From contig NZ_JAOPWR010000073.1 in assembly GCF_025965585.1 (NCBI RefSeq), forward strand, positions 1 to 46,867: a stretch of 46,867 nt of DNA, written 5' to 3'. The notes under the pieces were generated by a model that did not search any database, had not been told where the DNA came from, and was given only the letters and a program-made list of their open reading frames with translations. Of this stretch, positions 1-46,867 are shown piece by piece. Position 1 is the stretch's first letter, and the number at the start of each line of letters is the position of its first letter. The stretch is from Pseudonocardia sp. (GTDB taxonomy: Bacteria; Actinomycetota; Actinomycetes; Mycobacteriales; Pseudonocardiaceae). Position numbers and translations under genes: made by a program.

Positions 1-354
<354 letters not shown>

Positions 355-480
355 TCTGGCCCAACAAATACCCGATCAACGCGACGAGGTCGCGCCACCG
401 AGCAAACAAACTGGCATAAAACCAATTCAAACAATAGCTCGACACACTGTTGAGTTCTCAAAAGACACACGCACACCATC
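355..480 (-). promoter_or_regulatory. rRNA leader with conserved actinobacterial element
   Basis: This is the transcribed leader upstream of 16S. On the minus strand positions 472-448 read as a TCTTTTGAGAACTCAACAG-type element, which recurs in actinobacterial rrn leaders and spacers and is associated with antitermination and processing. A GTGTGTC heptamer flanks it on both sides (441-447 and 464-470 region). It is visibly less GC-rich than its surroundings. The functional role is known for the family and inferred here. Confidence 0.6.
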
Positions 481-596
481 CACCACCGCTAGGAGGCATC
501 CGGGGCTTCCGTCTGCTGTCACCGTCCTGGGCTGTGACTCTGGGCCGGAGGATCTCCGTCCCGGTCTGTCGTGCTGCCCGGCTGGCGACTTGGAGA

Positions 597-626
597 AAGT
601 TACACGGTGCTTCCAGGGCCGTTTCA
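597..626 (-). promoter_or_regulatory. possible rrn promoter
   Basis: On the minus strand a TGAAAC hexamer (626-621) is followed after 18 bases by TAACTT (602-597). This would be a tolerable sigma-70/HrdB-type promoter about 240 bases upstream of mature 16S. Neither hexamer is a strong match and other promoters further upstream are likely, so this is a tentative call. Confidence 0.3.
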
Positions 627-909
627 GGGGGGGTCACTTTCCTGCATCACCCCAGCTCAGGGCGGCTTTTCGGCTCCGGACCCCGGCTCGACCGTGCCAT
701 GCACCGGCCGCTGGTGCGGTGGCCGGGTCGGCCGGATCCGTGAGGAGCAGGACCGTCCGCGCCCCCGCATCGAGGACCCAGCGGGACGCGGCAGCTGTCA
801 CCGCGGCGCCGTGGCCGTGGCGGCGGTGCTCCGGCGGTGTGTAGAGCTCCGGGCCGTGTTTAGACCGGAGCGATCCGGGACTGCCGGCCATCCGCGGTCG
901 CGCGGACGC

Positions 910-1507
910 CTACGACACCGGAACGCCGTCCACCTCCCACAGCGTCTCGCCCGCTCCCCCGGCGACCGACCGCGCGACGACCTCCTCGGCCTCCGCCGGA
1001 TCCGCGTCGGCGTGGTGCGCCTCCACCTCGGCGCGTGACGCCAGGCCCCTGGCAGGGGCGCGTCGGCGGGCGAGGCGCGACGGGCGGCGCCCTGCACATC
1101 GGTGGGCGGTCGCAGCTCCCCGGCCGCGAACAACCGCATCCGCGCCCGGACGTCCACGGCGGCGCATCCCGTCCGGGCGGACTGCGCGGCCGCGTACGCC
1201 TCGGCCTCCCGAGCGGACCCACCGCAGCGGGCACGGCGGGATCGGCGTCCGCCAGCGCGCTCTCGACCGCAATCGTCGCTGCGACGGGCATCGCGGAGAC
1301 GTGCACGGGACGGCCCGTCGTGCGCAGCGTGGCCCCGGTGAGCGCCCCGCCGTCGTGCGGCGTCAGGAGATGCTCGGCGGGCGGCCCGTTGCGCACGAGG
1401 CCGTCCAGCACCGTGAGCATGTCGGTGTGGCGCGCGGGGACTCCGACCCGGTGCAGCACCCTCGTGGCGCGCGGGGACGCCGGACCCGGTGCGCCCTCCA
1501 CCTCCAC
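910..1507 (-). pseudogene. frameshifted remnant of an unrecognised protein gene
   Basis: Protein-like sequence (balanced composition, not the Arg/Pro-rich look of shadow frames) moves through three reading frames on the minus strand. The first segment runs from a start near 1507 to about 1280 (contains TPHDGGALTGATLRTTG). A second frame covers about 1220-1055 (EAEAYAAAQSARTGCAAVDV). A third runs from about 1044 to a stop at 910 (ends ETLWEVDGVPVS). Two frameshifts, near 1230-1280 and near 1050, would join them. I do not recognise the family. It lies between the rrn operon and glnA2, where no intact gene is visible. Sequencing error instead of decay cannot be excluded. The rest of the interval (about 480-900 and 1508-1770) shows nothing I can support beyond the rrn upstream region. 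Confidence 0.4.
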
Positions 1508-1770
1508 GAGACGCTGTCGCCGTGGTCAGGGCACACCCGCCCGCTCGGCGGCGGACCCGGTGCACCCTCGCCCGTCCCGCTCACCGTCGCCCACGGTCCG
1601 TCGGCGCAGGGCCTGCGGAGCGATCACCGTCCGCCGGCTCCGGTCCGGTCCGGGCCGGAGCTGGAGCTGGAGCAGCTTCGCCCGTGGCGGCGCGTGGTCA
1701 CGGCGGTCAGCGCCGCCCCTGGCGCTCCCTGAAGCGGCTCCCTGCGCCCTCGGCCTGTGCGATCAGCTCG

Positions 1771-3114
1771 TCAGAGGACCGGCAGGTACGTCGCCAGTTC
1801 GTACGGGGTGACCTGGCGGCGGTAGCCGTCCCACTCCGCACGCTTGTTGCGCAGGAAGAAGTCGAAGACGTGCTCCCCCAGCACCTCGGCCACGAGCTCC
1901 GAGTGCTCCATGGCCGACAGCGCCTCGGTGAGGTTCTGGGGCAGTGACTCGTAGCCCAGGGCGCGGCGCTCGGTCTCCGTGAGCGACCAGACGTCGTCCT
2001 CGGTGGGGGCGCCGAGCTCGTAGCCCTTCTGCACCCCCCGCAGACCGGCCCCGAGGATCACGGCGAACGCCAGGTACGGGTTGCAGGCCGTGTCCAGCGT
2101 GCGCACCTCGACGCGCCGTGTGGAGGACTTGCCTGGCGAGTACATCGGCACGCGCGCGAGCGCCGAGCGGTTGGCGTGGCCCCACGACACCGCGGTGGGG
2201 GCTTCCCCGCCGACGATGAGGCGCTTGTAGGAGTTCACCCACTGGTTCGTGACGGCCGAGATCTCCCGGGCGTGGCGCAGGACGCCGGCGACGAACGCCT
2301 TGCCCGTCTCGGACAGCTCGTAGGGGTCGTCCGGGTCGTGGAAGGCGTTGCGGTCGCCCTCGAAGAGCGAGAAGTGCGTGTGCATCGCCGAGCCGGGGTG
2401 GTCACTGAAGGGCTTGGGCATGAACGACGCCCGCACGCCCTGCGTGATCGCGACCTCCTTCACCACGTACCGGAAGGTCATGATGTTGTCGGCCATCGTC
2501 AGCGCGTCGGCGTAGCGGAGGTCGATCTCCTGCTGGCCCGGCCCGCCCTCGTGGTGGCTGAACTCGACGGAGATGCCCATCGACTCCAGAGTCTCGATCG
2601 CGTTGCGCCGGAAGTGCGGGGCGACGTCGTGGCTGGCCTGGTCGAAGTAGCCCCCGGAGTCGGCGGGCTGGGGCGGGGACCCGTCGGCGGGCAGGTCGCG
2701 CAGCAGGTAGAACTCGATCTCGGGGTGCACGTAGCAGGTGAAGCCGGCCTCGGCGGCCTTGCTCAGCATGCGGCGCAGGACGTGCCGGGGGTCGGCCCAG
2801 GACGGGGACCCGTCGGGCATGGCGATGTCGCAGAACATCCGCGCCGAGTAGTGCTCACCGGCCGCGGTCTCCCATGGCAGCACCTGGAACGTCGAGGGAT
2901 CGGGCCGCGCGACCATGTCCGACTCGTAGACACGGGCGAAGCCCTCGATCGCGGACCCGTCGAACCCGATCCCCTCGGCGAACGCCCCCTCCAGCTCCGC
3001 GGGAGCCACGGCGACCGACTTGAGGTAGCCCAGCACGTCGGTGAACCACAGACGTACGAAGCGGATGTCGCGTTCCTCGAGCGTGCGGAGCACGAACTCC
3101 TGCTGGCGGTCCAT
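1771..3114 (-). CDS. glnA2: glutamine synthetase, GlnA2-type
   Basis: Makes L-glutamine from glutamate, ammonia and ATP in the cytoplasm, or a related glutamyl-amine ligation. The 447-residue product follows Mycobacterium tuberculosis GlnA2 (Rv2222c, 446 aa) almost residue for residue from memory: it starts MDRQQEFVLRTLEERDIRF and contains the beta-Grasp region, the ATP-binding KPFSDHPGSAMHTH segment and the NRSALVRVP-like core. It lacks an obvious adenylylation loop tyrosine motif as seen in GlnA1. Downstream on the same strand is the pseudogene/rrn region; 71 bases upstream ends a TAP-like hydrolase, the same order as glnA2-Rv2223c/Rv2224c-panB in mycobacteria. The start codon sits six bases after a TAGGCT -10 box, so the mRNA may be leaderless. 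Some actinobacterial paralogues act on polyamines; assignment to glutamine synthesis is by family. Confidence 0.95.
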   Translation of the reverse strand: MDRQQEFVLRTLEERDIRFVRLWFTDVLGYLKSVAVAPAELEGAFAEGIGFDGSAIEGFARVYESDMVARPDPSTFQVLPWETAAGEHYSARMFCDIAMPDGSPSWADPRHVLRRMLSKAAEAGFTCYVHPEIEFYLLRDLPADGSPPQPADSGGYFDQASHDVAPHFRRNAIETLESMGISVEFSHHEGGPGQQEIDLRYADALTMADNIMTFRYVVKEVAITQGVRASFMPKPFSDHPGSAMHTHFSLFEGDRNAFHDPDDPYELSETGKAFVAGVLRHAREISAVTNQWVNSYKRLIVGGEAPTAVSWGHANRSALARVPMYSPGKSSTRRVEVRTLDTACNPYLAFAVILGAGLRGVQKGYELGAPTEDDVWSLTETERRALGYESLPQNLTEALSAMEHSELVAEVLGEHVFDFFLRNKRAEWDGYRRQVTPYELATYLPVL

Positions 3115-3120
3115 GCCGCG

Positions 3121-3152
3121 AGCCTAGGAACGCCGTGTTACAGCCATGTTTC
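3121..3152 (-). promoter_or_regulatory. glnA2 promoter with possible half GlnR box
   Basis: On the minus strand TAGGCT (3126-3121) is a good actinobacterial -10 hexamer and lies six bases before the glnA2 ATG, the spacing of a leaderless transcript. Just upstream, GAAAC (3152-3148), six bases, GTAAC (3141-3137) matches the alternating pentamers of GlnR operators, although only one pair of pentamers is present. The -10 is seen directly; GlnR control is an inference. Confidence 0.4.
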
Positions 3153-3185
3153 CTGGCTGATCAGGAATGACCGGAGCGGTGTGAA

Positions 3186-4748
3186 CTAACACTTGGCGCC
3201 CTCCGCGGGGAGCTTCAGGTCGATCAGGTACGAGCCAACGATGTCGTCGACGCACGCCTTCCCCTGCAGCGCGACGGTGTGCTGGGTGCCCTGGAACGTC
3301 AGCAGGCTGCCCTTGAGCGCCTTCGCCAGGTCGACGCCGGCCTGGTACGGGGTGGCGGGGTCGCCCGTGGTCGAGATGACCAGGGTGGGCGGCAGCCCGT
3401 GGACCTGCGGCACGTGCGGCTGGCTGGTGGGCGGCACCGGCCAGAACGCGCAGGGGTCGAGCGCCGCGACCACACCGCGACCGTCGTCGAGGAACGGGGC
3501 GGCCGCGTTGCCGCGCCTGTCCTCGTCGGCGATGACCGCGCGGTCGGTGATGCGCTGCTCGTCCTCGCAGCTGATGGCGGTGAACGCCTCGTTGGTGTTG
3601 CTGTAGACCCCGCTCTGCGAGCGGCCGTAGTAGATGTCGGCCAGGGCCAGCAGGAGGCGACCGTCACCGGCGGCGAGCCCGGAGATTCCCTGCGAGAGGT
3701 ACGGCCAGAAGTCCTGCGCGTAGAGCGCCTGGATGGTGCCGATCTGGGCGTCGGTGTAGGACAGCGTGCGGTTGCCGACGGCCAGCGGCTTGTCGATCAG
3801 CGGGCGGGTGAGCGCCTGGAACCGCGCGGTGGCCTGCGACGGGTCGGTGCCCAGCGGGCAGTTCGGCTTCTTCGCGCAGTCGGCCGCGTAGGCGTCGAAC
3901 GCCTGCTGGAAGCCGGCGTTCTGCTTCACGGTGCGGTCGACCGTGGACTCGGTGGGGTCGAGCGCCCCGTCCAGCACGAGCGCGCGCACGTTCTGCGGGA
4001 AGTCCTCCGCGTACTGCGTGCCGATGCGCGTGCCGTAGGAGTAGCCGACGTAGGTGAGCTTCTGGTCGCCGAGGGCGGCGCGCAGGATGTCGAGGTCCTT
4101 GGCGACGTCGCGCGTGCCCATGTTCTCGAGCACGTCGGCGCCGCCGGAGCGCTGCGTGCACCGCTGCGCGTACTGCTTGTTGTCGGCCTCCTCCTTGGCG
4201 ACGCCCGCGGGCGACGGGTCCACGTAGACGGTGGAGCGCTGCACGGCCCAGTCGGCATCGGTGAGGCAGTCGATGGTGGGCGTGCTGGAACCGACGCCGC
4301 GGGGGTCGAACCCGACGAGGTCGAACCGCTGCGTGACCGGGCTGTGGGTGAGCCCGCCGGACAGCGACGGCACCAGGCTCATGCCGGAGGCACCCGGACC
4401 CCCGGGGTTGACCAGCAGCGACCCGATCTTCTGCCCGCTCGCCTTCTGCCGCAGCACACCGATCTTCGCGGTGGGTCCGTCGGGCTCGGCGTAGTCGAGC
4501 GGCACCTCGAGGCGCGCGCAGTCGAACTTCGCGTCGGCGTAGGCCTTCCGGTCGTCGTCCGTGGTGGCGTACGACTCGCAGGGGCCCCACGAAAGCTGCT
4601 GGTCGTAGAACTTCTCCAACGCGGGCGACGCCGAGCCGGTGAGATCCGGGGATGCGCTGCCCGACGTCGACTGCGAACAGGCCGCCAGGGCGGCGGCGAC
4701 AGCGAGGAGTGCGACGGCTAGGGCGGTGGATCTCGTCCGTGGTGACAC
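3186..4748 (-). CDS. secreted TAP-like alpha/beta-hydrolase lipoprotein
   Basis: A serine hydrolase of the tripeptidyl-aminopeptidase / CaeA-Hip1 type, likely anchored on the outer face of the membrane. Starting at GTG 4748 gives 520 residues with a short basic N-terminus, a hydrophobic segment and a lipobox (LAALAAC), so this start is preferred over upstream codons in the same frame that would precede the signal peptide. An oxyanion-hole segment SLLVNPGGPGASG and the nucleophile elbow GYSYG are visible, and a C-terminal TAP domain carries GTQHTVALQGKACVDD with the likely catalytic His. Mycobacterium tuberculosis has two homologues (Rv2223c, Rv2224c) at the same place beside glnA2 and panB. 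The substrate is unknown; family members are proteases or esterases. Divergent from nadE with 95 bases between. Confidence 0.9.
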   Translation of the reverse strand: MSPRTRSTALAVALLAVAAALAACSQSTSGSASPDLTGSASPALEKFYDQQLSWGPCESYATTDDDRKAYADAKFDCARLEVPLDYAEPDGPTAKIGVLRQKASGQKIGSLLVNPGGPGASGMSLVPSLSGGLTHSPVTQRFDLVGFDPRGVGSSTPTIDCLTDADWAVQRSTVYVDPSPAGVAKEEADNKQYAQRCTQRSGGADVLENMGTRDVAKDLDILRAALGDQKLTYVGYSYGTRIGTQYAEDFPQNVRALVLDGALDPTESTVDRTVKQNAGFQQAFDAYAADCAKKPNCPLGTDPSQATARFQALTRPLIDKPLAVGNRTLSYTDAQIGTIQALYAQDFWPYLSQGISGLAAGDGRLLLALADIYYGRSQSGVYSNTNEAFTAISCEDEQRITDRAVIADEDRRGNAAAPFLDDGRGVVAALDPCAFWPVPPTSQPHVPQVHGLPPTLVISTTGDPATPYQAGVDLAKALKGSLLTFQGTQHTVALQGKACVDDIVGSYLIDLKLPAEGAKC

Positions 4749-4843
4749 GCAGTCAGCATGCCAGCGCCCACCGACACCGCATCCCGTGGCCGCGCGGACG
4801 GGTCCTCCGGTCGGGTGGCGCATGGTCGGGCAGACTCGACAGG

Positions 4844-6886
<2,043 letters not shown>

Positions 6887-7016
6887 CGGCCCTCCCACGG
6901 GTGTGAACCTCGTCCCACGCCGATGCGCGCCGGACATCCCCCTGTCACGCTTTCGTCGTCAGCACCTGATGACCCGGGGACCCGCCGAACGGGCCTCGAG
7001 GGAGGGACGGACGACG

Positions 7017-7901
7017 ATGTCTGAGACGCAGAACAGCGCTGCCGCTGTACCACCAATCGGCTCAGCCGAGGTACAAGCGCCCTACCGCACCACGGAGGGC
7101 AGGCCCAAGCGGACGCGCATCCACCACCTGCGCGAGCTCAAGGAGCGCGGTGAGCGGTGGCCGATGCTCACCGCCTACGACATGTACTCCGCCGAGATCT
7201 TCGACGAGGCCGGCATCCCGGTGCTGCTCGTCGGCGACTCGGCTGCCAACAACGTCTACGGCTACGAGAACACCCTGCCGGTCACGGTCGACGAGCTGAT
7301 GCCGCTGGTCAAGGCCGTGGTGCGCGGGACGAAGAGCGCGCTCGTGGTGGCCGACCTGCCCTTCGGCAGCTACCAGGTCAGCCCCGAGCAGGCGCTCACC
7401 ACGTCCTACCGGTTCATGAAGGAGGCCGGCGCGCACGCCATCAAGCTCGAGGGCGGCAAGCGCTTCGTGCCGCACGTCGAGGCGCTGTCGCAGTCGGGCA
7501 TCCCGGTCATGGCGCATCTCGGGTTCACGCCGCAGAGCGAGCACGCGCTGGGCGGGTTCCGCATCCAGGGCCGCGGCGACGCCGGCGAGCACCTCGTCGA
7601 GGACGCGCTGGCACTGCAGGCGGCCGGGGCGTTCGCGGTGGTGCTGGAGATGGTGCCCGCCGACGTCGCCAAGCGCGTGACGGCCGAGCTCTTGATCCCG
7701 ACGGTCGGCATCGGCGCCGGCCCGGACACCGACGCCCAGGTGCTGGTGTGGTCGGACATGGCGGGCATGAACCGCGGCCGCAAGCCGAAGTTCGTCAAGC
7801 AGTACGCAGCGATGGGCGAGATCCTGCTCGGCGCCGCGAAGCAGTTCGGGGACGAGGTGCGCGGCGGGTCCTACCCCGACGCGGACCACTCGTACTCGTA
7901 G
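7017..7901 (+). CDS. panB: 3-methyl-2-oxobutanoate hydroxymethyltransferase
   Basis: First committed step of pantothenate/CoA synthesis: transfers a hydroxymethyl group from 5,10-methylene-tetrahydrofolate to alpha-ketoisovalerate to give ketopantoate. The 294-residue TIM-barrel protein shows the family motifs [29 protein letters not shown] (metal site Asp), [22 protein letters not shown] and [12 protein letters not shown] 7017 is preceded by a GGGAGGGA ribosome-binding site about ten bases upstream, which decides the start; earlier in-frame codons give an unconserved tail. Located as in mycobacteria near glnA2 and the TAP-like hydrolase. Ends at a convergent hairpin shared with the next gene. 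Confidence 0.96.
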
Positions 7902-7914
7902 GCCCACCGTCCTC

Positions 7915-7950
7915 CCGCACGGGCGCGGATGCGCCCCCACGCCCGTGCGG
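7915..7950. terminator. bidirectional hairpin between panB and the convergent gene
   Basis: CCGCACGGGCG (7915-7925) and CGCCCGTGCGG (7940-7950) are perfect inverted repeats. A nested alternative stem GGGCGC/GCGCCC occupies 7921-7936. It sits 14 bases after the panB stop and 10 bases before the convergent gene's stop. There is no T-run, as usual for such GC-rich actinobacterial hairpins. Confidence 0.55.
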
Positions 7951-7959
7951 TGAGCCCCC

Positions 7960-8895
7960 TCAGCCGCGCCCGTGCGGCTCCAGCCAGCCCGACGGGTCCG
8001 GCCCGACCGGCACGATGCCCGTCGGGTTGATGTCCCGGTGCGTGGCGTAGTAGTGCGGCTTGATGTGGGAGAAGTCGACCGTCTCGCCGATGCCCGGCGT
8101 CTGGAACAGGTCACGCGCGTACGCCCACAGCACCGGCATCTCGGTGATCTTCTGCCGGTTGGCCTTGAAGTGGCCGTGGTATACGGCGTCGAAGCGCACC
8201 AGCGTGGTGAACAGCCGGATGTCGGCCTCGGTCAGGGCGTCGCCCGCGAGGTAGCGCTGCCGCGCGAGCCGCTCCTCCAGTAGGTCGAGCCGCGTCCACA
8301 GCGCCGCGTAGGCCTGCTCGTACGCCTCCTGCGACGACGCGAAACCGCAGCGGTAGACGCCGTTGTTGACGTCGCGGTAGACGTCGGCGTTCACGGCATC
8401 GATCTCCGCGCGCAGGTGCTCCGGGTAGAGATCCGGGGCACCGTCCCGGTGGAAGGCCCGCCACTCGGTGGAGAGGTCGAGGCTGATCCGCGGGTAGTCG
8501 TTGGTGACGACCGTGCCCGTCGTGGTGTCGACGAGCGCCGGCACCGTGACGCGGCCGGTGTACTCCGGGTCCGTGGCGCGGTAGGCCTCGGACAGGTAGG
8601 CGATGCCGAGCACCGGGTCCCGGTCGCCCTCGTCGAGGGTGAAGCGCCATCCGCTCTCGTCGCGGATCGGGTCGACGACGGCCAGCGAGATCGCGTCCTC
8701 GAGGCCGAGCAGCCTCCGGACGATCACCGACCGGTGCGCCCACGGGCACGCGAGGCTGACGACCAGCCGGTACCGACCGGGCTCCGGACGGCGGCCCGAG
8801 GAGCCGTCGGCCGTGATGCGGTCGGTGAAGCGGTTGGTCTGGCGGACGAACCCGCCGGAAAGCGCCGTCTCGGCGGAGAACTGTGCGGTGGCCAC
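7960..8895 (-). CDS. glutathionyl-hydroquinone reductase family (Xi-class GST-like)
   Basis: The 311-residue protein belongs to the ECM4/YqjG/PcpF family, which reductively removes a thiol from S-thiolated hydroquinones. The catalytic cysteine is in LACPWAHR at residue 50, followed by a thioredoxin-like N-domain (VPALVDTTTG, TNDYPRISLDL) and an all-helical C-domain with AGDALTEADIRLFTTLVRFD and the conserved C-terminal DINPTGIVPVGP. Actinomycetes generally use mycothiol, so the physiological thiol here is uncertain. It lies just outside the catabolic cluster and could repair quinone-thiol adducts from aromatic breakdown; that link is inferred. No clear operon partner; the upstream NADPH:quinone-type reductase ends 23 bases away on the same strand. 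Confidence 0.88.
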   Translation of the reverse strand: MATAQFSAETALSGGFVRQTNRFTDRITADGSSGRRPEPGRYRLVVSLACPWAHRSVIVRRLLGLEDAISLAVVDPIRDESGWRFTLDEGDRDPVLGIAYLSEAYRATDPEYTGRVTVPALVDTTTGTVVTNDYPRISLDLSTEWRAFHRDGAPDLYPEHLRAEIDAVNADVYRDVNNGVYRCGFASSQEAYEQAYAALWTRLDLLEERLARQRYLAGDALTEADIRLFTTLVRFDAVYHGHFKANRQKITEMPVLWAYARDLFQTPGIGETVDFSHIKPHYYATHRDINPTGIVPVGPDPSGWLEPHGRG

Positions 8896-8918
8896 GCTGC
8901 GACCGTAGGCCCCCGGGC

Positions 8919-9857
8919 TCAGGTGGTGAGGACCAGCTTGCCCGTGGTGCGGCCCATCTCCCCCGCGCGGTGGGCGTGGCTCGCCCGCTCCAGCGGGAAC
9001 GTCTCGGCCACCAGCACCCGCAGCCGCCGGTCGTCGACGAGACGGGTGAGCTCCTCGAGGCCGTCGCCGTCGGGCTCCACGAGCATCCCCGTGGCGCGCA
9101 GACCCCGCTCCCGCGCCGCGGCCATCGCGTCGGCCGCGGCCGCGGAGGGCAGGCAGATCAGCCGGGCGTCGGGCTTCATGACGTCGAGCGAACGCAGGGC
9201 GACCTCGCCGCCGATGAGGTCGTAGACCAGGTCCACCGGGTCGATCACCTTCTCGAAGGCCTCCGCGCGGTAGTCCACGGCCTCGTCGATGCCGAGGTCA
9301 TGGAGCAGGTCGTGCTTGCCGCGCGACGCCGTGCCGATGACGTACGCGCCGCGGGCCTTCGCGATCTGGACGGCGAGGTGCCCGACGCCGCCCGCGGCCG
9401 CGTGGATCAGCACCCGCTGCCCCGGCTGGATGCCCGCGATGTCGACGAGGCTCTGCCACGCCGTGAGACCGGCCAGGGGCAGCCCGGCGGCCTCGACCTC
9501 CGACAGCCCGGCGGGGCGGTGCGCGAAATGCCGCGAGGGCGCCGTGACGTACTCGGCGTAGGCGGCCGCCTGCCGCGGGAACCACGGCATCCCGAACGCG
9601 GCGTCGCCGACGGCGAACCGCGTGACACCGGTGCCGACGGCATCCACGGTGCCCGCGACGTCCCATCCGACGGTGAACGGGGGCGGGCCGAACACCGCCG
9701 CCATGCCGGACCCGGCACGGGTCTTCCAGTCGACCGGATTGACGCCCGCCGCCGCCACCCGCACCCGGATCTCCGTGGGCAACGGCTGCGGCACAGGGGC
9801 CTCGCCGATCTCCAGGACCTCCGGCCCGCCGGTCGACAGCTGCGTGATCACGCGCAT
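8919..9857 (-). CDS. NADP-dependent quinone-oxidoreductase-like MDR protein
   Basis: The 312-residue medium-chain dehydrogenase/reductase lacks zinc ligands and has the layout of quinone reductases: a GroES-like N-domain (AAGVNPVDWKTRAG, GWDVAGTVDAVG) then a Rossmann domain with VLIHAAAGGVGHLAVQIAK and a C-terminal GKLVLTT. It probably reduces a quinone or enone with NADPH in the cytoplasm. ATG at 9857 begins MRVITQLSTGGPEVLEIGE, the standard N-terminus of this family; the much longer open frame upstream on this strand is a shadow of the next gene. With the downstream hydroquinone reductase it forms a likely two-gene quinone-handling unit. The precise substrate cannot be read from sequence. 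Confidence 0.88.
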   Translation of the reverse strand: MRVITQLSTGGPEVLEIGEAPVPQPLPTEIRVRVAAAGVNPVDWKTRAGSGMAAVFGPPPFTVGWDVAGTVDAVGTGVTRFAVGDAAFGMPWFPRQAAAYAEYVTAPSRHFAHRPAGLSEVEAAGLPLAGLTAWQSLVDIAGIQPGQRVLIHAAAGGVGHLAVQIAKARGAYVIGTASRGKHDLLHDLGIDEAVDYRAEAFEKVIDPVDLVYDLIGGEVALRSLDVMKPDARLICLPSAAAADAMAAARERGLRATGMLVEPDGDGLEELTRLVDDRRLRVLVAETFPLERASHAHRAGEMGRTTGKLVLTT

Positions 9858-9927
9858 GCTCTCCACGCGGGGATGCCTACCAGGAATGTGTTTCCGTCGT
9901 GGGACGGGGCCACGCAGAGTTGGGGTC

Positions 9928-9967
9928 GTGCGCGGAAATCGTGGCCAGAGCCACGTTTTCCGCGCAC
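9928..9967 (-). terminator. hairpin after the PEP-synthase-like gene pair
   Basis: GTGCGCGGAAA (9928-9938) pairs perfectly with TTTCCGCGCAC (9957-9967), with an inner GTGG/CCAC stem (9941-9944 and 9951-9954). It lies nine bases beyond the stop of the minus-strand ATP-binding subunit gene. No clear T-run follows on the minus strand. Confidence 0.5.
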
Positions 9968-9975
9968 GGGCCGCG

Positions 9976-11082
9976 TCAGCGGCCGGGGATCGGCTTCCCG
10001 CTGAACACGAACTTCTGCGCCAGCGCCACCGGGTCGTACGCCGCCGGCGTCTTCTCCGTCTCGGCCGCCGTGACCGTGACCGGCCGCGACTGCACGATGC
10101 AGACCGGGTCACCGGCCCGGCGGTGCCGGGAGATGACCCACTCGACGTCGACCGGGTAGCCGTAGTGCTCCTCGATGGCCTTGATGGCCGCGGCGATCGC
10201 CGCGATCTGCTCGTCGTCGAGCACCTTGCGGTCGGCGAGCTTGGCCGGCATGTCGATCTCGGTGACGGCGCCGTCGGCGAAGTCGAACGCCGAGACGACC
10301 GTCTTGTGCGCGACGTCGTACTTGAGCAGCCGCCCGTCGGCCTTGCCCACCTCGACATGGTCGGGGTTGACCAGGCCCTGCACGATCGCCTCGCCCCAGC
10401 CCCAGCTCGTCTCGATGACGATCCGGTCCGGCTTGCCGGTCACCGGGTGCACCGAGAACCCCACGCCCGACGCGCGGGCGTGGATGAGCTCGATGACCCC
10501 GACGGCGATCGGCATCGCGTGGTGCGAGATGCCCTTGCGCAGCCGGTAGGCCAGGGCGCGGGAGGTGAAGAGCGACCCCCAGCACTTCCGCACCGCGTCG
10601 ATCACGCGCTGCGGCCCCGAGATCCCGAGGTAGGTGTCGAAGATGCCCGCGAACGAGGCGTCGGCGGCGTCCTCACCCGTGGCCGACGAGCGCACCGCGG
10701 TGGGCACGTTGACGTCCACGCAGCGCAGGCACAGCTCCTCGTACGCGTCGGTGAGCTCCGCCTCGAGGGCCTCGGACATCGGGGTGGCCTCGAACAGCGA
10801 TCGGATCTCCGCCGAGGCCTTCTCCACCTCGGCGTCGGTGGGCTCGGTACCCAACCGGGAGATCACGTCCTCGATCCGCGGGTCGAGACCGGACTCGGAG
10901 CAGTGGCGCCGGTAGGCGTCCACCGTCACGGCGAACCCCTGCGGGACCTCCACCCCGGCCCGGTGCAGCTCGGTGAGCCGCCCCATCTTCGAGCCCGCCA
11001 GCGCGACCGCCTCCGCCGGATCGACCTCGTCGACCCAGACGACGGATCGTCCCGGTGCGGTCGTCGCCGCGTGCTCGGCCAT
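9976..11082 (-). CDS. PEP-synthase-like ATP-binding subunit (phenol/aryl kinase type, CreHI/Pps-like)
   Basis: A stand-alone ATP-binding (PPDK_N) domain of 368 residues. Visible features are GSKMGRLTELHRAGVEVPQGFAVT at the N-terminus, AVRSSATGEDAADASFAG, GWGEAIVQGLVNPDHVEV and a C-terminal DVEWVISRHRR...CIVQSRPVT. In PEP synthase this domain transfers the beta-phosphate of ATP to a histidine on the swivelling domain; here that domain is on the neighbouring polypeptide. The same two-gene split and sizes (about 40 and 65-70 kDa) are known for phenylphosphate synthase of Thauera and for the 4-alkylphenol kinase CreHI of Corynebacterium. ATG 11082 has a strong AAGGAG site. The upstream partner ends 14 bases away, so the two are co-transcribed. 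Phosphorylation of a phenolic substrate is inferred; a true PEP synthase is unlikely because no PEP/pyruvate-binding TIM barrel is present. Confidence 0.85.
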   Translation of the reverse strand: MAEHAATTAPGRSVVWVDEVDPAEAVALAGSKMGRLTELHRAGVEVPQGFAVTVDAYRRHCSESGLDPRIEDVISRLGTEPTDAEVEKASAEIRSLFEATPMSEALEAELTDAYEELCLRCVDVNVPTAVRSSATGEDAADASFAGIFDTYLGISGPQRVIDAVRKCWGSLFTSRALAYRLRKGISHHAMPIAVGVIELIHARASGVGFSVHPVTGKPDRIVIETSWGWGEAIVQGLVNPDHVEVGKADGRLLKYDVAHKTVVSAFDFADGAVTEIDMPAKLADRKVLDDEQIAAIAAAIKAIEEHYGYPVDVEWVISRHRRAGDPVCIVQSRPVTVTAAETEKTPAAYDPVALAQKFVFSGKPIPGR

Positions 11083-11096
11083 GAGAACTCCTTCGT

Positions 11097-12851
11097 TCAC
11101 TGGGCAGCAGCCGCCAGGTCGGCCGCCCGCTTCAGGATGGTGACCCGGCCGTTGGTGCCGTCCACCTCGATCTCGTCGCCGTCCTGGATCGCGAGGGTCG
11201 CGATGCCGATGGCCGTGACGGTCGGCACGCCGTACTCGCGGCCGACGATCGCCGCGTGGCTCAGCATGCCTCCACCGTCGCATGCCGCGGCGGCGATCTT
11301 GCCGAAGGCCGGCGTCCAGCTCGGCGAGGTGGACTCGCAGACCAGGATCGAGCCCGGCTCCAGGCGGTGCATGTCGTCGCTGCTCTGCAGCACGCGCGCG
11401 ATGCCGGTGGCGGTGCCCTTCGCGGCGGCGACGCCGGTCAGCACGGTCTCCGCGGCCGCGTTCGGGTTCTGCACGGCGCGGATCGCGGCCGGGTTGAGCC
11501 CGAAGATCTCGATGAGCACCGGGTCCTCGACCGTCTCGGGGACGGTGCCGAGCACCTTCGGCATCGAGCTGCGCAGCGCGCCCCAGTGGTCGAAGTACTG
11601 GCGGCGGTCGGAGACCAGGCTCTTGAGCTCGCCCTGGTAGGTCGAGCCGTTCGCGACGCCGAGCAGCTCCGGCCAGAACAGGTAGAGCATGTCGTCCTTG
11701 TGGTCGGCGCCCACGCGGCGTGCCAGCTCCTGGGAGACCCTGCGCAGCGGGATCATGACCTTCAGGTCGATGTAGTAGTTGTGGTCGTCCTGCCACCACG
11801 GGAAGTTCGCATCGAGGTTGGACTGCAGGCCGGCGTCGAAGACCGACTGCTCCTCCTTGGTCAGGCCCGAGCGGGCGGTCTCGATCGCCGCCTCGCGCTC
11901 GGCCATGGCGTTGCGCGCCGCGGCCTCGAAGTCGTGGGCCTCCTCCTTCAGCACGAAGGTCTTGATCAGGTCGAGCGGGATCGTGTTGTCCTCGATCCAG
12001 CTCGGCACGCCCACGTCGCAGGTGGCCTCCTGGCGGTGGCCGTAGACCTGCAGGAAGTCGTCGAAGTCGGTGAGCCACTGCGAGGCGGAGCCGCCGTGCG
12101 CCGAGAGCGCGTCACGGATGGGGGCGCCGGCGTTGTCGGCGAACACCTGCCCGAGGCCTGCCTGCTTGGCCTTGGTCGCGAGCTTGTACAGCTCGCGGTC
12201 GGTCTCCATGATCTTGGTGTCCTCGCCCTGGAGGAACTTGCCGATGTCGGCGGTGTTGATGCCCATCTCGGCGCAGGCGCCGTAGAAACCGAGGAAGTTC
12301 ACCAGCAGCGGGTACATCACACCGAAGTGGATCTCCATCGAGCGCTGGTGGTAGCGCCGGGCCTGGGTGAGCAGGCTCGCGAAGTCACCGGTCGGGACGG
12401 CGGTCAGGTCGATCCCCTGGAAGTAGTCCCAGGTCGCCTCGAGCTCGTCGCGGCCGCTCTCCCAGGTCTGCTTGTAGTTCTGCAGGAACCTGGGGAGGTT
12501 CGTGCCCAGACGCTGGGCGCGGGCTCCGATCTCACGGGGGTCGGACTCCGGGATGGCCGAGCCGTACAGGTGGGTGCCGGCGAACCGCGAGGTGATGCCG
12601 CGCCCGGGCGGCAGCGGCAGGGCCTCGGCGGCGTGCTGGGTGCCCCAGCAGTAACCGTCGTGACCCCAGGCGAAGGCGGCCAGCGGCGTCATGCCGCGCG
12701 ACCAGTGGAAGTCGAGGTACCAGAACTTGTCCTCGTCCTCCTTCTTGAACGGCCCGGTGCCGTCGATGACGTACGGGGACGCGATGTGCTCGGGCTTGAA
12801 GCCCGGGTACCACTCGCCGGTGTACGGCTCGACAGGGACGACAGTGGCCAT
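11097..12851 (-). CDS. PEP-utilizing-enzyme phosphohistidine subunit (aryl phosphate synthase type)
   Basis: A 584-residue protein. Roughly the first 440 residues form a mostly helical region of unknown fold class (WYPGFKPEHIASPYVIDG, VYGHRQEATCDVGVPSW), likely the phosphoryl-acceptor domain. The C-terminal 110 residues are the PEP-utilizers mobile domain with GTATGIARV, CESTSPSWTPAFGKIAA and GGGMLSHAAIVGREYGVP, whose His (about residue 532) would carry the phosphate. The domain order matches the large subunit of phenylphosphate synthase, CreH-like proteins and the C-terminal two thirds of rifampin phosphotransferase. ATG 12851 has an AGGAG site. It is the first gene of its operon and divergent from the Rieske oxygenase. 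A 27-base dyad lies 11 bases before the start. The substrate is unknown; phenolic is the best inference from context. Confidence 0.83.
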   Translation of the reverse strand: MATVVPVEPYTGEWYPGFKPEHIASPYVIDGTGPFKKEDEDKFWYLDFHWSRGMTPLAAFAWGHDGYCWGTQHAAEALPLPPGRGITSRFAGTHLYGSAIPESDPREIGARAQRLGTNLPRFLQNYKQTWESGRDELEATWDYFQGIDLTAVPTGDFASLLTQARRYHQRSMEIHFGVMYPLLVNFLGFYGACAEMGINTADIGKFLQGEDTKIMETDRELYKLATKAKQAGLGQVFADNAGAPIRDALSAHGGSASQWLTDFDDFLQVYGHRQEATCDVGVPSWIEDNTIPLDLIKTFVLKEEAHDFEAAARNAMAEREAAIETARSGLTKEEQSVFDAGLQSNLDANFPWWQDDHNYYIDLKVMIPLRRVSQELARRVGADHKDDMLYLFWPELLGVANGSTYQGELKSLVSDRRQYFDHWGALRSSMPKVLGTVPETVEDPVLIEIFGLNPAAIRAVQNPNAAAETVLTGVAAAKGTATGIARVLQSSDDMHRLEPGSILVCESTSPSWTPAFGKIAAAACDGGGMLSHAAIVGREYGVPTVTAIGIATLAIQDGDEIEVDGTNGRVTILKRAADLAAAAQ

Positions 12852-12861
12852 GCGAACTCCT

Positions 12862-12888
12862 CGGTCCGATGAAACGTTCGTCGGACCG
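12862..12888. promoter_or_regulatory. 27-bp dyad operator candidate before the kinase operon
   Basis: CGGTCCGA (12862-12869) and TCGGACCG (12881-12888) are perfect inverted repeats around a palindromic AACGTT core (12873-12878). The dyad directly abuts the ribosome-binding site of the phosphohistidine-subunit gene, so a bound repressor, or the same sequence folded in mRNA, could block expression. It differs from the GTTC-N9-GAAC sites nearby. Confidence 0.5.
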
Positions 12889-12921
12889 TGTCAGTGATCA
12901 CACGCCCGCGGCAAGCGGGCC

Positions 12922-12988
12922 GTTCTCCTCTGCCGAACGTGCCACCGTCCGAAACGGAGCTTTGCCGGGCCGTTCGGCGGCGGCGAAC
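12922..12988. promoter_or_regulatory. pair of GTTC-N9-GAAC palindromes in the divergent kinase/oxygenase promoter
   Basis: GTTC-N9-GAAC occurs at 12922-12938 and again at 12972-12988, with starts 50 bases apart (about five helical turns). The same half-site arrangement occurs before other units of this cluster (38443-38459, 40057-40073; near-copies at 22375-22391 and 22491-22507). IclR-family regulators often bind such spaced palindromes, and three IclR genes lie in the window; which one binds is not known. Confidence 0.45.
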
Positions 12989-13019
12989 ATCACCCTTCCC
13001 GCAGGTGGGAGCGATTTCC

Positions 13020-13025
13020 TAGCGT
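13020..13025 (+). promoter_or_regulatory. -10 box of a probably leaderless Rieske oxygenase transcript
   Basis: TAGCGT is followed by exactly seven bases and the ATG at 13033, the spacing that puts transcription start at the start codon. No ribosome-binding site is visible. A regulator bound at 12972-12988 would overlap the -35 region (about 12996-13001) or its upstream edge. Confidence 0.45.
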
Positions 13026-13032
13026 CCGGCTC

Positions 13033-14274
13033 ATGTTGAGTGCGGAGAAGAACGAACGCCTCACCCGGGTCGGACCGGGCACTCCCATGGGTGAGCTGCT
13101 GCGCCGTTACTGGTGGCCGGTGGCCACGCACGACATGGCGACGCGCATCCCCGTCAAGCGCCGACTGCTCGGCGAGAACCTGGTCCTGTTCCGGGACGGC
13201 AGCGGCACCGTCGGGCTCCTCGCCGAGCAGTGCCCGCACCGCCGGGCGGCCCTCTGGCTGGGCTGCACCGAGGAGCAGGGGCTGCGCTGCGGCTACCACG
13301 GCTGGCGCTTCGACGCCGAGGGCAACTGCCTGGAGCAGCCCGGCGAGCCGGCGGAGTCGACCTTCAAGGACCGCATCAAGGCCACCGCCTACCCCGTGCA
13401 GGAGCTGGGTGGGCTGATCTTCGCCTACCTCGGGCCGCTGCCGGCGCCGGAGCTGCCGCGCTACGACCTCTTCGTGTGGGAGGACGCATGGCGCGACATC
13501 GGCCACGCCGAGCTGCCCTGCAACTTCGTGCAGATCATGGAGAACTCCGTCGACCCGTACCACGTCGAGTGGCTGCACGGGCGCTACGGAACGTTCCTCC
13601 GCGAGCTGGACGGCAACACCACCCCGCTGCCCGTTGTCACGAAGAAGCACGTGAAGGTCGCGTTCGAGGTGTTCGAGCACGGCATCCTCAAGCGCCGCGT
13701 GCTCGAAGGGCACACCGAGGAGGACGAGGACTGGAAGGTCGGCCACCCGCTGGTGTTCCCGCACATGCTGCGCGTCGGCGCCGCGGGGCTGGCGACGTTC
13801 CAGATCCGGGTGCCGATCGACGACGAGAACACCTGGCACGTCTGGTACCAGACCTACCGACCCGAGGGCGGGGCCCCGCCCCAGCCGGAGATCCCCGTCT
13901 ACGAGGTGCCCCTGCGCGACGAGAAGGGCGAGTACCTCCGCGACTACGTCGACGGCCAGGACATCGTCGCGTGGATCACGCAGGGCCGGATCTCCGACCG
14001 CTCGCAGGAGCACCTGGGCAGGTCCGACCTGGGCGTCATCCTGCTACGCAAGCTCTACGCGGAGCAGATGGAGAAGGTGGCGGCGGGCGAGGACCCGCTG
14101 TGCACGTTCCGCGAGCCGCACGAGGTGATCGACCTGCCGATGGAGAAGGACAAGTTCGGCTCGGCCGTGGAGTTCCGGCAGCTCTGGACGCGGGAGAGCT
14201 CGATCCGCTACTCCCCCATCAAGGACGAGATCTTCGAGCTGTTCGGCGACCCGGTCCCGGCGTGGGCGAGTTGA
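13033..14274 (+). CDS. Rieske aromatic ring-hydroxylating oxygenase, alpha subunit
   Basis: A 413-residue terminal oxygenase. The N-terminal Rieske domain has CPHR...CGYHG with cluster ligands C67, H69, C86 and H89 (C-x-H-x16-C-x2-H). The catalytic domain has the mononuclear iron motif DPYHVEWLH with H177 and H182, preceded by ENS. A long C-terminal region with QGRISDRSQEHLGRSDLG resembles the phthalate-dioxygenase / LigXa O-demethylase branch, whose members act as homo-oligomers without a beta subunit. It inserts oxygen into or demethylates an aromatic substrate using electrons from a ferredoxin/reductase. No reductase is adjacent; a Rieske ferredoxin gene lies 28 kb away. Divergent from the aryl-kinase-like pair and followed, with overlap, by a zinc-ribbon ORF and a HAD phosphatase. 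The substrate is not readable from sequence. Confidence 0.93.
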   Translation: MLSAEKNERLTRVGPGTPMGELLRRYWWPVATHDMATRIPVKRRLLGENLVLFRDGSGTVGLLAEQCPHRRAALWLGCTEEQGLRCGYHGWRFDAEGNCLEQPGEPAESTFKDRIKATAYPVQELGGLIFAYLGPLPAPELPRYDLFVWEDAWRDIGHAELPCNFVQIMENSVDPYHVEWLHGRYGTFLRELDGNTTPLPVVTKKHVKVAFEVFEHGILKRRVLEGHTEEDEDWKVGHPLVFPHMLRVGAAGLATFQIRVPIDDENTWHVWYQTYRPEGGAPPQPEIPVYEVPLRDEKGEYLRDYVDGQDIVAWITQGRISDRSQEHLGRSDLGVILLRKLYAEQMEKVAAGEDPLCTFREPHEVIDLPMEKDKFGSAVEFRQLWTRESSIRYSPIKDEIFELFGDPVPAWAS

Positions 14275-14465
14275 CCGAGCTTGCGAGGTCATCAGGTGAC
14301 ACTGTCTCGTACTGTCCCGGGTGCGGCGCCGCGCTCGGGGAGGCCGCGTTCGTCCAGGAGTTCTGGTCGGGCGCCGACCGGCACTTCCTGTGCTGGTGCG
14401 CGGCGTGTGAGCTCATGTGCACCGTGGTGATCGGGGCACTCGTCGGAACGGAGCCGGAACACTGA
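14262..14465 (+). CDS. small zinc-ribbon-like protein
   Basis: A 67-codon frame starting at GTG 14262 inside the last codons of the oxygenase gene. A TTG at 14271 that overlaps the oxygenase stop is an alternative. The product has CPGCGAALGEA near the N-terminus and CWCAACELMC near the C-terminus, two cysteine pairs that could hold a zinc ion. Composition is not shadow-like. Overlap with the oxygenase upstream and the phosphatase downstream suggests translational coupling, so it may help assemble or regulate the oxygenase. I do not recognise a named family. Confidence 0.55.
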   Translation: MGELTELARSSGDTVSYCPGCGAALGEAAFVQEFWSGADRHFLCWCAACELMCTVVIGALVGTEPEH

Positions 14466-15115
14466 AAGCACTGCTGCTCGACCTCGGCGGGACGGTCTTC
14501 CGCTCCGGCTCGGAGATGATGGGGCTGTTCGGCGAGGCCGAGCCCGCGGTGCGCGAGGTGGTGGCGCGCCGCGGCCCGCTGGGCCCCGAGCGCGACGAGC
14601 TGTGGGAGCGGATGCTGCGCTCGGAGATCAGCGAGCGCGACTACTGGCAGCTCCGCTCCGACGAGATGGGCGCCGCCCTGGGCCGGGACTGGCCGATCCA
14701 GGAGTTCATGCACACCCTCTACTCGATGGCCGGCCACGACATCATCCGGCCCGCGGCCGCCGAGCTGGCCGCCGACGCGCGGGCGGCGGGCCACCGGGTC
14801 GGGGTGCTCACCAACGACCTGCGCGCCTTCCACGGCGACACGGCGATGGCGTCGCACCCGTTCCTGCGCAACATCGACGCGATGGTGGACGCGTCGGTCA
14901 CCGGCATCCTCAAGCCCGACCCCCGCGCCTACGCCCTCGCCGCGTCGGAGCTCGGCGCGGACCCGGCCGACATCGTGTTCGTCGACGACATGCCGTGGAA
15001 CGTCGAGGGCGCGCGGAAGGCGGGCATGATCGCGCTGGAGCTGGACCTGACGGCGCCGGACAAGGTGTTCGACGAGGCCCGCGAGGCGCTGATGTCGACC
15101 GGGACGACGCCGTGA
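14417..15115 (+). CDS. HAD-superfamily phosphatase-like hydrolase
   Basis: A haloacid-dehalogenase-fold protein. Motif I is LLLDLGGTVFR, with the nucleophile Asp present but the second acidic position Gly. Motif II is LTNDLRAF, motif III the Lys in GILKPDPRAY and motif IV VFVDDMPWNVEGA. GTG 14417 opens the frame, but CTG 14462 would place motif I at the very N-terminus (LKALLLDLGG), overlaps the upstream stop and has GGAG eight bases before it, so it may be the real start; length is then about 217 residues. Lack of the second motif-I Asp is seen in several HAD groups that are not classical phosphatases (for example epoxide-hydrolase N-domains), so activity is uncertain. In the cluster with an aryl-kinase-like enzyme a role in removing phosphate from an oxidised aryl phosphate is attractive but inferred. 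Confidence 0.82.
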   Translation: MHRGDRGTRRNGAGTLKALLLDLGGTVFRSGSEMMGLFGEAEPAVREVVARRGPLGPERDELWERMLRSEISERDYWQLRSDEMGAALGRDWPIQEFMHTLYSMAGHDIIRPAAAELAADARAAGHRVGVLTNDLRAFHGDTAMASHPFLRNIDAMVDASVTGILKPDPRAYALAASELGADPADIVFVDDMPWNVEGARKAGMIALELDLTAPDKVFDEAREALMSTGTTP

Positions 15116-15132
15116 CCACCCCCATCCGGCCG

Positions 15133-15190
15133 CGATCACGGGCGGATGGTCGTCCGACGGGCTGCGCGGGCCGCCCTCTCGCCGTGATCG
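15133..15190 (+). promoter_or_regulatory. long hairpin between the HAD and SDR genes
   Basis: CGATCACGG (15133-15141) pairs with CCGTGATCG (15182-15190), and the adjacent GGGCGG (15140-15145) can pair with CCGCCC (15171-15176) across a five-base bulge. The stem fills most of the 88-base gap between the two genes. It could be a terminator or attenuator separating the SDR from the oxygenase transcript, or a protein site; there is no T-run. Confidence 0.35.
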
Positions 15191-15203
15191 GTGGTGGGGG
15201 CGG

Positions 15204-15938
15204 GTGAGCGCCGGGATCGCCGTCGTCGTCGGGGCGTCCGGGGCGCTCGGGTCCGCCATCGCCGACCGGCTCGGCAAGGAGGGGCTGTCCGTCGTCGCGG
15301 TGTCGCGGTCCGGTGGGCCCGACCCGCTCGCCTGCGCCGCCGACATCGGCTCCGACGACGCGGTCACCGCCATCGCCGACGCCGTCGCGGCCGCCGGGGA
15401 CGGGCCCGTGCGGATGGTGGTGCAGGCCGCCGGGCTGCCCGCGGCCGGGCCGGTGGAGACGATCGTCCCCGACGCACTGGGCCACGCGGTCGCTCTGAAG
15501 GCGGGCGGGCTGTTGCGCCTGATCCGCGCGGTCGACGGGCGGCTGGAGCGCGGCGCACGCATCGTCGCGCTCGGCGGCCACTACGGCATCGAGCCCGCGC
15601 CGTACGCGTGCGCGGCGGGCGTCACCAACGCGGCGCTGGCCAACCTGGTGCGCCAGCTCGCGATCGCGTACGGGCCGCGCGGGATCACCACGCACCTCGT
15701 CGCGCCCGGCCCGGCCGACACCCCGCGGCTGCGCGGCCTGTCGGAGAAGGCGGCCGCCCAGCGGGGGGTGCCGGTGGAGCAGGTGCTCGCCGAGCGGGCC
15801 GCGGAGTCGCCGCTGGGCCGTCTCGTCACGCCCGAGGAGGTGGCGTGGTCGGTGGCGATGCTGCTGGCCCCGGAGGCCGACGCGCTACTGGGCTCGACGC
15901 TGTCGCTCGACGTCGGTGCCCGGAGGGGCATCTTCTGA
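15204..15938 (+). CDS. SDR-family protein with degenerate active site
   Basis: A 244-residue Rossmann-fold protein of the short-chain dehydrogenase/reductase family: GASGALGSAIADRL cofactor loop, QAAGLP at the NNAG position, and a C-terminal LLGSTLSLDVGA typical of complete SDRs. The catalytic region reads HYGIEPAPYACAAG: the tyrosine is present, but the Lys expected four residues later is Ala and the usual serine is missing. It may therefore be a non-oxidoreductase SDR or a cofactor-binding protein. GTG 15204 follows a G-rich ribosome-binding stretch. Transcribed behind the oxygenase/HAD genes, separated by a hairpin. Role unknown. Confidence 0.82.
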   Translation: MSAGIAVVVGASGALGSAIADRLGKEGLSVVAVSRSGGPDPLACAADIGSDDAVTAIADAVAAAGDGPVRMVVQAAGLPAAGPVETIVPDALGHAVALKAGGLLRLIRAVDGRLERGARIVALGGHYGIEPAPYACAAGVTNAALANLVRQLAIAYGPRGITTHLVAPGPADTPRLRGLSEKAAAQRGVPVEQVLAERAAESPLGRLVTPEEVAWSVAMLLAPEADALLGSTLSLDVGARRGIF

Positions 15939-15954
15939 CAGCCCGCGCCGGGCG

Positions 15955-16365
15955 TCAGGCGGAGGCGGCGCGCGCGGCGATCTCGGGCTTCCGCGCCACG
16001 CTGGCCGGCACCCCGCCGATCGCCCAGTCGTCGGGGTGCACCTGGATGATCCGGCCGCGGACGAGCTTCCGGTCGACGCCGAGCACGTCCACGATGATGT
16101 CGGTGAACGCCCCCAGCAGCCGCCTGCGCTGCTCGGCCGGGCGGCCCTCCAGCACGATCGCGGTGAAGTAGGGAGCCGACCCTGCCGCGGCCGGGACGCC
16201 GCCGGTGGCCCAGTGCTCGGGGCGGTGCAGCGTGACGTAGGCCCGCACCCGCTCCACGGGCGACTCCAGCACCTCGGCGTACCGGGCGCTCATGGAGGTG
16301 AGCAGCTCGGCGTGCTGGGCGGCGGTGTGCTTCCCGTCGACGAGATGCACCTCGAGGATCGGCAT
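15955..16365 (-). CDS. tautomerase-superfamily protein (double-length 4-OT type)
   Basis: A 136-residue protein beginning MPILEVHL, with the amino-terminal proline that is the catalytic base of 4-oxalocrotonate tautomerase relatives once Met is removed. The length is about twice a 4-OT monomer, and the second half repeats a similar pattern (YFTAIVLEGRPAEQRRRLLGAFTDIIVDVLG), as in fused-dimer tautomerases such as MSAD/cis-CaaD-like proteins. It probably isomerises or hydrates an unsaturated keto acid. Convergent with the preceding SDR (16 bases apart) and alone on its strand, so it is not in an obvious operon. The dedicated 67-residue 4-OT of the meta pathway is a separate gene at 41759. Confidence 0.85.
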   Translation of the reverse strand: MPILEVHLVDGKHTAAQHAELLTSMSARYAEVLESPVERVRAYVTLHRPEHWATGGVPAAAGSAPYFTAIVLEGRPAEQRRRLLGAFTDIIVDVLGVDRKLVRGRIIQVHPDDWAIGGVPASVARKPEIAARAASA

Positions 16366-16416
16366 GGCGTCACGCTAATGATCGACCACGCCCACGCCAA
16401 GGTCGGTGTTCGGCGC

Positions 16417-16557
16417 TCAGGTCCGGTCGTGCTCGATGACCACCGGGCGCGCGCGCTCCCACGCCGGGTAGCGCTCGGTCTCGGGACGCCTGCCCTGCGA
16501 GACGGCGCGCCACCGTGCGCGGAACGCCGCGAGCCGCCGAGGCCCGAAGGTGGCCAT
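16417..16557 (-). CDS. possible small basic protein, unrecognised
   Basis: Starting at ATG 16557, 46 residues (MATFGPRRLAAFRARW at the start, ERARPVVIEHDRT at the end). Its composition is more protein-like than the longer upstream part of the same open frame, which is antisense to the lipoprotein gene. No convincing ribosome-binding site and no known family. The 300-base gap between the tautomerase and the lipoprotein holds only this and the lipoprotein promoter. Confidence 0.3.
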   Translation of the reverse strand: MATFGPRRLAAFRARWRAVSQGRRPETERYPAWERARPVVIEHDRT

Positions 16558-16631
16558 ACCGGCCACAACGCCACGCGTCACCCGGCGGTTCCGATCCGGA
16601 CACCGCCACGGTCGTGGCGCCGCACCGCCGC

Positions 16632-16637
16632 TAGGCT
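16632..16637 (+). promoter_or_regulatory. -10 box of the lipoprotein gene
   Basis: TAGGCT lies 35 bases before the ATG at 16673, allowing a leader of about 30 bases that contains the GGGGAG ribosome-binding site. No clear -35 hexamer is seen in the GC-rich sequence upstream. Confidence 0.4.
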
Positions 16638-16672
16638 GTCGATCTCCACCTATCGTTCCCGGGGAGCACTCG

Positions 16673-17161
16673 ATGGGTCTCGTGCCAGGCGTTCTGCGGG
16701 TGCTCGGCGCCGTCGCGGCCCTCGCCCTGCTCGCCGGGTGCGGCGGGTCGGTCGCCGACGCCGACACGGTCCGGCCGCCTACCACCACGCGTCCCGTGTC
16801 GCCGCAGGCGGCGTCGTTCTGCGCGGCCGTGCAGGCCAACGCCGACGCGATCCGCCCTCTCAACGGGCTCTCGCTGGGCGGCCCCGTCAACGCCGCGGGC
16901 GACGGCCTGGCCGCGGCCGTCAGCAGTGCGCGCCTGTCGGGCATCGCCCTGGCCGACGCCGCGCCCGCCGAGATCCGCGATGACGTGCAGCGCGTGGTCG
17001 ACGCCATGGACGTCGAGCTCAACGCGCTCGTCGCCGCCGGCGGGGACGCCGCGAAGGCGGCCCGCGACCCGGCGGTGACGGCGGCGGTCAACTCGCCCGA
17101 GGTGACCGCCGCAGGCGAGCGCGTGACGACCTACGTCCAGCAGAACTGCAGCCGGCGCTGA
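16673..17161 (+). CDS. small secreted lipoprotein, function unknown
   Basis: 162 residues. The N-terminus MGLVPGVLRVLGAVAALALLAGCGGS is a type II signal peptide with a LAGC lipobox, so the mature protein should be lipidated and held at the outer membrane-facing surface. After a Thr/Pro linker the mature part is a helical domain (AASFCAAVQANADAIRPL ... VTTYVQQNC) with two cysteines that could form a disulfide. Such small helical lipoproteins are common in actinomycetes and have no assigned role. ATG 16673 is fixed by GGGGAG eight bases upstream and by the signal peptide. Single gene, convergent with the next. Confidence 0.8.
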   Translation: MGLVPGVLRVLGAVAALALLAGCGGSVADADTVRPPTTTRPVSPQAASFCAAVQANADAIRPLNGLSLGGPVNAAGDGLAAAVSSARLSGIALADAAPAEIRDDVQRVVDAMDVELNALVAAGGDAAKAARDPAVTAAVNSPEVTAAGERVTTYVQQNCSRR

Positions 17162-17188
17162 TCCTCCCCGCGCCGGTGGTGCCCGCGG

Positions 17189-17386
17189 TCAGCGGCGGTG
17201 GCGGGCCCAGTTCACGGCGTCGTTCCAGCTGACGCCGCGCGGCCGCCAGTGGTACCGGGTGAGCAGGTCCTGGAACCCCGGCCCGTTGAGGCCGTGGCGC
17301 CGGCTCAGGTCCATCACCTGCTGGATCACGGAGTTCGGGGCGCCGTGCGCGTGGAGGTAGGAGATGATCTGCTGGAGGGTGAGCAT
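17189..17386 (-). CDS. conserved-looking small protein, unrecognised
   Basis: From ATG 17386, 65 residues: MLTLQQIISYLHAHGAPNSV then a helical stretch and a C-terminus with DAVNWARHRR. Amphipathic helices and balanced composition suggest a real protein, perhaps a small helical binding domain. An AGGAG lies about eleven bases before the ATG; the longer frame to 17458 has no better site. It follows the nitrile hydratase genes on the same strand after 138 bases but is not a recognisable nitrile hydratase activator. Function unknown. Confidence 0.55.
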   Translation of the reverse strand: MLTLQQIISYLHAHGAPNSVIQQVMDLSRRHGLNGPGFQDLLTRYHWRPRGVSWNDAVNWARHRR

Positions 17387-17524
17387 GGGGGGTCGGGGCT
17401 CCTCGTGTTCGGGGATGACGGCGCTTCCGTGCGCCGAGGACCACCATGTCGCCCCCACCCGTCAACGGGCTGTGGCCGTTCTGTCAGGAGCATGTGAACG
17501 GGATGTCCACACAGGACGGACAAC

Positions 17525-18181
17525 TCATACCGGGTCGAGGTGGCCCTCCCAGGCCTCGATCGTCACGTTCAGGTCCGGCGCGGCGGCCGCGCCCCAGAGC
17601 TCCCGGCCGTCGAACCGGACGGTGTAGAGCCACTGCGGCTGCTCACCCGCGCCGTGCGCGTGGGCGTCGGGCAGGACGTGCGCGCCGTGCACCCGCTCGA
17701 CGACACCGGTCTTCCCGCGGGCGTAGCGGGGCAGCCGGGTGTGGCCGGTGGGGTGCACCACACGGGTGCGCACCGCGTCGCCGACCGCGAAGCGCGCCGG
17801 GCCCTGGGCGGGACGGTCGTACGGACTGCCCGCGGCGAGGGCCTTCTCGGCGTCGGTGGCCGACCACGCCCGCACCGGGACCCCGGGGGTGAGCACGCGG
17901 CGCTGGGCGATCTCGTCGGCGTCGACGAGCTCGGTGGCCACGAGCAGGCGTTCGAGGGCCTTCACCCAGATCGCGTAGTAGCTCGACGTCAGGTACTCGG
18001 CGGGGTGCAGGCTCTCCCGCGCGTGCCTGCCCGCGTCGATGCTCCAGCGCCCGGCGGCACCGATCGCGAGGGTCAGCGCGAGTGCGCGACGTTCCCAGTC
18101 GGCGTGGAAGTACTCACCCTCGGGCTCCGGGACGACCGGGCCGAAGCCCATCATCCCGCCGAGGTCGGCGGCACTGTTCAC
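17525..18181 (-). CDS. nthB: nitrile hydratase subunit beta
   Basis: Second subunit of the heterodimeric metalloenzyme that hydrates nitriles to amides. GTG 18181 ([15 protein letters not shown]) overlaps the alpha-subunit stop in a GTGA junction, giving 218 residues, the usual beta length. Seen are the helical N-domain ([32 protein letters not shown]) and the SH3-like C-domain with [19 protein letters not shown], whose arginines contact the oxidised cysteines of alpha, and a final [10 protein letters not shown]...WEGHL. Translationally coupled to nthA. The apparent extension of the frame up to 18451 runs inside nthA and is a shadow. Confidence 0.95.
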
Positions 18182-18747
18182 AACAGACCGCACCCGATCA
18201 TGGAGTCGCGGGTGACGAGCGCGGCGAGTGCGTCCTCGTCGAGGTGCTCGGTGCCGGCCGGGCGCATCGGCACGACGAGGTAGCGGACCTCGGCGGTGGA
18301 GTCGTGCACCGTCACCCGCGTGGACGCGGGCAGCGTGACGCCGAAGTCGGCGAGCACGGAGCGGGGGTCGAGCACCACGCGCGAGCGGTACGCCGCCGAC
18401 TTGTACCAGGTGGGCGGCAGCCCGAGCACCGGCCACGGATAGCAGGAGCACAGCGTGCAGACCACGACGTGGTGCTGCTCGGGCGTGTTCTCCAGCGCCA
18501 CCATGTGCTCGCCCTGCCGCCCGCCGTAGCCCAGCTCGGCGATGGCCGCGGTGGCGTCGGCGCGCAGCCGCTCGCGGTAGGCCGGGTCCGTCCAGGACCG
18601 GGCGACGACGCGGGCCCCGTTGCGCGGCCCGACATCGTGCTCGTACGTGGTGATGATCTTCTCGAGCGCGGCCGGATCGACGTAGCCCTTCTCGACGAGG
18701 ATCATCTCCAGCGCCTCGACCCGCAGGGCCATCCCGTCGTCAGCCAC
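18178..18747 (-). CDS. nthA: nitrile hydratase subunit alpha, cobalt type
   Basis: Metal-binding subunit; the metal centre activates the nitrile carbon for water attack. The claw motif is [18 protein letters not shown] with C97, C100, S101 and C102; Thr after the first Cys (CTLCSC) is characteristic of cobalt enzymes, versus Ser in iron enzymes. The sequence resembles Pseudonocardia thermophila nitrile hydratase by recall (KALESML-like N-terminus, [36 protein letters not shown]). GTG 18747 gives 189 residues and aligns with that N-terminus; an ATG at 18732 is an alternative. No P14K/NhlE-type activator gene is visible next to nthAB. The upstream 200 bases separate it from the dehydrogenase operon. 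Confidence 0.95.
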
Positions 18748-18860
18748 GGGCACCACCCTATCCGCCGGATCTGCGATCCGTCCGTCCTTCGCGCTGCGAC
18801 GACGGGCGTGACGGCGTCCGCCCCTGCACGCGCGTCGGGTCACCAGCGCGTGCGTAGCTG

Positions 18861-18887
18861 CGCGCGCGTAGGGCGGGAACGCGCGCG
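18861..18887 (-). terminator. GC hairpin after the dehydrogenase operon
   Basis: CGCGCGCGT (18861-18869) and ACGCGCGCG (18879-18887) are perfect inverted repeats with a nine-base loop. It lies between the dehydrogenase 3' end and nthA, in low-complexity CG-rich sequence, so it may be a terminator or simply a compositional effect. Confidence 0.35.
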
Positions 18888-18910
18888 TGGGGCGGGGGCG
18901 CGCCACTCGC

Positions 18911-18964
18911 CTACTGCTTGATCGCCATCACCACGGCCATGCACCGATCGGTGAAGAACCGTCG
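18911..18964 (-). pseudogene. duplicated 3' end of an aldehyde dehydrogenase gene
   Basis: Positions 18911-18960 repeat, with changes, the last codons of the adjacent dehydrogenase (18965-19010). On the minus strand the copy reads [15 protein letters not shown]-stop against FFTEPKAVVMAIKN-stop. A 22-base and a 10-base block are identical. The copy is just behind the functional stop and has no start, so it is a scar: the tail of a second, diverged dehydrogenase gene left after recombination or deletion. Confidence 0.7.
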
Positions 18965-20389
18965 CTAATTCTTGATCGCCATCACCACGGCCTTGGGTTC
19001 GGTGAAGAACTCGCGGCTGAAGTTGCCGCCCTCCCGGCCCCAACCCGAGTCGGCGAAGCCGCCGAAGGGCGCGCGCAGGTCCCGGATGAAGAAGCAGTTG
19101 GTCCAGATCGTCCCTGCGCGCAGCTGCGCGGCGACGCGGTGGGCCCGCGACAGGTTCTCCGTGAAGATCATCGCGTTGAGGCCGTAGGGCGAGTCGTTGG
19201 CCGCCGTGACCGCCTCGGCCTCGGAGTCGAACGGCGTGACGGTCACGACCGGGCCGAAGATCTCCTCGCACTGGATCGGCGAGTCGGCGGGGGCGTCGAC
19301 GACGACCGTCGGCTTGACGACCCAGCCCTCCCCCAGCCCGCCGGTGAGCACCTTCCCTGCCGGGGTCTCCAGGTAGCCGGTGACCTTGGTGTAGTGCTCC
19401 TGCGACGCCAGCGGGCCCAGCTGCGTGGCCGGGTCCTTCGGGTCGCCGATCACCAGCGCCTCCGCCGCGGCGACGAACCGCTCGAGGAACTCCTCCAGGA
19501 CCCCGCGCTCGACGTAGAGCCGGGAGCCCGCGAGGCACACCTGCCCGGCGTTGGTGAAGATCGCCTTGATCGACCAGTCGACGGCGGAGTCGAGGTCGGC
19601 GTCGGCGAACACCAGGTTGGCGCCCTTGCCACCCAGTTCCAGGCTGACGGGCGTGAGGTTCTTCGCCGCCGCGCCGGTGATGATGCGACCGGTGCCCGAC
19701 TCACCGGTGAACGTGATCCGGTCGACGCGGGGGTCCTCGGTGAGCGCCGAGCCGGCGGAGTCCGGGCCGTAGCCGTGCAGGACGTTGAGCACGCCCGCCG
19801 GGATGCCCGCCTCCAGCGCGAGCCGCGCCATGATCGTCGCGGATGCGGGGGTGTCCTCCGCGGGCTTGAGGACGATCGTGTTGCCCCAGGCCAGCGCCGG
19901 CGCGACCTTCCAGCTCTCCAGCATCAACGGGAAGTTCCACGGCGCCACCGCCGCGACGACGCCCGCGGGCTCATAGCGGGTGTAGGCGTGGTGGCCGGTG
20001 TCCATCGGCAGCGCTTCGGCCATCGCCAGGCGGGCGTGGTCGGCGAAGAAGCGGAAGTTCTGCGCCGCGCGCGGCACGTCCTTCCCCTTGGCGTCGCTGA
20101 TCGGCTTGCCCATGTCCCGAGTGTCGGCCATGGCCAGCTCGTCGCTGTGCTCGACGATCAGGTCGGCGAACCTGTGGATCAGCGCGCCCCGCTCGGCGAA
20201 GCCCATCCGCGGCCAGGGGCCCTCGTCGAACGCCTTGCGCGCGGCCGTCACGGCCAGGTCGGCCTCGGGCGCGCCGCCCAGAGCGACCTGCGCCCAGGGC
20301 TCCTGCGTATAGGGATCGATCGAGTCGAAGCGCCTGCCGTCGAGGCTCTCGCGCTCCTTGCCGTCGATGACGTGTCCGAAGAACTCCAT
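18965..20389 (-). CDS. 2-hydroxymuconic semialdehyde dehydrogenase
   Basis: NAD+-dependent aldehyde dehydrogenase of 474 residues that oxidises the ring-cleavage product 2-hydroxymuconic semialdehyde to 4-oxalocrotonate (XylG/DmpC role). Motifs: NAD-site APWNFPLMLESWKVAPAL, FTGESGTG, catalytic Glu in SLELGGKGANLVF, catalytic Cys in FTNAGQVCLAGSRLYV, and the C-terminal FADSGWGREGGNFSREFFTEPK. ATG 20389 shares its A with the TGA of the aldolase gene (TGATG), so translation is coupled. The family also contains other semialdehyde dehydrogenases; the operon with meta-pathway aldolase and acetaldehyde dehydrogenase supports this substrate. Its 3' end is duplicated next door (18911-18960). Confidence 0.9.
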   Translation of the reverse strand: MEFFGHVIDGKERESLDGRRFDSIDPYTQEPWAQVALGGAPEADLAVTAARKAFDEGPWPRMGFAERGALIHRFADLIVEHSDELAMADTRDMGKPISDAKGKDVPRAAQNFRFFADHARLAMAEALPMDTGHHAYTRYEPAGVVAAVAPWNFPLMLESWKVAPALAWGNTIVLKPAEDTPASATIMARLALEAGIPAGVLNVLHGYGPDSAGSALTEDPRVDRITFTGESGTGRIITGAAAKNLTPVSLELGGKGANLVFADADLDSAVDWSIKAIFTNAGQVCLAGSRLYVERGVLEEFLERFVAAAEALVIGDPKDPATQLGPLASQEHYTKVTGYLETPAGKVLTGGLGEGWVVKPTVVVDAPADSPIQCEEIFGPVVTVTPFDSEAEAVTAANDSPYGLNAMIFTENLSRAHRVAAQLRAGTIWTNCFFIRDLRAPFGGFADSGWGREGGNFSREFFTEPKAVVMAIKN

Positions 20390-21429
20390 CACTTGGCCTC
20401 GGCCTTCTTCGTCGCCAGCTCGATCGCCACGTCGATGATCATGTCCTCCTGGCCACCGACGTACCCGAGCTCGCCGACGCGGGCGAGGATGTCGTAGGCC
20501 GGGATGCCGTAGCGCTCGGACGCGCGCTCGGCGTGCAGCAGGAAGCTCGAGTAGACGCCCGCGTAGCCCTGCACGATGGCGTTGCGGTCCATCGAGGGCC
20601 AGCGCGGGATGAACGGCTTGACCACGTCCTCCGCGGCGGCCAGCACGCCCGGCACGTCGACGCCGGTGGCGATCTCGAGCTTGTCGAACGTGGCCGCGAG
20701 CACCTCTGTGGGCGCGTTGCCCGCGCCCGCGCCCAGCGCGCACAGCGCGCCGTCGATCTGCTTGGCCCCGTTGTTGTAGGCCAGCACCGAGTTGGCGACG
20801 CCCATCGAGAGGTTCTGGTGGCCGTGGAAGCCGACCTGCGCCTGGTGGCCGATCTCCCGCACCAGCGCCTCGACGCGCACCTGGGCGGTGTCGAGCACGA
20901 GCGCCCCGGCCGAGTCGACGCAGTAGACGCACTGCGCACCCGCGTCGACCATGATCCGGGCCTGCCCGGCGAGCTCCTCGGGAGTGGTCTTGTGCGCCAT
21001 CATGAGGAACCCGACGGTCTCCATGCCCAGCTCACGGGCCAGCCCGAAGTGCTGGATGGAGACGTCGGCCTCCGTGCAGTGGGTGGCCATGCGCGCCACG
21101 CGGGCACCTGCGTCGAAGGCTCGCTGCAGGTCGTCGCGGGTACCGATGCCGGGCACCAGCAGCACCGCGATCTCGGCCTGCGTGGCCTCGTCGACGGCGG
21201 CGGCGATCAGCTTGATCTCGTCCTCGGCGGAGAAGCCGTAGTTGAACGACGAGCCGCCCAGGCCGTCGCCGTGGGTCACCTCGATGACCTCCACACCCGC
21301 CCCGTCCAACGCGTGCACGGTGGCGCGCACCTGGCCCTCGGTGAACTGGTGGGCCATCGCGTGGCTGCCGTCGCGCAGCGTGGTGTCGGTGATCCGGACG
21401 TCGTTGCGGATGGTCGGCATGTCACTCAT
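20389..21429 (-). CDS. mhpE: 4-hydroxy-2-oxovalerate aldolase
   Basis: Cleaves 4-hydroxy-2-oxovalerate to pyruvate and acetaldehyde, channelling acetaldehyde to its partner dehydrogenase. The 346-residue protein has the HMGL-like barrel signature [17 protein letters not shown] (catalytic Arg and Asp), the metal site [15 protein letters not shown] (HxH), and the C-terminal communication domain ([24 protein letters not shown]). The start ATG 21429 overlaps the previous stop (ATGA); a second Met three codons later is possible. Operon order is acetaldehyde dehydrogenase, aldolase, semialdehyde dehydrogenase. Confidence 0.96.
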
Positions 21430-22331
21430 GCGGAGGCTCCCAGCTTCGCCTGGGCCATCAGCTCGCCCACGCGGGCGGCCGCGGCGGTCATGATGTCGAG
21501 GTTGCCCGCGTACTCGGGCAGGTAGTCGCCGTTGCCCTTGACCTCGAGGAACACCGCGACGCGGCCGTTGCCCGACCAGTTGTCGCGGGGCTCGTCGAAC
21601 TGCGGCTCGGCGCGCAACGTGTAGCCGGGCACGTACTGCTGGACCTCCACGGCCATCTCGTGGATCGACGCGCTGATCGCGTCGCGGTCGGCGTCCGGGC
21701 CGATCATGCAGAACACCGTGTCGCGCATGATCATCGGCGGCTCGACGGGGTTGAGGATGATGATCGCCTTGCCCCGCGCCGCGCCACCGACCTCGGCCAC
21801 GGCCTGCGACGTGGTGTGGGTGAACTCGTCGATGTTGGCGCGCGTGCCCGGCCCGGCGCCGCGCGAGGCCACCGACGCGACGATCTCCGCGTAGGGCACC
21901 GGCGTGATCCGCGAGACCGCGTGCACCATCGGGATCGTCGCCTGGCCACCGCAGGTGATCATCGAGACGTTGGGCGCGGCGATGTGGTCGCGGAGGTTCA
22001 CCGGCGGGCAGACCATCGGCCCGAGGTGCGCGGGCGTGAGGTCCACAGCCTGGATGCCGGCCTCCGCATAGCGCGGGGCGTTGGCGATGTGGGCCTTCGC
22101 CGAGGTGGCCTCGAAGACGATCTGAGGGAGGGGATCCTGGCGCATCAGCCAGTCCACGCCCTCGGCCGAGGCGGCGATGCCCTTGTCGCGGGCGCGCGCC
22201 AAACCGTCGGACTCGACGACGCCGACCATGTAGGCGACCTCGATGGCACTGCTGCGCTGCAGCTTGGCCAGCAGGTCCGTGCCGATGTTCCCCGGCCCGA
22301 CGATCGCGGCCGGCACTCTCTCGGTGCTCAT
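21426..22331 (-). CDS. mhpF: acylating acetaldehyde dehydrogenase
   Basis: Converts acetaldehyde, NAD+ and CoA to acetyl-CoA, the last meta-pathway step, in complex with the aldolase. 301 residues, the normal size: N-terminal Rossmann motif [14 protein letters not shown], catalytic Cys in [14 protein letters not shown], and family segments [20 protein letters not shown] and [15 protein letters not shown]. First gene of its operon and divergent from an IclR regulator. The 155-base shared promoter contains an 18-bp perfect palindrome 32 bases upstream of the ATG and an overlapping GTTCCG-type site, so control by that regulator is likely. Confidence 0.97.
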
Positions 22332-22362
22332 GCCGTCGAGCGTGGCGGCCGGTTGGCGGGAG

Positions 22363-22391
22363 CGGAACGTCCACGTTCCGGTCAGCGAAAC
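22363..22391. promoter_or_regulatory. IclR operator candidate before mhpF
   Basis: CGGAACGT-CC-ACGTTCCG (22363-22380) is a perfect 18-bp palindrome. Its right half also opens a second, overlapping element GTTCCG-GTCAG-CGAAAC (22375-22391), which shares 15 of 17 bases with a site before the hydratase operon at 40057-40073. It lies between divergent mhpF and the iclR gene. Confidence 0.65.
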
Positions 22392-22486
22392 GTATGCGTC
22401 GCGCGGACGCCGAGGAGCACGCCCGTCGCCGGGTTCCGACGGGAGTGCCGGTGGACCGGGCCCGCATCCGGGGCCACCATGGGCCG

Positions 22487-23248
22487 GTGCGTTCCGGTGA
22501 GCGAGACGTCCCCAACTCTGTGCTGGGTCGTGCGCTCACACTGCTCACCGCGTTCCGGCCCGGCGACACGGAGCTGACGCTCGCCGAGCTCACCCGCCGC
22601 ACCGGCATCCCCAAGCCCACCGCCCACCGCCTGCTCGCGGAGCTGGCCACGTGGAACGTCGTGGAGCGGACGCCCGACGGCATCCGGCTCGGGATGGCGC
22701 TGTTCGAGCTCGGCCAGCTCGCGCCCCTGCAGCGCGGACTGCGCGAGGCTGCTGCCCCGTTCCTCGCCGACCTCTTCGAGGCCACCCACGAGACCGTGCA
22801 CCTCGCCGTGCCCGACGGCACCGACGTCGTCTATGTGCAGAAGCTCGCCGGTCGCCGCGGGCCGCGCGTGAACTCGCGCGTCGGAGGCCGGATGCCCGCC
22901 TACTGCACCGGCGTCGGCAAGGCGCTGCTCGCGTTCTCACCGCCGGAGCGGCTGGCCGCGGTGGTCGCCGCCGGGCTGGTCCGCCGCACGCCGCGCACCG
23001 TCGTCGCGCCCGGACTGCTCGACCAGGACCTCGCCCGCATCCGCGAGCGCGGGGTGGCCGAGGAGCACGAGGAGTCGACGGTCGGCATCGCGTGCGTCGC
23101 GGCCCCCGTCCTCGACGGGAGCGGGGACGCGGTGGCCGCGATCTCGATCACCGGCTGGGCCAACCGGCTCGACACCGAGCGCCTCGCCCCGGCCGTCCGG
23201 ACCGCGGCGCTGGGGCTCTCCCGGGTGCTGCGCACGGGCACGCCCTGA
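22487..23248 (+). CDS. IclR-family transcriptional regulator (meta-pathway candidate)
   Basis: 253 residues from GTG 22487. N-terminal winged helix ([51 protein letters not shown] region, with recognition helix [12 protein letters not shown]) and C-terminal GAF-like effector domain ([44 protein letters not shown]). Divergent from the mhpF-mhpE-dehydrogenase operon, the common arrangement for IclR regulators of aromatic catabolism. A near-copy of its likely operator overlaps its own first codons (22491-22507), suggesting autoregulation. The effector is unknown. The start is uncertain: earlier in-frame codons exist, but the HTH begins about ten residues after this one. Confidence 0.9.
22491..22507. 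promoter_or_regulatory. second GTTCCG-N5-CGAGAC site over the iclR start
   Basis: GTTCCG-GTGAG-CGAGAC starts two bases into the iclR coding frame and shares 15 of 17 bases with the perfect site at 40057-40073. Being coding sequence it may be coincidence, but the spacer GTGAG is identical too. Confidence 0.4.
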
Positions 23249-23314
23249 CCTCGGCACCGGTTCAGCGGCGGCCCGGGCCCGTGAGAACCGGTGAATGTCT
23301 GCGGCCACCGCCAC

Positions 23315-23320
23315 TAGGGT
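23315..23320 (+). promoter_or_regulatory. -10 box, probably leaderless transcript
   Basis: TAGGGT is followed by seven bases and the ATG at 23328 of the ThDP enzyme, with no ribosome-binding site; this matches leaderless actinobacterial promoters. Confidence 0.4.
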
Positions 23321-23327
23321 CTGCCCG

Positions 23328-24953
23328 ATGACGAGTGGCGCGGCGAGCGCGAGCGTGGCCCGGTCCGTACTGGACGCCGTTGCCGTGCACGGTGCCACCA
23401 CCGTGTTCGGCCTGCCGGGGGTGCACAACCTCGCGTTCTGGAAGGACGTGCCGCAGGCGCCGCTCGTGGTCCGGCACGAGCAGGCCGCCGTCTACGCGGC
23501 CGACGGGTGGGCACGCGCCACCGGACGGCTCGGCGCGGCCGTCGTCACCACCGGGCCCGGTGCCGCCAACGCGCTCGCGGCGTTCGGCGAGGCCGCGTCG
23601 GTCGGGTCGCCGGTGCTGCTCGTCGCGTCGGAGATCCCGCAGACGCTGCGCCGGGACGGGCGGCTGCGCGGGGTGCTGCACGAGTCGCGCGACCAGGCCG
23701 GCATGTTCGCGCCGCTGGCCAAGGCCGTGTTCACGCCGCGCACCGCGGAGGAGGTGGCGGAGTCCCTCGACGGCGCGATCGCCTGCGCGATGACGCACCC
23801 GCGCGGCCCCGTCTACATGGACGTCCCCGCCGACGTGCTGGGCCACGACGCCGTGCCGCTGCGGCCCGGGCGCGGCGCCGTCTGGCACGAGATGGAGCCC
23901 GCCGACTCCGACCTCGACGCCGCGGCCGCCGTGCTGGCCGACGCGCGGGTCGTGATCTGGGCCGGGGGCGGAGCGGTGGACGTGGAACCGTCGCTCGCGG
24001 TGCTGGCCGAGCACCTCGGGGCGCCCGTCGTCACGAGCTACCAGGGCCGGGGCTGCCCGCCCACCGGCCATCCGGTGGCGGTCGGGCTGCCGCCGCACGA
24101 GCCCGAGGTGGCGGCGCTGATCGGCGCGGCCGACGTGCTGCTCGCGGTCGGCGGCGACCTCGACGGCATGAACACCCGCAACTGGACGATGCCGCGGCCG
24201 CCCGAGCTCGTCACGCTCGAGCCGGCCCTGCGCCGCGACGTGCCCGAGTGGCCGGCCGACGTCGCCGTCACCGGCACGCTCGGCAGCGCGATGCGCGGGC
24301 TGCGCGACCGCCTGCCCGCGAGACCGGCGTGGGCCCCGCCCGGCCTGCGTGGGCAGGTGCTCGCCCGGATCGCCGCGGATCCCGCGACAGCCGAGGCGAT
24401 CGCGCTGGTCGAGGCCGTGGAGGCCGCCCGGGACTCGGCCGACGACGCCGTGCTGGTGTGCGACATGGCCGTGGCCGGGTACTGGGTGGGCGGCTACGCG
24501 ACAGTGCCGGGCCCGCGCCGCGTCGCGTACCCCGTCGGCTGGGGCACGCTCGGCTTCGGGCTACCCGCGGCGATCGGCGCGGCCGCGGCCGGGCACCCGG
24601 TGATCGCCGTGTGCGGCGACGGCGGGCTCGCGATGGGGTTGGGCGAGCTGGCCACCCTCGTGCAGGAGCGGCTGCCCGTCACCGTCCTCGTCGTGGACGA
24701 CGGCGGGTACGGGATGCTGCGCTACGACCAGGTCCGCGCGGGCGACGCGGAGGTGGGCGTCGACCTGACCACTCCGGACTTCGTCGCGCTCGCAACGGCC
24801 TTCGGGCTCCCGGCCACGAACGTCCCGTCCGTCGGGGTCGGCCTGGAGAAGGCCCTGATCGCGGCCGTGGCCTCGGGCGGCCCGCATCTCGTGCGCGTTC
24901 CCGCCCTGCTGACGCCGCCCCGTACCACGTCGCCGCGCTGGCACGAGGACTAA
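23328..24953 (+). CDS. thiamine-diphosphate-dependent decarboxylase (acetolactate synthase / benzoylformate decarboxylase-like)
   Basis: 541 residues with the three-domain layout of the family. The PYR domain carries the catalytic Glu in VVRHEQAAVYAADGWARATG, followed by TTGPGAANAL. The central FAD/NAD-like domain has VVIWAGGGAVDVE. The PP domain has the ThDP motif starting CGDGGLAMGLGELATLV; the Asn expected at its end is replaced (VVDDGGYG). Such enzymes decarboxylate 2-oxo acids or ligate the resulting aldehydes. Family subdivision cannot be settled by eye; a benzoylformate or other aryl-2-oxo-acid decarboxylase would suit the cluster, but this is inference. Followed by a PadR regulator on the same strand after 120 bases. 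Start chosen from the -10/ATG spacing and the typical N-terminus. Confidence 0.87.
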   Translation: MTSGAASASVARSVLDAVAVHGATTVFGLPGVHNLAFWKDVPQAPLVVRHEQAAVYAADGWARATGRLGAAVVTTGPGAANALAAFGEAASVGSPVLLVASEIPQTLRRDGRLRGVLHESRDQAGMFAPLAKAVFTPRTAEEVAESLDGAIACAMTHPRGPVYMDVPADVLGHDAVPLRPGRGAVWHEMEPADSDLDAAAAVLADARVVIWAGGGAVDVEPSLAVLAEHLGAPVVTSYQGRGCPPTGHPVAVGLPPHEPEVAALIGAADVLLAVGGDLDGMNTRNWTMPRPPELVTLEPALRRDVPEWPADVAVTGTLGSAMRGLRDRLPARPAWAPPGLRGQVLARIAADPATAEAIALVEAVEAARDSADDAVLVCDMAVAGYWVGGYATVPGPRRVAYPVGWGTLGFGLPAAIGAAAAGHPVIAVCGDGGLAMGLGELATLVQERLPVTVLVVDDGGYGMLRYDQVRAGDAEVGVDLTTPDFVALATAFGLPATNVPSVGVGLEKALIAAVASGGPHLVRVPALLTPPRTTSPRWHED

Positions 24954-24991
24954 CCTCGTCGATGTGACCCACATCATATCGCTATCTGACT

Positions 24992-25010
24992 TATCGCGAT
25001 ATATCGTGAT
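24992..25010. promoter_or_regulatory. PadR-type operator in an AT-rich island
   Basis: TATCGCGATA (24992-25001) is a perfect palindrome and forms part of the 18-base near-palindrome ATCGCGAT-AT-ATCGTGAT (24993-25010, one mismatch). A further ATATCGC half lies at about 24977-24983. AT-rich sequence is rare here, and it sits 64 bases upstream of the padR start, as expected for autoregulation by a PadR repressor. Confidence 0.6.
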
Positions 25011-25073
25011 GGCACACGAGCTACTCAGTGCTATCGGAGCAGGAGGCTCGCAACGTCTGAGGAGACATCGACC

Positions 25074-25826
25074 ATGACTGCCATGAACCCCCCGTGGGAA
25101 TCACCGTGGAGCGGTCCGTTCGCGGGCCCGTTCCCAGGACACCGCCGCCGGCACGGCCGGCCCCGCCCGCCGTTCGGCCCGATGGCCGCGGCGACGGACA
25201 ACCCGTCCGCCCTGCCCTTCGCGGGCCCGGTGGACGACGAGAACGAGGGACCCCGCGGTCACCGCGGCGGCCCGGGACGGCGCGCCCGGCGCGGACGTCC
25301 ACCCTTCGGTCCGGGCTTCGGCCCGGGCATGCCCCCCGGCTTCGGCCGTGGCTTCCCCGGCCCGCGCGGTCGCGGCCGCGGCCGTCGCACGGCCCGCGGT
25401 GACATCCGCGCCGCCGTGCTCGCCCTGGTGGCGGAGCAACCGCGCCACGGCTACGAGATCATCCAGGAGATCGCCGAGCGTTCCGCCGGCGCCTGGCGTC
25501 CCAGCCCCGGCTCGGTCTACCCGACCCTGTCGCAGCTGGAGGACGAGGGCCTGGTCACGATCGAGAAGACCGAGGGCCGCCGGGTCGTCAGCCTCACCGA
25601 GGCCGGCACCACCTACGTCGCCGAGCACCGCGCGGAGCTCGACGCCGTCTGGGCGTCGGTCGGCCACGACGCCGACGACGAGGCCGCCGGCCTGTGGGAG
25701 CAGCTGGGTCAGCTGCACGCGGCGGCACAGCAGGTGATCGGAGCCGGCACGCCGGAGCAGATCACCGCGGCCACCGAGGCGCTGACCGAGGCCCGCAAGA
25801 CCATCTACCGCCTGCTCGCCGAGTAG
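25074..25826 (+). CDS. PadR-family transcriptional regulator with long disordered N-terminus
   Basis: 250 residues. The first about 105 are a Gly/Pro/Arg-rich, low-complexity tail (GPGFGPGMPPGFGRGF repeats), probably disordered. After this comes a PadR winged helix: TARGDIRAAVLALVAEQPRHGYEIIQEI ... SPGSVYPTLSQLEDEGLVTIEKTEGRRVVSLTEAG, and a helical C-terminal dimerisation region. A GAGGAG site precedes ATG 25074; ATG 25083 is an alternative. The core resembles multidrug or phenolic-responsive PadR repressors of actinomycetes, where such tails also occur. It may control itself and the upstream ThDP gene. Ends at a strong convergent terminator. Confidence 0.9.
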   Translation: MTAMNPPWESPWSGPFAGPFPGHRRRHGRPRPPFGPMAAATDNPSALPFAGPVDDENEGPRGHRGGPGRRARRGRPPFGPGFGPGMPPGFGRGFPGPRGRGRGRRTARGDIRAAVLALVAEQPRHGYEIIQEIAERSAGAWRPSPGSVYPTLSQLEDEGLVTIEKTEGRRVVSLTEAGTTYVAEHRAELDAVWASVGHDADDEAAGLWEQLGQLHAAAQQVIGAGTPEQITAATEALTEARKTIYRLLAE

Positions 25827-25839
25827 GCACCCGAACGGC

Positions 25840-25874
25840 GAACGACCCCGGTGCACGCTGCACCGGGGTCGTTC
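25840..25874. terminator. strong bidirectional terminator
   Basis: A 16-base perfect stem, outer arms 25840-25855 and 25859-25874, with a three-base loop, between the convergent padR and SCO5389-like genes (14 bases from each stop). No T-run, but stem stability alone is very high. Confidence 0.85.
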
Positions 25875-25888
25875 TGCGTCTGCCGCGA

Positions 25889-26278
25889 TCAGCAGTCGCG
25901 CAGCTCCGGGCTCTGGTTGAGCACCTGGCCGCGCGGGCTGACGAACTCGCGGTACACGTCGCCGTCGACGGCCGAGGGGGCGAACGCCGCCACCCGATGG
26001 CAGTTCTGGAACGCCAGCACCACACCGAAGTGCCGCTCCAGCGCGGCGCGGATCGCGTTGCTGGCCATGGCACGCAGCAGCTGACCGCGCTCCTTCTCGG
26101 ACGGCGGCGGCACCTCGTGCTCGCCGAAGGGCTTGCCGGGCGCCTGGTCGTCGGCCGCCGCGGAGATCACGTCCCAGGCGTAGGGCAGCGAGTCACGGAC
26201 GACGGCGACGAACTGCGCGTCGTCCAGCTCGCGGCGCTCGGCCGAGGCCAGAACAGCGGTGGGGACGTCGAGCGACAT
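25889..26278 (-). CDS. SCO5389-family conserved actinobacterial protein
   Basis: 129 residues: MSLDVPTAVLASAERRELDD at the start, then SLPYAWDVISAA, SEKERGQLLRAMASNAIRAALERHFG, LAFQNCHRVAAF and a C-terminal GQVLNQSPELRDC. I recognise this as the SCO5389 family, conserved in Streptomyces and relatives next to a CooC/MinD-like ATPase, as here. Function is unknown. ATG 26278 has an AGGAGG site which overlaps the stop of the ATPase gene, so the two are one operon. It is a housekeeping-looking pair inside the catabolic region. Confidence 0.85.
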   Translation of the reverse strand: MSLDVPTAVLASAERRELDDAQFVAVVRDSLPYAWDVISAAADDQAPGKPFGEHEVPPPSEKERGQLLRAMASNAIRAALERHFGVVLAFQNCHRVAAFAPSAVDGDVYREFVSPRGQVLNQSPELRDC

Positions 26279-26288
26279 ACGGATCCTC

Positions 26289-27245
26289 CTAGTGGGTGGG
26301 GCTCGTGACCGGCGCGGGCACGAAATCGGGGGCGACCTGGGCGGCGAGGTCGGTACCGACGGCCCGGTTGCCCCAGGCCTCGGCGTTGCGGAGGTGGAAG
26401 GCGACGGTGCCCCGGTGGTAGGCGGCCCAGTCCCGCTCGCGGGCGTCGAGGGCGGCGAGCACCGAGTCGAACGCGGCGACGTTGGCCGGCTCCAGGTCCG
26501 TCACGCGCGCGACCGCACCGCGCTCGGCGGCCCGCACCCACGCCGACTGCCCGACGCACCCGACCAGTGCGTCACCCACCTGCTCGTGCAGCCAGGCCGC
26601 GTCGGCGTCGTCGGCGATCTTGTTGCCCAGCACCCGCAGCGCGACGCCGTGCCCGTCGGCGTGCTCGGCGTACTGCCGGAACACCCCGACGCCGCGCCGG
26701 GTCGGCTCGCTGACCAGCACCGTCAGGTCGAAGCGCGTGAACAGCCCGGACGCGAACGCGTCGGCACCCGCCGTCATGTCGACGACGACGTACTCCCCGG
26801 GGCCGTCGAGGAGGTGGTTGAGGTAGAGCTCCACCGCGCCGGTCTTGGAGTGGTAGCAGGAGACGCCGATGTCGGCCTCGTCGAACTCGCCGGTGACGAG
26901 GTAGCGCACGCCGTCCGGGGAGGTGGCCGCGTAGCGGGTGAGCAGCTCGCCGGACGGGTCGAGGTCCAGCATCCGCGAGCCCGGGCCCGGCGGCGTCGTC
27001 TTGATCATCTGATCGGCCGAGGCGATCAGCGGGTTGGCGCCGCGCAGGTGGTCCTTGAGCCACGGCAGGTCGGTGCCGAGCGCGCGCGGAGCCCGGCCGT
27101 CGTGCCCGAGCGCCTGCCCGAGGTGTTGGTTGATGTCGGCGTCGATCGCGAGGACGGGCCGGCCCAGCGCGGCCAGGTACCGCGCGAACACCGCCGCCGA
27201 CGTCGTCTTGCCACTGCCGCCCTTGCCGACGAACGCGATGCGCAC
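26289..27245 (-). CDS. CooC/MinD-like P-loop ATPase
   Basis: 318 residues of the SIMIBI ATPase class. The deviant Walker A MRIAFVGKGGSGKTTSAAVFARYL is at the extreme N-terminus, DADINQHLGQALG follows, a switch Asp lies in YVVVDMTAGADAFASG, and VLGNKIADDAD serves as base-recognition region. CooC relatives insert metals; MinD/ParA relatives position complexes. SCO5388 of Streptomyces is a homologue and is also paired with the SCO5389-type gene. A nickel-insertion role is possible, as a C-x-C motif is not evident, but unproven. The promoter region upstream contains an AACCTC/GAGGTT dyad. Confidence 0.85.
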   Translation of the reverse strand: MRIAFVGKGGSGKTTSAAVFARYLAALGRPVLAIDADINQHLGQALGHDGRAPRALGTDLPWLKDHLRGANPLIASADQMIKTTPPGPGSRMLDLDPSGELLTRYAATSPDGVRYLVTGEFDEADIGVSCYHSKTGAVELYLNHLLDGPGEYVVVDMTAGADAFASGLFTRFDLTVLVSEPTRRGVGVFRQYAEHADGHGVALRVLGNKIADDADAAWLHEQVGDALVGCVGQSAWVRAAERGAVARVTDLEPANVAAFDSVLAALDARERDWAAYHRGTVAFHLRNAEAWGNRAVGTDLAAQVAPDFVPAPVTSPTH

Positions 27246-27262
27246 CCGGCCTCCCCTCGTTC

Positions 27263-27281
27263 AACCTCAGTATTGGAGGTT
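27263..27281 (-). promoter_or_regulatory. AACCTC-N7-GAGGTT dyad in the ATPase promoter
   Basis: AACCTC (27263-27268) and GAGGTT (27276-27281) flank seven bases, extended by imperfect A/T pairs on both sides, in an unusually AT-rich stretch (27262-27305). A GTGACA hexamer on the minus strand (27300-27295 region) and AT-rich -10 candidates suggest a regulated promoter. The shape resembles MerR-family sites, but no merR gene is nearby. Confidence 0.4.
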
Positions 27282-27326
27282 AAACGATAACCGTTGTCAC
27301 TATCGGGTGATGGTGTCGGGGTGCGC

Positions 27327-27370
27327 AAAAAGCCGCCACACCGGGCCCTCGCGGGTAGGTGGGGCGGCCT
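27327..27370 (-). terminator. rho-independent terminator of the oxidoreductase operon
   Basis: On the minus strand GCCGCC (27368-27363) pairs with GGCGGC (27337-27332), continued by CCAC/GTGG-type pairing, and is followed by TTTTT (27331-27327). This is the only canonical T-run terminator noticed in the window. It lies about 190 bases beyond the stop of the indolepyruvate-oxidoreductase-like gene. Confidence 0.7.
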
Positions 27371-27557
27371 GAGCGTGGGGTTGGTCGGGTCGGACATCAC
27401 ATGACGTCGGCTGCCGAGTCGCAGCGGTGCCCGGTCGCGGAGGCGGTCATAGTGGGCGCGGGCCCCCGGGGGGTCACGCCGAGCACCCGGGCGCCGAGGA
27501 TCTCACCGAGGCCGGGCTGCTCCGGTGGATCCCCGCGTCCGGGTGCCGGCGGGACCG

Positions 27558-30500
27558 TCAGGCGACGCCGAGCTCGGCCAGCCGCGCGCGGTAGCGCTCG
27601 ACGTTGGCCAGCTTGACGTCCTCGTAGCCGCGCACCATGTCGGCCGCCTCGGCCGCGGCCGTGGCGGTGGCGTACGAGTCCGCCGTCAGCCCACTCGCCA
27701 GCCGCAGCACCATGGCCCGGTACTCGTCGCGGAGCTGCCGCTCCAGGCGCCGGATCTCGGTGCGGCCGAAGGGGTCGAGCGGGGTGCCGCGCAGCGCCTT
27801 GCCGCGGGCGAGGGTCTGGAGCACGGGCTTGGCCCACGGCCCCAGCGCGATCTTCTTGTCGCGGCCGATGGCCTTGAGCATCGGCGGATGCAGGCGGTAG
27901 CGCTGCTTGACCCCGCCCGGGACCTCCGCGGCCAGGGTGGCCTCGAACGCCGGGTCGGTCAGCAGCCGCGCCACCTCGTACTCGTCCTTGTACGCGGTGA
28001 GCTTGTACAGCCCGCGGGCGACGGCCTCGCTGAACGTGGCGTCCTGGCCGAGCCTGCGCTCGGCCCGCCAGACGGCGAGCACGTCGTCGACGTAGCGCCG
28101 CGCGGTGCGCTCGCTCTGGAAGCCGACGAGCTGGGCGGCGCGGATCTCCACCAGGCGGCGGGTCTCGCCGTCGAGCTCCCGCAGCGAGATCGACGCCGGG
28201 AGCGGTGCGGGCGGAACCGCCGCCGTGGACGACGCCGTGGCGGCGGCGAAAGCGGCCGGGTCGGCGACGGCCACACGGCCCCACCGGAACGCGGCGGTGT
28301 TGACGGCCACGGCCACGCCGTTGAGCTCGATGGCCCACTCGATGGCCTCGGCCGATAGCGGCAACGCCCCGGACTGGTACGCGGCCCCCACAACCAGCAG
28401 GTTGGCCGGCATCGCGTCGCCGAACAGGGCGTTGGCCGCCGCCTGCGCGTCGAGGGTCACGACGTCGCGGGTGACGCTGCGGATGCGCCCCACCAGCGCC
28501 GGCACGTCCGGCCTGGCGGCCGCGACGTCGCGGACCATCGCGCCCGTCGGCACCGGGCTCGTCGAGACGACGCCGAAGGTGTGCTCCGGGTCGGCGTAGG
28601 CGAGGTTCTTGGTGTCGGCGCCGACCAGAGCGTCGAACGCGAGGTAGCAGCCCACGGTGCCGACGCCGACGCGGTTGGCCGGGCCGAGCGTGGCGGCGTC
28701 GGCGGCGATGCGCAGGTGCGAGGTGACGGGACCGGCCTTCTGCGAGAGGCCGGTCTGGTCGACGCCGTGCACGGCCAGCCCGTCGCGGACGGCGGCCGAG
28801 CCGAGCACCTGGTTGACCGTGACGATGCCGGTGCCGCCGATGCCCGCGAGGAACACGTCACCCGTGGCCGGACGGGCCACGTCCGGGACCGGCGGGGGTT
28901 CGCAGCGGTCCGGCCGGGACGTCGACGACGAGCCCGCGCCGATACCCGCTCCGCCTACGCTCCGCTCGGGAGGCAGCTCCACCGTCACGAACGACGGGCA
29001 GTCGCCCGCGAGGCAGGAGTAGTCGGTGTTGCAGGAGGTCTGGTCGATGCGGGTCTTGCGGCCGAACTCGGTGTCGGTGGGCTGCACCGACAGGCAGTTG
29101 CTCTTGACGCCGCAGTCACCGCAGCCCTCGCAGACCGCCTCGTTGATGATCACTCGGGTGGGCCGGATCGCGAGCGTGCCGCGCTTGCGCAGCCGCCGCG
29201 ACTCCGCGGCGCAGCGCTGGTCGTACACCAGCACCGACACACCCTCGACCGACGCGAGCACCTTCTGCGCCTCGTCGAAGCGGTCGCGGTGCCACAGGTC
29301 GACGCCCACGGGCAGGGACGGCAGCGCGCGGTAGCGCTCCGGCTCGTCGGCGCACACGATGATCTTCGAGACACCCTCGGCGAGGAGCTTCGCCGTCAGC
29401 TGCGGCACCTCGAGCCCGCCGGACGCGTCCTGCCCGCCGGTCATGGCGACGGCGCGGTTGTAGAGCAGCTTGTAGGTGATCGACACCCCGGCCGCGATGC
29501 ACGCCTGCACCGCGAGCTGGCCGGAGTGGGCGAACGTGCCGTCACCCATGTTCTGGAACATGTGCTCGGCACGGGTGAACGGCGCTTGTCCGATCCACTG
29601 CGCGCCCTCGCCGCCCATCTGCGTGAGGGAGCTGACCTCGCTCTCGGGGCGGTGGGTCAGCGCGACCATGGCGTGGCAGCCGATGCCCCCTCCCGCTACC
29701 GCGCCCTCGGGGACGATCGTCGAGCGGTTGTGCGGGCAGCCGGAGCAGAAGTACGGCGTGCGGTTGACGGGCAGCAGCTCGAGCTTCGGGGGGTCGCGGC
29801 GCACGGGCGTCAGATCGACGCGGTCCCCCAGCACCCGGCGCAGCGGCCCGGCCAGCGCCCCGGCGGTCAGCTCGCCCGCGACGGGCACGAGCGGCGCGCC
29901 GGACCCGTCGGTGGAGCCGATCACCGCAGGGGCGGGCGACAGGCCGTAGAGCACGTCGCGCACCGCCGTCTCGACGAACGCGCTCTTCTCCTCCACCACC
30001 AGCACGGTGTCGAGGCCCTCGGCGAAGTCCCGGAGCAGGTCGCGCTCCAGCGGGTGGATCATGCCCAGCCGCAGGAGCTTGATGCCCGCGCGGCGACAGC
30101 CGTCGTCGTCGAGCCCGAGGTCGCGCAGTGCCTGCTGCACGTCGGTGAACGCCTTGCCACCGGCGACGATGCCGAGCCACGCAGCATGACCATCCGCGTC
30201 GACCTCGACGGTGTTGATGGGGTTGGCCGCCAGGAACGCGCGCAGCATCGCCCATCGCGGCCCGTACATCTGCGCCTCGGCCTCGAGCGACGCGGGCGGG
30301 ACCAGCATGGGGATCTGCTTGTACTCCCAGGGCTTCCCGTCCCACTCGATCTCCGGCACGGTGATCTCGACGTCCCCGGCGCCGCCGTCGACGGTGTAGA
30401 TGCCGTCGGCCACGTCGGCGGTGATCTTCATGCCCACCCACATGCCCGACGCGCGCGACATCGCGACGCCGTAGCGGCCCAGGCGCACGATCTCCTCGGC

Positions 30501-31055
30501 GGAGCCCGGGTAGAGCACGGGTAGCCCGAAGCCCGCGAGCGTGCGCTCGGAGATGCACGGGATGGTGGAGGACTTGCAGCTCGGGTCGTCGCCCGCGAGC
30601 ACGATGACCCCACCCTTCGGGTGGGCACCGCACATGTTGCCGTGGCGCAGCGGGTCGCCCGCGCGGTCGACGCCGGGCGCCTTGCCGTACCAGACGCCGA
30701 CGGCGCCGTCGACGTTCCGCTCGTGGCCGGGCACCTCCACCTGGCTGCCCCACACCGACGTGGCGGCCAGCTCCTCGTTGACACCGGGCACGAGCGTGAG
30801 CCCCGCGTTCTCCTTCAGCTCGGAGGCCTTCGCGAGGGTCTGGTCGAGCCCGCCCAGCGGACTGCCCTGGTAGCCGGAGACGAACGACGCCGTGCGCAGG
30901 CCCGCGGCGGCGTCGGCCGCGTGCTGCTCCACGAGCATGCGGGCGATGGCCTGCACGCCCGTCAGCAGGACGGGGCCGGCCCCCGCTCGGTACCGGGCCG
31001 AGAGGTCGAAGTCGACCGGCTCGGTCGGCGCGGGGATCCCGGTGTCCAACGTCAT
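27558..31055 (-). CDS. indolepyruvate ferredoxin oxidoreductase-family protein (IorAB fusion)
   Basis: 1165 residues; a one-chain 2-oxoacid:ferredoxin oxidoreductase that oxidatively decarboxylates an aryl-pyruvate-like acid to an acyl-CoA. Order: PYR-like domain (about 30-230; TASFVSGYQGSPLGGLD), ThDP-binding PP domain (about 440-610; GGGIGCHAMV, NMGDGTFAHSG), a cysteine-rich part (about 640-690; CEGCGDCGVKSNC and SCNTDYSCLAGDC) for an iron-sulfur centre, the gamma/IorB domain (about 735-930; FLAGIGGTGIVTVNQVLG) and a C-terminal helical domain typical of fused bacterial forms. Length fits fused homologues of aerobic bacteria. Start ATG 31055 after a weak GGAG. It may be the last gene of a long minus-strand series from 38.4 kb. 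Substrate unknown; aromatic 2-oxo acids are likely by family. Confidence 0.93.
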   Translation of the reverse strand: MTLDTGIPAPTEPVDFDLSARYRAGAGPVLLTGVQAIARMLVEQHAADAAAGLRTASFVSGYQGSPLGGLDQTLAKASELKENAGLTLVPGVNEELAATSVWGSQVEVPGHERNVDGAVGVWYGKAPGVDRAGDPLRHGNMCGAHPKGGVIVLAGDDPSCKSSTIPCISERTLAGFGLPVLYPGSAEEIVRLGRYGVAMSRASGMWVGMKITADVADGIYTVDGGAGDVEITVPEIEWDGKPWEYKQIPMLVPPASLEAEAQMYGPRWAMLRAFLAANPINTVEVDADGHAAWLGIVAGGKAFTDVQQALRDLGLDDDGCRRAGIKLLRLGMIHPLERDLLRDFAEGLDTVLVVEEKSAFVETAVRDVLYGLSPAPAVIGSTDGSGAPLVPVAGELTAGALAGPLRRVLGDRVDLTPVRRDPPKLELLPVNRTPYFCSGCPHNRSTIVPEGAVAGGGIGCHAMVALTHRPESEVSSLTQMGGEGAQWIGQAPFTRAEHMFQNMGDGTFAHSGQLAVQACIAAGVSITYKLLYNRAVAMTGGQDASGGLEVPQLTAKLLAEGVSKIIVCADEPERYRALPSLPVGVDLWHRDRFDEAQKVLASVEGVSVLVYDQRCAAESRRLRKRGTLAIRPTRVIINEAVCEGCGDCGVKSNCLSVQPTDTEFGRKTRIDQTSCNTDYSCLAGDCPSFVTVELPPERSVGGAGIGAGSSSTSRPDRCEPPPVPDVARPATGDVFLAGIGGTGIVTVNQVLGSAAVRDGLAVHGVDQTGLSQKAGPVTSHLRIAADAATLGPANRVGVGTVGCYLAFDALVGADTKNLAYADPEHTFGVVSTSPVPTGAMVRDVAAARPDVPALVGRIRSVTRDVVTLDAQAAANALFGDAMPANLLVVGAAYQSGALPLSAEAIEWAIELNGVAVAVNTAAFRWGRVAVADPAAFAAATASSTAAVPPAPLPASISLRELDGETRRLVEIRAAQLVGFQSERTARRYVDDVLAVWRAERRLGQDATFSEAVARGLYKLTAYKDEYEVARLLTDPAFEATLAAEVPGGVKQRYRLHPPMLKAIGRDKKIALGPWAKPVLQTLARGKALRGTPLDPFGRTEIRRLERQLRDEYRAMVLRLASGLTADSYATATAAAEAADMVRGYEDVKLANVERYRARLAELGVA

Positions 31056-31347
31056 TCTCTACTCCGTTCGGGGGCGTGCGCACCGCGCGGGAACGCGCGG
31101 AGCCATCGTGCTCCGGTCGGGACGATCACCGTTTCTGCACGCTACGCGACAGGACCGGTGCCATCCGTACTCGTGTTCCGGAGATCGCCACGGCGTGGCG
31201 GGCGGCGTTCCCGGCAGAACGAGCCCGGCGGGTCGGACCGGCCGAACGCACACCGGCCGCGTTCCCGGCACCGCCGGTTGCACGGTCCCGGGCCGTCCTC
31301 GCCCTGCGCCGAGGCAGCGCGGCGCAGGGCGGCGACGTCCAGTCCCG
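31056..31347. other. intergenic region without a supported gene
   Basis: About 290 bases between two minus-strand genes. Small open frames here are Arg/Ser-rich shadows. It contains several GTTC and GAAC half-sites (for example GTTCCCGGCAGAAC with a six-base spacer near 31208) but none with the nine-base spacing seen elsewhere. A promoter for the downstream oxidoreductase gene is probably here; I cannot place it. Confidence 0.4.
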
Positions 31348-32691
31348 TCACGGCGTGCGGGCCAGCTCGCGGTAGGAGGCCGCGGTGATCCCGGGCGTGG
31401 CGGACAGGTCGAAGCGCGGGCCGGAGTCGAGCGTGTTGTGGTACACCCGGCCGCCCTTGATCACCGTGACGATCTTATCGAGGTCCTGCAGCACCGTGAT
31501 GTCGGTGAGCGGGTCGCCGTCCACCACCACGATGTCGGCGAACTTGCCCGCCTCCAGCGTGCCGACCTTGCCACCGAAGTCCACGAGCGCACCGGCGTCG
31601 CGGGTGGCGGCGGTCAGCGCCTCCCGCGGAGTGAACCCGAACAGCTCCACGAAGTTCTGCAGGTCGCGGGCGTAGGTGCCGTGCGGGGTCCAGGCCAGGC
31701 CGAAGTCGCCGCCCGGCAGCACCCGGATGCCCGCGGCCCTCATCTTCGCGACGCTGGCGATGGTCTCGACCATCTCGTCCTTGTAGCCCAGGGAGTCCAG
31801 TGCGGGCGCGGTGAAGCCGTAGGGCTCGCCGTTCTCGTAGAGCCCGACCTGCCAGTGGATGGCGGGCGTGACGAAGATGCGGTGGCGCTCGCGGCGCATG
31901 CGGTCGAGCGACTCGTCGTCGAGGTAGTTGGCGTGGCCGATCACGTCGAAGCCGGCCTTCATCGCCATCGTCACGGCGTCGGCGGAGCGCGCGTGGCAGA
32001 TCATCCGCAGGTTGCGGCGGTGGCCCTCGTCGGCCGCGGCGTCGGCCTCCTCCTGCGTGTAGGACAGCTCGCCGGGCAGGTCGGACTCGATCATGCCCTC
32101 GCCGTCGAGGTAGACCTTGACGGTGTCGGCGCCGGATTTGCGCACCGAGCGGATCACCTTGCGCACCTGCCACGGATCGTCCGCGAGCAGCGCGAGACCG
32201 TCCATGCCGAGCTTGAGGTGGTCGGGATTCCAGTCGATCATCCCGCCGGTGCCGAGCACGTCCCGGCCACAGGCGACGTAGCGCGGGCCGGGCACCCCGC
32301 CGGAGTTGATCGCATTGCGCACCGCGACGTCGACGGCGTGCAGCGAGCCGAAGCTGTGCGCGGAGGTGTAGCCGCAGCGCAGCATCGTGCGGGCGTTGCT
32401 GACCGCGAAGATCGTGGTGGCCTCGGCGGTGCAGTTCATGTCGAGGTCCTGCAGGCTGCCCGCGTTGAAGTAGGACAGGTGGCTGTGGGCCTCGGTCATC
32501 CCGGGCATCACGAAGCGGCCGCCGACGTCGATGCGCGGCACGTCCTCGTCGATGTCGGTGAACTGGTCCATCGGTCCGACGCGGCGGATCTCCTCGCCGT
32601 CGATCCAGATCGCGCCGTTGGGGATCACCTCCTCACCGGTGCCGTCGAAGATCCGGCAGTGGACGAGGAGCACGGTCTCGGCGTCGAGCAT
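31348..32691 (-). CDS. amidohydrolase-superfamily metal-dependent hydrolase
   Basis: 447 residues with the split beta-sandwich and TIM barrel of imidazolonepropionase/prolidase-like amidohydrolases. Metal ligands visible: HxH in MTEAHSHLSYF, a likely carbamylated Lys in TVKVYLDGEG, His in MICHARSAD and in VIGHANYLDD, and Asp in LPGGDFGLAW. The C-terminus restores the sandwich (LEAGKFADIVVVDGDPLTDI). It hydrolyses a C-N or C-O bond in a cyclic or amide substrate; which one is unknown. ATG 32691 has GGGAG upstream. It follows an SDR by 44 bases, so the two are probably co-transcribed. Confidence 0.9.
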   Translation of the reverse strand: MLDAETVLLVHCRIFDGTGEEVIPNGAIWIDGEEIRRVGPMDQFTDIDEDVPRIDVGGRFVMPGMTEAHSHLSYFNAGSLQDLDMNCTAEATTIFAVSNARTMLRCGYTSAHSFGSLHAVDVAVRNAINSGGVPGPRYVACGRDVLGTGGMIDWNPDHLKLGMDGLALLADDPWQVRKVIRSVRKSGADTVKVYLDGEGMIESDLPGELSYTQEEADAAADEGHRRNLRMICHARSADAVTMAMKAGFDVIGHANYLDDESLDRMRRERHRIFVTPAIHWQVGLYENGEPYGFTAPALDSLGYKDEMVETIASVAKMRAAGIRVLPGGDFGLAWTPHGTYARDLQNFVELFGFTPREALTAATRDAGALVDFGGKVGTLEAGKFADIVVVDGDPLTDITVLQDLDKIVTVIKGGRVYHNTLDSGPRFDLSATPGITAASYRELARTP

Positions 32692-32735
32692 GATCACTCC
32701 CTTGCGTGGTGGTGGACCGGGACATGCGGGGCTGG

Positions 32736-33506
32736 TCACCAGCCCCCGTAGGCGAGCCAGCCGCCGTCGATCGGCACCTGGGCTCCGGTGAGGTAGGACG
32801 CGGCGGGCGAGGCGAGGAACGCGACGAGCTCCGCCACCTCGGAGGGCTGGGCGAGCCGGCCCAGAGGGGTGCGGCGGGCGATGTCGTCGGCGGAGAAGCG
32901 GCCTGCGGCCATCGTCGCCTCGACGAACGGCGTGGCGACGTAGCCGGGGTTGACCGAGACCACGCGCACCCCGCGGTCGGCCCACTCGACGGCCAGCGAC
33001 TTCGTCATGCCGTCGAGGGCGTGCTTCGCGGTGACGTACGCGGCGCGGCCGGGCACGGCGACGGACCCGAACACCGAGGACATGTTGACGATCACCCCGC
33101 TGCGCTGCGGGAGCATCACCGTCGCCGCGGCCTGCGCGCAGCGGAACGGGCCGTCGACGTTGGTCGCGAACACCGTGCGCCACTCGTCGGGCGTGATCTC
33201 CTCGGCGGGCCGCACGAGCGGGAGACCCGCGTTGTTGACGAGCACGTCGAGCCGGCCGAACGCATCGAGCGCGGCGTCGACCAGCAGGCGGCCCGCGTCC
33301 GGGGCGGCGACGTCCGCGGCCACGCCGACGGCCCGGTGCCCTGCTGCCACGAGCTCATCGGCAGCCTCCTTCGCCCGGCCGTCGTCGCGGGAGTTCACGA
33401 CGACCGCGGCGCCGCCGGCGGCCAGCCGGGCCGCGACGGCCCTGCCGATACCGGAGCTGGAGCCGGTCACGATCGCCACGAGGCCGCCGAGGTCGGTGCT
33501 GGTCAT
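32736..33506 (-). CDS. SDR-family NAD(P)-dependent oxidoreductase
   Basis: 256 residues, classical SDR: cofactor loop TGSSSGIGRAVAARL, NNAGLP, catalytic Ser in VNMSSVFGS and YVTAK (Tyr and Lys intact), PG motif VNPGYVATPF, and C-terminal GAQVPIDGGW. Oxidises or reduces a hydroxyl/keto substrate. ATG 33506 has a strong GGAGGGAGG site. It precedes the amidohydrolase and follows the LysR gene by 70 bases on the same strand. Contrast the SDR at 15204, whose active site is incomplete. Confidence 0.93.
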   Translation of the reverse strand: MTSTDLGGLVAIVTGSSSGIGRAVAARLAAGGAAVVVNSRDDGRAKEAADELVAAGHRAVGVAADVAAPDAGRLLVDAALDAFGRLDVLVNNAGLPLVRPAEEITPDEWRTVFATNVDGPFRCAQAAATVMLPQRSGVIVNMSSVFGSVAVPGRAAYVTAKHALDGMTKSLAVEWADRGVRVVSVNPGYVATPFVEATMAAGRFSADDIARRTPLGRLAQPSEVAELVAFLASPAASYLTGAQVPIDGGWLAYGGW

Positions 33507-33576
33507 GGCCGCCTCCCTCCGTGGATGTGGTCCGGCTCACGCGGTCCCCCCAGCATCGACAGGCCACGGGCAGGGG

Positions 33577-34536
33577 TCAATCGCATGTCCTCGGGCTTGG
33601 CCATCCGGAATCCGGATGCTCGTCGGATCTCAGGTCCGTCGCCGTCGGGGGGACGGGGGTGGCGAGCACGGTCCGCAGGAGAGCCCTTGCCGCCGGGGAA
33701 CCCGCCAGCGCCGGCGTCCAGTACACGGCCACCTCCCGCTGCATCGGCGGCCCGACCGGCAGCACGACGACGCCCTCGGTGCGGACGCTCTCCATCGCGA
33801 GCCGGTTGGTGAACCCGATCGCGAGACCGCTGCGCACCAGCCCGACGAGGATCTGCGGCTGGTCGGAGAGGAACCGGATGCGAGGCTCCACACCCGTGCG
33901 GGCGAGCAGCCGGAAGGCCTCGGTGTCGAGGCGCAGGTTGTGACCGGAGACGACGAGCTGCTCGTCGAGCAGCTCCCCCAGGTCCACCGACTCCGCGCCC
34001 GCGAGCGGGTGCCCCTCGGGAACCACCACGCACATGGGCTCCCGCCACAGGATCGCGTGCTCCAGCGGCTGGGTGCTCCGCGGCGGCGGCAGGGTCGGGC
34101 GCACGGCGAGCAGGGCGGGCCCGCTGTCCAGCGCGAGGTCGATGCCGTGCACGGCCTGCTCGACCAGCTCCACCCGGATGCCCGGGAAGTCACGGGCGAA
34201 GCGCGCCAGCACGTCCGGCACGAACGCCGCACCGGCGCTCGGATAGGTCGCCAGCGCGACGTCGCCCCGGATGAGCCCCTGCACCGACGCCATCGCGGCG
34301 CGACCGGCGTCCAGCTCGTCGACCATCGCGCGGGCGTGCGGGACGAACGCCTCCCCCGTCGACGTCAGCCGGGCGGGCCGCTGGTCCCGGTCGAACAGCT
34401 GTGTGCCCAGTTCGCGTTCGAGCGAGGCGATGTAGCTGCTCACGCGGCCCTGCGAGCGGTAGAGGTGCACGGCCGCGGCGGTGAACCCGCCGCGGTCGAC
34501 CACCGCGAGGAACGCCTGGATCCACTCCAGCTGCAC
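33577..34536 (-). CDS. LysR-family transcriptional regulator
   Basis: 319 residues from GTG 34536. N-terminal HTH (QLEWIQAFLAVVDRGGFTAAAVHLYRSQGRVSSYIASLERELG) and a type 2 periplasmic-binding-like effector domain (DVALATYPSAGAAFVPDVL, MCVVVPEGHPLAG, GVVVLPVGP). LysR proteins usually activate a neighbouring operon in response to a pathway intermediate. Unusually it is not divergent from a target: it sits nine bases behind an iclR gene and ahead of the SDR-amidohydrolase genes on the same strand. Target and effector unknown. Confidence 0.92.
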   Translation of the reverse strand: MQLEWIQAFLAVVDRGGFTAAAVHLYRSQGRVSSYIASLERELGTQLFDRDQRPARLTSTGEAFVPHARAMVDELDAGRAAMASVQGLIRGDVALATYPSAGAAFVPDVLARFARDFPGIRVELVEQAVHGIDLALDSGPALLAVRPTLPPPRSTQPLEHAILWREPMCVVVPEGHPLAGAESVDLGELLDEQLVVSGHNLRLDTEAFRLLARTGVEPRIRFLSDQPQILVGLVRSGLAIGFTNRLAMESVRTEGVVVLPVGPPMQREVAVYWTPALAGSPAARALLRTVLATPVPPTATDLRSDEHPDSGWPSPRTCD

Positions 34537-34545
34537 GGGACCCCG

Positions 34546-35391
34546 CTACTCCTGAGACCGCTCCAGCGCCGCGGAGACGGAGGCGGCCGCCCGGCGGACG
34601 CTCTGCACGACCGCGATCTTGCGCGCCCCCAGCACGCGTGAGGTCCCGCCGACCACGGAGATCGCCGCGACCGCGACCGTGCGGTCACCGCGCTTCACCA
34701 CGATCGGCGCCGCCACCGACGACATGCCCATCGTGTGCTCTTCCCGCGAAGCCGCGTGTCCGTCGATCCGCACCTGGCGCAGCACCTGCTTGTAGCGCTG
34801 CGGGTCGACGATCGTGAACGGGGTGCGCCGCTGGAAGCCGCGCTCGAGGATCGCCCTCGCCATCGACGGGTTGTACGCCGCGATGGCCTTGGCCGCGCTG
34901 GAGCTGTGGCCCGGGCCACGCCGGTAGAGCTCGGTGTGGAACATCGTGCCGGCGCTGTTGCCCTCCAGCCGGTCGACGTAGAGCACGTCGGCGCCGACGG
35001 GCACCGCGAGCTGCGCGGTCTCCCGCAGGATCTCGCGCAGCTCGCCGAGCACGGGCAGGGCGAGCTCGCGGAGCATCAGCCGGTCGACCGCGAGCTGCCC
35101 GATCTCGAACAGCCGCAGCCCCAGCCGGTAGCGCCCGGAGCGGGACCGTTCCAGCATCCCGCTCGTGGCCAGCGCCGCCAGCATCCGGCACGCGGTGCTC
35201 TTGGCGATGCCCAGCTCGGCGGCCACACGCGTGGCGCCGAGCTCCCGTTCCTGCTCGAAGCAGCCCAGCACCGCCATGGCGATGGAGACCGACCGGAGCG
35301 GGCCGTCCTCCCGCTCCGGCACGAGCTCCGGGACCTCCGGTGCGAGGGAGGCGGGATCGAGGATCGCGGCGTCGAGATCCGTCAGCGTCAT
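34546..35391 (-). CDS. IclR-family transcriptional regulator (dioxygenase operon)
   Basis: 281 residues. A 30-residue acidic lead is followed by the winged helix (SVSIAMAVLGCFEQERELGATRVAAELGIAKSTACRMLAALATSGML) and the effector domain (VPVGADVLYVDRLEG, GPGHSSSAAKAIAAYNP, MGMSSVAAPIVV). It follows the histidine phosphatase gene by 21 bases in the same direction as the two catechol dioxygenase genes, so it may be co-transcribed with the operon it controls. One of three IclR proteins in the window. Confidence 0.92.
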   Translation of the reverse strand: MTLTDLDAAILDPASLAPEVPELVPEREDGPLRSVSIAMAVLGCFEQERELGATRVAAELGIAKSTACRMLAALATSGMLERSRSGRYRLGLRLFEIGQLAVDRLMLRELALPVLGELREILRETAQLAVPVGADVLYVDRLEGNSAGTMFHTELYRRGPGHSSSAAKAIAAYNPSMARAILERGFQRRTPFTIVDPQRYKQVLRQVRIDGHAASREEHTMGMSSVAAPIVVKRGDRTVAVAAISVVGGTSRVLGARKIAVVQSVRRAAASVSAALERSQE

Positions 35392-35412
35392 GGCATCAGC
35401 TCTCCGAGGCAG

Positions 35413-36444
35413 TCATGATTCCCACTGGGGAAATTCGTCCGGCGGCGGCACGTTCACCTCGGTGACTCGGTTGCGGTAGGCCACCAGGGCAGTCTGACCG
35501 CCGCGGCGCACCTTCACCACGACCTCTTCGGTGTTGTAGGGCTCACCCGGGTCGTAGCCGTGCGCCCAGGTGGCGAATGCCCGGATCGGGCCCGAGTGGG
35601 TGGCCGCGACGATCCGCTGGCCGTCCTCGCCTTCGGCGATCAGCCGGTGGAAGCCCCGCCAGAACCGGCGCACGCACAGCGCGGGAGGCTCGAAGTACAT
35701 CAGCGGGATGGTGAGCCACATGTGGATCGGGTCGGCCCCGCCCAGCTGCACGCGGTAGAACCGGTCGATCTCGACGAGCCAGCGCGGACGGTCCCCCACG
35801 GCCATCCGTTCCAGCTTCTCCATCGTGGCCTGGTACTGCCGGAACGCCGACGTGACGTCGCGCAGCCCGTCGGGGGTCCAGACGCCGAAGTTGCGCAGCT
35901 CCGGGATGGACTCCGGCTCGGACACCTCCGCCTTGCGCTGCCACTGGTCGAGCCCGTCGAGCATGCCGCGGTGGATCTGCTCGGCCGTCTGCCGCGCGCG
36001 GTTGGTGTCGGCGCAGACGATGCGGACCTTGTGGCCCTCCTTGAGGCTCTTCGACAGCGAGTGCCCGCGCTGGTGGGCCTGCCAGCCGCCCATCGGCGTC
36101 AGGCCGGCGTCGGTGGAGTAGCCCTGGGTGATGCCGTGGCGGATGATCCGGATCTCCGCGACGAAGTCCTCCGCCGCCTTACGCGAGGGCGGCGCGACGA
36201 TCTCCTTCTCCCGCGACGCCTCGGCGAAGTCACGCGTGAAGCTCTCGCCGTCGACCTGGATGACCGGCACCTCGGGCGAGGCGGCCCGCGCCCGGAACCG
36301 CCGCAGGTAGAGCGGCGTGGACGCGTCCTGGCCATCCGCGTCGTCAGGAGGGGCCGTCTTCGCGCCCTGGCGCTCCCGGTACTTCGCCAGGTAGTTGGGC
36401 GCCTCGTACCGGTCGATCTTGCGCGGGTCGTGAGGGGTGCTCAT
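35413..36444 (-). CDS. histidine phosphatase family protein
   Basis: 343 residues. A charged N-terminal region of about 95 residues precedes the phosphoglycerate-mutase fold. The phosphohistidine motif is RIIRHGITQGYS (Arg102, His103, Gly104), followed by LTPMGGWQAHQRG and CADTNRARQTAEQI, and the second catalytic His is in AATHSGPIRAFA. This arrangement is that of phosphatases of small phosphorylated molecules. ATG 36444 overlaps the stop of a catechol 2,3-dioxygenase gene (ATGA), so the two are made together. No usual meta-pathway step needs a phosphatase; with the aryl-kinase-like genes at 10-12.9 kb it hints at phosphorylated intermediates. Substrate unknown. Confidence 0.88.
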   Translation of the reverse strand: MSTPHDPRKIDRYEAPNYLAKYRERQGAKTAPPDDADGQDASTPLYLRRFRARAASPEVPVIQVDGESFTRDFAEASREKEIVAPPSRKAAEDFVAEIRIIRHGITQGYSTDAGLTPMGGWQAHQRGHSLSKSLKEGHKVRIVCADTNRARQTAEQIHRGMLDGLDQWQRKAEVSEPESIPELRNFGVWTPDGLRDVTSAFRQYQATMEKLERMAVGDRPRWLVEIDRFYRVQLGGADPIHMWLTIPLMYFEPPALCVRRFWRGFHRLIAEGEDGQRIVAATHSGPIRAFATWAHGYDPGEPYNTEEVVVKVRRGGQTALVAYRNRVTEVNVPPPDEFPQWES

Positions 36445-37370
36445 GAGTGCACCGTGAAGAACTTCTCGTTCACCTGGCGGTGGTAGTAGAAGATGGCGCG
36501 CCCCATCTCCTCCTCCGTCCACGTGATCGGCTCGAAGTCCGGGTCCACCCAGTAGCCGCCGGTGAACAGCTCGTTGCGGTTGCCCACCGGGTCGAAGAAG
36601 TAGGTGGTGTACCCGCGGGTGACGCCGTGCCGCGTGGGCGCCACGTCGATCGTCACGCCGTGGTAGGCCAGCGTGTCGGCGGCGTCGCGGATGCCGTTCC
36701 AGTCGTCCATCCAGAACGCGAAGTGGTGCAGCGCGCCGTTCGGGCCGGTGATGACGGCGATGTCGTGCGGGGTGTGGCTGCGCTCGAGGAACGCGGCGAG
36801 CTGGTGGCCGTCGTTGGCCACGATCTGCTCGGTGAGGCGGAACTCCAGGACCTCGGTGAAGAACGCCGTGAACGCCTCGACGTCCTCGGCCATGACGAAC
36901 ACGTGGTCCAGGCGCGGCGGCGCGATGCCGACGAGGCCCTGGGGCTTGGGCGGCGGGTTGGTCAGCGGCAGCATGTTGCCCAGCCGCTCCATGCCGTACA
37001 CGAGCTCGACGAGGTGGCCGGACGGCGACTCGAAGCGGATGGCCTCGCCCCAGCCCGGGCCCAGCTCACGGGCGGCGTAGCGCTTCACCGGCACGCTGAC
37101 GGCCTGCAGCTTGTCGGTGAAGTAGTCCAGGTCGCCCTGCTCGGCCACCTTGAACGACATGTGGTCCAGCCCGTAGGTGGGCGCCTGACGCAGGACGACG
37201 GAGTGGTGCTCGTGCTCGTCCCAGCACTTGAGGAAGACGCGGTCGGCGCCGTCCTTGGTGTCGCGGGCGGTCTCGACGAGACCGAGCACCTCGGTGTAGT
37301 AGGCGGTGCACAGCTCGAGGTCGGGGACGCGCACCTCGACGTGCTGCAGCCGCAGGATCCGATCAGGCAT
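36441..37370 (-). CDS. catechol 2,3-dioxygenase (extradiol, type I), copy 1
   Basis: 309 residues, two vicinal-oxygen-chelate domains, close in length to XylE. Iron ligands by position: H156 (PRLDHVFVM), H215 (GALHHFAFW) and E267 (NRNELFTGG). Second-sphere residues match XylE as well: H202, H248 (TRHGVTRG) and Y257. Cleaves a catechol next to its hydroxyls to a 2-hydroxymuconic semialdehyde. Its stop overlaps the histidine phosphatase start. Upstream lies a paralogue, separated by a 33-bp tandem repeat. Substituent preference cannot be inferred. Confidence 0.95.
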   Translation of the reverse strand: MPDRILRLQHVEVRVPDLELCTAYYTEVLGLVETARDTKDGADRVFLKCWDEHEHHSVVLRQAPTYGLDHMSFKVAEQGDLDYFTDKLQAVSVPVKRYAARELGPGWGEAIRFESPSGHLVELVYGMERLGNMLPLTNPPPKPQGLVGIAPPRLDHVFVMAEDVEAFTAFFTEVLEFRLTEQIVANDGHQLAAFLERSHTPHDIAVITGPNGALHHFAFWMDDWNGIRDAADTLAYHGVTIDVAPTRHGVTRGYTTYFFDPVGNRNELFTGGYWVDPDFEPITWTEEEMGRAIFYYHRQVNEKFFTVHS

Positions 37371-37383
37371 GGCCGTCCTCTCG

Positions 37384-37449
37384 CTGTATCGGTGATTCGA
37401 CCCTGCAAACAGGTCTCTGTATCGATGATTCGACCCTGTAAACAGGTCT
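37384..37449. repeat. two 33-bp tandem direct repeats between dioxygenase genes
   Basis: Units 37384-37416 and 37417-37449 differ at only two positions. Each contains a CCTG-YAAAC-AGG element (CCTGTAAACAGG in unit 2, nearly palindromic) and TATCGRTGATTCGA. They fill the 78-base gap between the two dioxygenase genes, ending at the stop codon of the upstream one. They may be paired protein-binding sites or a product of slippage. The length is a multiple of three. Confidence 0.9.
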
Positions 37450-38363
37450 CATGTGTGCATCCGCAGGAAGCGCTGCGCGACGACGTTCTCGTAGTAGAAC
37501 AGGCCCTTGCCGAACTCCTGCTCGGTCCAGGTGATGATCTCCTGGTCGGCCTCGGACCAGTACCCGCCGGTGAACACCTCGTTGCGGATGCCCAGCGGGT
37601 CGAAGAAGTAGATGGTGTTGCCGCGCGTGATGCCGTGGCGCGTCGGGCCCTGGTCGATCTGCACGCCGTTGTAGGCGAGCGTGTCGGCGGCCTTGCGGAT
37701 GTCGTCCCAGTCGTCGAGCCAGTACGCCCAGTGGTGCAGCGCGCCGTTCGGGCCGTTGACGATCGCGATGTCGTGCGGCGAGTTCGTCTTGCCGGCGAGC
37801 CAGACGCCGAGCTGGTGGCCGTTGCCGTCGAGCACCTGCTCGGTGAGGCGCAGCCCCAGCACGTCCTGGAAGAAGCGCGCGGACTCGCCCACCTCCTCGG
37901 CGTTGACCAGCATGTGGTCCATCCGCGGCGGGGCGATGCCGGGCAGGTCCGGCGGCGGCACGGGTGACGGGTTGTGCTTACCGAGGATGTTGCCGGTCTT
38001 CTCGACGTCCCAGACCAGCTCCATGATCTGGCCGGACGGCACCTCGAACCGGATCGACTCGCCCTGCCCGACCGCCTCCCCCTTGGAGACGCGGCTGACC
38101 TGGCAGCCGTAGTTGGCGAGCTTCTTCTCGTACTCGTGGAGGTCGTCCTCGGCCTCCACGCGGAAGGTGAAGGAGTCCATCCCGGTACGTGCGTTGCGGC
38201 GCATGCGCAGCGAGTGGTGGTCCTCCTCGTCCCAGCACTTGAACCAGACGGTGTCGTCGGTGCGCTGGACCTGCTGGAGGCCCATGACATCGGTGTAGTA
38301 GGCGGTGGCGAGCTCGAGATCCGGTGTGCGGACGTCGATGTGAGCGAGGCGGAGGATCCCCAC
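37449..38363 (-). CDS. catechol 2,3-dioxygenase (extradiol, type I), copy 2
   Basis: 304 residues from GTG 38363, with GGGAG nine bases before it. The frame continues far upstream but only as shadow. Ligands: His in PPRMDHMLVN, His in NGALHHWAYWLDD, Glu in GIRNEVFTGGYW; also TRHGITRG and TIYFFDP as in copy 1. The two paralogues are clearly diverged over the N-terminal domain (TDDTVWFKCWDEEDHHSL against DRVFLKCWDEHEHHSV) and may differ in substrate. First gene of the minus-strand unit that includes copy 1, the histidine phosphatase and IclR. A TAGCGT -10 (38410-38405) lies about 42 bases upstream. Confidence 0.94.
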   Translation of the reverse strand: MGILRLAHIDVRTPDLELATAYYTDVMGLQQVQRTDDTVWFKCWDEEDHHSLRMRRNARTGMDSFTFRVEAEDDLHEYEKKLANYGCQVSRVSKGEAVGQGESIRFEVPSGQIMELVWDVEKTGNILGKHNPSPVPPPDLPGIAPPRMDHMLVNAEEVGESARFFQDVLGLRLTEQVLDGNGHQLGVWLAGKTNSPHDIAIVNGPNGALHHWAYWLDDWDDIRKAADTLAYNGVQIDQGPTRHGITRGNTIYFFDPLGIRNEVFTGGYWSEADQEIITWTEQEFGKGLFYYENVVAQRFLRMHT

Positions 38364-38404
38364 GGCTATCAGCTCCCGGGGTTGGGTGGCTCCTTGACGC
38401 TGCG

Positions 38405-38459
38405 ACGCTAACCCGCCTAGCGTTCCGGAAGGAAGACCTACTGTTCCGCATATCAGAAC
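38405..38459. promoter_or_regulatory. divergent promoters with a GTTC-N9-GAAC operator candidate
   Basis: A TAGCGT -10 box for the minus-strand dioxygenase operon is at 38410-38405 and another for the plus-strand gene at 38418-38423, almost back to back. GTTCCG-CATAT-CAGAAC (38443-38459) is one mismatch from the perfect site at 40057 and lies where the plus transcript would begin, so a repressor there would block it. A palindromic TTCCGGAA also occurs at 38424-38431. Confidence 0.5.
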
Positions 38460-38471
38460 GGAGACGACACC

Positions 38472-39182
38472 GTGGCCGATCCGCTCGACATGCGCGCGGC
38501 CGTGGCCGACTACGTCACCGCCCTGCACCGCTCCTACCTCGCTCAGGCGGACACGTTCCCGCCCGCCGTACGTGGCCGGATGCCCCTGCTGGCAGGCCTG
38601 AGTTCGTCGACGCCGCCGCTGACCGTGGCCGCGGTCGGCGCGCGCAACCTGCACCTGCTCGCCACCCGCGAGGACCTGGGCCCGCTGCGCGGCCAGGAGG
38701 TCTCGCTGCCCGGCGAGCTTCCCGGCCTGACCTGGTCGCTGCGGTTCTACGACCCGGTCGTCGTCCCCGCGCTCGGGTTGATCGACGAGCGCGAGCAGCC
38801 CGCATACGCCGAGGTCAAGCACGCGCTGGGCCTGTCCACCGCCGTCTACCACGTGGTGGCGCAGCCCGGCTCGGGCCTGACCCCGCACCACGCCGGGCAC
38901 GTCGGCTCCGGGCTGGCGAGCAACGACTCGGCCGCGGCACGGGACTTCGAGACGATCCGCAGCCGCGTCCGCGGGCGGGAGAGCCTCGTCGACGAGCTGG
39001 TGGGCGCCGCGAGCGCCGGCCTCCCCAGAGCCCAGGCCCTGCTGGCGAAGGCCATCGCCCCGCACAATGCGGAGATCGACAAGCTGGTGGCCACGCCGAA
39101 CCCGGACCCGGACGAGATCCGCAGGACGCTCCTGGAATCGGTGGGCGGCAGACGCGACTGGACGCCGAAGGCCCCCGAATGA
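38472..39182 (+). CDS. protein of unknown function coupled to an IclR regulator
   Basis: 236 residues from GTG 38472, preceded by GGAG. I do not recognise the family. It is alpha/beta-like, with a hydrophobic core PLTVAAVGARNLHLLATREDLGPL, then TWSLRFYDPVVVPALGLID and PHHAGHVGSGLASNDSAAARDFETI; the His-rich PHHAGH segment could bind a metal. The C-terminal third is helical (DELVGAASAGLPRAQALLAKAIAPHNAEIDKL). Its TGA overlaps the ATG of the IclR gene, so the two are coupled, and it is divergent from the catechol dioxygenases. A sensory, accessory or enzyme role in the same pathway is likely by context only. Confidence 0.82.
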   Translation: MADPLDMRAAVADYVTALHRSYLAQADTFPPAVRGRMPLLAGLSSSTPPLTVAAVGARNLHLLATREDLGPLRGQEVSLPGELPGLTWSLRFYDPVVVPALGLIDEREQPAYAEVKHALGLSTAVYHVVAQPGSGLTPHHAGHVGSGLASNDSAAARDFETIRSRVRGRESLVDELVGAASAGLPRAQALLAKAIAPHNAEIDKLVATPNPDPDEIRRTLLESVGGRRDWTPKAPE

Positions 39183-39967
39183 CCGACGCGATGCTGTCCA
39201 CCGTGCGCAACGCCGCGCGGCTGCTCAAGGAGTTCCGGTCGCGGGAGGCTTCGCTCGGGGTGTCCGAACTGGCCCGCCGGCTGGATCTCGGCAAGTCCAA
39301 CGTCCACCGGCTGCTCACCACCTTGGTCGCCGAAGGGCTCCTGGAGCAGGAGTCCCGTACCGGCGGCTACCGGCTGGGCGTGGTGATGTTCGAGCTGGGC
39401 GAGGCGGTCCGGGTGCACCTCGACCTGCACGCCGCCGCCGGCCCGGTGCTCGCCCACCTGCGCGACCAGACAGGCGAGTCGTCGCAGGTCGGGGTGCTCG
39501 ACGGCGACGAGGTGGTCTACGTCGACCGGCTCGAGAGCGCCCACTCGCTGCGCCTGTTCACCGAGACCGGACGCCGCGTGCCCGCCCACTGCACGTCCAG
39601 CGGCAAGGTGCTGCTGGCCCACGCCCCCGAGCACGAGCGTGAGGCGTTCCTCGCCCGCCCGCTGGCCACGCTCACGCCGCACACCATCGTCGACGCCGCG
39701 GTGCTGCGCAGCGAGCTCGCCACCGTCCGCGCACGCGGCTGGGCCGAGGCGATCAACGAGCGGGAGATCGGGGTGGCCAGCCTGGCCGCGCCGATCCGCG
39801 ACCTGCACGGCGACGTCGTCGCGGCCGTCAGCATCGGGGCGCCGGTGGCGCGCTTCGGCGCGGTCCCCCGGCGGCGGTTCGCCCGCGCGCTGGTGGAGGC
39901 GGGCGAGGCCGTGAGCCGCCGCCTCGGCTGGACCGAGGAGTCGGCGGCGAGGGGCCGCGAGGCATGA
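39179..39967 (+). CDS. IclR-family transcriptional regulator (third)
   Basis: 262 residues from ATG 39179, overlapping the preceding stop (ATGA). Winged helix STVRNAARLLKEFRSREASLGVSELARRLDLGKSNVHRLLTTLVAEGLL and effector domain (QVGVLDGDEVVYVDRLES, RVPAHCTSSGKVLLAHAP, GVASLAAPI). It lies between the dioxygenase operon and the hydratase operon, both of which have GTTC-N9-GAAC sites in their promoters, so it is one of two good candidates for their regulator (with the IclR at 22487). Confidence 0.92.
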   Translation: MTDAMLSTVRNAARLLKEFRSREASLGVSELARRLDLGKSNVHRLLTTLVAEGLLEQESRTGGYRLGVVMFELGEAVRVHLDLHAAAGPVLAHLRDQTGESSQVGVLDGDEVVYVDRLESAHSLRLFTETGRRVPAHCTSSGKVLLAHAPEHEREAFLARPLATLTPHTIVDAAVLRSELATVRARGWAEAINEREIGVASLAAPIRDLHGDVVAAVSIGAPVARFGAVPRRRFARALVEAGEAVSRRLGWTEESAARGREA

Positions 39968-40056
39968 CAGCCACTCCGCTGACCACGGCGACGATGTCGT
40001 TCGCGGAGATCGACACGCGACGTCTGGGCCTTGACCATCGCGGCTCGGCCGCGCGC

Positions 40057-40073
40057 GTTCCGGTGAGCGGAAC
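40057..40073. promoter_or_regulatory. perfect IclR-type operator before the hydratase operon
   Basis: GTTCCG-GTGAG-CGGAAC is a perfect 6+5+6 palindrome 70 bases upstream of the hydratase gene's ribosome-binding site. The same or nearly the same 17-mer occurs at 22375-22391 and 22491-22507, including the GTSAG spacer, linking the two lower-pathway operons. Confidence 0.6.
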
Positions 40074-40142
40074 CACGGCGGTGACGGCCGGCCGCGTGGT
40101 CGACACGATCACACCAGTACCCCATCGACGAGGAGCTCCTGC

Positions 40143-40928
40143 ATGCCCGTGACCGATGCCCCGGCGAAGGCCAGGGCGCTCTACGACGCCCGCCGCAGCC
40201 GCGTGCCGATCGCCCCCTTCACCGACGACGACCCGAGCCTCGGCATGGCCGACGGGTACGCCGTGCAGAAGGAGCTCATCGGCCTGCTGCTGGCGGACGG
40301 CGACCGGATCATCGGCCACAAGGTCGGCCTGACCAGCAAGCCGATGCAGCAGATGGTGGGCGTCGACTCCCCCGACTACGGCCCGGTGCTCGCCTCCACC
40401 GTCTACCGCGACGGCGACACGATCCCGCTGGGCCGCTTCATCGCGCCCAAGATCGAGGCCGAGATCGTCTTCGTCCTGGGTGAGCGGCTGCAGGGCCCGG
40501 GCGTGACGGTGACGCAGGCGCACGCCGCCATCGCCGGTGCGGTGGCCGGGATGGAGATCGTCGACTCCCGCATCGCCGACTGGCGGATCAAGCTTGCCGA
40601 CACCGTCGCCGACCTCGCGTCCAACGGCGCGATGGCCACGTCCAGCCGCGTCGTCCCGCTCGACGGCATCGACTCCCGGCTGATCGGCATGACCCTCACC
40701 CGAAACGGCGACCTGATCGACACCGGGGCCGGCGCCGCCGCACTGGGCGACCCGGTGGCCGTCGTCGCCTGGCTCGCCAACGTGCTCGGCGAGAACGGGG
40801 TGGCCCTCGAACCGGGCCACCTGATCATGACCGGCGCTCTGCACGCGGCCGTGCCGATGCAGGCCGGCGACGTCTTCCGCGCCGAGTTCGACCGGCTGGG
40901 CCCGATCACGGTCCGGGTAGGAGCCTGA
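40143..40928 (+). CDS. 2-keto-4-pentenoate (2-hydroxypenta-2,4-dienoate) hydratase
   Basis: Adds water to 2-hydroxypenta-2,4-dienoate to give 4-hydroxy-2-oxovalerate, the aldolase substrate. 261 residues of the fumarylacetoacetase-like hydratase/decarboxylase family: MADGYAVQKELI, GHKVGLTSKPMQ, metal-ligand acids in IEAEIVFVLGE, GMEIVDSRIADWRI, ASNGAM and GHLIMTGALHAAVPMQAGD. ATG 40143 has GAGGAG before it. It is followed after one base by the paralogous decarboxylase; the two form a complex in the Pseudomonas pathway (DmpE/DmpH), so tight coupling fits. Confidence 0.95.
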   Translation: MPVTDAPAKARALYDARRSRVPIAPFTDDDPSLGMADGYAVQKELIGLLLADGDRIIGHKVGLTSKPMQQMVGVDSPDYGPVLASTVYRDGDTIPLGRFIAPKIEAEIVFVLGERLQGPGVTVTQAHAAIAGAVAGMEIVDSRIADWRIKLADTVADLASNGAMATSSRVVPLDGIDSRLIGMTLTRNGDLIDTGAGAAALGDPVAVVAWLANVLGENGVALEPGHLIMTGALHAAVPMQAGDVFRAEFDRLGPITVRVGA

Positions 40929-40929
40929 G

Positions 40930-41694
40930 ATGAGCATCGACACCACCGAGCTGGCGGGCCGGCTGACCAAGGCCGTCGCCGACCGGGCAGCGATCGACCA
41001 GCTCTCCGACGACGCCCCCGAGCTCGACCTCGCGGGCGGCTACGCCGTGCAGCGGGTGCTCCGCGACGAGGCCGGCCCGCTGGTCGGCTGGAAGTTGGGC
41101 GTCACGTCGCGGGCGAAGCAGGCGCAGGTCGGCGTCAGCGCTCCGGTCTTCGGGTTCCTCGCCGGCAGGAACGCCCTCGACCTCGGCGAGCCGCTGGACA
41201 CCTCGCAGCTCATCCAGCCGCGCTGCGAGCCGGAGGTCGTGTTCGTCCTGGGCCGCGACCTCGCGGGCCCGCACGTCACCGCGTCCGACGTGATCTCGGC
41301 GTCGTCCGGTGTGGCCGTGGGCATCGAGGTGCTCGACTCCCGCTTCCGGAACTACCGCTTCACGATGGCCGACGTCGTCGCCGACAACACCTCGGCGGGT
41401 CGGTTCGTCGTGGGCACGCCGGTGCCGCCCGCGGGCATCGACCTGCGTCTCGTCGGGGTGGTGCTGGAGAAGAACGGCGAGGTCGTGTCGACCGCGTCCG
41501 GCGCGGCGTCGCTCGGACACCCCGCGGCCGCCGTGGCCTGGATGGTGCGCACGATGGCCGCCGACGGCGAGGGCCTGCGCGCCGGCGACGTCGTGCTCTC
41601 GGGAGGGCTCACCGCGGCCGTGCCCGTCGCCCCCGGTGACGTGGTGGTCGCCTCGATCGACCGGCTCGGCACCGTCGAGCTGGGTTGCCGCTGA
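40930..41694 (+). CDS. dmpH: 4-oxalocrotonate decarboxylase
   Basis: Decarboxylates 2-oxo-3-hexenedioate to 2-hydroxypenta-2,4-dienoate, passing the product to the hydratase. 254 residues and the same fold as the preceding protein: LAGGYAVQRVL, GWKLGVTSRAKQAQVG, PRCEPEVVFVLGRDL, GIEVLDSRFRNYRF, ADNTSAGRFVVG and GLTAAVPVAPGD. The family-specific RNYRF and DNTSAGRFVVG segments match XylI/DmpH rather than hydratases. One base separates it from the hydratase stop. Downstream a repeat-bearing 64-base gap precedes the tautomerase. Confidence 0.92.
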   Translation: MSIDTTELAGRLTKAVADRAAIDQLSDDAPELDLAGGYAVQRVLRDEAGPLVGWKLGVTSRAKQAQVGVSAPVFGFLAGRNALDLGEPLDTSQLIQPRCEPEVVFVLGRDLAGPHVTASDVISASSGVAVGIEVLDSRFRNYRFTMADVVADNTSAGRFVVGTPVPPAGIDLRLVGVVLEKNGEVVSTASGAASLGHPAAAVAWMVRTMAADGEGLRAGDVVLSGGLTAAVPVAPGDVVVASIDRLGTVELGCR

Positions 41695-41705
41695 GCGGAG
41701 CTTGC

Positions 41706-41742
41706 GCAGCGAACATTCAGCACGGCAGCGAACAGTCAGCAC
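41706..41742 (+). repeat. 18-bp direct repeat upstream of the tautomerase gene
   Basis: GCAGCGAACATTCAGCAC (41706-41723) is repeated at 41725-41742 with one change (T to G), a 19-base period. It ends just before the AGAGGAGGAG ribosome-binding site. It could be a repeated binding site or a slippage product; it is in the transcribed spacer. Confidence 0.85.
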
Positions 41743-41758
41743 AGAGGAGGAGTTTGTC

Positions 41759-41962
41759 GTGCCGCTCGTTCAGATCACGCTCGCCAAGGGACGCACGCCC
41801 GAGCAGCTCGCCGCGCTCGGGGAGGCCGTCACCGCGGCCGTCCACGAGTCCATCGGGGCACCCGTCGGGAACGTGCGTGTCGTGGTGCAGCAGTGCGAGC
41901 CGGAGCTGTGGTTCGTCGGCGGGGAGTCGCTCGCCGACCTCAAGGCCTCTGGCAAGAGGTGA
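41759..41962 (+). CDS. 4-oxalocrotonate tautomerase
   Basis: Isomerises 2-hydroxymuconate to 2-oxo-3-hexenedioate. 67 residues from GTG 41759; after Met removal the chain starts PLVQITLAKGRTPEQLAAL, giving the catalytic Pro1 and the Arg near position 11. The later VRVVVQQCEPELWFVGGESLAD fits the 4-OT beta strand and active-site Trp. A strong AGAGGAGGAG site fixes the start. Its TGA overlaps the GTG of the Rieske ferredoxin gene. It completes the 4-oxalocrotonate branch with the hydratase and decarboxylase in one operon (XylH/DmpI role). Confidence 0.93.
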   Translation: MPLVQITLAKGRTPEQLAALGEAVTAAVHESIGAPVGNVRVVVQQCEPELWFVGGESLADLKASGKR

Positions 41963-42321
41963 CGCTCGTCCCGCTGGGCGAGGCGAACGGGCGGGACGCC
42001 TGGGTCGTCCGCGCGGACGACGGGCGCAGCTTCGCCGTCTTCGCGCTGGAGGACGGGCCGCGCGTCACCGACGCGGTCTGCCCGCACAACCAGGGCCCGC
42101 TGGAACAGGGCTGGGTGCGTGACGGGCAGATCGTCGTCTGCCCGTGGCACTGGTACCGCTTCGACGTCGACACCGGCGCGTGCGAGACCACCTCGCAGTA
42201 CGAGCTGGGCACCTACCCGGTGCGGGAGCACGACGGCGTCCTCGTGGCCGATGTGGGCGATCCGCCGCGGGCGCTGTCGTGGTCGGAGCGGCTACGGGCA
42301 CACTCCCACGGGGACGGCTGA
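41959..42321 (+). CDS. Rieske [2Fe-2S] ferredoxin
   Basis: 120 residues from GTG 41959, overlapping the tautomerase stop (GTGA); the earlier start in the frame would lie inside that gene. Cluster ligands: [12 protein letters not shown] and [13 protein letters not shown] (C-x-H ... C-x2-H). It carries electrons to a ring-hydroxylating oxygenase, or acts as the small subunit of a nitrite-reductase-like system in other contexts. The only oxygenase in the window is the Rieske protein at 13033, 28 kb away, and no reductase is seen, so the pairing is a guess. Last gene of the hydratase operon. Confidence 0.9.
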
Positions 42322-42365
42322 ACCACCCCACGTTTGCCCCGTGAGGCGGGAGGGGAATGGTGGTT
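42321..42365 (+). terminator. hairpin after the hydratase-tautomerase-ferredoxin operon
   Basis: AACCACC (42321-42327) pairs with GGTGGTT (42359-42365), with inner CCCC/GGGG pairing possible. A third AACCACC copy follows at 42374-42380. It begins at the last base of the ferredoxin stop and could end the operon before the PEBP gene. Confidence 0.45.
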
Positions 42366-42394
42366 CGGTACGCAACCACCTGAGAGGACCCGTC

Positions 42395-42931
42395 ATGGCC
42401 ACGGCGCCCGACCCCTACTCCTTCCTTCCCGACGTACCCGCCTTCGACGTCACGAGCGACGACATCTCCGACGGCGAACGCCTCGCCGACCCGCACGCGA
42501 GCGGCGCGTTCGGCGTGCCCGGCGGCGAGGACCGTTCCCCGCACCTCGCGTGGTCGGGGTTCCCCGAGGGCACGAAGAGCTTCGCCGTCACCGTGTACGA
42601 CCCCGACGCCCCCACGGCCAGCGGCTTCTGGCACTGGGCGGTGTTCAACATCCCCGCCTCGGTCACCGAGCTGCCCGCAGGGGCCGGCGACGAGAAGGGC
42701 TCCGGCCTGCCCGAGGGCGCCGTCCAGCTCAGGAACGACGGCGGCGGGGTCGGCTACATCGGCGCGGCCCCGCCCGAGGGCCACGGCCCGCACCGCTACT
42801 TCACCGTGGTGCACGCCCTGGACGTCGACGCCCTGGAGGTCCCCGCGGAGGCGTCCCCGGCCTTCCTGGGCTTCAACATGTTCGGTCACACCCTCGCTCG
42901 CGCGACGGTGACGCCGACATTCGAGCAGTAG
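42395..42931 (+). CDS. YbhB/YbcL-type PEBP (Raf kinase inhibitor-like) protein
   Basis: 178 residues: phosphatidylethanolamine-binding fold with the ligand-pocket signatures [37 protein letters not shown] and [12 protein letters not shown]. No signal peptide, so cytoplasmic. Bacterial PEBP proteins bind anions or small metabolites and have no firmly established role. ATG 42395 with GAGAGG upstream. Single gene, ended by a strong convergent terminator. Confidence 0.93.
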
Positions 42932-42945
42932 TCCCCGGAACGACT

Positions 42946-42981
42946 GGAGAGGCCCGGCGTGCACGTACGCCGGGCCTCTCC
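42946..42981. terminator. strong bidirectional terminator
   Basis: A 15-base perfect stem, arms 42946-42960 and 42967-42981, with a six-base GCACGT loop, between the convergent PEBP and DAHP synthase genes. No T-run. Confidence 0.85.
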
Positions 42982-42998
42982 CGTCGGAAGGGTGGAGC

Positions 42999-44393
<1,395 letters not shown>

Positions 44394-44452
44394 CTAAGAC
44401 TAGGCGGTCCGACGGGCGGGGGGCCGCTGGGTTCCGGGCGCCGGATGCACCC

Positions 44453-44944
44453 TCACCGGCGCGCGGCCATCGCCGCCTCGATCGCGTCCCACCGCTTGCG
44501 GTTGAGCCGGGCGTCGGCGAGGGCGTCGTGCGCGTCGGAGGTGGGCGGCGGCAGCAGCGGGCGGCCGGCGTCCTCCCACCGCTGGCGCAGCTCGCGCGTG
44601 AACCGCGGCAGGGCTCTCGGCAGGGCGGGCATCGCGCCCCACAGCTGGCAGAGCGCCACGTGGTCGTAGGCCGCGATCCAGGCCCACAGCTCGACCTCAC
44701 CGGGCGCGTCGGCGAGGAAGGCCAGCAGGTCGGCGCGTATCTGCTCACGCGAGCGCCACGCCTTGTCGGCGGGCGAGGGGAGCTTGGGGAGCACGTTGGC
44801 CCGCACCCAGGCACCGGCCTTGTCGGGGTCGAACTCCGTGGACACCGCGTAGAACTCGCGACCGTCCTCCCCGACCACACCGATCGAGACGAGGTCGATC
44901 GTCGTGCCGTCCTCGATGAACTCAGTATCGTAGAAATACCGCAC
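44453..44944 (-). CDS. DEDDh 3'-5' exoribonuclease (Rv2179c-like)
   Basis: 163 residues from GTG 44944, starting VRYFYDTEFIEDGTTIDLVSIG; the frame upstream of that is not conserved. Acidic residues in YDTEF (Exo I), AAYDHVALCQLWG (Exo II) and SDAHDALADARLN (Exo III with the His) define a DEDDh nuclease. The M. tuberculosis homologue acts on RNA 3' ends. 62 bases upstream of aroG on the same strand, the standard actinobacterial order, so likely co-transcribed. Confidence 0.93.
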   Translation of the reverse strand: MRYFYDTEFIEDGTTIDLVSIGVVGEDGREFYAVSTEFDPDKAGAWVRANVLPKLPSPADKAWRSREQIRADLLAFLADAPGEVELWAWIAAYDHVALCQLWGAMPALPRALPRFTRELRQRWEDAGRPLLPPPTSDAHDALADARLNRKRWDAIEAAMAARR

Positions 44945-44997
44945 ACCTGAGGCTAACCGGCCGCTCACCAGCGCTTGACAGCGCCGCACGTGCGATC

Positions 44998-45105
44998 TTG
45001 GAAGCCGCCACCACCGTGGCGATCCTGCCGCTGCGCGTGCTGTTCCTCGTGTTCCAGCGGCACGTCATCCGGTCGATCACGATCACCGGCTTCCGCTGGA
45101 GGTCA
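44998..45105 (+). pseudogene. C-terminal fragment of a sugar ABC-transporter permease
   Basis: A plus-strand frame from about 44998 reads EAATTVAILPLRVLFLVFQR then HVIRSITITGFRW. ILPL-x-VLF-VFQR...GIT-TGF- is the hallmark end of MalG/UgpE-type binding-protein-dependent permeases. Only the last about 35 residues are present, without start or upstream domains, and the normal stop after GFR is gone. It lies in the gap between the exonuclease and MFS genes: a relic of a lost transporter operon. Confidence 0.6.
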
Positions 45106-46326
45106 GCCGGCTGCGCGGTGCTCGCGGGTCGAGCGCGGCGTGGCGTACGGCGACCACCGCGGCACCCAGATCCCGAGCGCGACGGCGGCGAGCAGGCCCA
45201 CCGACCCGATGGCGACGATGCCCGCGGCCAGCGTCGAGAACAGGGCCACCACCGACACCACGACCGGCCCGGCGGCGTTGCCGGAGTCGCTGAACAGCCG
45301 CCAGACGGCCAGGAACTGCGTCCGGGCGTCGGCGGGGGCGGTGTCGGCGCCGAGCGTCATCATGATCCCGGAGCCGATGCCGTTGCCGAAGCTCATGATC
45401 ATCGCCACCACGGTCAGCGTGACCACGCCGTGCGTGAGCGGGATGGCCATCATCGCCCCGCCGAGGATCAGCATCGACGGCAACGCCACCGCGAGGCGCC
45501 CGTAGCGGTCCATGACCTTGCCCGCGGGGTAGAACAGCGCCATGTCGACGGCGCTGGCGATGCCGAAGACGAGGCTCGTCTGCCCCGGGCCGAGGCCCAG
45601 GTGGTCGCCCCAGAGCGGGAGCACCGTCTGCCGGGCGGCCCGCACGGCACCCACCGCGAGTACGGCCAGCCCCAGCGTCGCGAACAGCGCGCGGTAGCGC
45701 GAGAGCATCTCCCGCGGGCTGACCCCGCCCCGGACCGGCCGTGCCCCCGACGTCTCGACGTCGTGCACCACCAGCAGCAGCACGGCGGCGGACGTCGCCG
45801 CGACCATCGCCACGACGTAGGCCCCGCGCAGGCCCAGCAGGCCGATCGCCGCCGCGCCCACGAACGGCCCGAGGAACAGCCCGATCCGGTGCGAGCCGCC
45901 GAGCGTGGACATGGCCCGTGCCCGCAACGTCACCGGGGCGACCTCGGTGAGGTAGCTCTGCCGGGCCAGGTAGAACGTGGAGTTGGCGGCCCCGATCACG
46001 AGCAGCGCGGGCCCCAGCACCAGCAGCGACCCGGCCAGCAGGCATCCCAGCAGGCAGACGACCGCCACGCCCGCGGCCAGCACCATCGCGTGCCGGTCGC
46101 CGATGCGGTCGGCCAGCCGGGCCGCGGGCACGTCCCCCAGGATCTGGCCGACGCCCAGCAACGCCAGCATGAACCCGGCCGTGCCCGGGGACGCCCCGAG
46201 GTCCAGCGCCGTCAGGGCGATGACGGGCGCGATCGCGCCGTTGCCGATCTCGTAGACGAGCGCGGGCAGGAACACCGACGGGGCGATCGAACGGAGGGTG
46301 ATCGGGCCGTCGGTGTTACTGCGCAC
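45103..46326 (-). CDS. major facilitator superfamily transporter
   Basis: 407 residues, about twelve hydrophobic segments. Signature loop between helices 2 and 3: DVPAARLADRIGDRHAM; second-half counterpart YPAGKVMDRYGRLAV. The central loop is around residues 190-215 (VHDVETSGARPVRGGVS). Likely a proton-coupled exporter of small molecules in the cytoplasmic membrane; closest in style to drug/metabolite exporters, substrate unknown. Frame and length look complete (MRSNTDGPITLRSIAP start, GTG or ATG at 46326; ends before the permease fragment). No operon partner. Confidence 0.9.
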   Translation of the reverse strand: MRSNTDGPITLRSIAPSVFLPALVYEIGNGAIAPVIALTALDLGASPGTAGFMLALLGVGQILGDVPAARLADRIGDRHAMVLAAGVAVVCLLGCLLAGSLLVLGPALLVIGAANSTFYLARQSYLTEVAPVTLRARAMSTLGGSHRIGLFLGPFVGAAAIGLLGLRGAYVVAMVAATSAAVLLLVVHDVETSGARPVRGGVSPREMLSRYRALFATLGLAVLAVGAVRAARQTVLPLWGDHLGLGPGQTSLVFGIASAVDMALFYPAGKVMDRYGRLAVALPSMLILGGAMMAIPLTHGVVTLTVVAMIMSFGNGIGSGIMMTLGADTAPADARTQFLAVWRLFSDSGNAAGPVVVSVVALFSTLAAGIVAIGSVGLLAAVALGIWVPRWSPYATPRSTREHRAAG

Positions 46327-46436
46327 GACCTCGATCCTCGCAGGGCCGCCCCGGCCGCCCGACCGCAGGTGATCGTCCGCCGTGGACTGCCCGCCGTGCA
46401 GTGCCCGAGACGTTCTCGACGCGAGGTGGGGTCCGC

Positions 46437-46597
46437 CTGAGAAGACTGCGCCGCCTGTCCGTTGTGCTGTCCGCCGCCGCCGTGGTGGCGCTCGCAGCGT
46501 GCTCGCCCGCCCCTGCGGACGACGGGCCGTCGGCGGACGGGGCCACCACCGTCACGCGTTCCAGGCCCAGGACGCGGGGAACGCGGCGGCGCGCTAG
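46437..46597 (+). pseudogene. truncated lipoprotein gene (possibly DUF305-type)
   Basis: From CTG 46437 the frame gives LRRLRRLSVVLSAAAVVALA then ACSPAP, a clear type II signal peptide with lipobox, but without ATG, GTG or TTG at the expected start, although a GAGGTGGGG stretch precedes it. After about 40 codons the sense shifts frame (near 46553) into AFQAQDAGNAAAR-stop, which resembles the beginning of a DUF305 domain. Start loss, frameshift and early stop point to a decayed gene. The family guess is weak. Confidence 0.4.
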
Positions 46598-46867
46598 CCC
46601 GGGGGCGTCGGGCGGGTCGCCGTCGCGGCCCCGCGGGACTTCGGGGTCGCCTCGTCCCCGCCGTCGAGCAGCGGCAGGTCGTCCGACCGCGCCCTCGTCG
46701 CGGTGGGCCTTGACGTCGCGGTGGGCCTTGACGTCGTGGTCGCCGCCGCGGTGGGCGCCACCGAGACGGGCTTCGCCGCCGCCGACGTCGGGGCCGGCGG
46801 GAGCGGCAGGACCGGGGGCGGCGGCACGGCCGGGGCCTGCGTCCGACGCACCACGCTGGGGCGCGCC
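46594..46867 (-). CDS. C-terminal part of a Pro/Ala/Thr-rich protein (runs off the right edge)
   Basis: The minus-strand frame is open from the right edge to a stop at 46594. About 90 residues are visible: PAVPPPPVLPLPPAPTSAAA, then TSRPTATSRPTATRA and a charged end DDLPLLDGGDEATPKSRG. This looks like a disordered linker and tail of a larger protein, perhaps a secreted or membrane-anchored one. An 18-bp tandem repeat encodes the SRPTAT repeat. The start is outside the window and the family cannot be told. Confidence 0.5.
   Translation of the reverse strand, partial: ARPSVVRRTQAPAVPPPPVLPLPPAPTSAAAKPVSVAPTAAATTTSRPTATSRPTATRARSDDLPLLDGGDEATPKSRGAATATRPTPPG
46698..46733. repeat. 18-bp perfect tandem repeat, two units
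   Basis: TCGCGGTGGGCCTTGACG occupies 46698-46715 and 46716-46733, followed by a partial third unit. In frame on the minus strand it encodes the six-residue repeat of the partial Pro/Thr-rich protein. Confidence 0.9.

Follow-up and report, generated by a model that had tools for sequence, protein, structure and literature searches.

A putative phosphorylate-oxidise-dephosphorylate module for an ortho-substituted phenol, built on a split dikinase and a Rieske oxygenase in Pseudonocardia

Overview of the module

The analysis of a 46,867-nucleotide stretch of DNA (hereafter the window) from the soil actinobacterium Pseudonocardia sp. reveals a split dikinase divergent from a Rieske oxygenase gene, co-inheritance of the two families in relatives, alternative gene orders around the kinase, and a palindrome common to this gene pair and to operons for catechol meta-cleavage. 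These features suggest a jointly regulated set of genes for degrading an ortho-substituted, plant-type phenol, with a 2-methoxyphenol (guaiacol, for instance) as the most likely substrate, in which kinase, Rieske oxygenase, phosphatase and catechol 2,3-dioxygenase (C23O) would act in that order, a reading to which we give even chances and in which we infer the substrate, the order of steps and the regulator. The phosphorylate-oxidise-dephosphorylate scheme of a first-pass annotation thereby gains strong comparative support (co-inheritance in 31 of 33 genomes, the palindrome and rows of contiguous genes), while its choice of a HAD protein as phosphatase and its limits of the module had to be corrected. 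Few aerobic pathways are known that begin by phosphorylating a phenol, for a reason stated to be unclear (PMC12167813). Among the matches listed from CC-licensed papers, neither a published kinase-Rieske pathway nor guaiacol phosphate was found by title or start of abstract.

A split dikinase of a separate clade

The kinase is encoded by two genes:

9976-11082, minus strand: KATP, ATP-grasp subunit of a two-component dikinase, 368 aa (PPDK_N, 7.3e-97)
11097-12851, minus strand: KHIS, substrate-binding and swivel (phosphohistidine) subunit, 584 aa (PEP-utilizers, 3.9e-22)

Gene calls and Pfam confirmed the split, the sizes of 368 and 584 aa, and the divergence from a Rieske gene followed by a HAD gene, all as first described. 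PPDK_N is the sole Pfam domain of KATP, which carries the motifs VRSSATGED at 130 and QSRPV at 331 and whose matches to PEP synthase models all fall below the cut-off. KHIS holds a PEP-utilising mobile domain at 498-568 and no further Pfam domain; its GGMLSHAAIV motif contains the catalytic His532, with Leu rather than a regulatory Thr at position -2, which is the GGxxxH-type histidine feature of phenolic dikinases. These enzymes have T/S-xx-GG-xxx-H ahead of the catalytic His (PMC12167813), a pattern from which KHIS departs by having Cys524 in the T/S place, invariant in 53 aligned window-like rows. The predicted KHIS structure (pLDDT 85) aligns along roughly its full length with rifampin phosphotransferase (E 1.7e-17, TMq 0.63), whereas its matches to PPDK-type chains lie mainly in the swivel domain. 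That neither subunit carries a PEP/pyruvate barrel, as had been claimed, agrees both with Pfam, which finds none, and with this model, and the pair accordingly has the two-component architecture of phenolic dikinases, with separate ATP-grasp and substrate-plus-swivel subunits.

The earlier likening of the split to that of PpsAB and CreHI stands for this architecture and fails for the sequences. KHIS shares only 26-31% identity with subunits of the Cre, Pps and Hpe types, whereas these references reach 43-45% among themselves, and its clade separates from theirs with 100/100 support in a midpoint-rooted tree of 60 rows that has no outgroup and in which long branches are flagged. By sequence, the window kinase is a member of a separate clade and not of the CreHI/PpsAB type, and we know of no characterised member of that clade.

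The Rieske oxygenase and adjoining genes

Next to the kinase lie the following genes:

13033-14274, plus strand: Rieske oxygenase (clade R1), 413 aa, probable O-demethylase or hydroxylase of an aryl phosphate (Rieske 2.6e-16, LigXa_C 8.7e-12)
14262-14465, plus strand: Cys-rich protein, 67 aa, recurrent Rieske neighbour (ORF, no Pfam match)
14462-15115, plus strand: HAD-family hydrolase, motif I DLGGT (Pfam, motif alignment)
15204-15938, plus strand: SDR dehydrogenase (Pfam)
15955-16365, minus strand: tautomerase-family protein (Pfam)

The oxygenase carries both the Rieske cluster motif CxH...CxxH (C67, H69, C86, H89) and the iron-site motif D-xx-H-xxxx-H (D174, H177, H182), and these residues are invariant in 15 aligned rows together with D332, which we take to be the likely Asp ligand of the 2-His-1-Asp site. 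The solved Rieske oxygenases that match it best are of the phthalate-dioxygenase type (7fjl, 7fhr), with 187 bits to chains of this type versus 62 bits to DdmC. A basic-residue signature of kinase-linked Rieske proteins was rejected, no basic residue being specific to them, and the structure prediction was set aside at a pLDDT of 41.

The 67-aa ORF between the Rieske and HAD genes recurs beside Rieske genes in relatives. HAD phosphatases have DxDx(T/V) as motif I; the second Asp is missing from the window protein and from each relative with motif I compared, and because of this the HAD protein, present downstream as first reported, is by sequence a doubtful phosphatase. No ATG, GTG or TTG lies directly ahead of its motif I, leaving as start options a CTG overlapping the preceding stop or GTG 14417. 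A copy of the SDR of at least 55% identity is present in 29 of 52 kinase loci.

Co-inheritance of kinase and Rieske families

The 297 Pseudonocardiaceae genomes include 33 with the kinase, 33 with the Rieske family (membership at E<=1e-100) and 31 with both. Among 25 listed genomes of the same genus, 10 hold both, 15 neither and none a single one. The association of the kinase with the Rieske family is more than chance. Of the 33 kinase genomes, just 12 hold the window-type R1 enzyme (at least 72% identity) and the others only 54-56% types; among 52 loci, 20 have the R2 type alone and 16 have neither R1 nor R2. Some kinases of the clade therefore do without R1.

Meta-cleavage genes and a common palindrome

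Further along the window lie genes for a catechol meta-cleavage route, together with regulators and a histidine phosphatase:

18965-20389, minus strand: 2-hydroxymuconic semialdehyde dehydrogenase-like (TIGR02299/TIGR03216, below cut-off)
20389-21429, minus strand: 4-hydroxy-2-oxovalerate aldolase, HOA (TIGR03217, above cut-off)
21426-22331, minus strand: acylating acetaldehyde dehydrogenase, AcDH (TIGR03215, above cut-off)
34546-35391, minus strand: IclR-type regulator IclR2, candidate regulator of the module (family and locus comparison)
35413-36444, minus strand: histidine phosphatase with RHG motif, best aryl-phosphate phosphatase candidate (His_Phos_1)
36441-37370, minus strand: C23O (TIGR03211, above cut-off)
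37449-38363, minus strand: second C23O (TIGR03211, above cut-off)
39179-39967, plus strand: further IclR-type regulator (family by BLAST clustering)
40143-40928, plus strand: 2-oxopent-4-enoate hydratase-like, DmpE (TIGR03220, below cut-off)
40930-41694, plus strand: 2-oxo-3-hexenedioate decarboxylase-like, DmpH (TIGR03218, below cut-off)
41759-41962, plus strand: 4-oxalocrotonate tautomerase-like, DmpI (Tautomerase)
41959-42321, plus strand: Rieske-type ferredoxin, candidate electron carrier (Rieske)

The palindrome GTTC-N9-GAAC was located (no strand) at these positions:

12922-12938: between kinase and Rieske genes, probable operator
12972-12988: second copy between these divergent genes
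22374-22392: one-mismatch copy ahead of the AcDH gene, weak
38443-38459: ahead of the C23O/His-phosphatase genes
40057-40073: ahead of the DmpE gene

Because the palindrome is common to the kinase-Rieske gap and to the C23O/His-phosphatase and DmpE operons, the module extends beyond the surroundings of the kinase to the genes for meta-cleavage of catechol. The histidine phosphatase of the C23O operon, which carries RHG and a second His (RHG and THSG conserved in all 12 proteins aligned), appears from these motifs a likelier aryl-phosphate phosphatase than the HAD protein. Relatives of IclR2 with 50-58% identity adjoin the kinase in seven loci.

Of 51 loci in relatives, 43 carry an exact palindrome in the DNA upstream of KHIS, other half-sites with the same spacer reaching at most 7 loci each. 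Exact copies also precede the LigM gene in 2 of 4 cases examined, a MetE-like gene in 5 of 6 (own genome included) and 1 of 2 R1 Rieske genes far from a kinase. Upstream intergenic DNA, 5.5% of the DNA, holds 88 of 124 copies, and by intergenic fraction only CGTT-N11 and TTCC-N7, both registers of the palindrome, exceed it among 402 half-site/spacer pairs (pairs with at least 20 copies; the loci are related, so the counts are not independent). Raw enrichment in the window was rejected as sole proof, half-sites such as GATC-N11 and TCGA-N5 being more enriched, and the case therefore rests on location. One-mismatch sites are weak in general (8 found versus 2.24 expected for a longer pattern). 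Own-genome R2 and R3, with such sites only (186 and 104 bp upstream), were rejected as regulon members, as was formaldehyde dehydrogenase (palindrome in 0 of 5 loci). As a regulon motif, the palindrome would predict further members.

Gene orders and exchanged oxidants in relatives

In other Actinomycetota, a second lineage (clade-B) combines a Cre-clade kinase with a cousin of the Rieske oxygenase. There, the kinase adjoins the Rieske gene in 9 of 12 fetched loci, and C23O-C23O-HisPhos-KATP-KHIS-Rieske stand in a row in 7 of 12 and also in locus L088, which adds HAD, Fer2 reductase and meta-cleavage genes, all in one direction. The 16 kb fetched for L088 contains HMSD and AcDH as its only dehydrogenases, so removal of the phosphate should be enough to turn the Rieske product into a catechol. 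Clade-B operons are mostly without the palindrome, which is exact ahead of C23O only in L088 and L114. In L087, MetE-like, C23O, C23O and His-phosphatase genes directly adjoin a kinase of the window type, and a Fer2 reductase, presumably VanB-like, comes after the kinase genes in L031, L035 and L039.

The oxidant itself is exchanged between loci. L035, with a Rieske gene, and L032, with LigM and MTHFR, have substrate subunits that are 86% identical and ATP subunits that are 64% identical. A gene for a LigM-type enzyme (LigM being the vanillate/3-O-methylgallate O-demethylase) occurs in 5 of 52 kinase loci, all without R1; the search of the own genome revealed none. The MetE-like gene resembles MetE only remotely (Meth_synt_2 1.4e-12, well short of the NCBIfam cut-off); its partner may be a Rieske gene or LigM, and in some loci it has neither. 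LigM beside an 86% identical subunit, along with the palindrome-bearing MetE-like gene, suggests a methoxyphenol substrate that would be O-demethylated to catechol phosphate. Mycobacterial relatives and L086 have a diiron phenol hydroxylase alongside, not an O-demethylase. The genes that adjoin kinase-free Rieske relatives (Gfo/Idh/MocA, LigB) suggest that enzymes of the sister Rieske groups dihydroxylate the ring. Two P450s were rejected as GcoA-type guaiacol demethylases, the one beside LigM in L032 being P450cin-like and that of L031 a generic P450.

Comparison with known systems

In the Cre system, a phenol is phosphorylated, oxidised by a P450 and dephosphorylated. This system (4-cresol, Corynebacterium; Rhodococcus plasmid relatives L071 and L072) resembles the window in its split dikinase, its phenolic substrate (predicted for the window), an IclR regulator nearby and, as proposed here, oxidation between phosphorylation and dephosphorylation. 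It differs in a KHIS of another clade, about 30% identical, and in holding, by annotation, P450, 2Fe-2S protein, FAD oxidoreductase, HD protein, SDR and ALDH genes where the window has Rieske, His-phosphatase/HAD and C23O; the gene scan at 7.9-18.9 kb showed neither a P450 nor an HD-type CreD protein. The PpsAB phenylphosphate synthase of anaerobic phenol degradation (L073) likewise is a split dikinase acting on a phenol, a kind of substrate predicted for the window, whereas its KHIS counterpart is 26% identical and phenylphosphate carboxylase genes come after it. HpeHI (acetovanillone, Rhodococcus; L075 type) shares with the window a split dikinase, an aerobic setting, a lignin-type phenol and a phosphatase (both predicted for the window), with a KHIS 28% identical; in the available part of its description, however, the phosphoester of the Hpe route is carboxylated by a biotin-dependent enzyme (PMC9618137), and the genes scanned between 7.9 and 18.9 kb include no biotin-dependent carboxylase HpeCBA.

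For the oxidation step, the nearest analogue may be GdmA, a Rieske enzyme that reportedly acts on guaiacol and whose O-demethylation is the reaction type proposed for the window. GdmA clusters by similarity with DdmC and TsaM in the available part of PMC10579966, whereas the window enzyme is far closer to the phthalate-dioxygenase type than to DdmC.

Proposed pathway

By homology, the dikinase would place the beta-phosphate of ATP on the phenolic hydroxyl via phosphohistidine. The Rieske oxygenase would then act on the phosphate ester, most likely by O-demethylation to catechol monophosphate. The usual substrates of Rieske and LigM O-demethylases, LigM's for example, carry a carboxylate; the phosphate may give a neutral phenol an anionic handle in its place, and may be required for oxidation itself. 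A precedent is offered by HpeCBA, which in the available part of PMC9618137 carboxylates only the phosphorylated phenol. The His-phosphatase, possibly with the HAD protein, would free catechol for degradation by the two C23Os and the DmpI/H/E, HOA and AcDH set, and expression of the set would be turned on by an IclR-type regulator that recognises GTTC-N9-GAAC. Weighing against this reading are the many kinase genomes without R1, the gene neighbours of kinase-free Rieske relatives, the missing basic-residue signature, the formaldehyde dehydrogenase genes without the palindrome, the diiron hydroxylase of mycobacterial loci and L086, the remote MetE similarity of the MetE-like gene, and the scarcity of the palindrome in clade-B operons.

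A broader proposal, which we hold tentatively and at somewhat less than even chances, is that the phosphate serves as a removable anionic handle on which interchangeable demethylases (Rieske R1, LigM-type, possibly the MetE-like protein as a lone cobalamin-independent methyltransferase) remove the methyl group of a neutral methoxyphenol to yield catechol monophosphate in two separate kinase-Rieske lineages of Actinomycetota. If true, catechol monophosphate would be an undescribed catabolic intermediate on a further route from lignin-type phenols to catechol. Clusters joining kinase, Rieske, phosphatase and extradiol dioxygenases, with LigM or diiron hydroxylase as stand-ins, make the purpose of phosphorylation testable.

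Alternative explanations

Instead, phenol or an alkylphenol could be phosphorylated and the ring of the resulting ester then hydroxylated or dioxygenated by the Rieske oxygenase, either at the ortho position, giving catechol monophosphate, or at the carbon that bears the phosphate, in which case the phosphate would be lost. We regard this as unlikely, the best-matching solved enzymes (7fjl, 7fhr), the Gfo/Idh and LigB genes beside sister Rieskes, the diiron hydroxylase that replaces the Rieske in L086 and the mycobacterial loci, and products ending in C23O being weighed against the LigM/MTHFR swap and the MetE-like co-regulation, which point to a methyl group, and against the 16 kb of L088, where no dihydrodiol dehydrogenase was found; attack at the phosphate carbon would also make a phosphatase needless. 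Adjoining kinase, phosphatase and Rieske genes in two kinase lineages speak against a kinase that merely traps or scavenges a phenol while the Rieske, in the same regulon, acts on the unphosphorylated compound. Trapping has been proposed for HpeHI (PMC12167813), and it would suit both the R1 genes far from a kinase and the mycobacterial kinases in phenol hydroxylase operons, where no phosphatase was found in view; since Hpe, in the available part of PMC9618137, processes only phosphorylated substrate, we consider it quite improbable here.

O-demethylation likewise appears, from gene content, more likely than methyl oxidation by a Cre-like route, in which the Rieske would oxidise the methyl group of cresyl phosphate and the SDR at 15204-15938 the benzyl alcohol. 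The recurrence of such an SDR (29 of 52 loci), the SDR and ALDH annotated in the Cre-type cluster and the joint action of Rieske TsaM and SDR TsaC on a methyl group (available part of PMC10579966) would fit such a route, which nevertheless seems very unlikely: the 16 kb of L088 lacks both an SDR and a benzaldehyde dehydrogenase, and a carboxylated product would not need the C23O genes that the window holds. Slightest of all is the prospect of a PEP synthase, or of a kinase that inactivates an antibiotic, lying close to a Rieske gene by chance, as the below-cut-off ATP-grasp matches to PEP synthase models or the rifampin phosphotransferase-like fold of the KHIS model might suggest; against it stand the missing PEP barrel and the co-inheritance, gene order and palindrome that tie the pair to aromatic catabolism.

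Gene content of the window

The first-pass annotation had described a split kinase divergent from a Rieske oxygenase and a HAD gene, an arrangement that is upheld by the gene coordinates and domains.

Features of the window
9976-11082, minus: KATP, ATP-grasp kinase subunit (368 aa, PPDK_N)
11097-12851, minus: KHIS, phosphohistidine kinase subunit (584 aa, PEP-utilising mobile domain at the C-terminal end)
13033-14274, plus: Rieske oxygenase, divergent from KHIS/KATP
14262-14465, plus: Cys-rich ORF after the Rieske gene (67 aa)
14462-15115, plus: HAD gene
15204-15938, plus: SDR gene
18965-22331: HMSD-, HOA- and AcDH-type genes
35413-36444: histidine phosphatase, immediately downstream of C23O
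36441-37370: catechol 2,3-dioxygenase (C23O)
37449-38363: second C23O
40143-42321: DmpE/H/I-type genes and Rieske ferredoxin

The HAD gene is present as described, but its product lacks the second motif-I Asp, which weakens the phosphatase-like reading; the RHG motif of the histidine phosphatase is kept in 12/12 aligned sequences. In G621, the HAD homologue (L086:7707-8329) is split into two pieces in the gene calls. The meta-cleavage set, several of whose assignments score under curated cut-offs for exact function, would make a route for catechol within the same 47 kb as the kinase and Rieske genes.

Other genes accompany this set. Nitrile hydratase beta and alpha genes (17525-18906, minus) lie between the tautomerase and HMSD genes, with comparable pairs near the kinase cluster in two related loci (L001, L003) and near C23O in a third (L124). 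A 236-aa ORF without a Pfam match (38472-39182, plus) is conserved ahead of the C23O genes in many relatives. The C23O half also holds a large indolepyruvate ferredoxin oxidoreductase family gene (27558-31055, minus), and the 78% identical start or end of such a gene follows the C23O genes in L087.

Kinase clades

PMC12167813 names HpeHI, CreHI and PpsAB as two-component phenolic dikinases. Reference subunits were drawn from annotated plasmids. L071 and L072 gave Cre-type clusters, which by annotation also contain P450, 2Fe-2S protein, FAD oxidoreductase, HD protein and ALDH; in L073, ppsAB-type genes accompany ppc genes, and L075 has an Hpe-type cluster that includes biotin carboxylase. The phosphohistidine subunits of these references share 43-45% identity among themselves, whereas KHIS shares 26-31% with each. 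A 60-row tree, rooted at its midpoint without an outgroup and with long branches flagged, puts KHIS in the 43-row side A and all references in the 17-row side B, split at 100/100. The proposed Cre/Pps-type membership was thus not borne out, and by sequence comparison the window kinase is outside the Cre/Pps/Hpe clade. KHIS retains the His motif GGMLSH, and the T/S eight positions ahead of the His is replaced by Cys in 53 aligned window-like rows. The closest fold to its predicted model (pLDDT 85) is rifampin phosphotransferase, and PPDK-type chains align mainly over the swivel domain.

The window's own genome has an additional clade-B pair on another contig. In that genome, a CreHI-type pair at G000:C292 (L078:6715-9653), 48% / 40% identical to Rhodococcus plasmid CreH / CreI types, stands in a different context, and in P. 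bannensis (L009:14500-17417) and P. acidicola (L008, from about 19181) such a pair lies ~2-7 kb from the window-type pair. Two loci of other Pseudonocardiaceae (L090, L091) encode a third phosphohistidine-type subunit, 37-38% identical, beside an AraC-type regulator and a distant MetE-like gene.

Distribution and neighbourhoods

The kinase is rare among Actinomycetota (2/396 genomes at E<=1e-60, own genome counted). Among 297 Pseudonocardiaceae genomes searched at E<=1e-100, 33 carried the kinase, 33 a Rieske of this family and 31 both; G451 and G621 had the kinase without the Rieske, and G585 and G588 the reverse. A Rieske of the window-type clade R1 proper (at least 72%) occurred in 12 of the 33 kinase genomes, in two of them (G530, G546) far from the kinase, and the others carry only 54-56% types.

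A single scan yielded 52 kinase loci, many cut by contig ends. An R1-type Rieske lay within 4 kb of the kinase in 16, R2 was the sole Rieske type in 20, a LigM-type gene was found in five and a diiron phenol hydroxylase, at the threshold used, in four; seven had none of these, and R1 and LigM co-occurred in 0/52. With that truncation, a HAD or His-phosphatase was seen in 29 and a meta-cleavage gene in 37. A Fer2 reductase, labelled VanB-like here and with weak NCBIfam matches, follows the kinase genes in L031, L035 and L039.

In G585 (L088), genes with a clade-B kinase run in one direction as C23O-C23O-HisPhos-KATP-KHIS-Rieske-Cys protein-HAD-Fer2 reductase-DmpE-AcDH-HOA-DmpH-DmpI-HMSD. This Rieske matched 13/396 Actinomycetota genomes, and among 12 loci from the 12 others, a KHIS with a CreH-type best hit adjoined the Rieske in nine and the order C23O-C23O-HisPhos-KATP-KHIS-Rieske recurred in seven; L119 ends at the Rieske, and L117 and L118 have Gfo/Idh-type neighbours and no kinase. 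In G432 (L087), a clade-A kinase forms one uninterrupted block with MetE-like, C23O, C23O and His-phosphatase genes 67-84% identical to the window counterparts, and the block adjoins a clade-B pair that has an R2 Rieske.

R1 (17 rows, of which one duplicates the window) and R2 (28 rows) separate at 100/99 in a 52-row Rieske tree. All R1 rows except L084 and L085 adjoin a clade-A kinase, and R2 takes in the Rieskes that neighbour a clade-B kinase (L009, L087, L088, L108-L116). The pairing of kinase and Rieske clades has exceptions, since R2 also includes Pseudonocardia and Actinomycetospora Rieskes, most of them from loci whose sole kinase is of clade A.

Substrate and role of the Rieske oxygenase

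In the proposed pathway, a phenol would be phosphorylated, the Rieske would act on the phosphate ester, and a phosphatase would free catechol for meta-cleavage. Because no dehydrogenase for a dihydrodiol or benzyl alcohol was found in the 16 kb of L088, the Rieske product should become a catechol through dephosphorylation alone. A methoxyphenol substrate is suggested by Nocardioides PD653-B2 (L032), where a LigM-like gene (E 2e-123 to 5tl4) lies near the kinase together with an MTHFR-like gene. Given 86% identity of KHIS (64% for the ATP subunits) between L032 and the Rieske-bearing Amycolatopsis L035, the substrate is probably common and the oxidant exchanged. Across 24 handles, two pairs of which are the same assembly, LigM of this type (at least 67%) was confined to the genomes of L030, L032, L036 (on another contig than the kinase), L037 and L050, with none in the own genome. 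A distantly MetE-like gene (Meth_synt_2, at least 68%) was matched in 17/24, own genome counted, and in none of the other 7; it accompanies either R1 or LigM, and some genomes that carry it show neither of the two close by. Formaldehyde dehydrogenase, expected downstream of Rieske O-demethylation, is encoded in 5/5 genomes, without the palindrome described below.

The main rival to O-demethylation is hydroxylation of the aryl phosphate by the Rieske, because sister Rieskes without a kinase have Gfo/Idh and LigB genes as neighbours, a setting consistent with ring dihydroxylation. The neighbours of mycobacterial relatives (49-52%) are diiron phenol hydroxylase and C23O genes, and in these loci the kinase may act on phenol itself. 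In mycobacterial L043-L049, apart from L047, genes for diiron phenol hydroxylase and meta-cleavage lie close to a clade-A kinase.

The whole reading, O-demethylation included, is comparative. The known Rieske guaiacol O-demethylase GdmA, cited in PMC10579966, belongs to another Rieske cluster than the window enzyme. The matches listed in literature searches included no guaiacol phosphate and, in agreement with the first-pass annotation, no kinase-Rieske pathway. We file the module as a putative new variant among aromatic-dikinase pathways.

A shared palindrome and its candidate regulator

The palindrome GTTC-N9-GAAC, a putative operator, occurs five times in the window against 0.38 expected (0/100 shuffles reach five). 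Two copies lie between KHIS and Rieske, the C23O genes and DmpE are each preceded by one, and the fifth is inside a gene at 6169; a one-mismatch copy stands ahead of AcDH. The whole own genome holds 75 copies, against 9 for the backward control. Upstream of KHIS it is exact in 43/51 loci and has one mismatch in two, the six loci without it being mycobacterial; any other half-site with an N9 spacer reached at most 7/51. Across these loci, which are related, and the window, 88/124 copies fall in upstream intergenic DNA, 5.5% of the sequence.

Copies also precede LigM (exact in L030 and L032, one mismatch in L037 and L050), MetE-like genes including that of the own genome (exact in 5/6 examined, one mismatch in the sixth; 60-63 bp upstream) and both R1 genes that lie at a distance from the kinase (60 bp upstream, one exact, one with one mismatch). 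The own-genome MetE-like gene, G000:C488:38337-39497 (L120:7338-8504), lies on another contig with its copy 63 bp upstream. Mycobacterial loci carry the palindrome ahead of hydroxylase and DmpE genes instead of KHIS; in L043-L049 except L047, it precedes one or the other in most. Clade-B operons mostly lack it, with exact copies before C23O in L088 and L114. The candidate regulator is probably the IclR-type IclR2 (34546-35391), as relatives of 50-58% identity adjoin the kinase in seven loci (L030, L031, L032, L035, L037, L042 and L050).
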